Shown here: piece after piece, positions 1 through 45,019 of the stretch | How positions within the stretch are numbered: the first letter of the stretch is position 1 | Layout: every line of letters starts with the position of its first letter | Assembly (NCBI GenBank): GCA_016783445.1 | Contig: JADHWO010000015.1 | Span: 1-45,019 of the forward strand | Direction: 5' to 3' | Length of the DNA stretch: 45,019 nucleotides | DNA from: Candidatus Aminicenantota bacterium | GTDB taxonomy: Bacteria > Acidobacteriota > Aminicenantia > Aminicenantales > Aminicenantaceae | Notes under the pieces: generated by a model | What the model was told of the DNA's origin: nothing | The model's database searches: none | The model's input: the letters and a program-made list of their open reading frames with translations, nothing else | Program-made: the position numbers and the translations under genes

Positions 1-170
1 GAACCAAGAACAACCAGCACTCCTTCTACTTTTGACTGGATGACACTTTTAATGACAGTCTCAATTATTGTTTTTCCCCCAAAAGGAAGAAGAAGTTTGG
101 ATTTCCCCATCCTTTTGGATTCTCCCGCAGCTAATATCATTGCCCAGACCATCTTATGTCCTTTTATCAT
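1..170 (-). CDS. Molybdenum cofactor cytidylyltransferase / MobA-like NTP transferase (MocA-like), N-terminal part, runs off the left edge
   Basis: Reverse-strand reading from ATG at 170 gives MIKGHKMVWAMILAAGESKRMGKSKLLLPFGGKTIIETVIKSVIQSKVEGVLVVLG, the classic LAAGxSxRMGxxK nucleotidyltransferase N-terminus; overlaps the 3' end of xdhC. Confidence 0.75.
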   Translation of the reverse strand, partial: MIKGHKMVWAMILAAGESKRMGKSKLLLPFGGKTIIETVIKSVIQSKVEGVLVVLG

Positions 171-1236
171 TCTGGATTTGGCTGCGAACATTCACGAGCT
201 GAGCAGCAATGCTGACCGCAATCTCCTGCACGGTTTTTGAATTAATATCGATACCAATTGGAGCATAAACTCGGCCAAATTGTTGAGACGTTGCCCACCC
301 TTCTTCCAGGAATTTCTTTCTTATCAGCTCTATTTTACGACTACTCCCTATCATTCCAATGTAAGCTGCTTTAGAAGTTAAACATTGCCGGAGAACTGTG
401 GCGTCATGGTGGTGTCCGCGGGTTACAATGACCATATACGTATCAGGAGATACAGGGAAATCTTTAAGGGCTTTGTCAAAATTATTAACGATTATTAAAT
501 CAGCATCGGGGAGTCTTTCCTTATTCGCAAATTCATCCCTGTCATCTATTACAGTAACTTCAAAATTCAAGAGGCTTCCTAAATGGGCAACAGCCTGTCC
601 GATGTGGCCCGCTCCAGCAATCACAAGTTGAGGAAGAGGATAAATAGGCTCTAAAAAAAGAAAGTTATCTTTTGTCTTCTCTGGGAGTATATTCTCCTTT
701 ATTTTCAAGAGTCTGGCGCTACCTTTTGAAAGCACAGTTTTAATTTCTTCCTGAAAAAGGAAGAGATGTTTTTCCTGGTTACTCACTAATTTTCTGTTTT
801 TTTTTATCCAGTATCGAACAATAGATGTTCTATTTTTAGAAAGCTCGTTTATAAATGTAGCTAAGACACCTGATTGTCGTTTTATGAGGGACTGGCTCAG
901 GTTGTGGAACGTCTTTTTGTGCTCTTCAGGACAAGAGTCGATAAGAATCTTCACCTCTCCCCCACAAATGGCTCCTTCCTCCAAAGATATGTCAGCTTTA
1001 AGATTAAATTCAGAAAGAAGAGATGTTTTTTCTTCCAGAGCCTGAAGAGCTTTATTCTGTGCATTAGCTTCAAGCAAGCCTCCCCCCAGAGTTCCCTCGA
1101 TGAGCCCTTCTGAAGAAAACAAGGCTGATGCTCCGCACACCTGCGGGGTCGAGCCTTTCGTTTCAACGATTGTAGCCATAACAATGGGTTTTTTCTCTTT
1201 CAATCTATCGAAAAGATGAACATAGATGTTTTTCAT
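154..1236 (-). CDS. xdhC: XdhC/CoxI family protein (molybdenum hydroxylase maturation)
   Basis: 360 aa; ATIVETKGSTPQ..., GTLGGGLLEA, LVIAGAGHIGQAVAHLGSLLNFEVTVIDDRDEFAN, AYIGMIGSSRK and APIGIDI motifs of XdhC. Confidence 0.9.
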   Translation of the reverse strand: MKNIYVHLFDRLKEKKPIVMATIVETKGSTPQVCGASALFSSEGLIEGTLGGGLLEANAQNKALQALEEKTSLLSEFNLKADISLEEGAICGGEVKILIDSCPEEHKKTFHNLSQSLIKRQSGVLATFINELSKNRTSIVRYWIKKNRKLVSNQEKHLFLFQEEIKTVLSKGSARLLKIKENILPEKTKDNFLFLEPIYPLPQLVIAGAGHIGQAVAHLGSLLNFEVTVIDDRDEFANKERLPDADLIIVNNFDKALKDFPVSPDTYMVIVTRGHHHDATVLRQCLTSKAAYIGMIGSSRKIELIRKKFLEEGWATSQQFGRVYAPIGIDINSKTVQEIAVSIAAQLVNVRSQIQNDKRT

Positions 1237-1348
1237 TTTATCTGCATCTTAGATTTTTTATCTTTTTTTTTCAAGAATATACTCACTCCTGCATTTATTA
1301 GAAATAAAACTTCAATATGGGATTCTAAAATCAAGGATTTTATTTGAT

Positions 1349-1867
1349 TTAAACAGCTTTTTTGATCTCTTTAATCATCTGAGGAAAAATTTCACTGTTT
1401 TTTATATCAAACACTATAATATTGCTCTGATCAAGGACCTCAAGAAAATCTTTGAGGATGTTTATTCTTACAACAAGAAGATACTTAGTTAACGGCTTAA
1501 AAATCACCTGCTTAAGGGCTGGCCAAAAACCTTTTCCAGCCAATTCCAGAGGGCCGACTTCGTCCACGAAAAGAACATCAGAATCTCTGCCGCCAAGGAT
1601 TATTCTGTTAGCTTCGGTTTGGCTTTCAGGAATAAAAAAATACGAGCCGACTTTTTCCCATTGCTCCTTCCCTGTTCTGCGTATAAACGGAATCGACTTC
1701 TCTTCTATCAGATTAAATAAATCATAGCCAATAACCTTATGATCTTTTAAGACAACTTCACTTAAAAAACCGTCTATTTTGACTTTTTGCTTTTTTAATT
1801 CACAGGATAATTTTTTCAGGAGAGTGGTTTTTCCAGAATGGACAGGACCGGTTAAGATATAAATCAT
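1349..1867 (-). CDS. Nucleoside-triphosphatase, THEP1/NTPase_1-like
   Basis: 172 aa; Walker A GPVHSGKTTLLKKL, FLSEVV, Walker B-like VLFVDEVGPLEL. Confidence 0.75.
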   Translation of the reverse strand: MIYILTGPVHSGKTTLLKKLSCELKKQKVKIDGFLSEVVLKDHKVIGYDLFNLIEEKSIPFIRRTGKEQWEKVGSYFFIPESQTEANRIILGGRDSDVLFVDEVGPLELAGKGFWPALKQVIFKPLTKYLLVVRINILKDFLEVLDQSNIIVFDIKNSEIFPQMIKEIKKAV

Positions 1868-1906
1868 GAATAAAAAATAAATTAATACTTCGAATTAAAT
1901 ATTAGA

Positions 1907-3028
1907 CTATTTTTCCCAATGAATACTGTAACATTTGAGAGTCTGAAATCCGTCCTCGTTTTCCTCCATTGCGTACAGTTTATCTCCTTTCCAGACTCTA
2001 GGATCAGCCTTAAGAAGAATTTTTGTTATATACATACCTTCAGCATCAAAAACATCAATGTAAAATTCACCTTTCTCTTTCCCTTTCTCATATGTCCTCA
2101 CAAACATTCTTCCCTGCTCATCAAGGAGAAAATTCTGATAAGCTGGATAATAATTTGGGAATTCTATCCTGTCTTTAACTGGAGCGGCTGCAGACGGAAG
2201 GCTATCAAAAAATTCTTTTTTATCTTCTTCAGTAACTTTAACCGGGTCATACTTTTTTAAAATTCTTTTTATTAATTCCCCCTCTGAATTTACAACCGTA
2301 ATTTCATACTCCTCAGGGTTGCTATAAAGAATTACATCGTTTTTACCCAATTGATAAAAAATGACGATTCGAAATGGATTAATTTTTCCCTGCAAAAGAC
2401 TAGTATTGTCCATTGAAGCAAAAGTAAAGAGTGGCTTGAGCTCGCTATCATATTTTATACAATCCCGCGTTAGCTTGTTTCCGGCAGGAACAACCTGTTG
2501 GCCGATAATATTTCCCTGAGAATCAAAAAAGATAAGGGCTAAACCAAGAGCCTTGGCTGTGGATAAATTTTTCAAGAACTTTCCCTCAGTAGTAAAAAAT
2601 GCTATCCTCGCATTAAGAGGATCTTCAACCACTAGCTCACCTTTGTTAGAAAATTGAATTAAAATTGGCAAGCTAAATTCCCCTGGGCCTTGACCTTGTT
2701 TCCCGAATTCTCTTATAAACTTACCTTCACGGTCAAAAACTTTAACCTTTTTTTCCTCTCCGTCAAGCATATAAATATTACCATCATCATCTACAACAAC
2801 AGAAGAAATCGCTGAAAACATTTCCTCATCTGCTTCTCCTTCTCCGATAGTTAGTTCCTCCTTGAGGATCATCTTGGTCAGCGCGCCTTTTGGAGGAGCA
2901 GGATTTTTCGGGTTTTCTATAACTTGAACTCCATTAACAGTTTTAACTTTAATTTTATCTGCTCCTACTGCATAAGAAATGAAGAAAATAAGAACAAAAA
3001 TTAAAGTCACATATAATACTCTTTTCAT
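1907..3028 (-). CDS. Secreted 6-bladed beta-propeller (NHL-like) protein
   Basis: 373 aa with N-terminal signal/TM segment; repeated DDDGNIYMLDGEEKKVKVFDREGKFIREFGKQGQGPGEF-type blades. Confidence 0.7.
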   Translation of the reverse strand: MKRVLYVTLIFVLIFFISYAVGADKIKVKTVNGVQVIENPKNPAPPKGALTKMILKEELTIGEGEADEEMFSAISSVVVDDDGNIYMLDGEEKKVKVFDREGKFIREFGKQGQGPGEFSLPILIQFSNKGELVVEDPLNARIAFFTTEGKFLKNLSTAKALGLALIFFDSQGNIIGQQVVPAGNKLTRDCIKYDSELKPLFTFASMDNTSLLQGKINPFRIVIFYQLGKNDVILYSNPEEYEITVVNSEGELIKRILKKYDPVKVTEEDKKEFFDSLPSAAAPVKDRIEFPNYYPAYQNFLLDEQGRMFVRTYEKGKEKGEFYIDVFDAEGMYITKILLKADPRVWKGDKLYAMEENEDGFQTLKCYSIHWEK

Positions 3029-3366
3029 AGGCTTTCTCCTTTATTTATCCTATTCAAGACAATGAGCCATATTTATCTATTTTAACCTATATTCAATTTA
3101 TTTTATAGGCTGTAAGACCTGTTGTAAAGCTTATAAAGCGGAATAAGGTCTAGAAAATTATTCATACACATTAAGTATTTATAATCTGAGTTTGAACCAT
3201 AGTTGATTGTTTTATTATATATACTATTTTTTATGTAACTTTATTCAAAAATTATAACGGTGAGTGAAAGGTTTGAGTTGAAGATTTAAAGGTTGAAGGC
3301 TCACACCTGAACGAAAACAACTGGAGTAGGACAGATAGAATCAACAAACATTTATGTAAACACGAG

Positions 3367-4971
3367 TTAAAACACTGATTTGATTTCTACAATTCTTTTT
3401 TCAATTTTGTAATCAAGCACCTTGAACTTTTCCAGCCATTCCATCAGTAAAAGCTCCAGAGGCAGGCCAGTGTCTTTCAGGTCAGCCACAGGAAATCCAA
3501 AGTACTTATCCTCTGCATGCTCAACCAGGTAATTATTGCTGACAATCGTATAAACTTTTTTAGGACAGAGAATTTTCCCCTCTTTCTCTAATACTTCTCC
3601 GTTAACTTCAATATAGTTGACTCTCTCCCCAAATCGTTTGACTCCCTTAGGATAATATCTGTATTTAAGACCCGAAATTTGAAGTCTATCCCATCCCCTT
3701 TCCACATCATACTCAAGTACATCCTTAAGCTGATGGCCGGTAAGCTTGAATAAGACCAGAGTGTTATGAAAGGGGGAGACATCAAATACATCAGTTTTAG
3801 CTATGGGGCCAGCTTTAATATCTGACCTGATTGCCCCGGTATTGTGCAGGCCGATTTGAGCTCCTGTTTTCCATCGCATAACATCAGTTATCCAATTTCC
3901 AAGCGTACTTTCGATTTGCCCGGTTCCATTTGAATATTGACCTATAGTCTGGTCTACTTTGGCCTCTCCTATAACTTTAGCGTATTCTGTGCCGACCGAC
4001 TTTTCAACTTCTTTAACCAGAGCAACAACTTGAGCAGACGGTTTTAATTTAATGTCTGCCCACAGCCATATTAACTCCTCCTCATAATTCACAATTTTGT
4101 CATTTTCCACTTCTATTTTTAAATATCCCAGGGTTCTTTGATGCCCGACGGTTGATTTAACCAATACGCCATTAACTTCTGCAAACCGTCCATCCTCGGC
4201 AGCTGCTAAAACTATATCAATGCCTTGGACATTTTTAGCAATTCTTACCGCCTCTTCAAACCAGCCGTGGGCCAATACAACGATTAAATCGGTCTGTTTA
4301 TCCAATACAGGAATATACGAATTGAGAGTATGGACAACTGGCAGCACATTCAGACCTTTAATACTTTCTTTGTTAACCTCAGACAGGAAATTCTCTTCCA
4401 TTACTGCTATGACTCCAACTTTTAAATCTCCTATATTAAAGATGTGGTAAGGTTCAGCCGAAAAAAGTTTGCTACTTTTTTTATAGACAATGTTGGACAT
4501 AACTGTAGGAAAGTTTGCTAATTTCGCCAGCTCCAAAGTGTTGTGTTGCCCTCTGTCAAAATCATGGTTTCCATAGCACCAAACATCGTAGCCAAGCCTG
4601 TTCAAAAATTCTATCATTGCCCCGCCAAACACACCTCGATATTCTATTTCTGCAGCAAGTGTACCTGTCATAACATCCCCAACTTCAATCAATAGGACAT
4701 TTTTTTCTCTGGCTCTAATCTTGTTTATGTAATGGCTGGCTGCCTCCATCCCGCCCACTAATCTTTCAGTATTATTGTGCTTGATAACGTGAGGTTTGTA
4801 AGTGCCATGGGTATCGTTTGAGTGAACAAACACAATCGTTTCCGGAAACAGTGGGGAAGTCAGAACAAAAATCAAATTTATTATCAATACCAAGGGGGAA
4901 GCTTTCTTCAATAAAAAAACTTCCTTTTTACCAACTCGCTTTTTCTTCTTAAACATGGATTTTTTATTCAT
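3367..4971 (-). CDS. 5'-nucleotidase / bifunctional metallophosphatase, secreted
   Basis: 534 aa; VHSNDTHGTYKP, YGNHDFDRGQ, VVLAHGWFEE and C-terminal 5'-nucleotidase domain (LGNWITDVMRWKTGAQIGLHNTGAIRSDIKAG). Confidence 0.85.
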   Translation of the reverse strand: MNKKSMFKKKKRVGKKEVFLLKKASPLVLIINLIFVLTSPLFPETIVFVHSNDTHGTYKPHVIKHNNTERLVGGMEAASHYINKIRAREKNVLLIEVGDVMTGTLAAEIEYRGVFGGAMIEFLNRLGYDVWCYGNHDFDRGQHNTLELAKLANFPTVMSNIVYKKSSKLFSAEPYHIFNIGDLKVGVIAVMEENFLSEVNKESIKGLNVLPVVHTLNSYIPVLDKQTDLIVVLAHGWFEEAVRIAKNVQGIDIVLAAAEDGRFAEVNGVLVKSTVGHQRTLGYLKIEVENDKIVNYEEELIWLWADIKLKPSAQVVALVKEVEKSVGTEYAKVIGEAKVDQTIGQYSNGTGQIESTLGNWITDVMRWKTGAQIGLHNTGAIRSDIKAGPIAKTDVFDVSPFHNTLVLFKLTGHQLKDVLEYDVERGWDRLQISGLKYRYYPKGVKRFGERVNYIEVNGEVLEKEGKILCPKKVYTIVSNNYLVEHAEDKYFGFPVADLKDTGLPLELLLMEWLEKFKVLDYKIEKRIVEIKSVF

Positions 4972-5156
4972 GTAAACATATTTCCCAAAATTACCTTTTT
5001 ATGTCTAAAACGACTGAAGAATTTATTTTTTTACCTGTTATTTCGTACTAAAAAAAGCTTATAGCATAAGAAAAACCTGATGTCAAAAGCCAGGGATTAA
5101 AAGTCAGGATTTTCACAAATCAGGGCAGAATGGCAAACTATTTATGTCTTAAAAGA

Positions 5157-5462
5157 TTACCTTCTAAATTGGTTGGATCCCCCTCGCTTATCAAACCTGG
5201 ATTCCATTTTTCTTGCTCTATTAACCTTAAGCTTCCTGTCTTTTATTTCATATCCATCCAATGTATCTATCGCTTTTTGGACCTGCTCATCAGTCTCTAA
5301 TTCTGCAAATCCAAAACCTTTTGACCTGCCGGTAAACTTATCTCTAATAACCTTTATCTCTTTTACTTCCAGCTCTTTCTCTTCCAGCAGCTTTTGAAGA
5401 TCATCTTCGGTCACTCCATATTCCAAATTCCCAATATAAATCTTTTTTTCTTCTTCCATCAT
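5157..5462 (-). CDS. RNA-binding protein with single RRM domain
   Basis: 101 aa; RNP2 IYIGNL and RNP1 KGFGFAEL motifs. Confidence 0.9.
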   Translation of the reverse strand: MMEEEKKIYIGNLEYGVTEDDLQKLLEEKELEVKEIKVIRDKFTGRSKGFGFAELETDEQVQKAIDTLDGYEIKDRKLKVNRARKMESRFDKRGGSNQFRR

Positions 5463-5744
5463 TACTCCTTAAAAAAATTACTTTTTAAAACAATCCTGCA
5501 GCATTCTTTCTTTATTACATTCTCTCTCCTTATAAAATTATTTTGCATAGTATTATCTTTATTGAAGTCTACTTAGGATTTTTCCCCTTTTCACTAAACT
5601 TTAAATCTAATTGACACTTTAAATACTTTTATTTCTCCTCATCTTTGTAAATAATTATACTGTATTTCTTAAATAATGCAAGAATAAAAAAGGACAACAC
5701 AATTGAGTGATTAGTGGAAGCATCTTTTTTTCCGTGCTGGATTA

Positions 5745-5935
5745 ATAAGGGTATTTGGGGATGGATGAAGCGACTTTGAAGATTTAGCCTTCCTGAATCG
5801 CTTTTTGAGGGAATCCGGCAAAGCCGGACACCGAGTATGTTTGAGTGCAGCGAGTTACGCAGGTGCCGAAAAGAGCGATAAAGGAATGGCGTTAAAAATC
5901 TGAACGGAAGCTCAGACATTCCCAAATACCCTTAT
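5745..5935. repeat. Dispersed ~190-nt repeat, copy 1, bounded by inverted arms
   Basis: Arms ataagggtatttggg (5745-5759) and cccaaatacccttat (5921-5935) are perfect complements; interior nearly identical to 8863-9046. Confidence 0.85.
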
Positions 5936-6078
5936 AATGTGATTGATCCGTCTTTCATCACGGTAAAAAAGTAACTTATATGATTACTGGAGTCCTTGAC
6001 AAATTGTCTTTTATAATTAAATATCAAAATAACAACAATAAGATATATATCCTTCAAAAAACTTGAGGAGGTTTGTTG

Positions 6079-7035
6079 ATGAAAAACTGTCTGGTTATTG
6101 GAGCTGGACCTATAGGCAGTATTCTTGGTGCCCATCTTTTAAAAGAAGGAATAGATGTCACTCTTGTAGATATCTTAAAAGAACGTCTACGCAGCATGGA
6201 AAAGAAAGGACTTACGGTTAAGGATCCAAGAAACCAGATTGTTGGAGATTTTATCGAATTTCCTAAAAAATTCCTCTTTTCTCCAAAAGAAATAAAAGAT
6301 AAGCCCGACGTAGTATTTATTTGTATCAAGACATATTATCTTACGGATGTTATCACTGAAGTTTCACAAGCAATCTCAACTCCTCCCAAGGTTGTGGTTT
6401 TCCAGAATGGACTTGATAATGAAGAGCATGCAGCAAAAGTTTTCGGAAAAGAAAACGTTCTGAGGTGCATAATCAATTATGCAGGAGCGATGACTTCGGA
6501 CACAGAAGTGGAAATAGCCTTCTTTAACCGGCCTAATTACATCGGAGTTCTGGAAAGTGGAAATATTCCCCTGGCAAAAAAAATTGCAGAAATTCTCACT
6601 GGGGCAGGTCTTGAAACAGAATATACAGATGAGATAAAAAAATACGAATGGGAAAAAGCCATTTTAAACGCATGTCTGGCATCAGTTTCAACAGTAACAG
6701 GACTCACAATGAAAGAAGTTATGGATTCTACTCCCCTAAGAAAGATTGTAGAAAAACTTCTTCTTGAAGGAATAAAAGTTGCGGAAGGAACCGGGATCAA
6801 ATTTCCAGATAATTTTTATGACCTGGGCCTATCCTATTTAAGTAAAGGTGGTTACCATAAACCCTCCATGCTGGTTGACATAGAAAAAGGAGGAAAGACA
6901 GAAATTGACTTTCTCAATGGAAAAATTGTTGAATACGGAGAAAAGCTAAAGATTCCAGTCCCCTTCAACTGGACAGTCACCGCAATCATAAAAGGTCTTG
7001 AACAAAAAAAGAACCGCAAAAATAAAAAACTCTAA
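6079..7035 (+). CDS. panE: 2-dehydropantoate 2-reductase family protein (ketopantoate reductase)
   Basis: MKNCLVIGAGPIGSILGAHLLKEG Rossmann motif, VFQNGLDNEE, central KYEWEKAILNACLA, NGKIVEYGEKLKIPVPFN; AGGAGG upstream of ATG at 6079. Confidence 0.82.
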   Translation: MKNCLVIGAGPIGSILGAHLLKEGIDVTLVDILKERLRSMEKKGLTVKDPRNQIVGDFIEFPKKFLFSPKEIKDKPDVVFICIKTYYLTDVITEVSQAISTPPKVVVFQNGLDNEEHAAKVFGKENVLRCIINYAGAMTSDTEVEIAFFNRPNYIGVLESGNIPLAKKIAEILTGAGLETEYTDEIKKYEWEKAILNACLASVSTVTGLTMKEVMDSTPLRKIVEKLLLEGIKVAEGTGIKFPDNFYDLGLSYLSKGGYHKPSMLVDIEKGGKTEIDFLNGKIVEYGEKLKIPVPFNWTVTAIIKGLEQKKNRKNKKL

Positions 7036-7119
7036 AAAAGAACTTCCCTCTCTTCCTAATTTAAATAACCTGGATGATTTAAGAAGCTGGGCACGAAGAG
7101 TAGTTAAAAGTGTCAGAAG

Positions 7120-7281
7120 CTAAAAAAAATACTTTGCGCTCTGATTGGAAAAAAGTTGTTCTTGAAGGGCCTTTTGTAAATTAGGAGTACCCGCAATGTA
7201 AATAATATTCTTTTCCTCATCAAGAAGCTGGATGGCTCCTTCTGATTCAGGAACCTGGCTTACAGCTTCAGGAACAAACTC
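7120..7281 (-). pseudogene. Fragment resembling a GIY-YIG/UvrC-N-like small domain, no start codon
   Basis: In-frame EFVPEAVSQVPESEGAIQLLDEEKNIIYIAGTPNLQKALQEQLFSNQSAKYFF*, immediately preceded by an in-frame TAA and with no ATG. Confidence 0.4.
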
Positions 7282-7399
7282 TTAATATAGGTTAATAACG
7301 TAGAAAACTTTTGATTATTTGGAAAGAGGGATCTGAGAGCTGCTACATTCAAGTCCTGTATTTAACAACTCTTATTACATCTGAAATAATTTGGCTTTA

Positions 7400-8113
7400 T
7401 TAAAAGACAAAAGAAACGCCAATATGTCCGGTTAAAAGATCAGTTCTCGACAGGTTAGAATCATACAAGACCCGGTCATTTTCCAGACGAATCGCACCTT
7501 CTATCAGGTACTCAGCTCTCCCGCCCTTCAGGTAGCAAATTCCTATGTCAATATAAACCGCAAGGGGACCTTTTTTCCTACTTCCTTTATTTCTATACGC
7601 TTGGATCATCAAGCCGCCGCCTGCTCCATAACTAAAGGCAAAATCATTTAAAATATTGGAGCTGAGTACAGAATCATAGCCAATTTCGTTCTGGCTGCTG
7701 ACGCCTGTGTTGGTCGTTAAATAATTAAATCCTATCAATCCATCAAGATAAGGACGAAGTTTCCCTTCTGGAGGCTGGACACGAAATAAAAAATGACACA
7801 TAAAGATGCTGTTTATGGTTGTAACATCAACCAAAACATCCGGGACTGTTGTACTAAAAGGCTCTTCCCGCGTTTCACTTCCATAAACCAGATAACCTAA
7901 TGAAACTCCCACTAAAAAGGGAGACCTGGGAAAATTAAATGCGAAATGCCCTGTACCACTAATTCCAATTTTATCAACAATATCTTTGAATTCATTTTGC
8001 GGAAAGCCAAGGCTAAAATTAGCGCTGACTTGAAACGGTGCTCGCGCATAAACCAACGATGTGAAAAATAAAACTATAAAACATATGGCTCCAAATGATT
8101 TGATCTTATCCAT
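7400..8113 (-). CDS. Exported protein, outer-membrane beta-barrel-like
   Basis: ATG at 8113 gives MDKIKSFGAICFIVLFFTSLVYARAPFQVSANFSLGFP...; signal peptide, alternating hydrophobic strands, terminal HIGVSFVF aromatic end. Confidence 0.5.
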   Translation of the reverse strand: MDKIKSFGAICFIVLFFTSLVYARAPFQVSANFSLGFPQNEFKDIVDKIGISGTGHFAFNFPRSPFLVGVSLGYLVYGSETREEPFSTTVPDVLVDVTTINSIFMCHFLFRVQPPEGKLRPYLDGLIGFNYLTTNTGVSSQNEIGYDSVLSSNILNDFAFSYGAGGGLMIQAYRNKGSRKKGPLAVYIDIGICYLKGGRAEYLIEGAIRLENDRVLYDSNLSRTDLLTGHIGVSFVF

Positions 8114-8380
8114 GTTATTCTTCCTCCTTTTTAAATGATTTATCCCTATCTGGTTCCTGTTAACGATAAATTTTACCATGGCGGTCTTTGTGGGAAAACA
8201 AAAGAGCAATCTTTATGCCAATTCATATCAGGCATAAACAAAGATTTCTCTCTATTTTCTGTCCTCTATAATGGTCAGGTGTAACAAAAAAAGTAGCAAA
8301 AAAAGAGAAATATAGAGAAAGGATTGGCGAATGGAAATAAAAAAAAATGAGGGAAAAATATGGAAACAGGCTATTTTATC

Positions 8381-8803
8381 TCAGGATTTAGATATATTGC
8401 TTAGGGCTTTATCTAATAATGCTATAGAGCTTTTACAATCTTCTGGATAGACCGCCATCCCAATGGACACAACTCCCCAGTTATGTTTCCGGGCAAGCTT
8501 ATTAATCCTCTGTTTAACAGAATCAGCCCCTTCTCTACCTGTTTGAGGAAGTATAATAAAATACCTCCTCCAAAAAGGACCCAGCATCTTGTCATAACCG
8601 CGCAAAAATTTTTCCATTAAATGAAACGAAATGACCTTGCCCGGCATTACTCTGCTTAAACCCCGGGGAACTGAGTGGCTGACCTCTACTGCAAGGACAC
8701 TAAAAAAATAATCAAACCTTTCTGAACGGCTTATTTCCTCCTTGATTATACTAATCTCTATTCCATACTTCTTTTTTTTAATTTTGTTCTCTAATTTGAA
8801 CAT
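8381..8803 (-). CDS. Degenerate GGDEF-like domain protein
   Basis: 140 aa; RRYFIILPQTGREGADSVKQRINKLARKHNWGVVSIGMAVYPEDCKSSIALLDKAL resembles the second half of a GGDEF domain, but the GG[DE]EF signature is absent. Confidence 0.5.
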   Translation of the reverse strand: MFKLENKIKKKKYGIEISIIKEEISRSERFDYFFSVLAVEVSHSVPRGLSRVMPGKVISFHLMEKFLRGYDKMLGPFWRRYFIILPQTGREGADSVKQRINKLARKHNWGVVSIGMAVYPEDCKSSIALLDKALSNISKS

Positions 8804-8862
8804 TAAAGCTGCCTTTATTTTATTCCTCTAATAATAGCGGCTCTTCTCCCTTTTGTATAGGT

Positions 8863-9046
8863 AAAATACACGGAAATGGATGAAGCGACCTTGAGGATTT
8901 AGCCTTTCTGAATCGCTATTTGAGGGAATCCGGCAAAGCCGGACACCGAGTATGTTTGAGCGCAGCGAGTTACGCAGGTGCCGAAAAGAGCGGTGAAGGA
9001 ATGGCGTTAAAAATCTGAAGGGAGCAGAGCCATTTCTGTGTATTTT
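8863..9046. repeat. Dispersed ~190-nt repeat, copy 2, bounded by inverted arms of different sequence
   Basis: Arms aaaatacacggaaatgg (8863-8879) and ccatttctgtgtatttt (9030-9046) complement except one G-T pair; interior matches 5760-5920. Confidence 0.85.
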
Positions 9047-9090
9047 TCTCATATTCCAATCCACGCAAATGGGATAGGAGCTATAATAAC

Positions 9091-11943
9091 TTAAAATTTC
9101 TTCTTCAGGGCTTTCAAGATTTTTTCTGGTGTTATCGGGAGCTCCTTTATCCAGACTCCTGTCGCATTTGCTATCGCATGAGCTACTGCAGCCAGCACAG
9201 GTAAGATCGCTCCCTCTCCAATTTCCTTTGCTCCATAAGGGCCCTCTGGTTCATAGGATTCAACAATTCCACTAAATATCTCAGGTGAGTCTTTAATTGT
9301 CATAAGCAGATAATCATGAAGATTAGGATTGAGGATATTCCCTTTTTCGTCATACAAAACATCTTCCATGATTGTTTCGCCTGCACCCATGACAATAGCT
9401 CCTTTGACCTGCCCATGTACAGCTTGAGGATTGATAGGAGTACCGCAGTCATGGAAGTCGGTGAATTTTTTTATCTTCACCTTCCCTGTTTCTAAATCTA
9501 CGCAACATTCACAGACAGAGCTTCCGTATGAGTAGGCTGGGCTGGTTCCCACAGCAGCTCCCTTGTAATCTCCACCAAGCCCTTCTGGAGGCTTGTACCA
9601 GCCTGTTCCTACCAGCGGTCCCTGGTCATTAAAATATTTTCGCGCTGCCTCTTCCCATGCCATGTTCTTTGATTTATCGCTTTTAAGAAAAATTTGATTC
9701 TCCCTGGCTTCAAGGTCTTGAGGATTACAGTTCCACACCCTGGAAACAGAGGTAAAAAGCTTACCGATGACATCCTTGCTGGCCATAACAACAGCATTTC
9801 CTCCCATCAGGGTTGTTCTGGAAGAATAGGCACCCAAATCAAGAGGGCTGATGTCGGAATCTTCAGTTCTGATACGTACTCTGTAAAGGCTAATACCTAA
9901 AGCTTCAGCGCACATTTGAGAAAGAACAGTGGATGAACCCTGCCCAATTTCTGCTGCCTGAATGAGAAGGACTGCGGCTGTACCGTCTTCGCTTATTTTG
10001 ACAATGGCGTTTGAATGGGGAAACTCAGACTTCTTAACGAATGTCTCGCGTTTTTTCTCAGAGCTTCGCTGAACCTGTCCCCTATAAATAGCATACCCGG
10101 CACCCGATACAAAGCCGCCGCAACCGATCCCTATTCCTTTTCCCGGTTGGAGTTTACCATACTTCTGTTTCCAGCGGGATTTCTTTTTAACTTCGTCTAA
10201 AGTGGCTTTAAACTCACAGCTTCGAACATCTAGATCGTTACAAGTCCGGGTGTTAGGATCCATGGCATTACGGAGGCGGATTTCAATAGGATCAATGCCC
10301 AGATCATCTGCGATCATACTCAGAAGGCTTTCAAATGCAAAACGAGGCTGGGGAGTTCCATGGCCGCGCATTGCACCGCAGGCTGGTTTATTCGTCATAA
10401 TCCTGAAACCTTCGTATAAATAATTTGGAATAAAATAAAGAGTCGGGATCATACTGCCGGCATAATAAGCGGTTATTACTCCAAAAGAAGAATAAGCACC
10501 TCCATCAAGGTAAATCTGGCTTTTAAAAGCAGTTATCCTGCCATCCTTTTTTACGCCCATTTTAAACTTCATGTACTGTTTGTGTCTTCCTCTCCCGTGG
10601 AGAAACATCTCTTTGCGGCTGTAGACCATTTTTACGGGCCTTCCTGTTTTTTTGGAAGCGATAGCCGTGATTAAATCAAGGGGTGTTGTCTCAGCTTTTC
10701 CTCCAAATCCGCCTCCTACAGGAGGACGGATGATGCGGATTTTCCCTAAAGGAATATCAAGCACCCGGGCCACCATGTAATGAACGTAATGCGGAACCTG
10801 TGTAGAAGAATAAAGCACAAGAGTCAAACCGTCATTTTCCCAATAAGCGATTGAAGCATGAGGCTCTATAGGATTCTGATAAACATGATTTCCCACAAAT
10901 TCTTCCTCTCTGATAAAATCAGCCTCAGCAAATCCTTTTTCGACATCGCCAAAATGGTGGTCAACTTTAGTGTTGATATTATTTTTATATTTTTCATGAA
11001 GCCGGGGAGCATCCTTTTTTAACGCCTCAATCGGATTAAAAACAGCTGGAAGTTCTTCGTATTCTACTTGAATTAATCCCAAAGCTCTCTCTGCTGTATC
11101 TTCATCCACAGCAATAACGGCTGCCACTTCGTCTCCAACGTAGCGCACACGGTCCTTGGCCAAAACATGTTCATCATAGCGGGCAGGAGAAACTCCGTAT
11201 GTAATATCCGGCATGTTTTTTCCCGTTAAAATCAATTTAACTCCGGGGAGTGTTTCTGCCTTGCTGGTATCGATCATTTTTATCCGGCCATGAGAGATAG
11301 GAGAATGCAGGATTTTGCCATAGAGCATATTGTTAAAATTATAATCGGCTGTGAATTTGGCATGACCTGTAACCTTAGCAGCTGCATCCACTCGCGGCTG
11401 GCTCTTACCTACAGTCGAAAATTTATTGAGGTCATAAGAGGAAGAAGGTGGCTCTTTTTTGTTCAAATATTTTTTCCAGTTTTTTACAGCTTCAATAATA
11501 TCCGCATAACCTGTACAGCGGCAGAGATTCCCGTCAAGGGCTTCCTTAATCTCTGCTTCTGTTGGGTTTGGATTATCCTTTATCAGAGCTACAACGCTCA
11601 GTATCATCCCGGGCGTACAAAAACCACACTGAACTGCTCCATGATAAATAAAGGCTTGCTGTACAGGATGAAGTTCACCTTGACTTGCTATACCTTCTAT
11701 TGTTGTTATCTCGGTCCCTTCACAGGATGCCGCCAGAAGGAGACAACTGTTTTTTGGCTCCCCGTCAATAATAACTGTGCAAGCACCACACACTCCAAGA
11801 TTACATCCCTTTTTAGTTCCGGTAAGTCTCAGCTTGTCTCTAAGGACATCCAGAAGGGTTTCTCCATCTTTAACAGCAACCGAGTGTTCTTCACCATTCA
11901 CCTTGAGGACAATGAGGCGGTAGCGTTCTTTGTTGTGTTTCAC
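9091..11943 (-). CDS. Molybdenum hydroxylase (xanthine dehydrogenase/aldehyde oxidoreductase family), [2Fe-2S] domain fused to molybdopterin-binding subunit
   Basis: 950 aa; GCNLGVCGACTVIIDG, CGFCTPGM, CRCTGY Fe-S motifs followed by VGGGFGGK, ACGAMRGHGTPQ and terminal GAKEIGEGA. Confidence 0.92.
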   Translation of the reverse strand: MKHNKERYRLIVLKVNGEEHSVAVKDGETLLDVLRDKLRLTGTKKGCNLGVCGACTVIIDGEPKNSCLLLAASCEGTEITTIEGIASQGELHPVQQAFIYHGAVQCGFCTPGMILSVVALIKDNPNPTEAEIKEALDGNLCRCTGYADIIEAVKNWKKYLNKKEPPSSSYDLNKFSTVGKSQPRVDAAAKVTGHAKFTADYNFNNMLYGKILHSPISHGRIKMIDTSKAETLPGVKLILTGKNMPDITYGVSPARYDEHVLAKDRVRYVGDEVAAVIAVDEDTAERALGLIQVEYEELPAVFNPIEALKKDAPRLHEKYKNNINTKVDHHFGDVEKGFAEADFIREEEFVGNHVYQNPIEPHASIAYWENDGLTLVLYSSTQVPHYVHYMVARVLDIPLGKIRIIRPPVGGGFGGKAETTPLDLITAIASKKTGRPVKMVYSRKEMFLHGRGRHKQYMKFKMGVKKDGRITAFKSQIYLDGGAYSSFGVITAYYAGSMIPTLYFIPNYLYEGFRIMTNKPACGAMRGHGTPQPRFAFESLLSMIADDLGIDPIEIRLRNAMDPNTRTCNDLDVRSCEFKATLDEVKKKSRWKQKYGKLQPGKGIGIGCGGFVSGAGYAIYRGQVQRSSEKKRETFVKKSEFPHSNAIVKISEDGTAAVLLIQAAEIGQGSSTVLSQMCAEALGISLYRVRIRTEDSDISPLDLGAYSSRTTLMGGNAVVMASKDVIGKLFTSVSRVWNCNPQDLEARENQIFLKSDKSKNMAWEEAARKYFNDQGPLVGTGWYKPPEGLGGDYKGAAVGTSPAYSYGSSVCECCVDLETGKVKIKKFTDFHDCGTPINPQAVHGQVKGAIVMGAGETIMEDVLYDEKGNILNPNLHDYLLMTIKDSPEIFSGIVESYEPEGPYGAKEIGEGAILPVLAAVAHAIANATGVWIKELPITPEKILKALKKKF

Positions 11944-11948
11944 CGAAT

Positions 11949-12833
11949 TTATTTTTCCTTCCTGTTTTTTCTTTGAGCCCGTTCTAAAGCTTCAGACAAT
12001 GTCCTTCGGGTTAAGACACTGATGAGTTCTTTTCTATACCAGATTGAGCCTCTGATATCCGAGATCGGTTCTCCTTCTTCTTTAGCCAATAAAGCTGCTT
12101 TCTCAAAAGTGCTTTGAGATGGTTCCCTGTTTATAAGAAATTCAGAGGCTCTTAAAGCCATGATAGGAGTGGGAGCAACCGCTCCCAGAACAATCGCTGC
12201 TCTGTTTATTTTTCCGTCTTTAAGTGTAACTCTGGAAGCCACAGAAGCTACAGCAAGAGCATTTGCCTCCCGAAGAGTAAATTTTAGGTATGAAATCCCT
12301 GTGCCTGGCGGAAGTAACGGGATTAGAATAAAGGTCAACAATTCACCAGTTTTACATGCTGTTTCTCTTGGACCTCGAAAGAATTCAGAAAGGGAAACTT
12401 TACGGGAAGATTCTAAGCCTTGAAGTTTAACAGACGCCTCTGCCGCAATCAAAGGTGGAGGCAGGTCTGCAGAGGGCACGGCGCTTGAAATGTTACCGCC
12501 AATAGTAGCAACAGCGCGAATCTGAGTGGATGCCATGGATCTGGCAGCATCGGCAAGGGCTGGGATATATCGATTTATAAGGGAATCAGATAATATATCA
12601 TTTGGTGTTACCAGGGCTCCTAATCGAATTTCTTTGTTTTTTTTCTTTATGCCCTTGAGTTCTTTTATCTCCTGAAGTGATATGATGTCTTTAGCCGCTA
12701 ACAAGCCTTGCTTTATATCAACCAGAAGGTCAGTTCCTCCAGCAAGAAAACAAGCCTCCTTGATTTTTACTGATAGTTCCAAGGCTTCATTTAAAGTCTG
12801 GGGAGTATGAAGCCTTATTTCAGAGAGGTTCAT
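11949..12833 (-). CDS. Molybdenum hydroxylase FAD-binding subunit (CoxM/XdhB-like)
   Basis: 294 aa; ACFLAGGTDLLVDIKQG, TIGGNISSAVPSADLPPPLIA. Confidence 0.9.
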   Translation of the reverse strand: MNLSEIRLHTPQTLNEALELSVKIKEACFLAGGTDLLVDIKQGLLAAKDIISLQEIKELKGIKKKNKEIRLGALVTPNDILSDSLINRYIPALADAARSMASTQIRAVATIGGNISSAVPSADLPPPLIAAEASVKLQGLESSRKVSLSEFFRGPRETACKTGELLTFILIPLLPPGTGISYLKFTLREANALAVASVASRVTLKDGKINRAAIVLGAVAPTPIMALRASEFLINREPSQSTFEKAALLAKEEGEPISDIRGSIWYRKELISVLTRRTLSEALERAQRKNRKEK

Positions 12834-12859
12834 CTATATGTTTCTAAAAACGACGCTTT

Positions 12860-13294
12860 TTAAACCTTATCGAATACAAAGTTCAGCTGCCCGTTTGGCA
12901 GCTTATTGACTACCACCTTCATTTCCATACCCAGTTCAATCTTATCCTCCGGGATGTTACTGGCAATCCTGCCAAAAATCTTATAATCTCCGTAGTCCAG
13001 AAGAGCTATACAGTAAGGCAAATCGTTTTCAAAACCAACAGGAGCATACTTTAATTTGCTGTACGTTAAGAGCTTTCCCTTACCAGAGATTTCGAACCAC
13101 TCTATGTCACTAGAAAAACATTGGTAACAATCGGCCCTTGGCGGAAAAAAAGCCACACCGCAGTCTTTACAGCGGGTGCCCATAACCTTGTCCTTTTCCA
13201 AGAAATCTATAAAGTCATTAACCTTTGTGACTGAGGCAAAACTCACTGTCCCAAATTTTTTAAAACGGTCATCTATTTCTTTTTTCTCGCTCAT
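12860..13294 (-). CDS. Zn-ribbon / OB-fold (DUF35-like) protein, thiolase partner
   Basis: CKDCGVAFFPPRADCYQC rubredoxin-like knuckle then OB-fold (GKLLTYSKLKYAPVGFENDLPYCIALLDYG); adjacent to SCP-x-type thiolase. Confidence 0.85.
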   Translation of the reverse strand: MSEKKEIDDRFKKFGTVSFASVTKVNDFIDFLEKDKVMGTRCKDCGVAFFPPRADCYQCFSSDIEWFEISGKGKLLTYSKLKYAPVGFENDLPYCIALLDYGDYKIFGRIASNIPEDKIELGMEMKVVVNKLPNGQLNFVFDKV

Positions 13295-13298
13295 TTTT

Positions 13299-14465
13299 TT
13301 ACCTCCCAAGAATTGTGACGACTCCATAGAGGCCTACTCCGCCAATGTTATGGACCAACCCAATCTCTGGCTTTTTTACCTGCATCTCTCCAGCCTCGTT
13401 TCTCAGCTCAAGGACAATAGTCCTTATCTGGGACCCACCGGTTGCACCAATTGGATGTCCTTTTGACAGCAAGCCTCCATCTACGTTGACCGGTATACTT
13501 CCCTCTTTGTAAGTTTCCTTACTCCTAATCAGTTCTTTTCCTTCTCCCGGCTTAACAAAACCTAAGTCTTCATAAGCCATTATTTCTGAAACCGTAAAAC
13601 AGTCGTGAACTTCTGCTACATCAATATCTTTCGGAGTCACTCCAGCCATTTTATAAGCCTGTTGGGAGGCGTCCCGGGCTACTGCCAATCCCGTGAATAG
13701 ATCTCTGCCTGTCATGTTAACACTTGCTGATGCAGCACCTAATCCAAGAATCCACACCGGCTTTTTACAAAGAGCCATGGCTTTTTCCTCGTTAGCCACT
13801 ATAATACAGGAACTCCCATCTGCATTGGCACAGCAGTCTCCAACTCGAAGCGGGCTGGAAACCGGGCCGGACATAAAATGGTCCGGATCAGAGAACATTT
13901 CTACTGCCACGGGCTTACGAAATAGGGCCTTTTCATTGATCTGGCCATAAGTAGCAGCCTTCACTCGAATAAGAGCCAGATCGTCAAGAGTGGTCCCGTA
14001 CTTTTCCATATGAGCCCTGGCAAACATGGCGTAATAAGCAGGCATCATCGTGCCAAATGGACTTTCCCACTGGATATCAGCTCCCCGGCCCATCCTTTCC
14101 TGAGACTCTGCTGAGGAAATTTCTGACATCTTTTGAAAACCCACAACTGCTACAATATCATGAAGGCCTGACTTGACCAATGAATAGGCCATTCTCAAAC
14201 CCATACTGGTTGAGGAGCACAAACTCTCTAAATAGCAGGTGGGTTGAGGTATAAGTCCAAAGTATTCTGCAAATACGCCCGATGGTGAACGCTGCTTGTC
14301 ATACTCAGGAGCTGAGCAGATGATAGAAGCATCGATGTCCTTGACAGAAACTTGAGCATCTTGCATAGCTCCCTTAAATCCAACAAATGCTAACTCTCTG
14401 ATCGAACCGGGATATCCCCGGACAAAGGCACTCTGTCCTACACCAATAATAGCTACTTTACCCAT
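13299..14465 (-). CDS. SCP-x-type thiolase / acetyl-CoA acetyltransferase family
   Basis: 388 aa; nucleophile region ESLCSSTSMG, VHDCFTVSEI, GGLLSKGHPIGATGGSQI, HNIGGVGLYGVV. Confidence 0.9.
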   Translation of the reverse strand: MGKVAIIGVGQSAFVRGYPGSIRELAFVGFKGAMQDAQVSVKDIDASIICSAPEYDKQRSPSGVFAEYFGLIPQPTCYLESLCSSTSMGLRMAYSLVKSGLHDIVAVVGFQKMSEISSAESQERMGRGADIQWESPFGTMMPAYYAMFARAHMEKYGTTLDDLALIRVKAATYGQINEKALFRKPVAVEMFSDPDHFMSGPVSSPLRVGDCCANADGSSCIIVANEEKAMALCKKPVWILGLGAASASVNMTGRDLFTGLAVARDASQQAYKMAGVTPKDIDVAEVHDCFTVSEIMAYEDLGFVKPGEGKELIRSKETYKEGSIPVNVDGGLLSKGHPIGATGGSQIRTIVLELRNEAGEMQVKKPEIGLVHNIGGVGLYGVVTILGR

Positions 14466-14489
14466 AAATTACCTCCATAAATTAAATCA

Positions 14490-15233
14490 CTAAATATACT
14501 GACCTCCATCGACCTTGATCACTTCCCCAGTTATATGCTTGGCTTTCTCACTGCAAAGGAATGAGACCAAATGGGCAATATCCTCAGGCTGTCCAAGGCG
14601 GTTAAAAACTGTCTCTTCAGCAGCCTTTTGTTTAAACTCTTCTGAAAGTTCTTTAAACATATCTGTCAAAATCATTCCCGGGGCTACTGCATTAACATTC
14701 ACGCTGTATTTCCCCAGTTCCTTGGCTACAGTTTTGGTCAAACCAATTGCTCCGGCTTTAGCAGCAGAATAATTCGTCTGGCCGAATTTACCCCTTAGGC
14801 CATTTATAGAAGTGATGTTCACGATCTTTCCAGACTTTTGCTCTCTAAAAGTGGGGGCAACTGCCCTTATGAAATTAAAGGTCCCTTTAAGATCAACATT
14901 AATAACAGCATCCCATTGTTCTTCAGTCATCTTCCAGATAACCCCATCCCAGTTCATTCCAGCATTACTGATCAGAATATCCATATGACCAAATTCATCG
15001 ATAACTTGTTTCACCAGCTTCTGGACTGCACCAAAATCAGATACATCAACTTTATATTCCTGAGTTTTGCGGCCCATGGCTTTTATTTGTTCAACAACCG
15101 CCTTGGCTTCCTTCTCATGCCTGCGGAATGTTAAAGCAACATCTGCTCCGTTCCGGGCTAAATCCAGGGAAATCTCTGTGCCGATGCCCAGGCTGCCGCC
15201 AGTGACAAGGGCAACTTTTCCATCTAAATCCAT
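14490..15233 (-). CDS. Short-chain dehydrogenase/reductase (3-oxoacyl-ACP / acetoacetyl-CoA reductase-like)
   Basis: 247 aa; TGGSLGIG, NAGMNWDG, YSAAK active site, VDGGQYI C-terminus. Confidence 0.9.
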   Translation of the reverse strand: MDLDGKVALVTGGSLGIGTEISLDLARNGADVALTFRRHEKEAKAVVEQIKAMGRKTQEYKVDVSDFGAVQKLVKQVIDEFGHMDILISNAGMNWDGVIWKMTEEQWDAVINVDLKGTFNFIRAVAPTFREQKSGKIVNITSINGLRGKFGQTNYSAAKAGAIGLTKTVAKELGKYSVNVNAVAPGMILTDMFKELSEEFKQKAAEETVFNRLGQPEDIAHLVSFLCSEKAKHITGEVIKVDGGQYI

Positions 15234-15494
15234 TTTTTCCTCCTAAATAAAATAATTGGGATCAGGTCTTTATATTAGACATTTTCTATAACGCTATTTT
15301 GAGAAAAATGCAAACTATACTTCCCAATTTATGAAATATAATTTCCTGTTTTTAATTCTTAAGAGAAATTCTAAAAGACTATTAAATTATAGTCAAAAAT
15401 ACTAAACAAGCTGTTAAATGTTAAATATTGATACTTCAGGCTTATTTTCGTAAAACAATTTGTGTGATATTTATAGTTAGAACTGAGGCTTTAA

Positions 15495-16709
15495 CTAAAG
15501 ATACCATGGTTCATTTTTTTGAGACTGGAAGATAAGAAGCCTGGGGATTGGAAAATTTATTGCATTCCTGTGTGATAATTCCATTCTCTCTGTTACTATT
15601 TTCATAACCTCGCGTATTCCTATTTTGTTCATAATGGCAAAAGGGCCTTCTTTCCAGAGAAATGCATTCTGACACAACTTGTCTACTTCTTCCATCTTTA
15701 TAATCCCTGCCTCAACAACTTCCGCTGCAGTCATGAATCCAACTGCTAAAAATCTGTTCTTGAGCACGTCAACGAGCATAAAATCTTTAGCTTCTTTCTT
15801 AGCCTCCTGCTCCAGAATCCATTTTACGCTGGATTTATCCTCAGCTTTTACGTACTCTTCCATTATTTTATTATAGCTATCCGGAGGAGTGAAAAAATTA
15901 CCATACACCTCATAAAGAGGATCATCAGGATCAGATGAATCCGAAAAAGAATACATTGTGTTTATCCCGAGGGGGATTCCTGTTATATCCATTAATCCCA
16001 GAAAACCCACAGGCATGTTAAAAGCCTTTTTGCCCGCAGCTTCAATACTTGGAATATCAAAACCTTCATCGACCAATCTAGCCGCTTCCAGCAATAGAGA
16101 GACAAAAATTACATCAGCCGCTCCTCCCTTGCGGCTGCTGAGGATGGGGGTTGCTATTTTTTTTGCCAGTTTCATGTATCTCGCTGCAGTTTGAATGCTT
16201 TCTGGAGAGGAGCTCTCTGTGCCCGCATATTCTGCCGCACAGTTCTTGTGTGGGGGGTAAAAATAATGCATCCAAACAACCTTATCCGGCCTTTTGGTTT
16301 CTCGAGCCAGTATGTTTATATCCAGAGATGACGAATTTGATGCAAGAACAACATTGGATGCACATAACTTATCCAGCTTTTTGAAAATCTGTTTTTTAAT
16401 TTCAATATCCTCTGTGGCAGTTTCTAAAACAAGCTTGAGATTTTTTCCCTGGCAGGCTTCTTCATAACTTGTAGTAGCCAGAATTCGTGCTTTAATATCC
16501 TGGATCTGAGAGTCAGAGAATATTTCTCTCTGCAGGGCAATCTCCAGTTCTCTGTTTATGGTATCAAAAGCAGACTTGAGGATTTTTTCGCTTATATCTA
16601 TAAAACCAACATTAAAGCCTCTCTGGGCATAGGCCTGAGTGAGACTTGCTCCCATTGTTCCTGCACCAACAACCAGAATCTCCACATCATTCCATGTTAT
16701 ATTTTTCAT
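15495..16709 (-). CDS. 3-hydroxyacyl-CoA dehydrogenase family protein
   Basis: 404 aa; ILVVGAGTMGASLTQAYAQRGFNVGFID, LVLETATEDIEIKKQIFKKLD, LASNSSSLDI, MHYFYPPH. Confidence 0.85.
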   Translation of the reverse strand: MKNITWNDVEILVVGAGTMGASLTQAYAQRGFNVGFIDISEKILKSAFDTINRELEIALQREIFSDSQIQDIKARILATTSYEEACQGKNLKLVLETATEDIEIKKQIFKKLDKLCASNVVLASNSSSLDINILARETKRPDKVVWMHYFYPPHKNCAAEYAGTESSSPESIQTAARYMKLAKKIATPILSSRKGGAADVIFVSLLLEAARLVDEGFDIPSIEAAGKKAFNMPVGFLGLMDITGIPLGINTMYSFSDSSDPDDPLYEVYGNFFTPPDSYNKIMEEYVKAEDKSSVKWILEQEAKKEAKDFMLVDVLKNRFLAVGFMTAAEVVEAGIIKMEEVDKLCQNAFLWKEGPFAIMNKIGIREVMKIVTERMELSHRNAINFPIPRLLIFQSQKNEPWYL

Positions 16710-16755
16710 GCTTTTTTACCCGGGTATTCTTTTTTTTCTATCTTATACATATTGT

Positions 16756-16815
16756 GGGTTTGATGAATCAAGCCCCTACATAAATAAAAACGTTGGGTTT
16801 GATGAATCATATCCC
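16756..16815. repeat. Two tandem small palindromes of the gggtttgatgaatcaagccc family
   Basis: gggtttgatgaatcaagccc (16756-16775) and gggtttgatgaatcatatccc (16795-16815) in the intergenic gap. Confidence 0.75.
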
Positions 16816-16824
16816 TGCAGATTA

Positions 16825-17955
16825 TTATTCTTTGGGTTTTGGTAAGACCGCCTCCATAAAAGATTCATCGATGGATTTTCCCTGGGCAATTAATTGTCTG
16901 TATTTGACAAAATCAATAACATCCTGGCCTGTTATATTTTTTGTGTTAAAGGCATTAAATCCCATAAATGCCTCTGTGCTCATATTGACAGCCAGCCAAT
17001 GGCGGTTGTAATTTTTTGCCAGATCCCAGAAATATTTCTTTTTTGCTCTCACACTGTCGAGAGATTTTATCAGGCAGCCCGGAAAAAGATTTGTAAATTT
17101 CCAGATTACATCGTTGATAAATTTATCTAAAAGTTCAAAATCTATGGTTGCAGTTTTAAGAAACTCCCGTGCTTTTTTTCCTTCTTCCCCTTTAAAGAGC
17201 TCTCCGTACACGATTTCGCCATCTTCAATGTATTTATCTGTGATGACCGCAGGATTACGAATGAATTTTCCATCCTCTTTAATAACCTGAACAACCTGAC
17301 TGACAAGCCCCAGTCTTTTCATCTTGTAGGCACTCCACAACTCACAGGAAACACAATTCCAGATCGCATCTTCAATAGTCAAGAACCAGGGAAGAAAATC
17401 TGAAGAGCCCCCGTCAGGGGCTGAGCCATGCCGAGGACCCGCTTGACCAAAAATAGCTGTATCCACAGAAATGGCAATGTCGCAGGCCATGCCTATCTCC
17501 TGACCTCCTGCAATCCTCATACCATTAACCCGGCATATTGTAGGCTTCTTACACATCAGGATAGAATCAACCATTCCGTTAAAAAGGTCCATGTACTCAC
17601 CATATTCATTAGGTCTGCCGGAATAGTATTCAGCATATTCTTTGGTATTGCCGCCAGTACAAAAGGCTCTATCCCCCACTGCAGTAAAAACAACTGCCAC
17701 AACACTCCTGTCGAGAGATGCATTTTGAAACCCTGCGATAACTCCCTTTACCATTTCTGTGGTGTATGAATTGTATTGGGCAGGATTGTTCAGGATAATC
17801 CAGGCAGAGAAAAGGCCTTCGATTTCTTTACCCGAATTATCAAGAATCGGCCTCTTTTCATACATTGTACAGGGCGGTTCTGTGCCCCAATGTTCTTTTC
17901 CCCAAAGAGAATGGTCTTTTAGCTCTTTATCTTTTGGTAACCAATCTATTCCCAT
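16825..17955 (-). CDS. bamA: 6-oxocyclohex-1-ene-1-carbonyl-CoA hydrolase (BamA/Oah-like)
   Basis: 376 aa; NPAQYNSYTTEMVKGVIAGF, AFCTGGNTKEYAEYYSGRPNEYGEYMDLFNGMVDSIL, CRVNGMRIAGGQEIGMACD, FGQAGPRHGSAPDGGSSDFLP, CELWSAYKMKRLGL: hallmark Oah/BamA motifs, distinct from generic crotonases. Confidence 0.85.
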   Translation of the reverse strand: MGIDWLPKDKELKDHSLWGKEHWGTEPPCTMYEKRPILDNSGKEIEGLFSAWIILNNPAQYNSYTTEMVKGVIAGFQNASLDRSVVAVVFTAVGDRAFCTGGNTKEYAEYYSGRPNEYGEYMDLFNGMVDSILMCKKPTICRVNGMRIAGGQEIGMACDIAISVDTAIFGQAGPRHGSAPDGGSSDFLPWFLTIEDAIWNCVSCELWSAYKMKRLGLVSQVVQVIKEDGKFIRNPAVITDKYIEDGEIVYGELFKGEEGKKAREFLKTATIDFELLDKFINDVIWKFTNLFPGCLIKSLDSVRAKKKYFWDLAKNYNRHWLAVNMSTEAFMGFNAFNTKNITGQDVIDFVKYRQLIAQGKSIDESFMEAVLPKPKE

Positions 17956-18112
17956 ATCGTCCTCCTTATTAATAAAATATGCCTCAGTTTAAATCTGATA
18001 TACGATTTCTTTATAGACTGAATACTACTTTTTCAACAAATTTATGTCAAGAATAGCGTCTATGTAATCAGATTTTATTATTAAAAGATGCCCATGTAAA
18101 ATGTAGTTTTCC

Positions 18113-18312
18113 GGGGCCAGGTCTTATCCCACAAACTCTGATCCCAACTGAGCGAAGGCTGAGTGGCAAGAAAACCGTGTGAAAGAAAAAGCGGGCACGG
18201 TGCACAAAATGGGGCCTGGCCCCATTTTATGTGAGCGAAGACTGAAACCGAGCCTCTTTTGCCTCGCTGGGGTAAAAGAGGCGTGTTTTCAAGCCACTTA
18301 GCCTGAGCTTCC
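18113..18312. repeat. Composite intergenic repeat with nested inverted repeats
   Basis: aggctgagtggcaagaaaac (18156-18175) vs complement of gttttcaagccacttagcct (18285-18304), 17/20; internal palindrome aaaatggggcctggccccatttt (18206-18228); hairpin gcctctttt...aaaagaggc. Confidence 0.75.
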
Positions 18313-18314
18313 CT

Positions 18315-18767
18315 TCAAGTAACGCTTTGAAGTTTTTCTTTCAGAGCCTCTGTAAATTCAGCTTCCACCTTTTTTGCTTTGGCCCTCATAATCCTATCCC
18401 CAAACATTGCCAGTTTTCCGACTATTGAAGCATTACACCTGTAGGAAATCTCAACTTCACCGCCCCCGGTTTCTTTTAAATCTATGCTAGTTCTCTGGGT
18501 AATACGGCCTGCCTTACCTATATCCTCTCCTTCACCCATCATCTCTATGTGATTTGGGGATTTAACTTCTGTTAGGATAGCCTTAAATTTGAACCGCACT
18601 GAAATTGGGCCGACTTTTTGCTTGATAACACAGTCGTACGTTTTTTCATCAAGACGCTTTATCTTCTCTGCTCCCGGAATACAAGCATGTAAAGTTTCTG
18701 GCTCTAATAATGTATCCCACAGTTTTTGAATGGGTGCTTTTATTGATAATTTGCCTTCGAGTATCAT
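18315..18767 (-). CDS. CoxG-like SRPBCC protein (carbon monoxide dehydrogenase subunit G family)
   Basis: 150 aa; ILEGKLSIKAPIQKLWDTLLEPETLHACIPGAEKI, KVGPISVRFKF; adjacent to Mo hydroxylase genes. Confidence 0.87.
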   Translation of the reverse strand: MILEGKLSIKAPIQKLWDTLLEPETLHACIPGAEKIKRLDEKTYDCVIKQKVGPISVRFKFKAILTEVKSPNHIEMMGEGEDIGKAGRITQRTSIDLKETGGGEVEISYRCNASIVGKLAMFGDRIMRAKAKKVEAEFTEALKEKLQSVT

Positions 18768-18801
18768 GCTTCCTCCATATATTCAGAAAACCCGAGTCTT
18801 C

Positions 18802-19020
18802 TCAATCAACTTTTTCTGCTTCTTTCTCAAGCAGCTCTGCCAAAGCCTTATAGCCCTTATTTCCGGGTTCCATGGTCTGGATAAGCAAGAGCTCAATAAA
18901 ATTGAGCCCCTTTGAATTAACCCAGTCTTTGTGAGCCTGGTCTCCGGTTCCAAATACATGCCGCGCCAGATCCATGGTGTCAGGCCAAATCTTTCCGCAC
19001 GATGGACATTTATAACCCAC
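18802..19020 (-). CDS. Small C2H2-like zinc-binding protein
   Basis: 72 aa MGYKCPSCGKIWPDTMDLARHVFGTGDQAHKDWV...; starts 13 nt after the Mo subunit stop. Confidence 0.55.
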   Translation of the reverse strand: MGYKCPSCGKIWPDTMDLARHVFGTGDQAHKDWVNSKGLNFIELLLIQTMEPGNKGYKALAELLEKEAEKVD

Positions 19021-19032
19021 GGTATGCCCTCC

Positions 19033-21312
19033 TTATTTTTTTTCTTCCTTTTTTTTCTCTTTGAGTGCTTCAAGAACCTTCTCCGGAGTTATAGGAAGAT
19101 TCTTAATACTGAGTCCTGTTGCATGAAACACTGCATTGCCCAGAGCACCTGCTGTCGGATTCGTAAGACCTTCCCCTGCCTCCTTGGCTCCAAATGGCCC
19201 TTCAGGTTCATATGTCTCTACTTCGATAACCTTTGTTTCCGGCATCTCCGTAGCCCTCAGAACTTTATAATCAACTAAATTCGGGTTTAAAATTTTTCCT
19301 TCATCCATAGGCAGGTCTTCGGTAAAACCATACCCTGCTGCCATGGCCATGGCACCTTCAAGCTGTCCTTTAACCCCTAAAGGATTTATCACCTGTCCAC
19401 AGTCATGTGCAGTTACACAATTTTTCAGTGTTATCTTACCTGTATCCGGATCAACTTCTGCATCAACAGCCTGTACTCCAAAACTGTATGCCGGTGATAT
19501 CATGCCTTTGCGGTGTGGAGTATAATGTCCTCTGGCTATAATAGGCTGACCATCCTTTCCTCTTATAGCTTCCTTGACAACATCATAATACGAAAGGCCT
19601 CGCTCAGGGCGAGCAATAAGGTGGACCCACCGATCCTTAATATCCAGGTCATAAACAATATTCGGAGACAGCTTCGCCGCTGCATACTCGATGATTTGCT
19701 GTTTGGCCTTTGCAGCAGCCATTTTAACAGCATTCCCCTGCATTAATGTCTCCCTGCTTCCCCAGGCACCAAGGTCTACCGGGCAACTTTCAGTATCTCC
19801 CATATGAAGCCGAATGTCTTCGACTTGTACTCCCAACTCTTCTGCGCAGATCATGGTCATTGTGGTATTCGAACCCTGCCCCATATCTTGAGATCCAATA
19901 TAGAGGTCAACCTTTCCATCAATTTTTACCTGAATCACAGCGGAGGAAAAGGCATAAGGTGTATCAAACCAGTTAAAAATCCCTCCTGACATGAAACCAT
20001 AAGCAGCAATACCAATCCCTCGATTAGGAGGGAGTTTCCCTTGTGATTTGATCCACTTCTCTATTTTATCGAGACACTGGCTGAGGCCGCAACTCTGAAT
20101 CGTTGCCTGCCCGGGAACTTCGTAACCGGGGTACATGGCATTCTTCCGCCTGATCTTTATGGGATCGATCCCCAGGTCATTCGCTATTAAATCAATCTGA
20201 GTTTCTGCACAAAACGTTGCCTGGGGAGCTCCAAAACCCCGCATCGCTGAAGTAGGCGCCGTATTTGTGTAGACCCTGTATCCATCATACCGGTAACTCG
20301 GCCAGACATAGGGAAACGCCTGGAAAAATCCTGTAAGATAGAGGGCTGTTGCTCCCATTGAGGTATACGCACCTCCTTCGGTAAAAACCCGGCCTTCTTT
20401 TGCTAAAAAAGTACCATCCTTCTTAACACCTGTCCTCAAATAATAGAACATAGGTGTGCGGCGTTTGGTCGCCATAAATTCTTCCTCACGTGTGAGGATG
20501 ATCTTTACAGGTTTGAATAGCTTCATGGACAGAAGCGAACTGCAGAACTGAGCCGAATCAAGTTCAAACTTGCTTCCAAAACCTCCTCCTGTATAGCGCG
20601 AAATCACTCTGACATCATTCTCTCTCAGTCCAAGCACCCATGATAACAAAACCTGAATATAGTAGTGGGACTGGGTTGACGTCCACACGGTTAATTTTTT
20701 ATCAGGTGTAAAACTAGCCACTGCATTATGAGTCTCCATACATACATGGTGCTGCGATGAACACCTGAACCAATCTTCACGAACATGGTCTGCCTTTTTA
20801 AATCCTTCGTCCACATCGCCCCATTCAATATGGCGCGTTACATTTATATTTCTTTCAGCATGTTCGTGGAGCTGCGGGGCTCCTTGTTTTATAGCCTCGA
20901 GAGGCCCGAATACGCCTGGTAGAGATTCATACTCAACCTCAATCAAATCCAGAGCTTCTTCAGCCGTATCTTCATCAACCGCTGCTACGGCTGCCACAGG
21001 CTCTCCGATGTAGCGGACTTTGCTTCTTGCGAGGATTTCTTCATCGCAGAGTTCCTTAAAACGCCTCCAAATTCCCTGTTTTATTCCAAGTGTATCTTTA
21101 CCGGTAACAACTGCTTTTACTCCTGTTAAGCCTTCAGCTTTTTTTGTGTTTATCTTGAGGATCTTTGCATGGGGATAGGGGCTTCTCAAGATCTTACCAT
21201 ACAGCATATGGGGCAACTTGATGTCAAAGGCATACTCTGCTCTACCGGTTATTTTTGCTATTCCATCAATATTATGAATGGGAGTGTTTATGACTGAGTA
21301 CTTCTTCATCAT
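19033..21312 (-). CDS. Molybdenum hydroxylase, molybdopterin-binding large subunit
   Basis: 759 aa; RYTGGGFGSK, SAMRGFGAPQA, QDMGQGSNTTM, GPFGAKEAGEGL. Confidence 0.92.
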   Translation of the reverse strand: MMKKYSVINTPIHNIDGIAKITGRAEYAFDIKLPHMLYGKILRSPYPHAKILKINTKKAEGLTGVKAVVTGKDTLGIKQGIWRRFKELCDEEILARSKVRYIGEPVAAVAAVDEDTAEEALDLIEVEYESLPGVFGPLEAIKQGAPQLHEHAERNINVTRHIEWGDVDEGFKKADHVREDWFRCSSQHHVCMETHNAVASFTPDKKLTVWTSTQSHYYIQVLLSWVLGLRENDVRVISRYTGGGFGSKFELDSAQFCSSLLSMKLFKPVKIILTREEEFMATKRRTPMFYYLRTGVKKDGTFLAKEGRVFTEGGAYTSMGATALYLTGFFQAFPYVWPSYRYDGYRVYTNTAPTSAMRGFGAPQATFCAETQIDLIANDLGIDPIKIRRKNAMYPGYEVPGQATIQSCGLSQCLDKIEKWIKSQGKLPPNRGIGIAAYGFMSGGIFNWFDTPYAFSSAVIQVKIDGKVDLYIGSQDMGQGSNTTMTMICAEELGVQVEDIRLHMGDTESCPVDLGAWGSRETLMQGNAVKMAAAKAKQQIIEYAAAKLSPNIVYDLDIKDRWVHLIARPERGLSYYDVVKEAIRGKDGQPIIARGHYTPHRKGMISPAYSFGVQAVDAEVDPDTGKITLKNCVTAHDCGQVINPLGVKGQLEGAMAMAAGYGFTEDLPMDEGKILNPNLVDYKVLRATEMPETKVIEVETYEPEGPFGAKEAGEGLTNPTAGALGNAVFHATGLSIKNLPITPEKVLEALKEKKKEEKK

Positions 21313-21791
21313 TCTTCCTCCTTGTACTTACCTTCAGCTACTGCTTTTATAGCTCTGATAATGCTGTTATAACCGGTACAGCGACAGATATTACCGTGAA
21401 TGGCCTCTTTTATTTGTTTCTTCGTCGGACTCGGCTTTTCATTTATCAATGCTGTTGCTGATATTAACATCCCCGAGGTGCAGAAACCGCATTGATAGGC
21501 ACCGTGATCCAGGAATGACCTCTGAATTGGACTAAGTTTTCCTCCTTCTGCCAGCCCTTCCACGGTAGTCACCTCGGTGCCGTCGGCCTGCATCGCCAAA
21601 ATCGAACATGACTTAACTGTTACACCATTAAGCAGCACCGTGCATGCACAACACGCTCCAGTGTTACATCCCCTTTTTGTGCCCGTAAGCTCCAGCTCAT
21701 CTCTCAGTACCTCAACCAGCAGTCTTTTAGGCTTAACGTAGAGTTCGTGGTATTCGTTGTTGACTGTTATACGTAACAATTGCTTTTCCAT
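21309..21791 (-). CDS. Molybdenum hydroxylase, [2Fe-2S] small subunit
   Basis: 160 aa; GCNTGACCACTVLLNG, CGFCTSGM, CRCTGY; stop overlaps the next start (ATGA). Confidence 0.95.
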   Translation of the reverse strand: MEKQLLRITVNNEYHELYVKPKRLLVEVLRDELELTGTKRGCNTGACCACTVLLNGVTVKSCSILAMQADGTEVTTVEGLAEGGKLSPIQRSFLDHGAYQCGFCTSGMLISATALINEKPSPTKKQIKEAIHGNICRCTGYNSIIRAIKAVAEGKYKEEE

Positions 21792-21805
21792 ATTCAGAGG
21801 CCTCC

Positions 21806-22687
21806 TTATCGGGCTGGTTTTCTGGCCTGATCCCAGGCTTTCCTCACCATTCTTTTTGTAAGAGCTTCGACTAAATGTCTTCTATATTCCTCGCTAGCAT
21901 GAATATCAGCAACAGGGTCAGCTTCCTTTGAAGCCCTCTTGCCGATTTTCTCGAGCAAGCCATTATTTAACTTCTGCCCTATTAACAACTTCTCTGCTTT
22001 TTTTGCCCGGATGGGGATTGAGGCAGCTGCTCCGAGAACAATCCGCGCGTCTTTGCAACTGGAACCTTTTTTTTCCATAGTTATTGAAACAGCAACCGAT
22101 ACAATGCCCTGATCGTTCTTAATGATATTAAACTTCTCATATACAGTGGCTGTTCTTGGAGGGACAACTGGAAACTGGACTTCAAGCAGAAGTTCACCAT
22201 CCTCGAGTACTGTCTCAAAGTAGTCGATAAAGAATTCTTCCAGTGGAATAGACCTTTCTCTTTCACTATTGGCTATTTTTACTGTGGCATTTAAGGCAAT
22301 AAATACTGGTCCCGGATCGCCTGCAGGGTCTCCATGAGCAAGATTCCCGCCAATAGTCCCCCAGTTGCGGGTTTGAACAGAAGCCAGGTTCTTTTCCATG
22401 CTAACCAACACAGGGTAGTGCTTCTTGACTGACGATGATTTTTCTATGTCACTGTGGGTAGTGGCAGCACCAATCTTTAGCCCATCTTTAGGTTTAAAAT
22501 TGATATAACTAAGCTCTTCAATACTCTTGATATCGATGAGATTTGCCGGTGCAACTAATCCCTGGCGCATCAGAATAAGTAGTGACTGCCCGCCACAAAT
22601 GATCTTGTAGTTTTCCTTGTGCTCTTCAAGTAAATCAAGAGCCTCCTTTACAGTCTTTGCTTTTGAATAAACAAAATCCCGTATCAT
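21806..22687 (-). CDS. Molybdenum hydroxylase, FAD-binding medium subunit
   Basis: 293 aa; KIICGGQSLLILMRQG, TIGGNLAHGDPAGDPGP. Confidence 0.92.
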   Translation of the reverse strand: MIRDFVYSKAKTVKEALDLLEEHKENYKIICGGQSLLILMRQGLVAPANLIDIKSIEELSYINFKPKDGLKIGAATTHSDIEKSSSVKKHYPVLVSMEKNLASVQTRNWGTIGGNLAHGDPAGDPGPVFIALNATVKIANSERERSIPLEEFFIDYFETVLEDGELLLEVQFPVVPPRTATVYEKFNIIKNDQGIVSVAVSITMEKKGSSCKDARIVLGAAASIPIRAKKAEKLLIGQKLNNGLLEKIGKRASKEADPVADIHASEEYRRHLVEALTKRMVRKAWDQARKPAR

Positions 22688-22932
22688 TTTCCTTTCCTTT
22701 CAGTAAATTCATTGAGGATTAACCACTTTGGACTTGCAGGGGGCGGCGATGGCATTTTAAACGGCTTGTTAATCCTGCTGCTCCTTGATTTCTGTTTAGC
22801 TTCTTTTTCCGAATTCCCTAAATATCCTCGATACTTGGTGTAAAAACATAGATAATAGTGCCTCCCTCTATACTGAGGACATTCCCGGCACAATTCTTTT
22901 GAAAAGGGGCATAACATCTTTGTTTTCGCCAT
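22684..22932 (-). CDS. Small Cys-rich protein (CX6CX2CX10C)
   Basis: MAKTKMLCPFSKELCRECPQYRGRHYYLCFYTKYRGYLG...; stop overlaps FAD subunit start by 4 nt (ATGA). Confidence 0.6.
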   Translation of the reverse strand: MAKTKMLCPFSKELCRECPQYRGRHYYLCFYTKYRGYLGNSEKEAKQKSRSSRINKPFKMPSPPPASPKWLILNEFTERKGK

Positions 22933-23240
22933 ATGTTTTCCTCCCCTAACAAACAAAACTTCTTAAACAAAACAGCACAAATAAAATATAAATAACCACT
23001 ATTGGTTGCAAACAATAATCAAAAGAAGATTCTCCTGTCAAGGAAAATTCTTTATTGCCTAAGCCCAAACACATGTTCTTATAATAATTTACTCTAAAAA
23101 AAGAATAAACTCCTTTTTTTCGACAGCCAAAGGAAACATGGAGAAATTTTTAAGGTTATTATCATGTGAGTTCATAATCTCTAAATTGTTCAAATTCTGT
23201 CTGTTTTCGTTTATAATGCTTGTAACTTTTGGAGGTCTAA

Positions 23241-23438
23241 ATGGAATTTATTTTACCTACTCTGAAGTTCATTACCTATATGGGAATCGGAATGATTGTT
23301 TTGGGAGCCCTCGTTTTTCTCGGGATATTAAAAGGGAGCCGAAGTCCGCAGAACTTCTCAAATAAAAAGGTTTTATCCAAAACTCCATTCCTACCGCCAA
23401 AAAAACAAAATCATCTAGTAGTCTTTGCCTTTTTTTAA
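23241..23438 (+). CDS. Possible small single-TM protein
   Basis: GGAGG 5 nt upstream of ATG; MEFILPTLKFITYMGIGMIVLGALVFLGILKGSRSPQNF... Confidence 0.3.
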   Translation: MEFILPTLKFITYMGIGMIVLGALVFLGILKGSRSPQNFSNKKVLSKTPFLPPKKQNHLVVFAFF

Positions 23439-24853
23439 GTGAGTGTTTTAATCTTTCTCCTGTCAAAGATTGAAACCAGGGAAAAAGTCAACAGGCTTAC
23501 GATCCAGCAGAAATATATCGGGTGTGAAAGACTAATATTTTTAAAAAAGGAAGCCACTTGTGGGAAAATAAACCATAGGGCAAGAGCAGCCATAGACATG
23601 AGTAGAGTCCAGGTGGCATGAGCGCGCCTGCAAATCTTAGGCCAGAATAGGGTCATTAAAGTCACTAAAGTATAAGCAGTGGTCAAGGAAAGGCCGAGAA
23701 GCAATGTATTTAGAATACCAGTGTCAGAAACTAAAACAGCAAGAATGTATGTAAAAACACTTAAAATAAAAACTGAAATTTGAGAGATAATCCTCTCTCC
23801 CCTCTCTTTAAGGTCAGGAGCGAAAAACCTTTTGATTATATCTCCCACAACCAGAGTAGCACTCCCAACAAGGAGGGCAGAAGCAGTTGATACATCAGCA
23901 GCCCAGAGTCCAGCTAGAACAAGACCTGCTATCACAGGGCTTAGGCTCAAAACCATACGAGGCAGAGCTTCAGTGGGTACAATTCCTGGATGAAGAACAG
24001 CGGCAGAAAGACCTATAACAGCACTTATAAAACCCACAGGGAGAATAATCAGTCCCGCTAAAATGAAACCTTTGCTGGCAGAAGAGGGATCTTTGGCGGC
24101 AAAAGAAATCTGAACAACAGACTGGACCGAAAAGACCATAGTACACATCACAACAAACCACGCGAAGATAATCGGCAATCCAATTCCTCCTAAATCAAAA
24201 CCCGGATGTTGAGGAGGAAGTTTGGCCACAAGCTCTCCAAGTCCTCCTATCTTTACTATTGCCAAAGCCGCTCCCACAAGAACTCCTGTATAGATGAGAA
24301 TCACATTTATGATATTGGTCAAACCTGCCGCCCAGAAGCCACCGATCAATGTTATCCCCACAAAAACCAATGCAGTAATAAACATTCCAGTCTTTAAACT
24401 AAATACATTAGGCAGAAGGGAAGAAAGGATAGCACCACCTGCAACATACTGAACAGAAACAATGACTATCTGCAGGACAAGCTGTCCGAAAGCACCTACA
24501 ACCCTGCCTGAGACGCTGTAATGTCTTTCAAAAAGCTCTGGGAGAGTGCTAACTTCCATCTGACGGTATCGGCGGGCAGCGATAAGTCCCACTAGAATTG
24601 CCCCTGCAGCCCAGGCAGCATTATACCAGCCTGCAGATATTCCACTTTTGTAGGCCATCTCAGCCACTCCAACCGTTGAAGCACCTCCTACAGCCAGACC
24701 GGTAAGAAGGGGGGCAACCACCCAGAAAGGAAGGCTTCGGCCAGCCAAAAGATAAGCGATCATCCCTCCCCGGCTGAGACGGCGGGTCACCCAGGTAATT
24801 ACATAGAGAAGAATAATGTAAAAACAGACAATGCCTAAAGGAATCCAGTTCAT
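23435..24853 (-). CDS. Sodium:solute symporter (SSS) family transporter
   Basis: 472 aa, multi-TM; LAGRSLPFWVVAPLLTGLAVGGASTVGVAEMAYKSGISAGWYNAAWAAG and WAADVSTASALLVGSATLVVGDI. Confidence 0.87.
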   Translation of the reverse strand: MNWIPLGIVCFYIILLYVITWVTRRLSRGGMIAYLLAGRSLPFWVVAPLLTGLAVGGASTVGVAEMAYKSGISAGWYNAAWAAGAILVGLIAARRYRQMEVSTLPELFERHYSVSGRVVGAFGQLVLQIVIVSVQYVAGGAILSSLLPNVFSLKTGMFITALVFVGITLIGGFWAAGLTNIINVILIYTGVLVGAALAIVKIGGLGELVAKLPPQHPGFDLGGIGLPIIFAWFVVMCTMVFSVQSVVQISFAAKDPSSASKGFILAGLIILPVGFISAVIGLSAAVLHPGIVPTEALPRMVLSLSPVIAGLVLAGLWAADVSTASALLVGSATLVVGDIIKRFFAPDLKERGERIISQISVFILSVFTYILAVLVSDTGILNTLLLGLSLTTAYTLVTLMTLFWPKICRRAHATWTLLMSMAALALWFIFPQVASFFKNISLSHPIYFCWIVSLLTFSLVSIFDRRKIKTLT

Positions 24854-24869
24854 ATTGTTTACGTTTTAC

Positions 24870-25033
24870 GGGTTTGATAAATTAAATCCCCACTCATTTT
24901 TTACCCAGTAAGATTGCCACACTCCTTTCGGTCACTCGCAGTGACATTCTTTCCTATTCAGTAAAAAAATGTGGGTTTGGTGAATCAAGCCCCTATAATA
25001 TACGCCATACGATGAGCTTGATGAATCAAGCTC
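24870..25033. repeat. Three small palindromes plus one interspersed REP-like element
   Basis: gggtttgataaattaaatccc (24870-24890), gggtttggtgaatcaagccc (24973-24992), gagcttgatgaatcaagctc (25014-25033), and agattgccacactcctttcggtcactcgcagtgac (24911-24945). Confidence 0.75.
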
Positions 25034-27110
25034 CTACAATTTTTAGGCGGGCATCAACAACTACAGTTTCCTTACTTTTCTCAAAAGCAAAAACAGGATT
25101 CAAATCCATTTCGTCTATTTCAGGGAAATCAGAAACAAGCTGAGAAAGCCGAATCAGAATTTCAATCAATCTATTTATATCCACAGCTTTCTCCCCTCTT
25201 GTGCCTTCCAGAATGGCGTAACCCTTGATGGAACGAATCATCTCCAAAGCATCTTCTTCGGAAAGTGGAGCCATTCTGAATTGAACATCCTTTAGTGTCT
25301 CGACAAAAATTCCACCCAGTCCAAACATAAGGGTCGGCTGGAGTCCCTCATTCCTTTTAGCTCCCAAAATCACTTCTTTGCCGCCTTCAAGATACTCCTG
25401 GAGAATAAAACCAGGTTTTTGTTTCTCAAACTTCCTGGCCATTTTTTTAAAAGCAGCCTGAAGTGAAGCTTTATCTTTTATATTAACAGCAACACCCCCT
25501 ACTTCTGTTTTATGGATAATCGATTCAGCATCAACCTTTAAAACAAGAGGATATTTAAGTTTCTGAATGGCTTTCTCGAGCTCATCTTCTTTATCTATTC
25601 TTGTTGTTGTCACGGTTGGAATTCCGTAACATTGGAGAATCTTAAAAACATCATCCTGAGGGATAAACTTATCTTTACCTTTATGGCGGCTTAAAACTGA
25701 TTCTGCTTTGCTTTTATCAATTTCGAATTTTTTAAAGGAAGGTGCTTTTCTTTGAGTGATTTTCCCATATTCAGTCATTGCAGAGAGAACTCTGGCGGCT
25801 GTTTCAGCAAAATCATAAACTGGAATACCGCTTTCTCTGATGAGGCGGATAACTTCAGCCCATTTCTCTATGGTTATCACCTGGCAGACGATGGGTTTAT
25901 CAGAAGCCTTCCCAATCTCCCCGAGTTTTCGGGCTATGCCTTCACAATCAACAAAGGGGGCTGTTACAAAAACAAGAAGGAGAGAATCAATATTCGGATC
26001 TTTGAGAAGAGCCTCTACTGTACCGCCATACTGCTCAGGACCTGCTGTGGCAACAACATCCACAGGATTAGAGACAATAGCTTCCTGAAAGACAAGCTTT
26101 CCCAGGATTTCCTTGGTTTGAGAACTCAACTCGGCTAACTTAAGCCCAGCTGAGATACATTCGTCTACAGCAATTATTGCCGGGCCTCCTGTATTAGTTA
26201 CAATCACAACTCTGTCCCCTTTTGGAACTGGTTGATTAGAAAAAGCAACAGCTGCATCAATCATATCCTCTTGAGAATGAAAGCGCAGAACGCCGCTCTT
26301 TTTAAAAATCACATCCGCTATCGTCTCTTGTTCGATCAAAGAACCGGTGTGAGAAGCAACAGCTTTTGTTCCTTCAGATGTTTTTCCTGTCTTTAAGGCA
26401 AGGATGGGTTTCTTTGGAGTTACCCGGTTTGCCACTTCAAGAAAACCAGCAGGGTCTTTAAGAGTTTCTATGTGAACCATGATTACTTTTGTATCTTCAT
26501 CCTGGCCGTAATAATCAATAATTTCATTCATGCTCACATCCGCTTCGTTCCCGAAACTCGAATACATCCTAATTCCTTTCCCGATCCGATAAAGATGCAA
26601 TTTTAATGTTTCTCCCACTCCCCCACTCTGAGCAACAATGGAGATATTACCAGGACTCATGGGCACAAAAGTGAAATTTGCATAAACTGAGACTTCTGGA
26701 TCAGAATTCTGAATGCCCTGGGAGTTTGGTCCATAAATACGCATTCCATATTTATGGGCAATCTTTACAATCTGCTTTTCAAGCTTTAGCCCTTCCTCTC
26801 CTACTTCTTTAAAACCAGCCGTATGAACAATTGCAAACTTCACTCCCTTCTTGCCGCATTCCTCGAGAACTAAGGGAACTAATGTATTTTTAATAGAAAT
26901 ATTTACGAGGTCTACCTCATCGGGGATATCAGTAACAGACGGATAAGCTCTAAAACTTTTAATATATTTTGATTTAGGATTTATAGGGTATATAGGGCCT
27001 TTAAAATTGTGGTCAAGAAGATTCTGGAGAACAATATGGCCAATGCTCAAAGGATTATTTGAAGCTCCAATGATTGCCACAGATTTTGGTTTAAATAGTG
27101 CATCAAGCAT
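25026..27110 (-). CDS. Acyl-CoA synthetase (NDP-forming), fused alpha/beta type
   Basis: 694 aa; LFKPKSVAIIGASNNPLSIGHIVLQNLL, GPNSQGIQN, SQSGGVGE, SHTGSL, C-terminal ATP-grasp PLVLKVDAESIIHKTEVGGVAVNI. Confidence 0.92.
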   Translation of the reverse strand: MLDALFKPKSVAIIGASNNPLSIGHIVLQNLLDHNFKGPIYPINPKSKYIKSFRAYPSVTDIPDEVDLVNISIKNTLVPLVLEECGKKGVKFAIVHTAGFKEVGEEGLKLEKQIVKIAHKYGMRIYGPNSQGIQNSDPEVSVYANFTFVPMSPGNISIVAQSGGVGETLKLHLYRIGKGIRMYSSFGNEADVSMNEIIDYYGQDEDTKVIMVHIETLKDPAGFLEVANRVTPKKPILALKTGKTSEGTKAVASHTGSLIEQETIADVIFKKSGVLRFHSQEDMIDAAVAFSNQPVPKGDRVVIVTNTGGPAIIAVDECISAGLKLAELSSQTKEILGKLVFQEAIVSNPVDVVATAGPEQYGGTVEALLKDPNIDSLLLVFVTAPFVDCEGIARKLGEIGKASDKPIVCQVITIEKWAEVIRLIRESGIPVYDFAETAARVLSAMTEYGKITQRKAPSFKKFEIDKSKAESVLSRHKGKDKFIPQDDVFKILQCYGIPTVTTTRIDKEDELEKAIQKLKYPLVLKVDAESIIHKTEVGGVAVNIKDKASLQAAFKKMARKFEKQKPGFILQEYLEGGKEVILGAKRNEGLQPTLMFGLGGIFVETLKDVQFRMAPLSEEDALEMIRSIKGYAILEGTRGEKAVDINRLIEILIRLSQLVSDFPEIDEMDLNPVFAFEKSKETVVVDARLKIVGA

Positions 27111-27111
27111 T

Positions 27112-27885
27112 TTAACCTCCTTTTGCTTCTAAAGCATACAACGCCGCTCCAAAAGCGCCAGTTAATTGAGGATGAGGGGGTATAAATATCTTTTTCCCTA
27201 ATTTTTTTTCAAACATACTTACTAAAAAAGGATTATAAGCCACCACTCCCCCGCTCATTACTATATTCCCTTCCAAAGGGTCCATCTCAAGAGCCCTTTT
27301 TATGACCGAGCCAAAAATACCTTTGACAAGGTCCTTTATTTCAACGCCTTCTCTAATTCTAGTCAGAATTTCTGTTGCTGAAAATACTGTGCAGTAACTT
27401 CCAATCTGTATATCTCTCTCTGACTTCTCTGCAAGCCCATTAAGCTTTTCTATCTTAATTTGGAGGCGATTGGCCATCTCCTCAAGAAAAGCTCCTGTAC
27501 CCGCAGCGCACTTCCGGTTCATCTTGAATCCTGTTCTTTTTCCAGAATCATTAACTTTTATGATTTTATTATCCTGCCCGCCAATATCAATCAACGTGTG
27601 GGCATGAGGGAAATAAAAAAAACTGCCTCTGGCATGACAGCTGATTTCAGTTCTTGATTTGTCAGCAAAAGGAACATTTCTCCTTCCATATCCAGTTGCC
27701 ACGACAAATTTAGCCGGCTCCTTTCTCCTGGCTTTTTTTTGTGATTCTTCAAAGACCTGCTCAGCCGCAGCTTTAAAATCAGCACCAGAATAGGTTAAAG
27801 AATAGCCAAGAACTTTTTTCTCTTCATCAATAATGACTGCTTTAGTAGTGGAAGCTCCAACATCAATCCCAACAAAATAATTCAT
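27112..27885 (-). CDS. Activase ATPase of the BcrA/BcrD/BadF/HgdC family
   Basis: 257 aa; FVGIDVGASTTKAVIID, DIGGQDNKIIKV, NRKCAAGTGAFLE, SGGVVAYNPFLV. Confidence 0.92.
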   Translation of the reverse strand: MNYFVGIDVGASTTKAVIIDEEKKVLGYSLTYSGADFKAAAEQVFEESQKKARRKEPAKFVVATGYGRRNVPFADKSRTEISCHARGSFFYFPHAHTLIDIGGQDNKIIKVNDSGKRTGFKMNRKCAAGTGAFLEEMANRLQIKIEKLNGLAEKSERDIQIGSYCTVFSATEILTRIREGVEIKDLVKGIFGSVIKRALEMDPLEGNIVMSGGVVAYNPFLVSMFEKKLGKKIFIPPHPQLTGAFGAALYALEAKGG

Positions 27886-28119
27886 TGTTTATTAATATGA
27901 GTTATGACTAGCAAGTTCGTAATCCAGGAAAATTTTTCACAGGCAATTCCGCATACTCCTATCTTCATGACATCCCTCTCATCTCGATATTTTTTATATC
28001 AAGGAAGTTAATTTCATTATTCCCTTGAGATTGTCACGCTCCTTTCTCTCGCCTGGCTTTGCAGATACGGAGACAAAGTTGCTAATACATCTCCTTATTC
28101 TCTCGAGTTTTCCGATCTT

Positions 28120-29364
28120 TCATTTCGTTTCTAATTGCTCAATAAAAGCTTCTATATTGGTCTTAGCCTGTTCTTCTGAATAGCACCGCAAGTCATTCAA
28201 ATCGCCATTTATAGTAAGAGAAGGAATATTCAATTTTTTCTCGAGCCTTTCAGGCATTCCATAGCGGTTATTGGAATTATTCGGGCACGTTTTTGCATCA
28301 TGGAACAAAATCCCATCTAGCTTGTATTTACGGACCATTTCCTCGATATATTTCTCTTTGAAATTCTCATCTCTGACAATAAATATCTCTGTATAAGCCC
28401 GGGCCATACTCATAAAGGGATCCTCTGGGTCAAAAGAATCAAAGATCCAGCTGTTGCAGTAGGTCGAGGCAACAACAGCTGTTTTGAATCCTATAAAAAA
28501 TTCAGCAAGGTTTCTTAGTTTCCCCCAGATAGGCATCCCTTCCCAGTAAATGCGGAATTTTTCCCCTTCCACAGCTCCATCTTTTTTAGCATTTTTCTCC
28601 TCAAGTTCCTTAAGGAGCACTTTATAATACTCCACAGCCTGGGGAGAGCCTCTTAAAACAACGGCAGGCCCCATATGAATCGTAGCGTCAAAAAAACTTA
28701 TAGGTGCAGGGATAGCTGCATTTGCTTCGAGAACTTTTTTCCACATCAGGGTACAGTCTTTGGAGAGAGAAAGGACACTTCGGAACTTATCAATATCAAA
28801 TTTATTCCCTGAAATCTTTTCTAACGGAGGAATCAAGTCTTTAGTCTGTTGAACAATACCCTGAAGATGAGAATCAGTTATCTTTCCTATATTACGATAA
28901 GTGGATATTCCTATGGCTGGAACTCCAAGCTCTCTTGAATACCAGTTGAACCAATCCTGTACATCGCGGCATTGGTTGGTGTTGTATACAAGCACATCAG
29001 GTTTAGCAATCCCTTCAATTCCCTCATAAGCCCGGGAAAGAGGTGTTTCTTTTTTTATAAAAGCGCCAACATCACTCGTCAGGTAAGAGCAGATATCCGG
29101 AGAATAGCCAACAGCATTAGCCACGGGAATATAGTCGTTTGCAGTCCGGGAAGATCCTAATACAGCTCCATGATTCTCTGGATAATGGACAAGAAATCCT
29201 AAGCTCAACAAGAGCTCAGCAGGTCCGACACTGGAGCACCATGCAATTTTGGGTGAGTCCTCTTTCGCGGCATCATTCAATTCGTAGAAATAATCAGCCA
29301 TTATTTTCCTCAAAAAACCGGTGGCTTGAATTTTCTTGATAGCGATTTTCTTTTCTTCGCTCAT
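28120..29364 (-). CDS. Benzoyl-CoA reductase / 2-hydroxyacyl-CoA dehydratase family subunit (BcrB/HgdB-like)
   Basis: 414 aa; three candidate cluster-ligand Cys (DICSYLTSD, TNQCRDVQDW, DAKTCPNNSNN), IYWEGMPIWGKLR, VVASTYCNSWIFD, NGDLNDLRC. Confidence 0.87.
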   Translation of the reverse strand: MSEEKKIAIKKIQATGFLRKIMADYFYELNDAAKEDSPKIAWCSSVGPAELLLSLGFLVHYPENHGAVLGSSRTANDYIPVANAVGYSPDICSYLTSDVGAFIKKETPLSRAYEGIEGIAKPDVLVYNTNQCRDVQDWFNWYSRELGVPAIGISTYRNIGKITDSHLQGIVQQTKDLIPPLEKISGNKFDIDKFRSVLSLSKDCTLMWKKVLEANAAIPAPISFFDATIHMGPAVVLRGSPQAVEYYKVLLKELEEKNAKKDGAVEGEKFRIYWEGMPIWGKLRNLAEFFIGFKTAVVASTYCNSWIFDSFDPEDPFMSMARAYTEIFIVRDENFKEKYIEEMVRKYKLDGILFHDAKTCPNNSNNRYGMPERLEKKLNIPSLTINGDLNDLRCYSEEQAKTNIEAFIEQLETK

Positions 29365-29752
29365 TTTTCCTCCATTAAAAGAAGATAAAAAAAGCCTGTA
29401 TCATATTATGTTGATTCGCTTTTTTATGGTGGGGGGTTATCAAAACCTATTCCTTTTTAAGACTACCAAAATAACAATATTACGTTTCCAAGTCAAGAAA
29501 CTCCTTCATCTCAAAGCTGACAGTTAAAAAATATATTAAATGAGTATAAATATAGAGTCGAATGGATTCTTGATGAATGTGGAGTCCAAATTTAAAGCAA
29601 AATTTAATTCATATGTTATGAGACAAAAGAAATAAAAAGACTAAAAAGTTAATATAAGATTATGATTTATGTACCGAAAAAACTTGATGAGTAGGATCAA
29701 CCTAAAGATGTGCTAAATTTTTTTCTCCAAGCTTCTTTGGATATATTTTAAA

Positions 29753-30703
29753 TTACAGCACTCTGACTCTGTTCCTACCCTCTTTTTTTGCCAAGTAAAG
29801 AGCCTCATCTGCCCTCTTCACCAAACTCTTTCTGGTATCTCCCTCTATAAACTCTGCAATGCCGGCACTTATGGTAATATGGCCCACTTTAGTAAAAGAA
29901 GCCTTTTTTATGATTTTTCTTACTCTTTCTATTTGTATCTTTGCTCCTTCAAGATTCGTTTCAGGGAGTATTATAACAAACTCCTCTCCGCCATATCTGG
30001 CAAATGTGTCTGTTATTCTTATGTCTTTTCTGATGAGCCCTGTCATCCTCTTGAGCACATAGTCTCCTGCTTCATGTCCATATATGTCGTTTACTTTTTT
30101 GAAGTGGTCAATATCCAGGATTACAACAGAAAGAAATCTATTATACCTTTCAACTCTTCTTATTTCCTGATCCAGAAGTTCTGAAAATTTCCTCCTGTTG
30201 TAAATACTGGTAAGAGGATCTGTTTCTGCCATTTTCTCTGCCTGTCTTTGTTTAGTGAAATCACGAACAATTGCCAGAATTTCTTCTTCTCTACTTGCTT
30301 TGATTCTCGCCTCGAAATGGTGAATTTTCTCGTTTACAGCCAGTCTATACTGAAAAATCTGCGTCTCGCCTGTTACAACTGCAAGCTTCATACAATGCAT
30401 AAACTGTTCTGCAATCTTTTTATCGAACACATCATACACATTTTTCCCTATAAATTCGCCGGGATGTTTCCATAAACTAAATTCTTTTGCAGGAATGATC
30501 TCCAGAAAAATCCCACTTTTAGAAAGGCGAAATATTAAATCAGGTATTGCAATCAGGAGAGATCTGTTTATTTCTTCTCTCCTGCGCAGATCTTCCTCTG
30601 CTTGACAACGATCCTTATCTGAAATTTCCAATTCAGCAATTCTCTGGCGCAAATCTTTCAATTCATGTATAAGCTGATTTTTTGTTTTCCCATCATCTTT
30701 CAT
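29753..30703 (-). CDS. PAS-like sensor diguanylate cyclase
   Basis: 316 aa; DPLTSIYNRRKF, RITDTFARYGGEEF (I-site RxxD plus active GGEEF), SAGIAEF, ADEALYLAKKEGRNRV. Confidence 0.92.
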   Translation of the reverse strand: MKDDGKTKNQLIHELKDLRQRIAELEISDKDRCQAEEDLRRREEINRSLLIAIPDLIFRLSKSGIFLEIIPAKEFSLWKHPGEFIGKNVYDVFDKKIAEQFMHCMKLAVVTGETQIFQYRLAVNEKIHHFEARIKASREEEILAIVRDFTKQRQAEKMAETDPLTSIYNRRKFSELLDQEIRRVERYNRFLSVVILDIDHFKKVNDIYGHEAGDYVLKRMTGLIRKDIRITDTFARYGGEEFVIILPETNLEGAKIQIERVRKIIKKASFTKVGHITISAGIAEFIEGDTRKSLVKRADEALYLAKKEGRNRVRVL

Positions 30704-30843
30704 TTTATCTGCCTTACAAAAACAGACCGAAGTCCCAAATAATTTATTGTCCCTTTTGTATTATTTAACATTATACATCTTTCCTGAAAAAAAGATAATA
30801 AATTTAGTAATGTCAAATGTTGAGACGCGACCCCTAATTATGG

Positions 30844-30872
30844 TTGACAGAAAAAGAGTTAGGTGATATGTA
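30844..30872 (+). promoter_or_regulatory. Sigma70-like promoter upstream of the dch/had pair
   Basis: TTGACA (30844-30849), 17-nt spacer, TATGTA (30867-30872), 58 nt before the ATG at 30931. Confidence 0.4.
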
Positions 30873-30930
30873 TTACATCTCGATTCTCTTCAGCAGACGT
30901 TGATTAACACAACTTTTTCGAAGAGTTACT

Positions 30931-31710
30931 ATGACTCAAAAAAATTTTGAACATATTGTTTTTGAAACCAAAGAAAGCAAGGCATTCTTAACCATTAACC
31001 ACCCTCCCTTGAATATTCTGAATATTTCTGTGATGGAAGAAATAAACCAAGCTTTAAGTTCTCTTATTGACAACAAAGAGGTCAGAGTCCTGGTCATATC
31101 CAGCAGCGGAGAAAAAGCCTTTTCAGCAGGAGTGGATGTATCTGATCATACAAAAGAAAAAGTAGATAAAATGCTTCAGGTTTTTCATGATATCTTCCGC
31201 AACCTTTCAAAATTAGATCAGGCAACTGTAGCTGCTGTTAAAGGATTAACCCTGGGCGGGGGGTGTGAAATTGCTCTTTTCTGCGATTTGATATTTGCAG
31301 CTGACAATTTGAAGATCGGACAGCCTGAAATAAAACTTTCCGCTATCCCACCTATTGCTCTCCTGATTTTACCTCGCCTTATAGGATTAAAAAGAGCTTC
31401 TGAGCTCCTTTTAACCGGCAAAACTATAAATGCAATTGAAGCTGAGAGAATCGGCTTGGTTAACAAAGTTGTTCCCCTTGCCTCTTTCGATTCAGAACTG
31501 GAGAATTTTATTCACCCTATTACGGAATTAAGCCTTGTAGGATTAAAACATTCAAAAAAAGGAATTAATCTGGGTTTAGAGACAAACTTTTTAGAAGGAT
31601 TAGAGATAATTGAAAAATCCTATCTTGAAGAACTAATGGCCTCCGAAGATGCCCACGAAGGGATAAAAGCCTTTATGGAAAAAAGGAAGCCTCTCTGGAA
31701 AAACAAATAA
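30931..31710 (+). CDS. Enoyl-CoA hydratase family; cyclohexa-1,5-dienecarbonyl-CoA hydratase (Dch/BamR)-like
   Basis: 259 aa; AFSAGVDVSDHTKEKVDKMLQVFHDIFRNL, LGGGCEIALFCD, IGQPEIKLSAIPPIALLILPRLIG, LEELMASEDAHEGIKAFMEKRKPLW. Confidence 0.7.
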   Translation: MTQKNFEHIVFETKESKAFLTINHPPLNILNISVMEEINQALSSLIDNKEVRVLVISSSGEKAFSAGVDVSDHTKEKVDKMLQVFHDIFRNLSKLDQATVAAVKGLTLGGGCEIALFCDLIFAADNLKIGQPEIKLSAIPPIALLILPRLIGLKRASELLLTGKTINAIEAERIGLVNKVVPLASFDSELENFIHPITELSLVGLKHSKKGINLGLETNFLEGLEIIEKSYLEELMASEDAHEGIKAFMEKRKPLWKNK

Positions 31711-31721
31711 AGGAGGAATAA

Positions 31722-32750
31722 ATGAAAGCAGCTGTATTTCATGGGCCTAACCAGCCTCTAAAAATAGAAGAGGTCGAAACCCCAAAAATATATTTTCATG
31801 AAATTTTAGTAAAAGTTGCAGCTTGTGGAGTGTGTAATACTGACCTGCATTACATAGACCATGGTGTTCCAACTTTTAAAAAGCCCCCCATGATATTGGG
31901 TCATGAACCTTCTGGGATAGTTGAGGACGTTGGTGCTCAAGTCAAAAACTTTAAGGTTGGAGACCATGTTCTCATTCCGCCTGTTTTCTCTTGCGGCCAC
32001 TGTGCTAACTGCCGAGAGGGACGAGAGAATATATGTCTTAACATGATCATGTTGGGTAATAACATTGACGGTGCTTATGCTGAATATGTTAAAGTGCCTG
32101 CAAAAGATTGTCAGCATCTGCCAGAAGAGCTTCCTCTTGAAGAATCAAGTATTATAGCTGACGCCATCTCCACCCCTTATCACGCTGTTAAGAACAGAGC
32201 ACAAGTCCAACTAGGCGATTCAGTCGTTGTTTATGGATGCGGAGGAGTTGGAATAAATGTTGTCCAAATGGCTGCAGCTGCTGGAGGTTTAGTCATTGCA
32301 GTGGATATTGTGGATAATAAATTAGAGATAGCCAGAAGTTTAGGAGCCAGGCATACCATCAATGCATCCAATAAAGACGATAAAACGCTGCTCAAAGAAA
32401 TAAGAGAGCTTACAGGAGGAGGAGCAGATATTTCTATTGAAGTTATCGGCAATCCAAAAACAATCGAAATGGGTCCTAGTTCCCTGAGAGCAGGGGGACG
32501 TCATTGTCAGGTAGGTTACTCATCTAAAGCTGTACCTCTTAATGCTGGAAGGCTGATGTTTCGAGAGATCGAAATCAGAGGCTCCTTAGGCTGCAGGCCG
32601 GTGGACTATCCTAAAATCATAGAAATGGTAAAGATCGGAAAAATTCAACTTAAACCTGTGGTGACCAATAAGTTCAAGCTTGAAGATATAAACAAGGCCT
32701 TTGATTTATTAAGAAAAGGAGAAGCCCTTAGATCCATCATTGTTATCTAA
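31722..32750 (+). CDS. Zn-dependent alcohol dehydrogenase; candidate 6-hydroxycyclohex-1-ene-1-carbonyl-CoA dehydrogenase (Had/BamQ)
   Basis: 342 aa; CGVCNTDLHYID, GHEPSGIVEDVG, CGHCANCREGRENIC, VVYGCGGVGINVVQMA; 11 nt downstream of the Dch-like gene. Confidence 0.65.
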   Translation: MKAAVFHGPNQPLKIEEVETPKIYFHEILVKVAACGVCNTDLHYIDHGVPTFKKPPMILGHEPSGIVEDVGAQVKNFKVGDHVLIPPVFSCGHCANCREGRENICLNMIMLGNNIDGAYAEYVKVPAKDCQHLPEELPLEESSIIADAISTPYHAVKNRAQVQLGDSVVVYGCGGVGINVVQMAAAAGGLVIAVDIVDNKLEIARSLGARHTINASNKDDKTLLKEIRELTGGGADISIEVIGNPKTIEMGPSSLRAGGRHCQVGYSSKAVPLNAGRLMFREIEIRGSLGCRPVDYPKIIEMVKIGKIQLKPVVTNKFKLEDINKAFDLLRKGEALRSIIVI

Positions 32751-32809
32751 TTCAAAAAGTACTACAACTAATTATACTGAATTATTAATCTAAACTCCTG
32801 TATTAGCTC

Positions 32810-34177
32810 CTATTTTATTAAATAAAATCTGATCTGATGGCCATCAAGAAACTTACAACCATCCTTAGTAAAAACACCAGTCTCTTCAAAGCCTATTCGA
32901 ACATCCTGATTATCCCACTCTGGAATACTCGAGGTGCAGCTGTATTCAATTGCATAAACTGTATTTGGATAGAGCGGATACTCTCCACGTGCTTTAACAC
33001 CTTCTGGGGCTCTCTCAGGTGGCCTTGCATCCATCGGAGGTCCGGCAGCATGCCCGTTAAATCCAACAGGATGAGAATAAATTAGAGGCCTTAAACCCTC
33101 CGCTTCTGCTTTTTTCATTGCAGACCAGACAATATCATTGCCTGATCTCCCAGCTTTAAATTCGTTCCTGAAAATATCTCCCATTCTATTAGTGCGTCTT
33201 AAAGCCTCCTTTAATCCTTCCGGTGCATCCTCCTCACCAATCTTACATACATATGCCTGCCACTGCATGTCTGTACAAAGGCCAAGATACACAATTCCAA
33301 CATCACAATGAAGAAGGTCGCCCCTCCGGATAATCCTTCTGTTATCTTTGTATTTGGCAGCTTCCTTTTTATACCTCTGAATGGATATCGAAGGTTGAAA
33401 CCAGGTTTCCAATCCAAAATCAGTAATTTTCTGCCTGATCCACCAGACAACATCTTCTGTGCTTGTTATGTCGGGTGTGATGACTTTATTGGAGTAAAAC
33501 TCAGATATAATATCGTGGGCTATTCCACAGATATGCCTGTAAACACTCAGTTCCTGGGGACTTCTGGTTTCAAGCCAGCCAATACAAAGGTTTTCTGCTG
33601 AAACAAGTCTGGAAGAATATTCAGACCCAAGAGCTTTTCCCAGCTTCTCTTTCAGGCTTGCTGTCAATCCATCTCCAAAAGCCCAGGTAGAAGAAACATT
33701 AATCCCGATTTTTTTCGGGTTTCGCTCCTTAATGACCTCTGCCAGACTTTCAAACTGCTTTTTCTTTTTATCGATCCACGTTGCTTTATACCAATCACCA
33801 ATGCCGTAATAACCTCCTGACAATCTTTCTACTCCAACTTTTTCACCACGATCATAAAAAATAAGAATTGATGTTCTTCGGGCAGCCATAGTCGGCTCAG
33901 GAACAAGACTCATATAGACAGGATCTTCATTGTATTCACGGTTTATGATGAGCCACATATCAATTCCTTCCCTTCTCATTAATTCCGGTATGATGTTATC
34001 CAACCTCCATCTCAGCCATTCATTCATCACTTTTGCCCGCTCCCTTTCGGGCAAAATCTTATAGCTGTCATTTACTGATGCAACTCCATAGTCCTGAGAA
34101 TAAATATTACTTGCTATTAAAAGTAAAAAGATAAAAGAAAAAATTTTAATAGCCTTAAAAAGCTGTTGATTAGACAT
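32810..34177 (-). CDS. M24 family metallopeptidase (Xaa-Pro aminopeptidase-like), exported
   Basis: 455 aa; signal peptide; GDLLHCDVGIVYLGLCTDMQ, HPVGFNGHAAGPP, YPNTVYAIEYSCT. Confidence 0.82.
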   Translation of the reverse strand: MSNQQLFKAIKIFSFIFLLLIASNIYSQDYGVASVNDSYKILPERERAKVMNEWLRWRLDNIIPELMRREGIDMWLIINREYNEDPVYMSLVPEPTMAARRTSILIFYDRGEKVGVERLSGGYYGIGDWYKATWIDKKKKQFESLAEVIKERNPKKIGINVSSTWAFGDGLTASLKEKLGKALGSEYSSRLVSAENLCIGWLETRSPQELSVYRHICGIAHDIISEFYSNKVITPDITSTEDVVWWIRQKITDFGLETWFQPSISIQRYKKEAAKYKDNRRIIRRGDLLHCDVGIVYLGLCTDMQWQAYVCKIGEEDAPEGLKEALRRTNRMGDIFRNEFKAGRSGNDIVWSAMKKAEAEGLRPLIYSHPVGFNGHAAGPPMDARPPERAPEGVKARGEYPLYPNTVYAIEYSCTSSIPEWDNQDVRIGFEETGVFTKDGCKFLDGHQIRFYLIK

Positions 34178-34294
34178 TTATTAAACCTCCTTTATGGGAA
34201 AATTTAATAGCATAGGCAATATTTGCTGTCAAAAGTCCAAAATGGCGAAAAGTTTATATTATTAGCCGCCATGTCGGCTTGATAGATTAAAAGT

Positions 34295-34353
34295 AAGTAT
34301 TCTGGGATGGCGTGAAAAATCTGAACGGGAGCGAGACCATTCCCGAATATCTT
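34295..34353. repeat. Internally deleted third copy of the dispersed repeat
   Basis: aagtattctgggatggcgtgaaaaatctgaacgggagcgagaccattcccgaatatctt: conserved right segment plus roughly complementary arms; interior missing. Confidence 0.65.
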
Positions 34354-34388
34354 CTGATTATTACCCACACAAAATGGAAGAGAATCAT

Positions 34389-35168
34389 CTATTTTCCTTT
34401 AAACTTGCCTTTCCTCTTCTCAAGGAAAGCAGAAACTCCCTCCTTTTTATCCTCTGTAGTACAGGAGAGGGCATGAAGATAAGACTCAAGCGCAAAACCT
34501 GAGGCTGTGTCCCCTTCTTGGCTTCTATTTACCGCTTCTTTTGCGTATCTTACTGCTAAAGGTGGTCTTGAGGCAATTTTTTGGGCAAGCTCCATCACCT
34601 TTTCCATCAATTCCTCAAGAGGAAATACTTTATTTACTAATCCTATCCTGAAGGCTTCCTGGGCATCTATAAAATCTCCGGTGAGTATCAATTCCATGGC
34701 CCGGCCCAGCCCTATTAACCGGGGCAGTCTCTGGGTCCCACCGTCGCCTGGAATAATCCCCAGCTTAACCTCAGGGGCACCAAATTGTGCCTTATCCGAA
34801 CAGATTCTGATGGAACAAGCTAAAGCCAGTTCAAGGCCTCCTCCAAGGGCATACCCGTTAACCGCAGCAATAACAGGAATTTGGAGGTTTTCTATATGCG
34901 AAAAAATTTCCTGCCTTTCTTGTGAAACCTTCCGCCCTTGGCGGGCATCACGGTCAACAAGCTCCTTGATATCAGCTCCTGCTACAAAAGCTTTATCCCC
35001 TTTCCCAGTTATTATCAGCACTCTCAGCCCTTCATCTTTCTCGATATCGTCAAGAAGCTTGCTTAATTCAGATGTCAGTTCATTGGAAATTGCATTCAGC
35101 TTATCAGGCCGATTGATTGTCAGGATACCGATGTTATCTTTTTTCTCATAGATAAGTGTTTTATACAT
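34389..35168 (-). CDS. Enoyl-CoA hydratase (crotonase)
   Basis: MYKTLIYEKKDNIGILTINRPDKLNAIS, FVAGADIKEL, NGYALGGGLELALACSIRI, PEVKLGIIPGDGGTQRLPRLIG. Confidence 0.92.
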   Translation of the reverse strand: MYKTLIYEKKDNIGILTINRPDKLNAISNELTSELSKLLDDIEKDEGLRVLIITGKGDKAFVAGADIKELVDRDARQGRKVSQERQEIFSHIENLQIPVIAAVNGYALGGGLELALACSIRICSDKAQFGAPEVKLGIIPGDGGTQRLPRLIGLGRAMELILTGDFIDAQEAFRIGLVNKVFPLEELMEKVMELAQKIASRPPLAVRYAKEAVNRSQEGDTASGFALESYLHALSCTTEDKKEGVSAFLEKRKGKFKGK

Positions 35169-35182
35169 GTCCCACTCCAAGC

Positions 35183-36337
35183 CTAAACAAAAGCTTTGAT
35201 TCCAAGTTCAATGGCACCGATGATCAGCTGTTGAATCTGGGAAGTACCTTCATAAAGGGTATTAATTCTGGCATCCCGGTAAAAACGTTCCACATCGTAC
35301 TCTCCGGAAAAGCCATAACCCCCGTGGATCTGTACAGCTTTGTAAGCCACCCGGTTTACCATCTCACTGCAGTAGTATTTAGCTATAGATGTCTCCCTGG
35401 TATTGGGGAGTTCTTTGTTTTTCATATCTCCTGCACGGTAGACAAGGAGACGACCTGCTTCGCATTCGACAACCATGTCTGCAATCATCTGCTGGACAAG
35501 CTGAAAGCTAGCTATAGGCTTTCCAAACTGTATTCTTTGTTTAGCATATTCTTTGCAGATGTCTATACACCCTTGAGCTGCTCCAACACATCCAGCAGCC
35601 ACAGTAAAACGGCCAAAATCAAGGGTTCCCAGGGCAACCTTAAAACCTTTATTAATCTCACCCATGACATTTTCTTTAGGAACGCGGCAATTCTCCAGGA
35701 AAATCTCTCCTGTATTAGATGCACGAAGACCTAATTTATCATGGAGGTCCCCTGTCGAGAATCCCTCAAATCCTCTTTCTACCAGAAAGGCTGTGATTCC
35801 TTTAGCTCCTGCTTCTTTGTCTGTCTTGGCATAGACAACTGCCAGATCAGCGATTCCGGCATTTGTAATCCAAGTTTTTTGGCCGTTGAGAATATAATAA
35901 TCTCCATCTTCCTTGGCAGTCGAAGTCATGCTGACAGGATCACTTCCCGCATCTGGCTCTGTTAAGCCAAAACACCCAATCCATTCTCCACTGGTCAGTT
36001 TAGGAAGGTACTTTTTCTTTTGTTCTTCACTGGCATACTTAAAAATGGGAAGCTCCACAAGGGACACCTGTACAGAATAAGTCCCCCGCAGAGAGGAATC
36101 TACTCTGCCTATTTCTTCGGCTACAATGGCATGACTTATAAAATCAAATCCTGCCCCTCCGTACTCTTCGGGAATCGGTGTGCCCATAAAGCCAAGCCCT
36201 GCCAATTTTTTAAAAAGATCGCGAGGGAATTGAGCCTTTTTATCGTTTTCACTCGCCACAGGTGCAATTTCTTCCTTGGCAAATTTACGGATTGTACCCT
36301 GTATCATTTTTTGTTCTTCATTTAAATCAAAATCCAT
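35183..36337 (-). CDS. Acyl-CoA dehydrogenase, glutaryl-CoA dehydrogenase-like
   Basis: 384 aa; RGTYSVQVSLVELPIFKYASEEQKKKYLPKLTSGEWIGCFGLTEPDAGSDPVSM; catalytic-region YEGTSQIQ. Confidence 0.87.
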   Translation of the reverse strand: MDFDLNEEQKMIQGTIRKFAKEEIAPVASENDKKAQFPRDLFKKLAGLGFMGTPIPEEYGGAGFDFISHAIVAEEIGRVDSSLRGTYSVQVSLVELPIFKYASEEQKKKYLPKLTSGEWIGCFGLTEPDAGSDPVSMTSTAKEDGDYYILNGQKTWITNAGIADLAVVYAKTDKEAGAKGITAFLVERGFEGFSTGDLHDKLGLRASNTGEIFLENCRVPKENVMGEINKGFKVALGTLDFGRFTVAAGCVGAAQGCIDICKEYAKQRIQFGKPIASFQLVQQMIADMVVECEAGRLLVYRAGDMKNKELPNTRETSIAKYYCSEMVNRVAYKAVQIHGGYGFSGEYDVERFYRDARINTLYEGTSQIQQLIIGAIELGIKAFV

Positions 36338-36425
36338 AGCACACTCCTTTCTATGAGGCTTTAATTGTTATTGTGAGTAGTTAAAGAAAGCATGGCAATC
36401 TTATAGAAAAAAGGATTAGCTTTAT

Positions 36426-37277
36426 TTAATACTTATAGAATCCTTCGCCTGCCTTTCTCCCCAGTTTCCCATCGGCAATCATCTTCCTGATTATTTCCGG
36501 AGGCCTATAACGCTCATCCTTTAACTTTGCATACAATGTTTCCATTTTAGCCAAATGGATATCCAGACCAATCATATCAATGAGGGCTAAAGGGCCCATA
36601 GGAAGTCCAGCCCCAAGCTTCATAGCTTCGTCAATATCCTGAGGAGAAGCTATGCCATCGGCATAAACAGCAGCAGCTTCATTCAGCATCCCGGCTAAAA
36701 CACGGCTGACTATCCCGGCTGGTGCTTCCTTTGCCGTGGCAATCGGAACCTTGCCCAGATCTTCGGCAAACTTTTTTGTTACGGCAATTGTATCTTCAGA
36801 GGTTTTTTCACCGCGGATGATTTCAACTAATTTCATAATAACTGCCGGATTGAAAAAATGCATCCCGATAACCTTGTCAGGACGCAATGTGGCTGAAGCG
36901 ATCTCGCTCACTGAAAGAGCTGTAGTATTAGAGGCTAAAATCGTTTCAGGTGAACAGATAGAATCCAACTTTGCAAACACTTCCTTCTTTACATCAATAT
37001 TCTCAGATATAGCTTCAACAACAAAGTCACATTCCCGGGCTTGGTCCATGTCTGTAGACCAATTCATCCGGGAGAGAACCGACTCCATATCCTCCTGAGT
37101 AATTTTCCCTTTTTCCACCCGTCTGTTTAAACCTGTCTTGACCTTTTCTCTCGCTTTCCCAACTATATCATCAGAGATGTCAACCAAAGTCACGTCATAA
37201 CCCTGCTGAGCACAAAGTTGTCCTACACCAGAACCCATGATTCCTGTGCCTATAACAAAAGGCTTTTTAATATCCAT
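36426..37277 (-). CDS. 3-hydroxybutyryl-CoA dehydrogenase
   Basis: 283 aa; VIGTGIMGSGVGQLCAQQGYDVTLVDIS, LASNTTALSVSEIA, GMHFFNPAVIMKLVEII, GLPMGPLALIDMIGLD. Confidence 0.93.
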   Translation of the reverse strand: MDIKKPFVIGTGIMGSGVGQLCAQQGYDVTLVDISDDIVGKAREKVKTGLNRRVEKGKITQEDMESVLSRMNWSTDMDQARECDFVVEAISENIDVKKEVFAKLDSICSPETILASNTTALSVSEIASATLRPDKVIGMHFFNPAVIMKLVEIIRGEKTSEDTIAVTKKFAEDLGKVPIATAKEAPAGIVSRVLAGMLNEAAAVYADGIASPQDIDEAMKLGAGLPMGPLALIDMIGLDIHLAKMETLYAKLKDERYRPPEIIRKMIADGKLGRKAGEGFYKY

Positions 37278-37459
37278 TGTTATTCCTCCATGTTTAAATA
37301 ACCTGAATTATTCATAAAAACTGCCGATGCCATCATTCACTCTCAATAATATCAATTCTCTAGCATGACTTTTTTTTAATTCTAGAACATCACTCTGTCT
37401 TTTAAATTCATCTATATCAATCATCGGCATTTTTTACTCTTCGAGCGAGCCGATCTCAT

Positions 37460-37634
37460 GAGATTGCCGCGTCGCCTCGCTCCTCGCAACGACGTCTACG
37501 GCAACCTCGACCCGTGAATAATCCAGGTTAAATAATCAAAATATTAAACTTAAAGCGGGTTTGATGAATCAAACCCCTATGAACTCTTGCAGGAAAAATG
37601 GGGCCTGTCCCCATTTTTTTTGAATCAAGTCCCC
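37460..37634. repeat. Cluster of REP-like and palindromic repeats
   Basis: gagattgccgcgtcgcctcgctcctcgcaacgac (37460-37493); gggtttgatgaatcaaaccc (37557-37576); aaaaatggggcctgtccccattttt (37594-37618); half palindrome tgaatcaagtcccct from about 37621. Confidence 0.7.
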
Positions 37635-37640
37635 TGCTTA

Positions 37641-38825
37641 TTAAGCCAGCCTTTCTATGACTATAGCTACGCCCTGCCCTCCTCCGATACACAGGCTTAC
37701 CAATCCCATGTTTTTATCCTGACTCTGTAAAGCATAGATTAAGGTGGTCAATATTTTTGCTCCGGTTGCACCCACGGGATGGCCAAGAGCTATGGCTCCT
37801 CCATGGACGTTAACCTTAGAGCGATCCCACTTAAGTTCTCTTTCTACAGCCAGAATCTGTGCTGCAAAGGCCTCATTAAGCTCAATGATGTCGATATCTT
37901 TAAGTTCGAGTCCTGCACGTTCCAAAGCTTTGGAAACAGCTGGTACAGGTCCTATTCCCATAACTGCCGGGTCAACTCCTGCGTGTGCATAAGAGACAAT
38001 CCGCGCTAAAGGTTTAACTCCCAGCTCTGATGCTTTCTCCTCTTTCATAACCAGGACCGCAGCGGCAGCATCACAAAGAGCACAACTGTTTCCAGCAGTA
38101 ACCGTACCATCCTTTTTAAAAACAGGCTTAAGTTTTGCCAGCTTCTCCGCTGATACTCCCTCCCTTGGAATTTCCTCTGTATCAAAGGTCTCTGTTTGAC
38201 CTTTTTTTACAGGTACATCCACAGGGAGTATTTCTTCTTTGAACTTTCCTTCTTTTACTGCATTAACCGCTTTAGTCTGGCTTTCTGCGGCAAAAGCATC
38301 CTGTTCTTCCCGGCTTATATTGTATTTTTCAACCAGTGTTTCTGCCGTCACTCCCATAAGATGGCCTGCCAAAGGACACATAAAACCATCCATATGCATG
38401 AGGTCAGCCAATTTACTGTCTCCCATGCGGTTCCCCCATCTCGCTCCAACAGCAATGTAAGGAATCTGGGAAGTATTTTCAGCTCCGCCAGCTAAAACCA
38501 CTTCTGCGTCTCCTGCTTTAATCATCTGGACAGCAAGAGAAACCGCCCTAAGAGAAGAACCGCAGCGCTTGTTTACAGTAAAGGCAGGAACTTCATGAGG
38601 CAACCCTCCTTTTACAGTGACAAGACGCCCTATGTTTGGCCCAAGTCCAGCCTGCCAGCCTGTGCCAAAAACCACCTCATCTACCTGTTTAGGTTCAATC
38701 CCACTCCTTCGAACAGCCTCTTGAACAATAAGAGCTCCTAGCTCTACAGCAGAAACTCTTTTAAATGCACCACCAAATCCTCCTCCAGCTGTCCTGACCG
38801 CACTTGTTATGACAATATCACTCAT
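37641..38825 (-). CDS. Acetyl-CoA acetyltransferase (classical thiolase)
   Basis: 394 aa; NKRCGSSLRAVSLA, NEAFAAQ, HGGAIALGHPVGATGAKIL, CIGGGQGVA. Confidence 0.95.
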   Translation of the reverse strand: MSDIVITSAVRTAGGGFGGAFKRVSAVELGALIVQEAVRRSGIEPKQVDEVVFGTGWQAGLGPNIGRLVTVKGGLPHEVPAFTVNKRCGSSLRAVSLAVQMIKAGDAEVVLAGGAENTSQIPYIAVGARWGNRMGDSKLADLMHMDGFMCPLAGHLMGVTAETLVEKYNISREEQDAFAAESQTKAVNAVKEGKFKEEILPVDVPVKKGQTETFDTEEIPREGVSAEKLAKLKPVFKKDGTVTAGNSCALCDAAAAVLVMKEEKASELGVKPLARIVSYAHAGVDPAVMGIGPVPAVSKALERAGLELKDIDIIELNEAFAAQILAVERELKWDRSKVNVHGGAIALGHPVGATGAKILTTLIYALQSQDKNMGLVSLCIGGGQGVAIVIERLA

Positions 38826-38974
38826 GGATAACCTCCTGTTTAATATTCAAGAATTAAAATTATGGCATAAAGATTTATCATTATAATTATCCCCTCTTGC
38901 GAGTGTCAATTAAAACCTTTCTAAAATAAGACAAAGTTCGGATTTTCAAACTCACTAGCCTAAGCTTCCCTTTC

Positions 38975-40489
38975 TTATTCTTCTTTTTTTGTTCTTTGAA
39001 AAAGCCTTAAAAGGTCGGATAATTTCCCTTTTATGTATCCTTCTCTTATAAAATAGGAACCTTCTTCGGGTTTAATCCACTTTATGTATTTTCCTCTTTT
39101 TAGGCCGTGAGGGTCTTTAGCCAATCCTATTTTGAAATCACCATCCTTTGTCTGAATTATCGCCACATTGACTTTCTCTTCCTCTGGAGATAAATATTGA
39201 GTAGCAGCAACAATCCTGTCTTTCCGGGGAGTCTTCTGGTAAATAAAATGCTTTTCAGGAATAGACCGGGGTAAGTTTTCTACTTTAAGCCCTTCCCGCT
39301 TTTGAGTTGATTTAGTCCTCTCAACAATACCTACAACACATGTATTTCCAAAGCCGCTCATGTTAAACCATAGCCCGTAATTCAGGTTTTGATATCCTTC
39401 TTCGAACATCTCCTTATACTGGTTATTCCCACGCAGCTGCCAGACTAACTCCACAAGCTGGGCTCCCCCTGAGGCTCCTAAAGGATGAGTCCTTGCCAAG
39501 AATCCACCAGAACGATTCAAATAAACCCTTCTTCCCTTCCTGTTTATCTCCTCCATAACGAATTTATGCCCTTGGCCTCTCTCAGCTAAGAATAAATCCT
39601 CAGCCGCTATCCAGGGAACAGATTTAAAAGCATCATGGAGCTCACAGAGGTCTATCTCGTAGGGATTAAGACCAGCTTCTCGAAAACAATCTCTCCCTGC
39701 CAGTACAGCCGCTTCAAGGGAAATCAGAGTTTTTCGTTCTGCAATCTTGATATTATCAAAGGCAGATTTGACGCTTGTCAATTTTACGTCTGTAGGAGTA
39801 GGTATCAGGTAAACTGCTCCAGCTCCATTGTAAGATCCACTGCAGTCAAATTTTGTCAATGGTTTGGCAATAATTCTATTTATTTCAGGATTGTTGTATT
39901 CCTTCCGTGTGACCGGTTTTTTAAAATAGGCAAATTCATTCAATGCTCCGTATCCAAGGCTTTGGACGCTCATCTCATAACATATGTTTCTGAATCTCTT
40001 TTCTGAAATTTTATAGGCATCCATGTACTCGTATGAAGCTAGGGCCGCCACTGCAGGCATCTCGCCCAATCCCCGCTCTCTTTCTTCTTCAGCAATAACC
40101 GTTGAAATCTGTGATGGTATCTCTTCATTTTTCAGCTTGCCCTTCATTTTTTCTCCAAAGCAGACTAAAACCTTTAGCCCGGATGAAGCCAACCGTTTTC
40201 CCAGCTCTACTGCCGCTGCCCCGGTAGCTGAACCCAACTCCACATGATATATCTCTGTATCTCGTGCAAGGCCCATTTCTATTCCGACCAGAGAATCGAG
40301 ACCCGTCTGCCTGGCAAATCCTATAGGGTCCATACACCCGATTACAATGCAGTCCGGAACAAGATCAGACGTAAAGGCAGAGGAATCCTGAAGAGCTTTC
40401 TGGCAGGCATCAGCCAGCATCACACCAATGGGTCTGAAGTCCTTTCCAAATGGAGTTAAGCTCGCTCCTGCAATATAAACATCACCCAT
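38975..40489 (-). CDS. Thiolase-like protein fused to a C-terminal OB-fold-like domain; nucleophilic Cys apparently replaced
   Basis: 504 aa; SCP-x-like LCELHDAFKS and GGFLARTHPLGASGGAQL, but HVELGSATGAAAVELG at the nucleophile region; ~115-aa C-terminal extension. Confidence 0.75.
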   Translation of the reverse strand: MGDVYIAGASLTPFGKDFRPIGVMLADACQKALQDSSAFTSDLVPDCIVIGCMDPIGFARQTGLDSLVGIEMGLARDTEIYHVELGSATGAAAVELGKRLASSGLKVLVCFGEKMKGKLKNEEIPSQISTVIAEEERERGLGEMPAVAALASYEYMDAYKISEKRFRNICYEMSVQSLGYGALNEFAYFKKPVTRKEYNNPEINRIIAKPLTKFDCSGSYNGAGAVYLIPTPTDVKLTSVKSAFDNIKIAERKTLISLEAAVLAGRDCFREAGLNPYEIDLCELHDAFKSVPWIAAEDLFLAERGQGHKFVMEEINRKGRRVYLNRSGGFLARTHPLGASGGAQLVELVWQLRGNNQYKEMFEEGYQNLNYGLWFNMSGFGNTCVVGIVERTKSTQKREGLKVENLPRSIPEKHFIYQKTPRKDRIVAATQYLSPEEEKVNVAIIQTKDGDFKIGLAKDPHGLKRGKYIKWIKPEEGSYFIREGYIKGKLSDLLRLFQRTKKEE

Positions 40490-40623
40490 ATAAAGATCAC
40501 CTTCTTATAATCTGAAATCTATCTCGATACTTCTTTGCTTTTAGATCCATCCAATAGAAAAAATAAAGGAACCTTCCGCTTTTTCACATCTATTATTATA
40601 AATAATCAAGAGAAGTTAATATA

Positions 40624-40980
40624 TCAAAAAAGAAATCCGGATTTTCTACTTCTCAAAAACAGAAGCATTACTCTGGTAATCATAAAAATGATTCCTCCTG
40701 CCAGGAGGAAGGAGTAAATTGAAAGAAATATAGTATTTATGAGCGGTGCTTTACTTAAGGTTACCTGAGGAAAGAAAAGATCGAGTATAGTTTTCCCAAA
40801 AAATATGATCATAATGGAGATTCCGAAAGCTGAACGATAGAGATATTCCTTTGCATTCTCCATATCTATTGAATCAAGATTTATTAGAGGATACAGAAGC
40901 CACACCGTGACTATCCATAAAATAATGGTAAGACCAAAAGCTATATCCTTTTTAAATTTCTTGGATTTTATTATTCTCAC
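40624..40980 (-). CDS. Small integral membrane protein
   Basis: 118 aa with about 3 hydrophobic segments; 18 nt downstream of the metallophosphoesterase gene. Confidence 0.45.
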   Translation of the reverse strand: MRIIKSKKFKKDIAFGLTIILWIVTVWLLYPLINLDSIDMENAKEYLYRSAFGISIMIIFFGKTILDLFFPQVTLSKAPLINTIFLSIYSFLLAGGIIFMITRVMLLFLRSRKSGFLF

Positions 40981-40998
40981 TTAAGTCCGCGAATAATT

Positions 40999-41922
40999 CT
41001 ATAATTCAGAGAAAATTTCTTTAAGCTCTCTTTTACATCCATCTACGGGCTGTCGTCTCACCTGTAAGCGCTTCTTATCCTCTGGGACAGCTATAACATG
41101 CCATTTAATAAGCTCTATATTCATATTCTTAATCTCAAGACAAGTGACACACCGTGGATGAACCCCACTTCCACTATTAAAATAATAGGGTTGACCTTTT
41201 TCACCAGCTTCCTGCTGCTGCTTTCCCAATGAATAAAACATAGGCCGATGAGTATGACCAGCAATGGTTACCATCTTATTATTACGTGCCCATTCTAAGA
41301 TGGCATTTTCCACTTTATTCCGTTTGCGAACATTTTGAGCTGGACTTGTGGGATCCTTTACTCCAAGCCCAGTCTGAAGCAGCCGCCAAAAATTCCGCAC
41401 TATAAACTTGGCAAATGGAGCAAAAATGTCATCCATGGGATCCCCCTGATGACCGTGAAACATAAAAATTTTATTCCCTAACAAAGCTGTCTCAAAAATC
41501 TCGATATTTCTAAAAAGATCTTTAATAAACGTTCGTGCTTTTTTAAGAGCTTTTTCTAGCCACTTTTTATTACTCATCTGTGAATTGTGATTACCCCACA
41601 TATAAACTAATCGATTATCTTCATGGAATTCATTGAGTAATCGGTAAATATTCCCATGAGCCCTCACTATATCTACAAATTTGCGATTTTCATACAGCTC
41701 ATCTCCATCTCCAAGTTCGATATATGTAAATTTATCTTTATTATAGTAATCAAGAGCATTGGCAAAAACGAGGGCGTTATGCATAAAATCATCTGCCCAG
41801 TCCCCAATCCCTCTATGAAGGTCACTAAAAATAACAAGTTTAGTACCCTGATCTAATTCTATTTTTTTCTTATTTTCCTTGAGAGCTCTATCAAGCGCTG
41901 ACTTAATGTTTAAAAAACACAT
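40999..41922 (-). CDS. Metallophosphoesterase (calcineurin-like)
   Basis: 307 aa; VIFSDLHRGIGD, ELGDGDE, WGNHNSQM, FMFHGHQGDP, IAGHTHRP. Confidence 0.85.
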   Translation of the reverse strand: MCFLNIKSALDRALKENKKKIELDQGTKLVIFSDLHRGIGDWADDFMHNALVFANALDYYNKDKFTYIELGDGDELYENRKFVDIVRAHGNIYRLLNEFHEDNRLVYMWGNHNSQMSNKKWLEKALKKARTFIKDLFRNIEIFETALLGNKIFMFHGHQGDPMDDIFAPFAKFIVRNFWRLLQTGLGVKDPTSPAQNVRKRNKVENAILEWARNNKMVTIAGHTHRPMFYSLGKQQQEAGEKGQPYYFNSGSGVHPRCVTCLEIKNMNIELIKWHVIAVPEDKKRLQVRRQPVDGCKRELKEIFSEL

Positions 41923-42556
41923 AGTTACTTCCGTAAGGCTTAATGAAAGAAATTGCCAAAAGGATTAACTTTCATTAAAAACTCCACTAGTTGTATTATT
42001 TTGGCATTTATACTAAAGACAAATGTACAGGAATATCCTTTCCTGTGTTAGAAAACTTCCGCTTATTCTTATTTAAAATTTTATAAACTGACACCCTTCG
42101 GATTTATATATCAGCAATAAATGAATGTCAAATATTGGAAAAAGGAAAGAAAAGAAGTGATAAAAAGAAGGAAAATTCTTAAATGGCTAAAAGTGATATT
42201 AACTTCCTGGTTAACATTACAAGAAACCTCATTCTTTAGCCGACGAGGTAATTGCCATATCCTGTACATATTTTCGCCAGGATAATAAATGCCACGCCTG
42301 TGAGCATAATTATGATGGCTATCTTTACACTGTTGTAATCGACAGAGCTTATATGCTATTCTTCCTTTTCCACGAAGGAAAAATTCCAACAAAAAAGTGT
42401 ACTTCAAACAAATATCCAAAAAACATTATTCTATTGAATAAATGTTTTTACCGGCGAAACGTGGCAATCACTCCTTTTAAGCTGAATGCATATGTTTCAC
42501 GGAAAAGAGCAGGTACTGTAACCAAAAACCTTTCTTAATGTTAACAAGGGATTTAA

Positions 42557-43177
42557 GTGAATCAACTAATTAAAAAAATTAAAAAGCAAAAACAATCACC
42601 TATATCAAAAACAGTAAACAAAAGATTAAAAGAATTTAAAGAGCTGGGTAAAAAAGGAAACAATGATTGGTTTTGTGAGCTGTGTTTTTGCATTTTAACA
42701 GCAAATTCAAAAGCAAGTATTGCACTTAGTATTCAAGAGGAACTTGGTGCTAATGGCTTTTTATATAAGCCGCAAAATAGTTTATGTAACTGCATAAAAA
42801 GAAATAAGCACCGTTTTTATAACAACAAAAGCAAATATATAATCGAAGCAAGAAAATATAAAAAGATAAAGAATCTTCTGGGCAAACAAAAAGACCCAAG
42901 AGAATGGTTGGTAAAAAACATAAAAGGTCTCGGTTGGAAAGAAAGTAGCCACTTCTTAAGAAATGTGGGTTATTTTGATTATGCGATACTTGACAGGCAC
43001 ATTATTAAATCATTGTTTGAACATGGTTATATCAAACAAAAACCTAAGAATTTATCAAAGAACACCTATTTGGATATAGAAGCCCAATTCAGAGGCATTG
43101 CATGTAAATTAGGGATGACTTCTGCTGAATTAGATTTATATATATGGTATATAGAGACCGGCAAAGTGCTAAAATAA
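42557..43177 (+). CDS. N-glycosylase/DNA lyase (8-oxoguanine DNA glycosylase, Ogg2-type)
   Basis: 206 aa; HhH IKGLGWKESSHFLRNVGYFDYAILDRHI with catalytic Lys/Asp context; start GTG or ATG at the ORF start. Confidence 0.85.
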   Translation: MNQLIKKIKKQKQSPISKTVNKRLKEFKELGKKGNNDWFCELCFCILTANSKASIALSIQEELGANGFLYKPQNSLCNCIKRNKHRFYNNKSKYIIEARKYKKIKNLLGKQKDPREWLVKNIKGLGWKESSHFLRNVGYFDYAILDRHIIKSLFEHGYIKQKPKNLSKNTYLDIEAQFRGIACKLGMTSAELDLYIWYIETGKVLK

Positions 43178-43324
43178 TAGAAACTGTAATTGACCATGAT
43201 ATTTTGCTTTGATATAAATAAAAACTTGTATCAAAAACCAAAACTGAACAAAAAAATAGTTAATTCTTAGAAGAGCTAAAAGGAAATTTTCATATGTTAT
43301 AAATTCTGAGAGGGAGTACCTCAC

Positions 43325-43831
43325 GTGTCAAAAACACTCATAATTTATTTCAGTAAAACAGGTAACACAAAAAAAATTGCTGAGGCTATCTATAAAACAG
43401 TTGAGGGCGAGAAAGTAATAAAGCCAGTTAATGAACTTCAAAAAAATGAAGTCGACAAATACAGCATTATTTTTATCGGATTCCCGGTTTATTCTCATAG
43501 CGTTCCCTTTTCTCTTGAAGGCATATTGAAAAATATCTCTCCAAATAAAAAAATCGCCTTATTTTCCACTCATGGGACGCTTACCGGCAGCCGGCTTTCC
43601 CGGGAGGCTCTGGAATATGCATCTGTGTTAGCTTCAAAAGCAAACGTGCTGGGCAGTTTTTCATGCAGGGGAAAAGTCTCACCCAAGGCACTTGAAGTTT
43701 TGGAGAAATTGCCAGAACACAAAGCCTGGGCGGAAATGGCTGCCTCTGCCAGTACTCATCCTGATGAAAGCGACCTGGAAGACGCCAGGTCTTTTGCCAG
43801 ATGGATTATGACTCTTGCCGCACAAGACTGA
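43325..43831 (+). CDS. Flavodoxin family protein
   Basis: 168 aa; LIIYFSKTGNTKKIAEAI FMN-binding loop, IIFIGFPVYSHSVP, FSTHGTLTGS. Confidence 0.87.
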   Translation: MSKTLIIYFSKTGNTKKIAEAIYKTVEGEKVIKPVNELQKNEVDKYSIIFIGFPVYSHSVPFSLEGILKNISPNKKIALFSTHGTLTGSRLSREALEYASVLASKANVLGSFSCRGKVSPKALEVLEKLPEHKAWAEMAASASTHPDESDLEDARSFARWIMTLAAQD

Positions 43832-43848
43832 TTTCTTTGCCTTATCCT

Positions 43849-44070
43849 TTACTTCGATATTTCTAATACTTTTTCATCTCTACTGACTTCAATTGTAGGC
43901 CTTTTCGGTATACCAAGATATTTTGCATGCGAATCGGACATTCTCCTATAATTTAATACTGCCCTTAATAAAACAGTCCTACCGGCAAATTTATCAGGAA
44001 CTTTCCACTGACCAGGGAAATTAAAGACCATCTCTTTTAGGCTCAATCTCCAGAGCAGAATAGGAAACAC
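43849..44070 (-). pseudogene. Possible C-terminal remnant of a larger protein
   Basis: 73 aa protein-like stretch (VFNFPGQWKVPDKFAGRTVLLRAVLNYRRMSDSHAKYLGIPKRPTIEV) without a convincing N-terminal domain. Confidence 0.25.
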
Positions 44071-44270
44071 AGTTAGGAAAAAAGGCGAAATTTTTCCCTA
44101 TTTATTGTTGTTATAGTGAATTGGATGATCGACCTGCCCCCATCTTTCTTACTAGATAGGAGATGTCAATATAAGCATCTTTGGGCACAAATCTGAGAGG
44201 TCACTTATTTTAGTGACTCAAGAAAGCTTAGACGCCCGATTGAAACAATTCATTTTAGCTTGGCTTAGGC

Positions 44271-45019
44271 TCATTCAGCTGTGGTTTTAGCTCGCTCATC
44301 CTGTGACATCCCACCCAAGCGTTCAATCTCCTTAACATCCAAGCCTAATCCCTCGGCCACACGACGTCCATAGTCAGGATCTGCCTTATAGAATAGCGAT
44401 GCCTGGCGCAATTGGATGCGTTTCTGCGCACCTCCAAGATGATCCACAATATTGCCGATCAAGTGGTCCCTGTCCTCATCGGTCATCACCTTACGATACA
44501 GATCCCCAGCTTGTTCGAAATCATCGTTGGGATGACTGTATGGATGACGAGTTGCCAGACCGGAGACCTCAAAGGGAGGCTCGCCTGCCGTCGGATCTGG
44601 TTCCGCGCCGCCGAAGCTGTTGGGCCAATAATTGGGTTCCCTGCTATGATTATAATCAAGACGCATGAATCCATCTCTCTGGTAATTTTTCTCAGTAGCA
44701 TTCTTAGGGGCATTCACTGGCAGCAAGTGATAGTTCGGACCTAAACGATGGAGGTGTGTATCGTGATAGGAGAAAAGCCGGGCTTGAAGCATCTTGTCAG
44801 GCGAAGCCGCAATACCTGGTACCAGATTTCCGGGACAAAAGGCGGCCTGTTCCACTTCTGCAAAATAATTAACAGGGTTGCGGTCCAATACCAATTTACC
44901 CACTTTGATGGAAGGAAAGTCGCCATGGGGCCAGACCTTTGTAATATCAAAGATATCCCAGCGGTAGTCTTTTGCCTGCTCCGGTGTCATGATCTGCATC
45001 TCAAGCGTCCAGGACGGGT
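44271..45019 (-). CDS. Catalase, C-terminal part (runs off the right edge)
   Basis: PSWTLEMQIMTPEQAKDYRWDIFDITKVWPHGDFP, LVLDRNPVNYFAEVEQAAFCPGNLVPGI, ARLFSYHDTHLHRLGPNYHLLPVN; the frame stays open to the window edge. Confidence 0.95.
   Translation of the reverse strand, partial: PSWTLEMQIMTPEQAKDYRWDIFDITKVWPHGDFPSIKVGKLVLDRNPVNYFAEVEQAAFCPGNLVPGIAASPDKMLQARLFSYHDTHLHRLGPNYHLLPVNAPKNATEKNYQRDGFMRLDYNHSREPNYWPNSFGGAEPDPTAGEPPFEVSGLATRHPYSHPNDDFEQAGDLYRKVMTDEDRDHLIGNIVDHLGGAQKRIQLRQASLFYKADPDYGRRVAEGLGLDVKEIERLGGMSQDERAKTTAE

Follow-up and report, generated by a model that had tools for sequence, protein, structure and literature searches.

MITE-like elements of Candidatus Aminicenantes with changing ends and a putative conserved RNA module

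Two complete elements in the window

The window analyzed here, i.e., the whole stretch of 45,019 nucleotides from contig JADHWO010000015.1, belongs to the 2.9-Mb draft genome of a Candidatus Aminicenantota bacterium (GCA_016783445.1), of which it represents one contig. It contains two complete MITE-like elements and a third, internally deleted copy (Table 1). An earlier note on this DNA had described the first two as a dispersed repeat of equal length, with nearly identical interiors between arms that are unrelated from one copy to the other and complementary within each. The near-identity of the interiors was confirmed (95% over 148 ungapped nt, 5761-5908 versus 8876-9023), as was the relationship of the arms, while the lengths proved to be close rather than equal (191 versus 184 nt). 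The arms, however, are not the termini of the repeat. Alignment of the flanks of the genome copies placed the true ends 24-44 nt beyond the coordinates first given for both copies, so that the elements extend to 5716-5979 and 8839-9082, with direct duplications outside. On folding, the basal stem closed in both copies, with z = -9.4 (5745 copy) and z = -5.7 (8863 copy) against dinucleotide shuffles. The core of the first element is inverted relative to the asymmetric ends, an arrangement found in one other class-A copy and unlike that of most members of the class. The second element combines ends related to class B (ISL3-type) with a core of class-A type. In the third copy, the core has been deleted between its two GGGATGG repeats and the left terminal repeat has been lost.

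Table 1. Coordinates of the elements in the window and of their parts.
Feature	Position	Strand	Remarks
Left target-site duplication GTGATTAGT, class-A element	5707..5715	.	7/9 match right copy
Complete class-A element, 264 bp	5716..5979	+	Core on + strand
Left terminal inverted repeat GGAAGCATCTTTTTTTCCGTGCTG, class-A element	5716..5739	+	
5' inner arm, class-A element (left arm of the earlier note)	5745..5761	+	
Conserved structured core, class-A element	5759..5921	+	Covariance model R1
3' inner arm, class-A element (right arm of the earlier note)	5919..5935	+	
Right terminal inverted repeat, class-A element	5956..5979	-	
Right target-site duplication ATGATTACT, class-A element	5980..5988	.	
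Left target-site duplication ATAATAGC, class-C element	8831..8838	.	7/8 match
Complete class-C element, 244 bp, ends GGCTCTTCTCCCTTTTGTATAGG / CCACGCAAATGGGATAGGAGCT	8839..9082	+	
5' inner arm, class-C element (left arm of the earlier note)	8863..8879	+	
Conserved structured core, class-C element	8874..9035	+	R1 match, L009 1499-1660
3' inner arm, class-C element (right arm of the earlier note)	9030..9046	+	
Right target-site duplication ATAATAAC, class-C element	9083..9090	.	
Class-B remnant, third window copy	about 34278..34386	+	Internally deleted
Right terminal repeat of class-B remnant	34364..34386		

End classes and target-site duplications

The genome yielded 52 BLAST matches corresponding to about 40 distinct copies, long variants being split in two, and these counts rest on sequence searches and fetched stretches. 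Identity among the copies was largely 81-97%. Their aligned flanks sorted them into end classes (subfamilies), within which similarity ran beyond the arms first described, up to terminal inverted repeats. Specifically, class A, to which the 5745 copy belongs, has the ends G[GT]AAGCATCTTTTTTYCCGTGATG, a length of 264 bp and 9-bp direct duplications, and class B has the ends GGTTCTCTTCCATTTTGTGTGGG, a length of 268 bp and 8-bp duplications. The ends of class C (the 8863 copy) resemble those of class B, and its 8-bp duplication matches at 7/8 positions. Class E, with the ends TTTGTCCCAAAGTGACGGGAT, was found in the complete genome CP070825. Inverted terminal copies bound 15 class-A and 20 class-B elements. 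The two flanks of the same element differed at 0.7/8 positions in class B (versus 4.1 for mismatched flanks) and at 1.3/9 positions in class A (versus 6.4), and perfect flank matches were seen only at lengths 8 and 9. By these comparisons, the class-A and class-B duplications are not due to chance. The elements have several of the features by which MITEs are recognized, namely short length (<500-600 bp), many copies, terminal inverted repeats and duplications of fixed length.

The arms of the 5745 copy recur, with 91-97% identity, in seven other class-A copies at unrelated places and are therefore element-borne. What had looked like unrelated arms is the inner portion of the inverted repeats proper to each subfamily. 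Their complementarity within copies turned out to be general, since among 32 divergent copies 83% of the arm positions pair within the same copy versus 63% between different copies. All 16 arm pairs occur as at least two Watson-Crick types across lineages, which bears out the suggestion that the basal stem covaries. The arms have no strand bias, however: in 37 dereplicated copies, departures from pairing were almost equally G-T (36) and A-C (31), and thus the arms look like an inverted repeat of double-stranded DNA.

A structured core with a strand bias

On the other hand, the interior of about 150 nt is best read as a separate module with a predicted branched fold and selection on one strand. 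Among 26 cores with identities below 88%, pair-keeping changes on both sides were seen at 17 of the 35 predicted pairs, and 96% of the core cells were paired versus 38-54% when partners were slid by 1-3 columns. The covariation score of the core was reached by none of 500 shuffles, and each of five covariation measures by at most one in 500. Departures from pairing in the core were 47 G-T and 17 A-C, and their contrast with the arms (Fisher p 0.03) weakens under stricter dereplication (p 0.08, 23 copies); the strand tests draw on related sequences and these p-values are optimistic. A wider set reaching other families, aligned to the + strand model, gave 55 G-T and 21 A-C, and the bias was reversed for a structure optimised on the minus strand (23 G-T, 39 A-C). 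The + strand fold was stabler than the - strand fold in 50 of 54 copies. We consider the interior to be the RNA-like part because it has a strand bias that the arms do not. Comparing G-T with A-C within pairs is a clean test, requiring nothing but sequence, by which RNA stems and DNA inverted repeats can be told apart within a single element. The loops of the core are nearly invariant (GAGTATGTNTGA, GAGTTACGCAG, and GATTTAGCC opposite GGCGTNAAAAATC).

The window had no match at gathering score among 4227 Rfam families, and for the 5745 copy relaxed thresholds gave nothing even at E values of up to 5. Ten related loci produced sub-gathering, chance-level matches only, and no Rfam identity was assigned from them. 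A protein-coding origin was set aside, as single-base indels break the frame between copies. The interior appears to behave like an undescribed RNA family, and its covariation suffices to delimit a candidate for a new RNA family.

Distribution of the core

Conservation of the core extends over at least 12 genera, all of one order, with ends that vary. A covariance model search detected it in 14 of 396 Acidobacteriota genomes, all from the order of the window; this order accounts for 28 of the 396 genomes, and under the strict filters applied absences are weak evidence. BLAST recovered the repeat in 39 of 60 related genomes, and a pattern search of named genomes found it almost only in Candidatus Aminicenantes. 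Copies in other families combine the same core motifs with another apical extension, and the inverted ends of some are different again. No core match was found in plasmids, phages or viral contigs, and a search of one literature library retrieved no paper that pairs Aminicenantes with MITE or inverted-repeat terms. Two families of the order have the core in the jag-mnmE intergenic region (L080 1562-1741, L233 1501-1679). We did not accept this region as an ancestral locus since the core lies on opposite strands in the two families. Single good core matches were also seen in other phyla, in a Syntrophobacteria MAG (L071) and a Zixibacteria MAG (L061), reflecting either transfer or misbinning.

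Transposase partners and exchange of cores between ends

The genome has a sole match to an ISL3 transposase (C25:394-1095; PF01610, E 3.9e-72), and a class-B terminal repeat lies 39 bp behind it. Because of this adjacency, class B can be regarded as an ISL3 MITE, probably mobilised in trans by the ISL3 enzyme. Class C would likewise be ISL3-derived, given the resemblance of its ends and its 8-bp duplication. The 9-bp duplications and other ends of class A, in turn, are the reason why the 5745 copy is not filed as ISL3-derived. A terminal-repeat search of four genomes revealed no autonomous partner of class A, and none was found for class E in the complete genome CP070825. The top families of genes neighbouring the copies include no recurrent transposase, nuclease or reverse transcriptase. 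The interior shows no visible descent from the ISL3 transposase gene.

In a tree of 85 cores, the end classes interleave. For the 36 copies with a strict class at both ends, the tree needs six changes of class, against a minimum of two. A single clade per end class was rejected by the AU test for B (p 8e-17) and A (p 1e-7), and a single class-E clade was not (p 0.12). A single origin per end class is thus incompatible with the trees, and cores have been exchanged between transposon ends. The 8863 core falls within the class-A cores of this genome despite its ISL3-like ends, and its grouping with the class-B cores of this genome was rejected (AU test, p 0.03). The pairing of near-identical interiors with unrelated arms in the window thus arises because a core of class-A type sits in ISL3-like ends. 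Gene conversion within the shared core would be the simplest route of exchange.

Nested modules and palindromic targets

In long variants of about 400-540 bp, a second palindromic module takes the place of the apical part of the core. It has a conserved stretch of its own (GCGGGCATGGTTC...GAGAGCGAAGCC...CTCGCTGGGG), and the interior of coreless 200-bp class-A elements is related to it. In the genome of the window, such long variants, i.e., hairpins within hairpins, were observed at L031-L046, L107, L113 and L128. The tip of the second module may carry a GGGGACAGTCCCC-type hairpin, and at L036, L107 and L113 the tip is a GGGGACAGTCCC hairpin. The 200-bp class-A MITEs (L147, L151, L153, L154, L157 and L159 in the same genome) have the same 9-bp duplications and a different, GC-rich palindromic interior (GTCAGGCAA..GGAAGCCATCCGGAGGCGAGCGGGCATGGTTCCTC).

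Some targets are themselves palindromic. Six or seven of 20 class-B insertions lie at the exact centre of the palindromic repeat GGGTTTGATNNATCAAACCC, with the central octamer duplicated, and this repeat has 190 sites in the genome versus 5 for a reversed control. Most class-A and class-B targets are non-palindromic. Since the non-palindromic class-B targets are also AT-rich octamers, an octamer preference together with intergenic location may suffice for the targeting of GGGTTTGATNNATCAAACCC. The GGGTTTGATNNATCAAACCC palindrome is also present within the window (37557-37576), and L021 is flanked by GATGAATC and, on the opposite side, by the reverse complement GATTCATC.

Proposed explanation and alternatives

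We propose, with a probability of roughly 0.74, that these repeats are MITEs with a conserved RNA module, i.e., non-autonomous DNA transposons with interchangeable ends and a core selected on one strand. The outermost ~20-25 bp would be terminal inverted repeats that a trans-supplied transposase recognises, presumably one of ISL3 type in class B and, as the ends are similar, in class C, and insertion would duplicate 8 or 9 bp of the target. The inner arms would continue the terminal inverted repeats and be inherited within each subfamily. The core would most likely be an RNA made from the + strand, and homologous recombination or gene conversion in the part that the elements share would probably have moved it from one transposon lineage to another with other ends. 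Covariation and strand bias can be read from the sequences themselves, as can the ends, the duplications, the subfamilies and the exchange between end classes; mobilisation by the ISL3 enzyme, gene conversion as the route and transcription of the core are inferences. Counting against the proposal, no promoter or intrinsic terminator signal in the element exceeds chance, no autonomous element with class-A ends was found, and a function as single-stranded DNA would produce a strand bias as well. Such an RNA might, as a weakly held suggestion, benefit the element by acting in cis on transcripts that read through it, or as a small RNA in trans. It is also conceivable, and we put this forward tentatively, that the interior rather than the transposon ends is what evolves as a unit: a structured RNA module, selfish or co-opted, which has persisted through the whole order by repeated changes of vehicle (MITEs with at least three end classes and different duplication lengths) and itself hosts nested hairpin modules in its loop.

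Several alternatives were weighed against the MITE with a conserved RNA module. According to the earlier note, the element might insert into the loop of pre-existing hairpins, with the arms as part of the target site. This would agree with arms that differ between the window copies and pair within each, and with the class-B copies centred in GGGTTTGATNNATCAAACCC. However, the 5745 arms travel with the element, the direct 8- and 9-bp duplications are found farther out than the arms and flank terminal repeats common to many copies, and most targets are not palindromes; the window copies lend the proposal no support and we regard it as very improbable. Ordinary MITEs, in which a functionless core only seems conserved through recency and gene conversion, would account for the high identity within the genome and for the swapping of cores between subfamilies. 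Under drift the pairing would nevertheless decay, whereas compensatory double changes occur in divergent cores of many genera, the loops are near-invariant, the strand bias is maintained and the core survives full replacement of the ends, all of which makes this explanation unlikely.

The excess of G-T over A-C reveals one folding strand, which could be RNA or single-stranded DNA alike, and no promoter stands out. A core acting as single-stranded DNA, e.g., as a transposase-binding hairpin or replication signal, would be consistent with both observations. We give it a low probability, as double-strand DDE transposition, which the terminal repeats and the 8/9-bp duplications indicate, needs no folded strand, and the core is found in both orientations relative to class-A ends. 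The genomic context raises yet another reading, in which the core serves solely as a transcription terminator or insulator and renders insertions harmless: scorable copies are intergenic, and the upstream gene is on the opposite strand in 28 of 41 (simple ORF-based gene calls). Nonetheless, no U-tract terminator was found in the element and the loop sequences are conserved beyond the needs of a terminator, so that we find this reading improbable as well.

Comparison with known systems

MITEs are normally defined by conserved ends flanking a dispensable middle. The elements described here are of this known kind and represent an unusual variant of it, in which the interior is conserved and the ends change. 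Of the systems described so far, QMITE2 of Coxiella burnetii comes closest. This MITE of comparable size is present in tens of copies of 150-190 bp with terminal inverted repeats and long direct repeats of 7-11 nt, it has a stable folded transcript, one copy gives rise to the sRNA CbsR16, and QMITE2 is itself targeted by another transposon (PMC5896051; PMC10969869). Unlike QMITE2, the Aminicenantes core is common to several end classes, has a strand bias and bears compensatory changes between genera. If it is transcribed, transposons would carry a functional RNA through a whole order of uncultured bacteria, and dozens of natural copies per genome are available for testing its role.

Insertion sequences and MITEs of the ISL3 family share with class B the 8-bp duplications and ends that adjoin an ISL3 transposase, but here the same interior is also found with other ends and 9-bp duplications. 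HEARO / IscB and TnpB guide RNAs and group II intron fragments are likewise structured RNAs (here a predicted one) on mobile elements; unlike them, the core has no Rfam match and no recurrent nuclease or reverse transcriptase neighbour. REP/BIME sequences consist of a 20-40-nt palindrome without terminal repeats or duplications. The elements resemble them in being intergenic, palindromic and dispersed in tens of copies, yet they are longer (244-268 bp, up to ~540 bp) and possess terminal inverted repeats and 8- or 9-bp duplications. We did not assign them to REP/BIME, as size, terminal repeats and duplications fit a MITE.

Atypical copies

A 100-bp class-E element in CP070825 (L277, about 3212888-3212987) has had its core deleted between direct repeats, and only the ends and the basal arm remain. 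At L024, L130 and L151, a recurrent AAATGTTGAGACGCGACCCCTTTT adjoins the element ends and is probably another repeat family. Copies in the genomes G003, G016, G021, G027 and G031 (e.g., L091, L211 and L212) have the arms ATGAAATTC..GAATTTCAT, lack clear terminal repeats and have the 3' flank TTTTTATGAATAGTTCAGG in common, possibly pointing to another mode of mobility.

Follow-up and report, generated by a model that had tools for sequence, protein, structure and literature searches.

Solved relatives from the alpha-type branch of the BCR-I/HAD radical family all need two different catalytic proteins. HadB of Clostridioides difficile pairs with a second subunit, HadC, and is served by a single activase type, HadI (PDB 3o3m, 4eht), with a HadA-type transferase for CoA activation. 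The phenyllactate dehydratase of Clostridium sporogenes, FldABC with FldI, has a heterodimeric FldBC and ends in arylpropionate (cited in PMC13416013). In heterodimeric dehydratases the cluster of the beta subunit holds the catalytic electron between turnovers (PMC11574389). BzdNOPQ and MbdONPQ (PDB 8s02, 9gai) consist of four different subunits, two catalytic and two activase, with a second cluster in the beta subunit; BzdN carries a double cubane, while the cluster ligands of BzdO are C95, C128 and C380 and its active-site glutamate is E65 (PMC11971306). One catalytic protein type and one activase make up the double-cubane system DCCP plus DCCP-R (PDB 6eno, 7yyl). No description of a single-subunit alpha-type dehydratase was found in the open-access literature, which mentions one 'singular' FldB-like gene (30% identity; PMC13416013) and, in ketone-degrading sulfate reducers, the induction of a two-subunit relative, a different arrangement (PMC7888143, PMC8084838).

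The stretch of DNA analyzed here (the window) comprises 45,019 nucleotides of contig JADHWO010000015.1 from a Candidatus Aminicenantota bacterium. It encodes on the minus strand one HgdB/HadB-type catalytic subunit with an HGD-D domain (28120-29364; 414 aa; PF06050, 217.8 bits) and one activase, its ATP-dependent electron-injecting partner (27112-27885; 257 aa; PF01869 BcrAD_BadFG, 176.6 bits), both far above cut-off; the activase also scored 242.7 bits against TIGR00241 (cut-off 125.4). Both reading frames were borne out as originally predicted, and so were their flanks, an acyl-CoA synthetase on one side and a diguanylate cyclase on the other. The former is an ADP-forming acyl-CoA synthetase (ACD; 25026-27110, minus strand, 694 aa) located 1 bp past the activase gene, and is followed by a sodium:solute symporter (SSF; 23435-24853, minus strand) with a probable role in acid uptake. 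The latter (29753-30703) is a PAS-GGDEF protein. Its position upstream of the HgdB gene recurs in several Aminicenantes relatives (5/81 loci), and it may be a conserved regulatory neighbor. The gap between the HgdB and activase genes (27886-28119) measures 234 bp and contains a short open start, MKIGVCGIACEKFSW..., while it spans merely 21-63 bp in relatives G004, G023 and G029. The corresponding gaps of G012 and G035 hold unrelated insertions with short repeats; the short start showed no similarity to either of them, which gives no support to a gene remnant in the window's gap.

Genes for aromatic degradation surround the pair. 6-Oxocyclohex-1-ene-1-carbonyl-CoA hydrolase (Oah) is encoded at 16825-17955 (minus strand; TIGR03200, 555 bits, above cut-off). 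On the same strand lie a thiolase (13299-14465) paired with a DUF35/ChsH2 OB-fold protein (12860-13327), an SDR (14490-15233) and a 3-hydroxyacyl-CoA dehydrogenase (15495-16709). A homologous thiolase/DUF35 pair is found immediately 5' of the HgdB gene in Candidatus Aminicenantes bin112 (G012), which shares its family with the window's organism. Two 4-hydroxybenzoyl-CoA reductase-like molybdenum hydroxylases are present, again on the minus strand: the first has a fused FeS+Mo subunit (9091-11943) and an FAD subunit (11949-12833) and scored 926 bits against TIGR03194, slightly below the cut-off of 994.6; the second has three subunits (19033-22687; 716 bits, below cut-off). The island carries two distinct enzymes of the xanthine dehydrogenase family, one of them with a 950-aa FeS/Mo fusion. 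On the plus strand are an enoyl-CoA hydratase-like protein (30931-31710) and a Had-like Zn alcohol dehydrogenase (31722-32750), neither reaching the Dch/Had cut-offs, followed on the minus strand by beta-oxidation genes (34389-38825) for an enoyl-CoA hydratase, an acyl-CoA/glutaryl-CoA dehydrogenase-like protein, a 3-hydroxyacyl-CoA dehydrogenase and a thiolase. A PanE/ApbA-type 2-oxoacid reductase resembling D-2-hydroxyacid dehydrogenases is encoded at 6073-7035 (plus strand). To judge from these genes, the set that would lead from aryl-lactate via benzoyl-CoA to ring cleavage is nearly complete, the ring reductase alone being missing. A 269-aa protein without Pfam match (7400-8209) has a homolog adjoining bzdP-bzdQ in G029 (L219, contig C10), and it is retained in the window and in G012 without bzdP-bzdQ; this suggests that a BCR cluster was rearranged or lost in both.

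The genome-wide search confirmed the claim of a lone subunit. The assembly that contains the window (G000; 2.89 Mb in 153 contigs, 90% complete) had a single PF06050 match and a single full-length PF01869 match, i.e. neither a second HGD-D protein nor a second full activase, and the idea of a partner subunit encoded elsewhere in this genome was rejected. Among 60 relatives searched, 17 contained the solo protein (E < 1e-50). It is the sole HGD-D gene product in 11 genomes from several phyla, namely eight of the window's order (G000 included) and G061, G068 and G069 from other groups. One of these single-gene genomes, G041, reaches 95% completeness with 30 contigs. Together, these genomes make it unlikely that an HGD-D partner is missing. 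The incompleteness and fragmentation of G000 would leave room for a partner that was missed, either because it is unassembled in the MAG or because it is borrowed from BzdN; given the 11 genomes, and a two-gene unit conserved without an adjacent second HGD-D gene, we regard this as highly improbable. One catalytic subunit plus one activase is thus a real, conserved system, set in a ring-degradation island. The HgdB-like protein would act as a homodimer or a monomer. Elsewhere in the sample, the G022 MAG carries two copies of the solo pair (L067, L068; 84% and 83% identical to the window's) in addition to bzdNOPQ, and G007 encodes a natural fusion of an HGD-D-type domain with an activase (L081:8466-11623; 643 aa) beside a second HGD-D protein.

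Sequence, fold and phylogeny agreed in assigning the HgdB-like protein to the alpha-type subunits. In a PDB sequence search HadB ranked first (167 bits; 29% identity), followed by MbdO (117), BzdO (74) and DCCP (30). An AlphaFold2 model built from 40 clade members (pLDDT 90.4, pTM 0.90) matched HadB best (3o3m_A; TM 0.88/0.92, rmsd 2.5), then MbdO and BzdO (0.85), DCCP (0.76) and beta-type subunits (about 0.69). In a maximum-likelihood tree the solo proteins formed one clade (support 100/100) within an alpha-type group that also holds HadB, MbdO and BzdO (99/99); DCCP, on the beta-type side, and all beta-type subunits fell outside it. Within the alpha group, the solo clade, MbdO and HadB+BzdO form a fork that does not tell HadB from MbdO/BzdO as nearest kin. 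Scores against the equivalog models of NCBIfam were all below cut-off: HadB 213.9 bits (cut-off 750), BcrB 158 (486.6), BzdO 75.7 (448.6) and the DCCP model NF040772 56 (350). By tree, fold and cluster ligands the protein is an alpha-type subunit in a clade of its own, distinct from the dehydratase and double-cubane clades in which a placement would have spoken against the original prediction. Tree, fold and model score ruled out membership in DCCP, and the double-cubane precedent invoked for a two-gene system fails by descent.

Residue conservation was scored over 40 diverse clade members. In the alignment, the three cysteines named earlier occupy the positions of the cluster ligands known from the HadB and BzdO structures and are invariant (40/40 each); the predicted [4Fe-4S] ligands are C92 (C-SYLTSD; codon 29089-29091, minus strand; HadB C84, BzdO C95), C132 (C-RDVQDW; 28969-28971, minus strand; HadB C117, BzdO C128) and C360 (C-PNNSNN; 28285-28287, minus strand; HadB C346, BzdO C380). 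E63, the counterpart of the active-site glutamates HadB E55 and BzdO E65, is likewise invariant (40/40), and Y94 and Y302 align with the thioester-binding Y97 and Y298 of BzdO. The catalytic His131 of BzdO is replaced by V135; this position is Val in HadB and Phe in MbdO, and hence cannot separate reductases from dehydratases. The segment E275-G276-M277-P278-I-W280 (EG-x-P-x-W) resembles EGIPCW of HadB, the equivalents being DTQPPW in BzdO and VGTPCY in MbdO. At the position of HadB Phe39 the solo clade has an invariant glycine (Gly47), which would be compatible with a larger substrate. Beyond the cysteines of HadB, C43 (40/40) and C303 (37/40) are conserved. C43 is common to the solo clade and MbdO, a reductase subunit, and adjoins the position of DCCP C76, and C303 aligns with DCCP C309 and BzdN C263. 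At two of the six double-cubane positions cysteine is lacking (Ser44 for DCCP C76, a gap for C341), so that a complete double cubane would not be expected.

When 85,462 species genomes were scanned with a degenerate pattern, 333 stretches with a relative emerged (tblastn E <= 1e-3), some of them perhaps outside the clade. Eighty stretches, 60-88% identical to the window protein, were kept. They derive from Aminicenantes, Zixiibacteria, Neomarinimicrobiota, Desulfobacterota, Chloroflexi, Planctomycetota, Acidobacteria and Elusimicrobia, from the archaeal groups Thermoplasmatota and Lokiarchaeota, and from others. An activase homolog was nearby in 74 of 81 loci, an ACD homolog in 46 and a sodium:solute symporter in 14. 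Neighbor classes in the 80 named loci were assigned by BLAST to labeled representatives: a CoA-activating enzyme (ACD, AMP ligase, CoA transferase or PaaK-type) occurred in 70 loci and a 2-hydroxyacid dehydrogenase of the PanE or GlcD type in 41; thiolases (26 loci) and hydratases (17) were less common, and Oah (10), Had (9) and Dch (6) rarer still. The solo loci mostly employ ACD or AMP ligase where HadBC uses a transferase. The best PDB matches of the PanE neighbor include 3wfi, 3wfj and 5x20, which we take to be D-mandelate dehydrogenase. Gene order varied between groups: (i) GlcD-FeS, HgdB, activase, AMP ligase and thiolase in Desulfobacterota; (ii) AMP ligase, thiolase, HgdB, MaoC, GlcD, AOR, ferredoxin-like protein, PanE and activase in Lokiarchaeota; (iii) HgdB, activase, ACD, SSF, PanE, Had, Oah and Dch in Zixiibacteria (G064; L221); (iv) in a Desulfuromonadaceae MAG, BamH-/BamI-like genes (called from sequence reading, not from a family model), an Oah-Had fusion, Dch, activase, HgdB and ACD, then thiolase, hydratase, dehydrogenase, CoA transferase and PaaK. 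The fusion in this MAG is a natural one of Oah (crotonase) with Had (Zn alcohol dehydrogenase), 749 aa long, beside Dch (L120:4176-6425). In several Zixiibacteria a 696-aa protein (type L100:5871-7961) with no Pfam match and a weakly crotonase-like C-terminus is encoded immediately 5' of the solo HgdB.

The pair was strongly associated with the benzoyl-CoA pathway. Oah was detected in 11 of 17 solo-bearing relatives versus 1 of 43 others (Fisher p 4e-7, an optimistic value as the genomes are related). Complete class I reductases stand beside the solo pair in Aminicenantes, Zixiibacteria and archaea (BzdN 495, BzdO 700, BzdQ 420 bits, each above cut-off). In G004 bzdNOPQ and the pair form one co-directional run, in G063 (Zixiibacteria) a single run of about 25 kb, and in G056, G066, G067 and G070 they are 11-20 kb apart; bzdNO accompanies the pair in G035, G056, G060, G062, G063, G066, G067 and G070, and class II BamB replaces class I in G061, G068 and G069. 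As the pair accompanies either reductase class, an accessory upstream step is a simpler explanation than ring reduction. Of the 11 genomes carrying both pair and Oah, just 4 contained BzdO and none contained BamB; in G000, G012, G023, G024, G029, G030 and G036 Oah was present and neither BzdO nor BamB was detected in the assembly. AFOR proteins of G000 and G012 were rejected as class II BamB, sharing only 26-32% identity with L173, a true BamB-like protein (876 bits to 4z3w). The absence of a reductase is uncertain because the genomes with pair and Oah are 75-91% complete, G012 and G024 are scaffolds with 100-N gaps, and G029 has bzdPQ without bzdNO. Some of these genomes may nonetheless be devoid of a canonical reductase, a residual puzzle that keeps the reductase reading alive.

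Taken together, gene content, missing partner subunit, alpha-type placement, conservation of ligands and glutamate and the conserved neighborhood point, with a probability of about 0.55, to a homodimeric (R)-2-hydroxyacyl-CoA dehydratase of the BCR-I/HAD radical family that feeds benzoyl-CoA. Its substrates, assigned from gene neighborhood alone, are probably aryl-lactates; the neighboring genes speak for 2-oxo/2-hydroxy acid chemistry. Phenyllactate, 4-hydroxyphenyllactate or a similar acid would be taken up by the SSF symporter, or would arise from an arylpyruvate through the PanE- or GlcD-type D-2-hydroxyacid dehydrogenase, and would be converted to its CoA thioester by ACD, AMP-forming ligase or CoA transferase. 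The activase homodimer would hydrolyze ATP and inject an electron into an aqua-[4Fe-4S] cluster on C92/C132/C360 of the HgdB-like homodimer, and the homodimer would dehydrate the thioester to a product of the cinnamoyl-CoA type. Hydratase, dehydrogenase and the thiolase/DUF35 pair would shorten this to (4-hydroxy)benzoyl-CoA, the substrate for Hcr-like dehydroxylation, a BCR and Dch/Had/Oah. The likeness to FldABC is at the level of the proposed reaction, aryl-lactyl-CoA to cinnamoyl-CoA, but the product of the solo pair would go to benzoyl-CoA. Growth on phenyllactate has been shown for a sulfate reducer (PMC5109826) and is a trait of Desulfococcus multivorans; a route to benzoyl-CoA through a phenyllactyl-CoA dehydratase has been put forward (PMC13416013). 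Without a beta cluster, the electron would have to be kept by the second, identical cluster or by renewed activation; its storage is the main mechanistic question for the dehydratase reading. Against a dehydratase stand the seven Oah-bearing genomes without BzdO/BamB, which it would not by itself explain, the conservation of C43 and C303, for which it does not account, and the window's PanE gene, which is 21 kb from the pair although the family adjoins it in other genomes.

One option of the original prediction was a minimal dearomatising reductase, in which homodimer and activase would convert benzoyl-CoA or a substituted aroyl-CoA to the dienoyl-CoA for Dch/Had/Oah. Replacement of BCR by the solo pair was at first favored, as the single contigs of G012 and G024 had Oah and no class I or II reductase. 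Ring genes indeed flank the pair in Zixiibacteria L221, and L120, L134 and L136 (Desulfuromonadaceae-like or other deltaproteobacterial loci) have the Oah-Had fusion or Had, then Dch, activase and HgdB; seven assemblies (G000 included) have Oah without detected BzdO/BamB, and C43 is shared with a reductase subunit. The scaffold gaps, the bzdPQ genes of G029 and the occurrence of both systems in one run weakened the case. The alpha-type family, the ATP-dependent activase and islands are common to the solo pair and BzdNOPQ/MbdONPQ, but the window genome has one catalytic and one activase subunit and the pair offers no second cluster-bearing subunit for a second electron. Further, pairs 82-84% identical to the window's share their island with a complete bzdNOPQ (G004, G022, G032), others accompany class II Bam, and the 2-hydroxyacid dehydrogenase neighbors would be unaccounted for. 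We therefore consider a dearomatising role unlikely, and no less so the narrower proposal that in Aminicenantes with oah and without a canonical reductase the homodimer and activase form a third, minimal ATP-dependent aroyl-CoA dearomatising reductase.

A single-subunit 2-hydroxyacyl-CoA dehydratase might instead act on non-aromatic, branched- or short-chain acids, its location in aromatic islands reflecting shared beta-oxidation. The Desulfobacterota unit, which has no aromatic genes within its 8 kb flanks, and the pair-bearing, Oah-less G041 and G049 would fit such a substrate; the pair's strong statistical and physical tie, across several phyla, to the genes for Oah and BCR, PaaK-type ligases in eight loci and thiolase/DUF35 pairs close by make it improbable. 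The chances are slimmer for another ATP-driven reductase acting like DCCP, for instance in reductive dehydroxylation or enoyl reduction. The two-gene arrangement and the positions of C303 and C43 recall DCCP, but tree and fold exclude that clade, the NF040772 score is far below cut-off and two of the six double-cubane cysteines are absent.

If the dehydratase reading is true, the solo proteins represent a widespread, uncharacterized BCR-I/HAD radical clade with a single catalytic subunit, and a separate electron-storing beta subunit would be dispensable in alpha-type enzymes. The phenylpyruvate/phenylacetate steps were not settled by published proteogenomics (PMC5109826); the pair would put a name to the enzyme for the route by which strict anaerobes convert aryl-lactate (phenylalanine, tyrosine) to benzoyl-CoA. 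Metagenome annotation, moreover, can easily mislabel solo proteins as benzoyl-CoA reductase.
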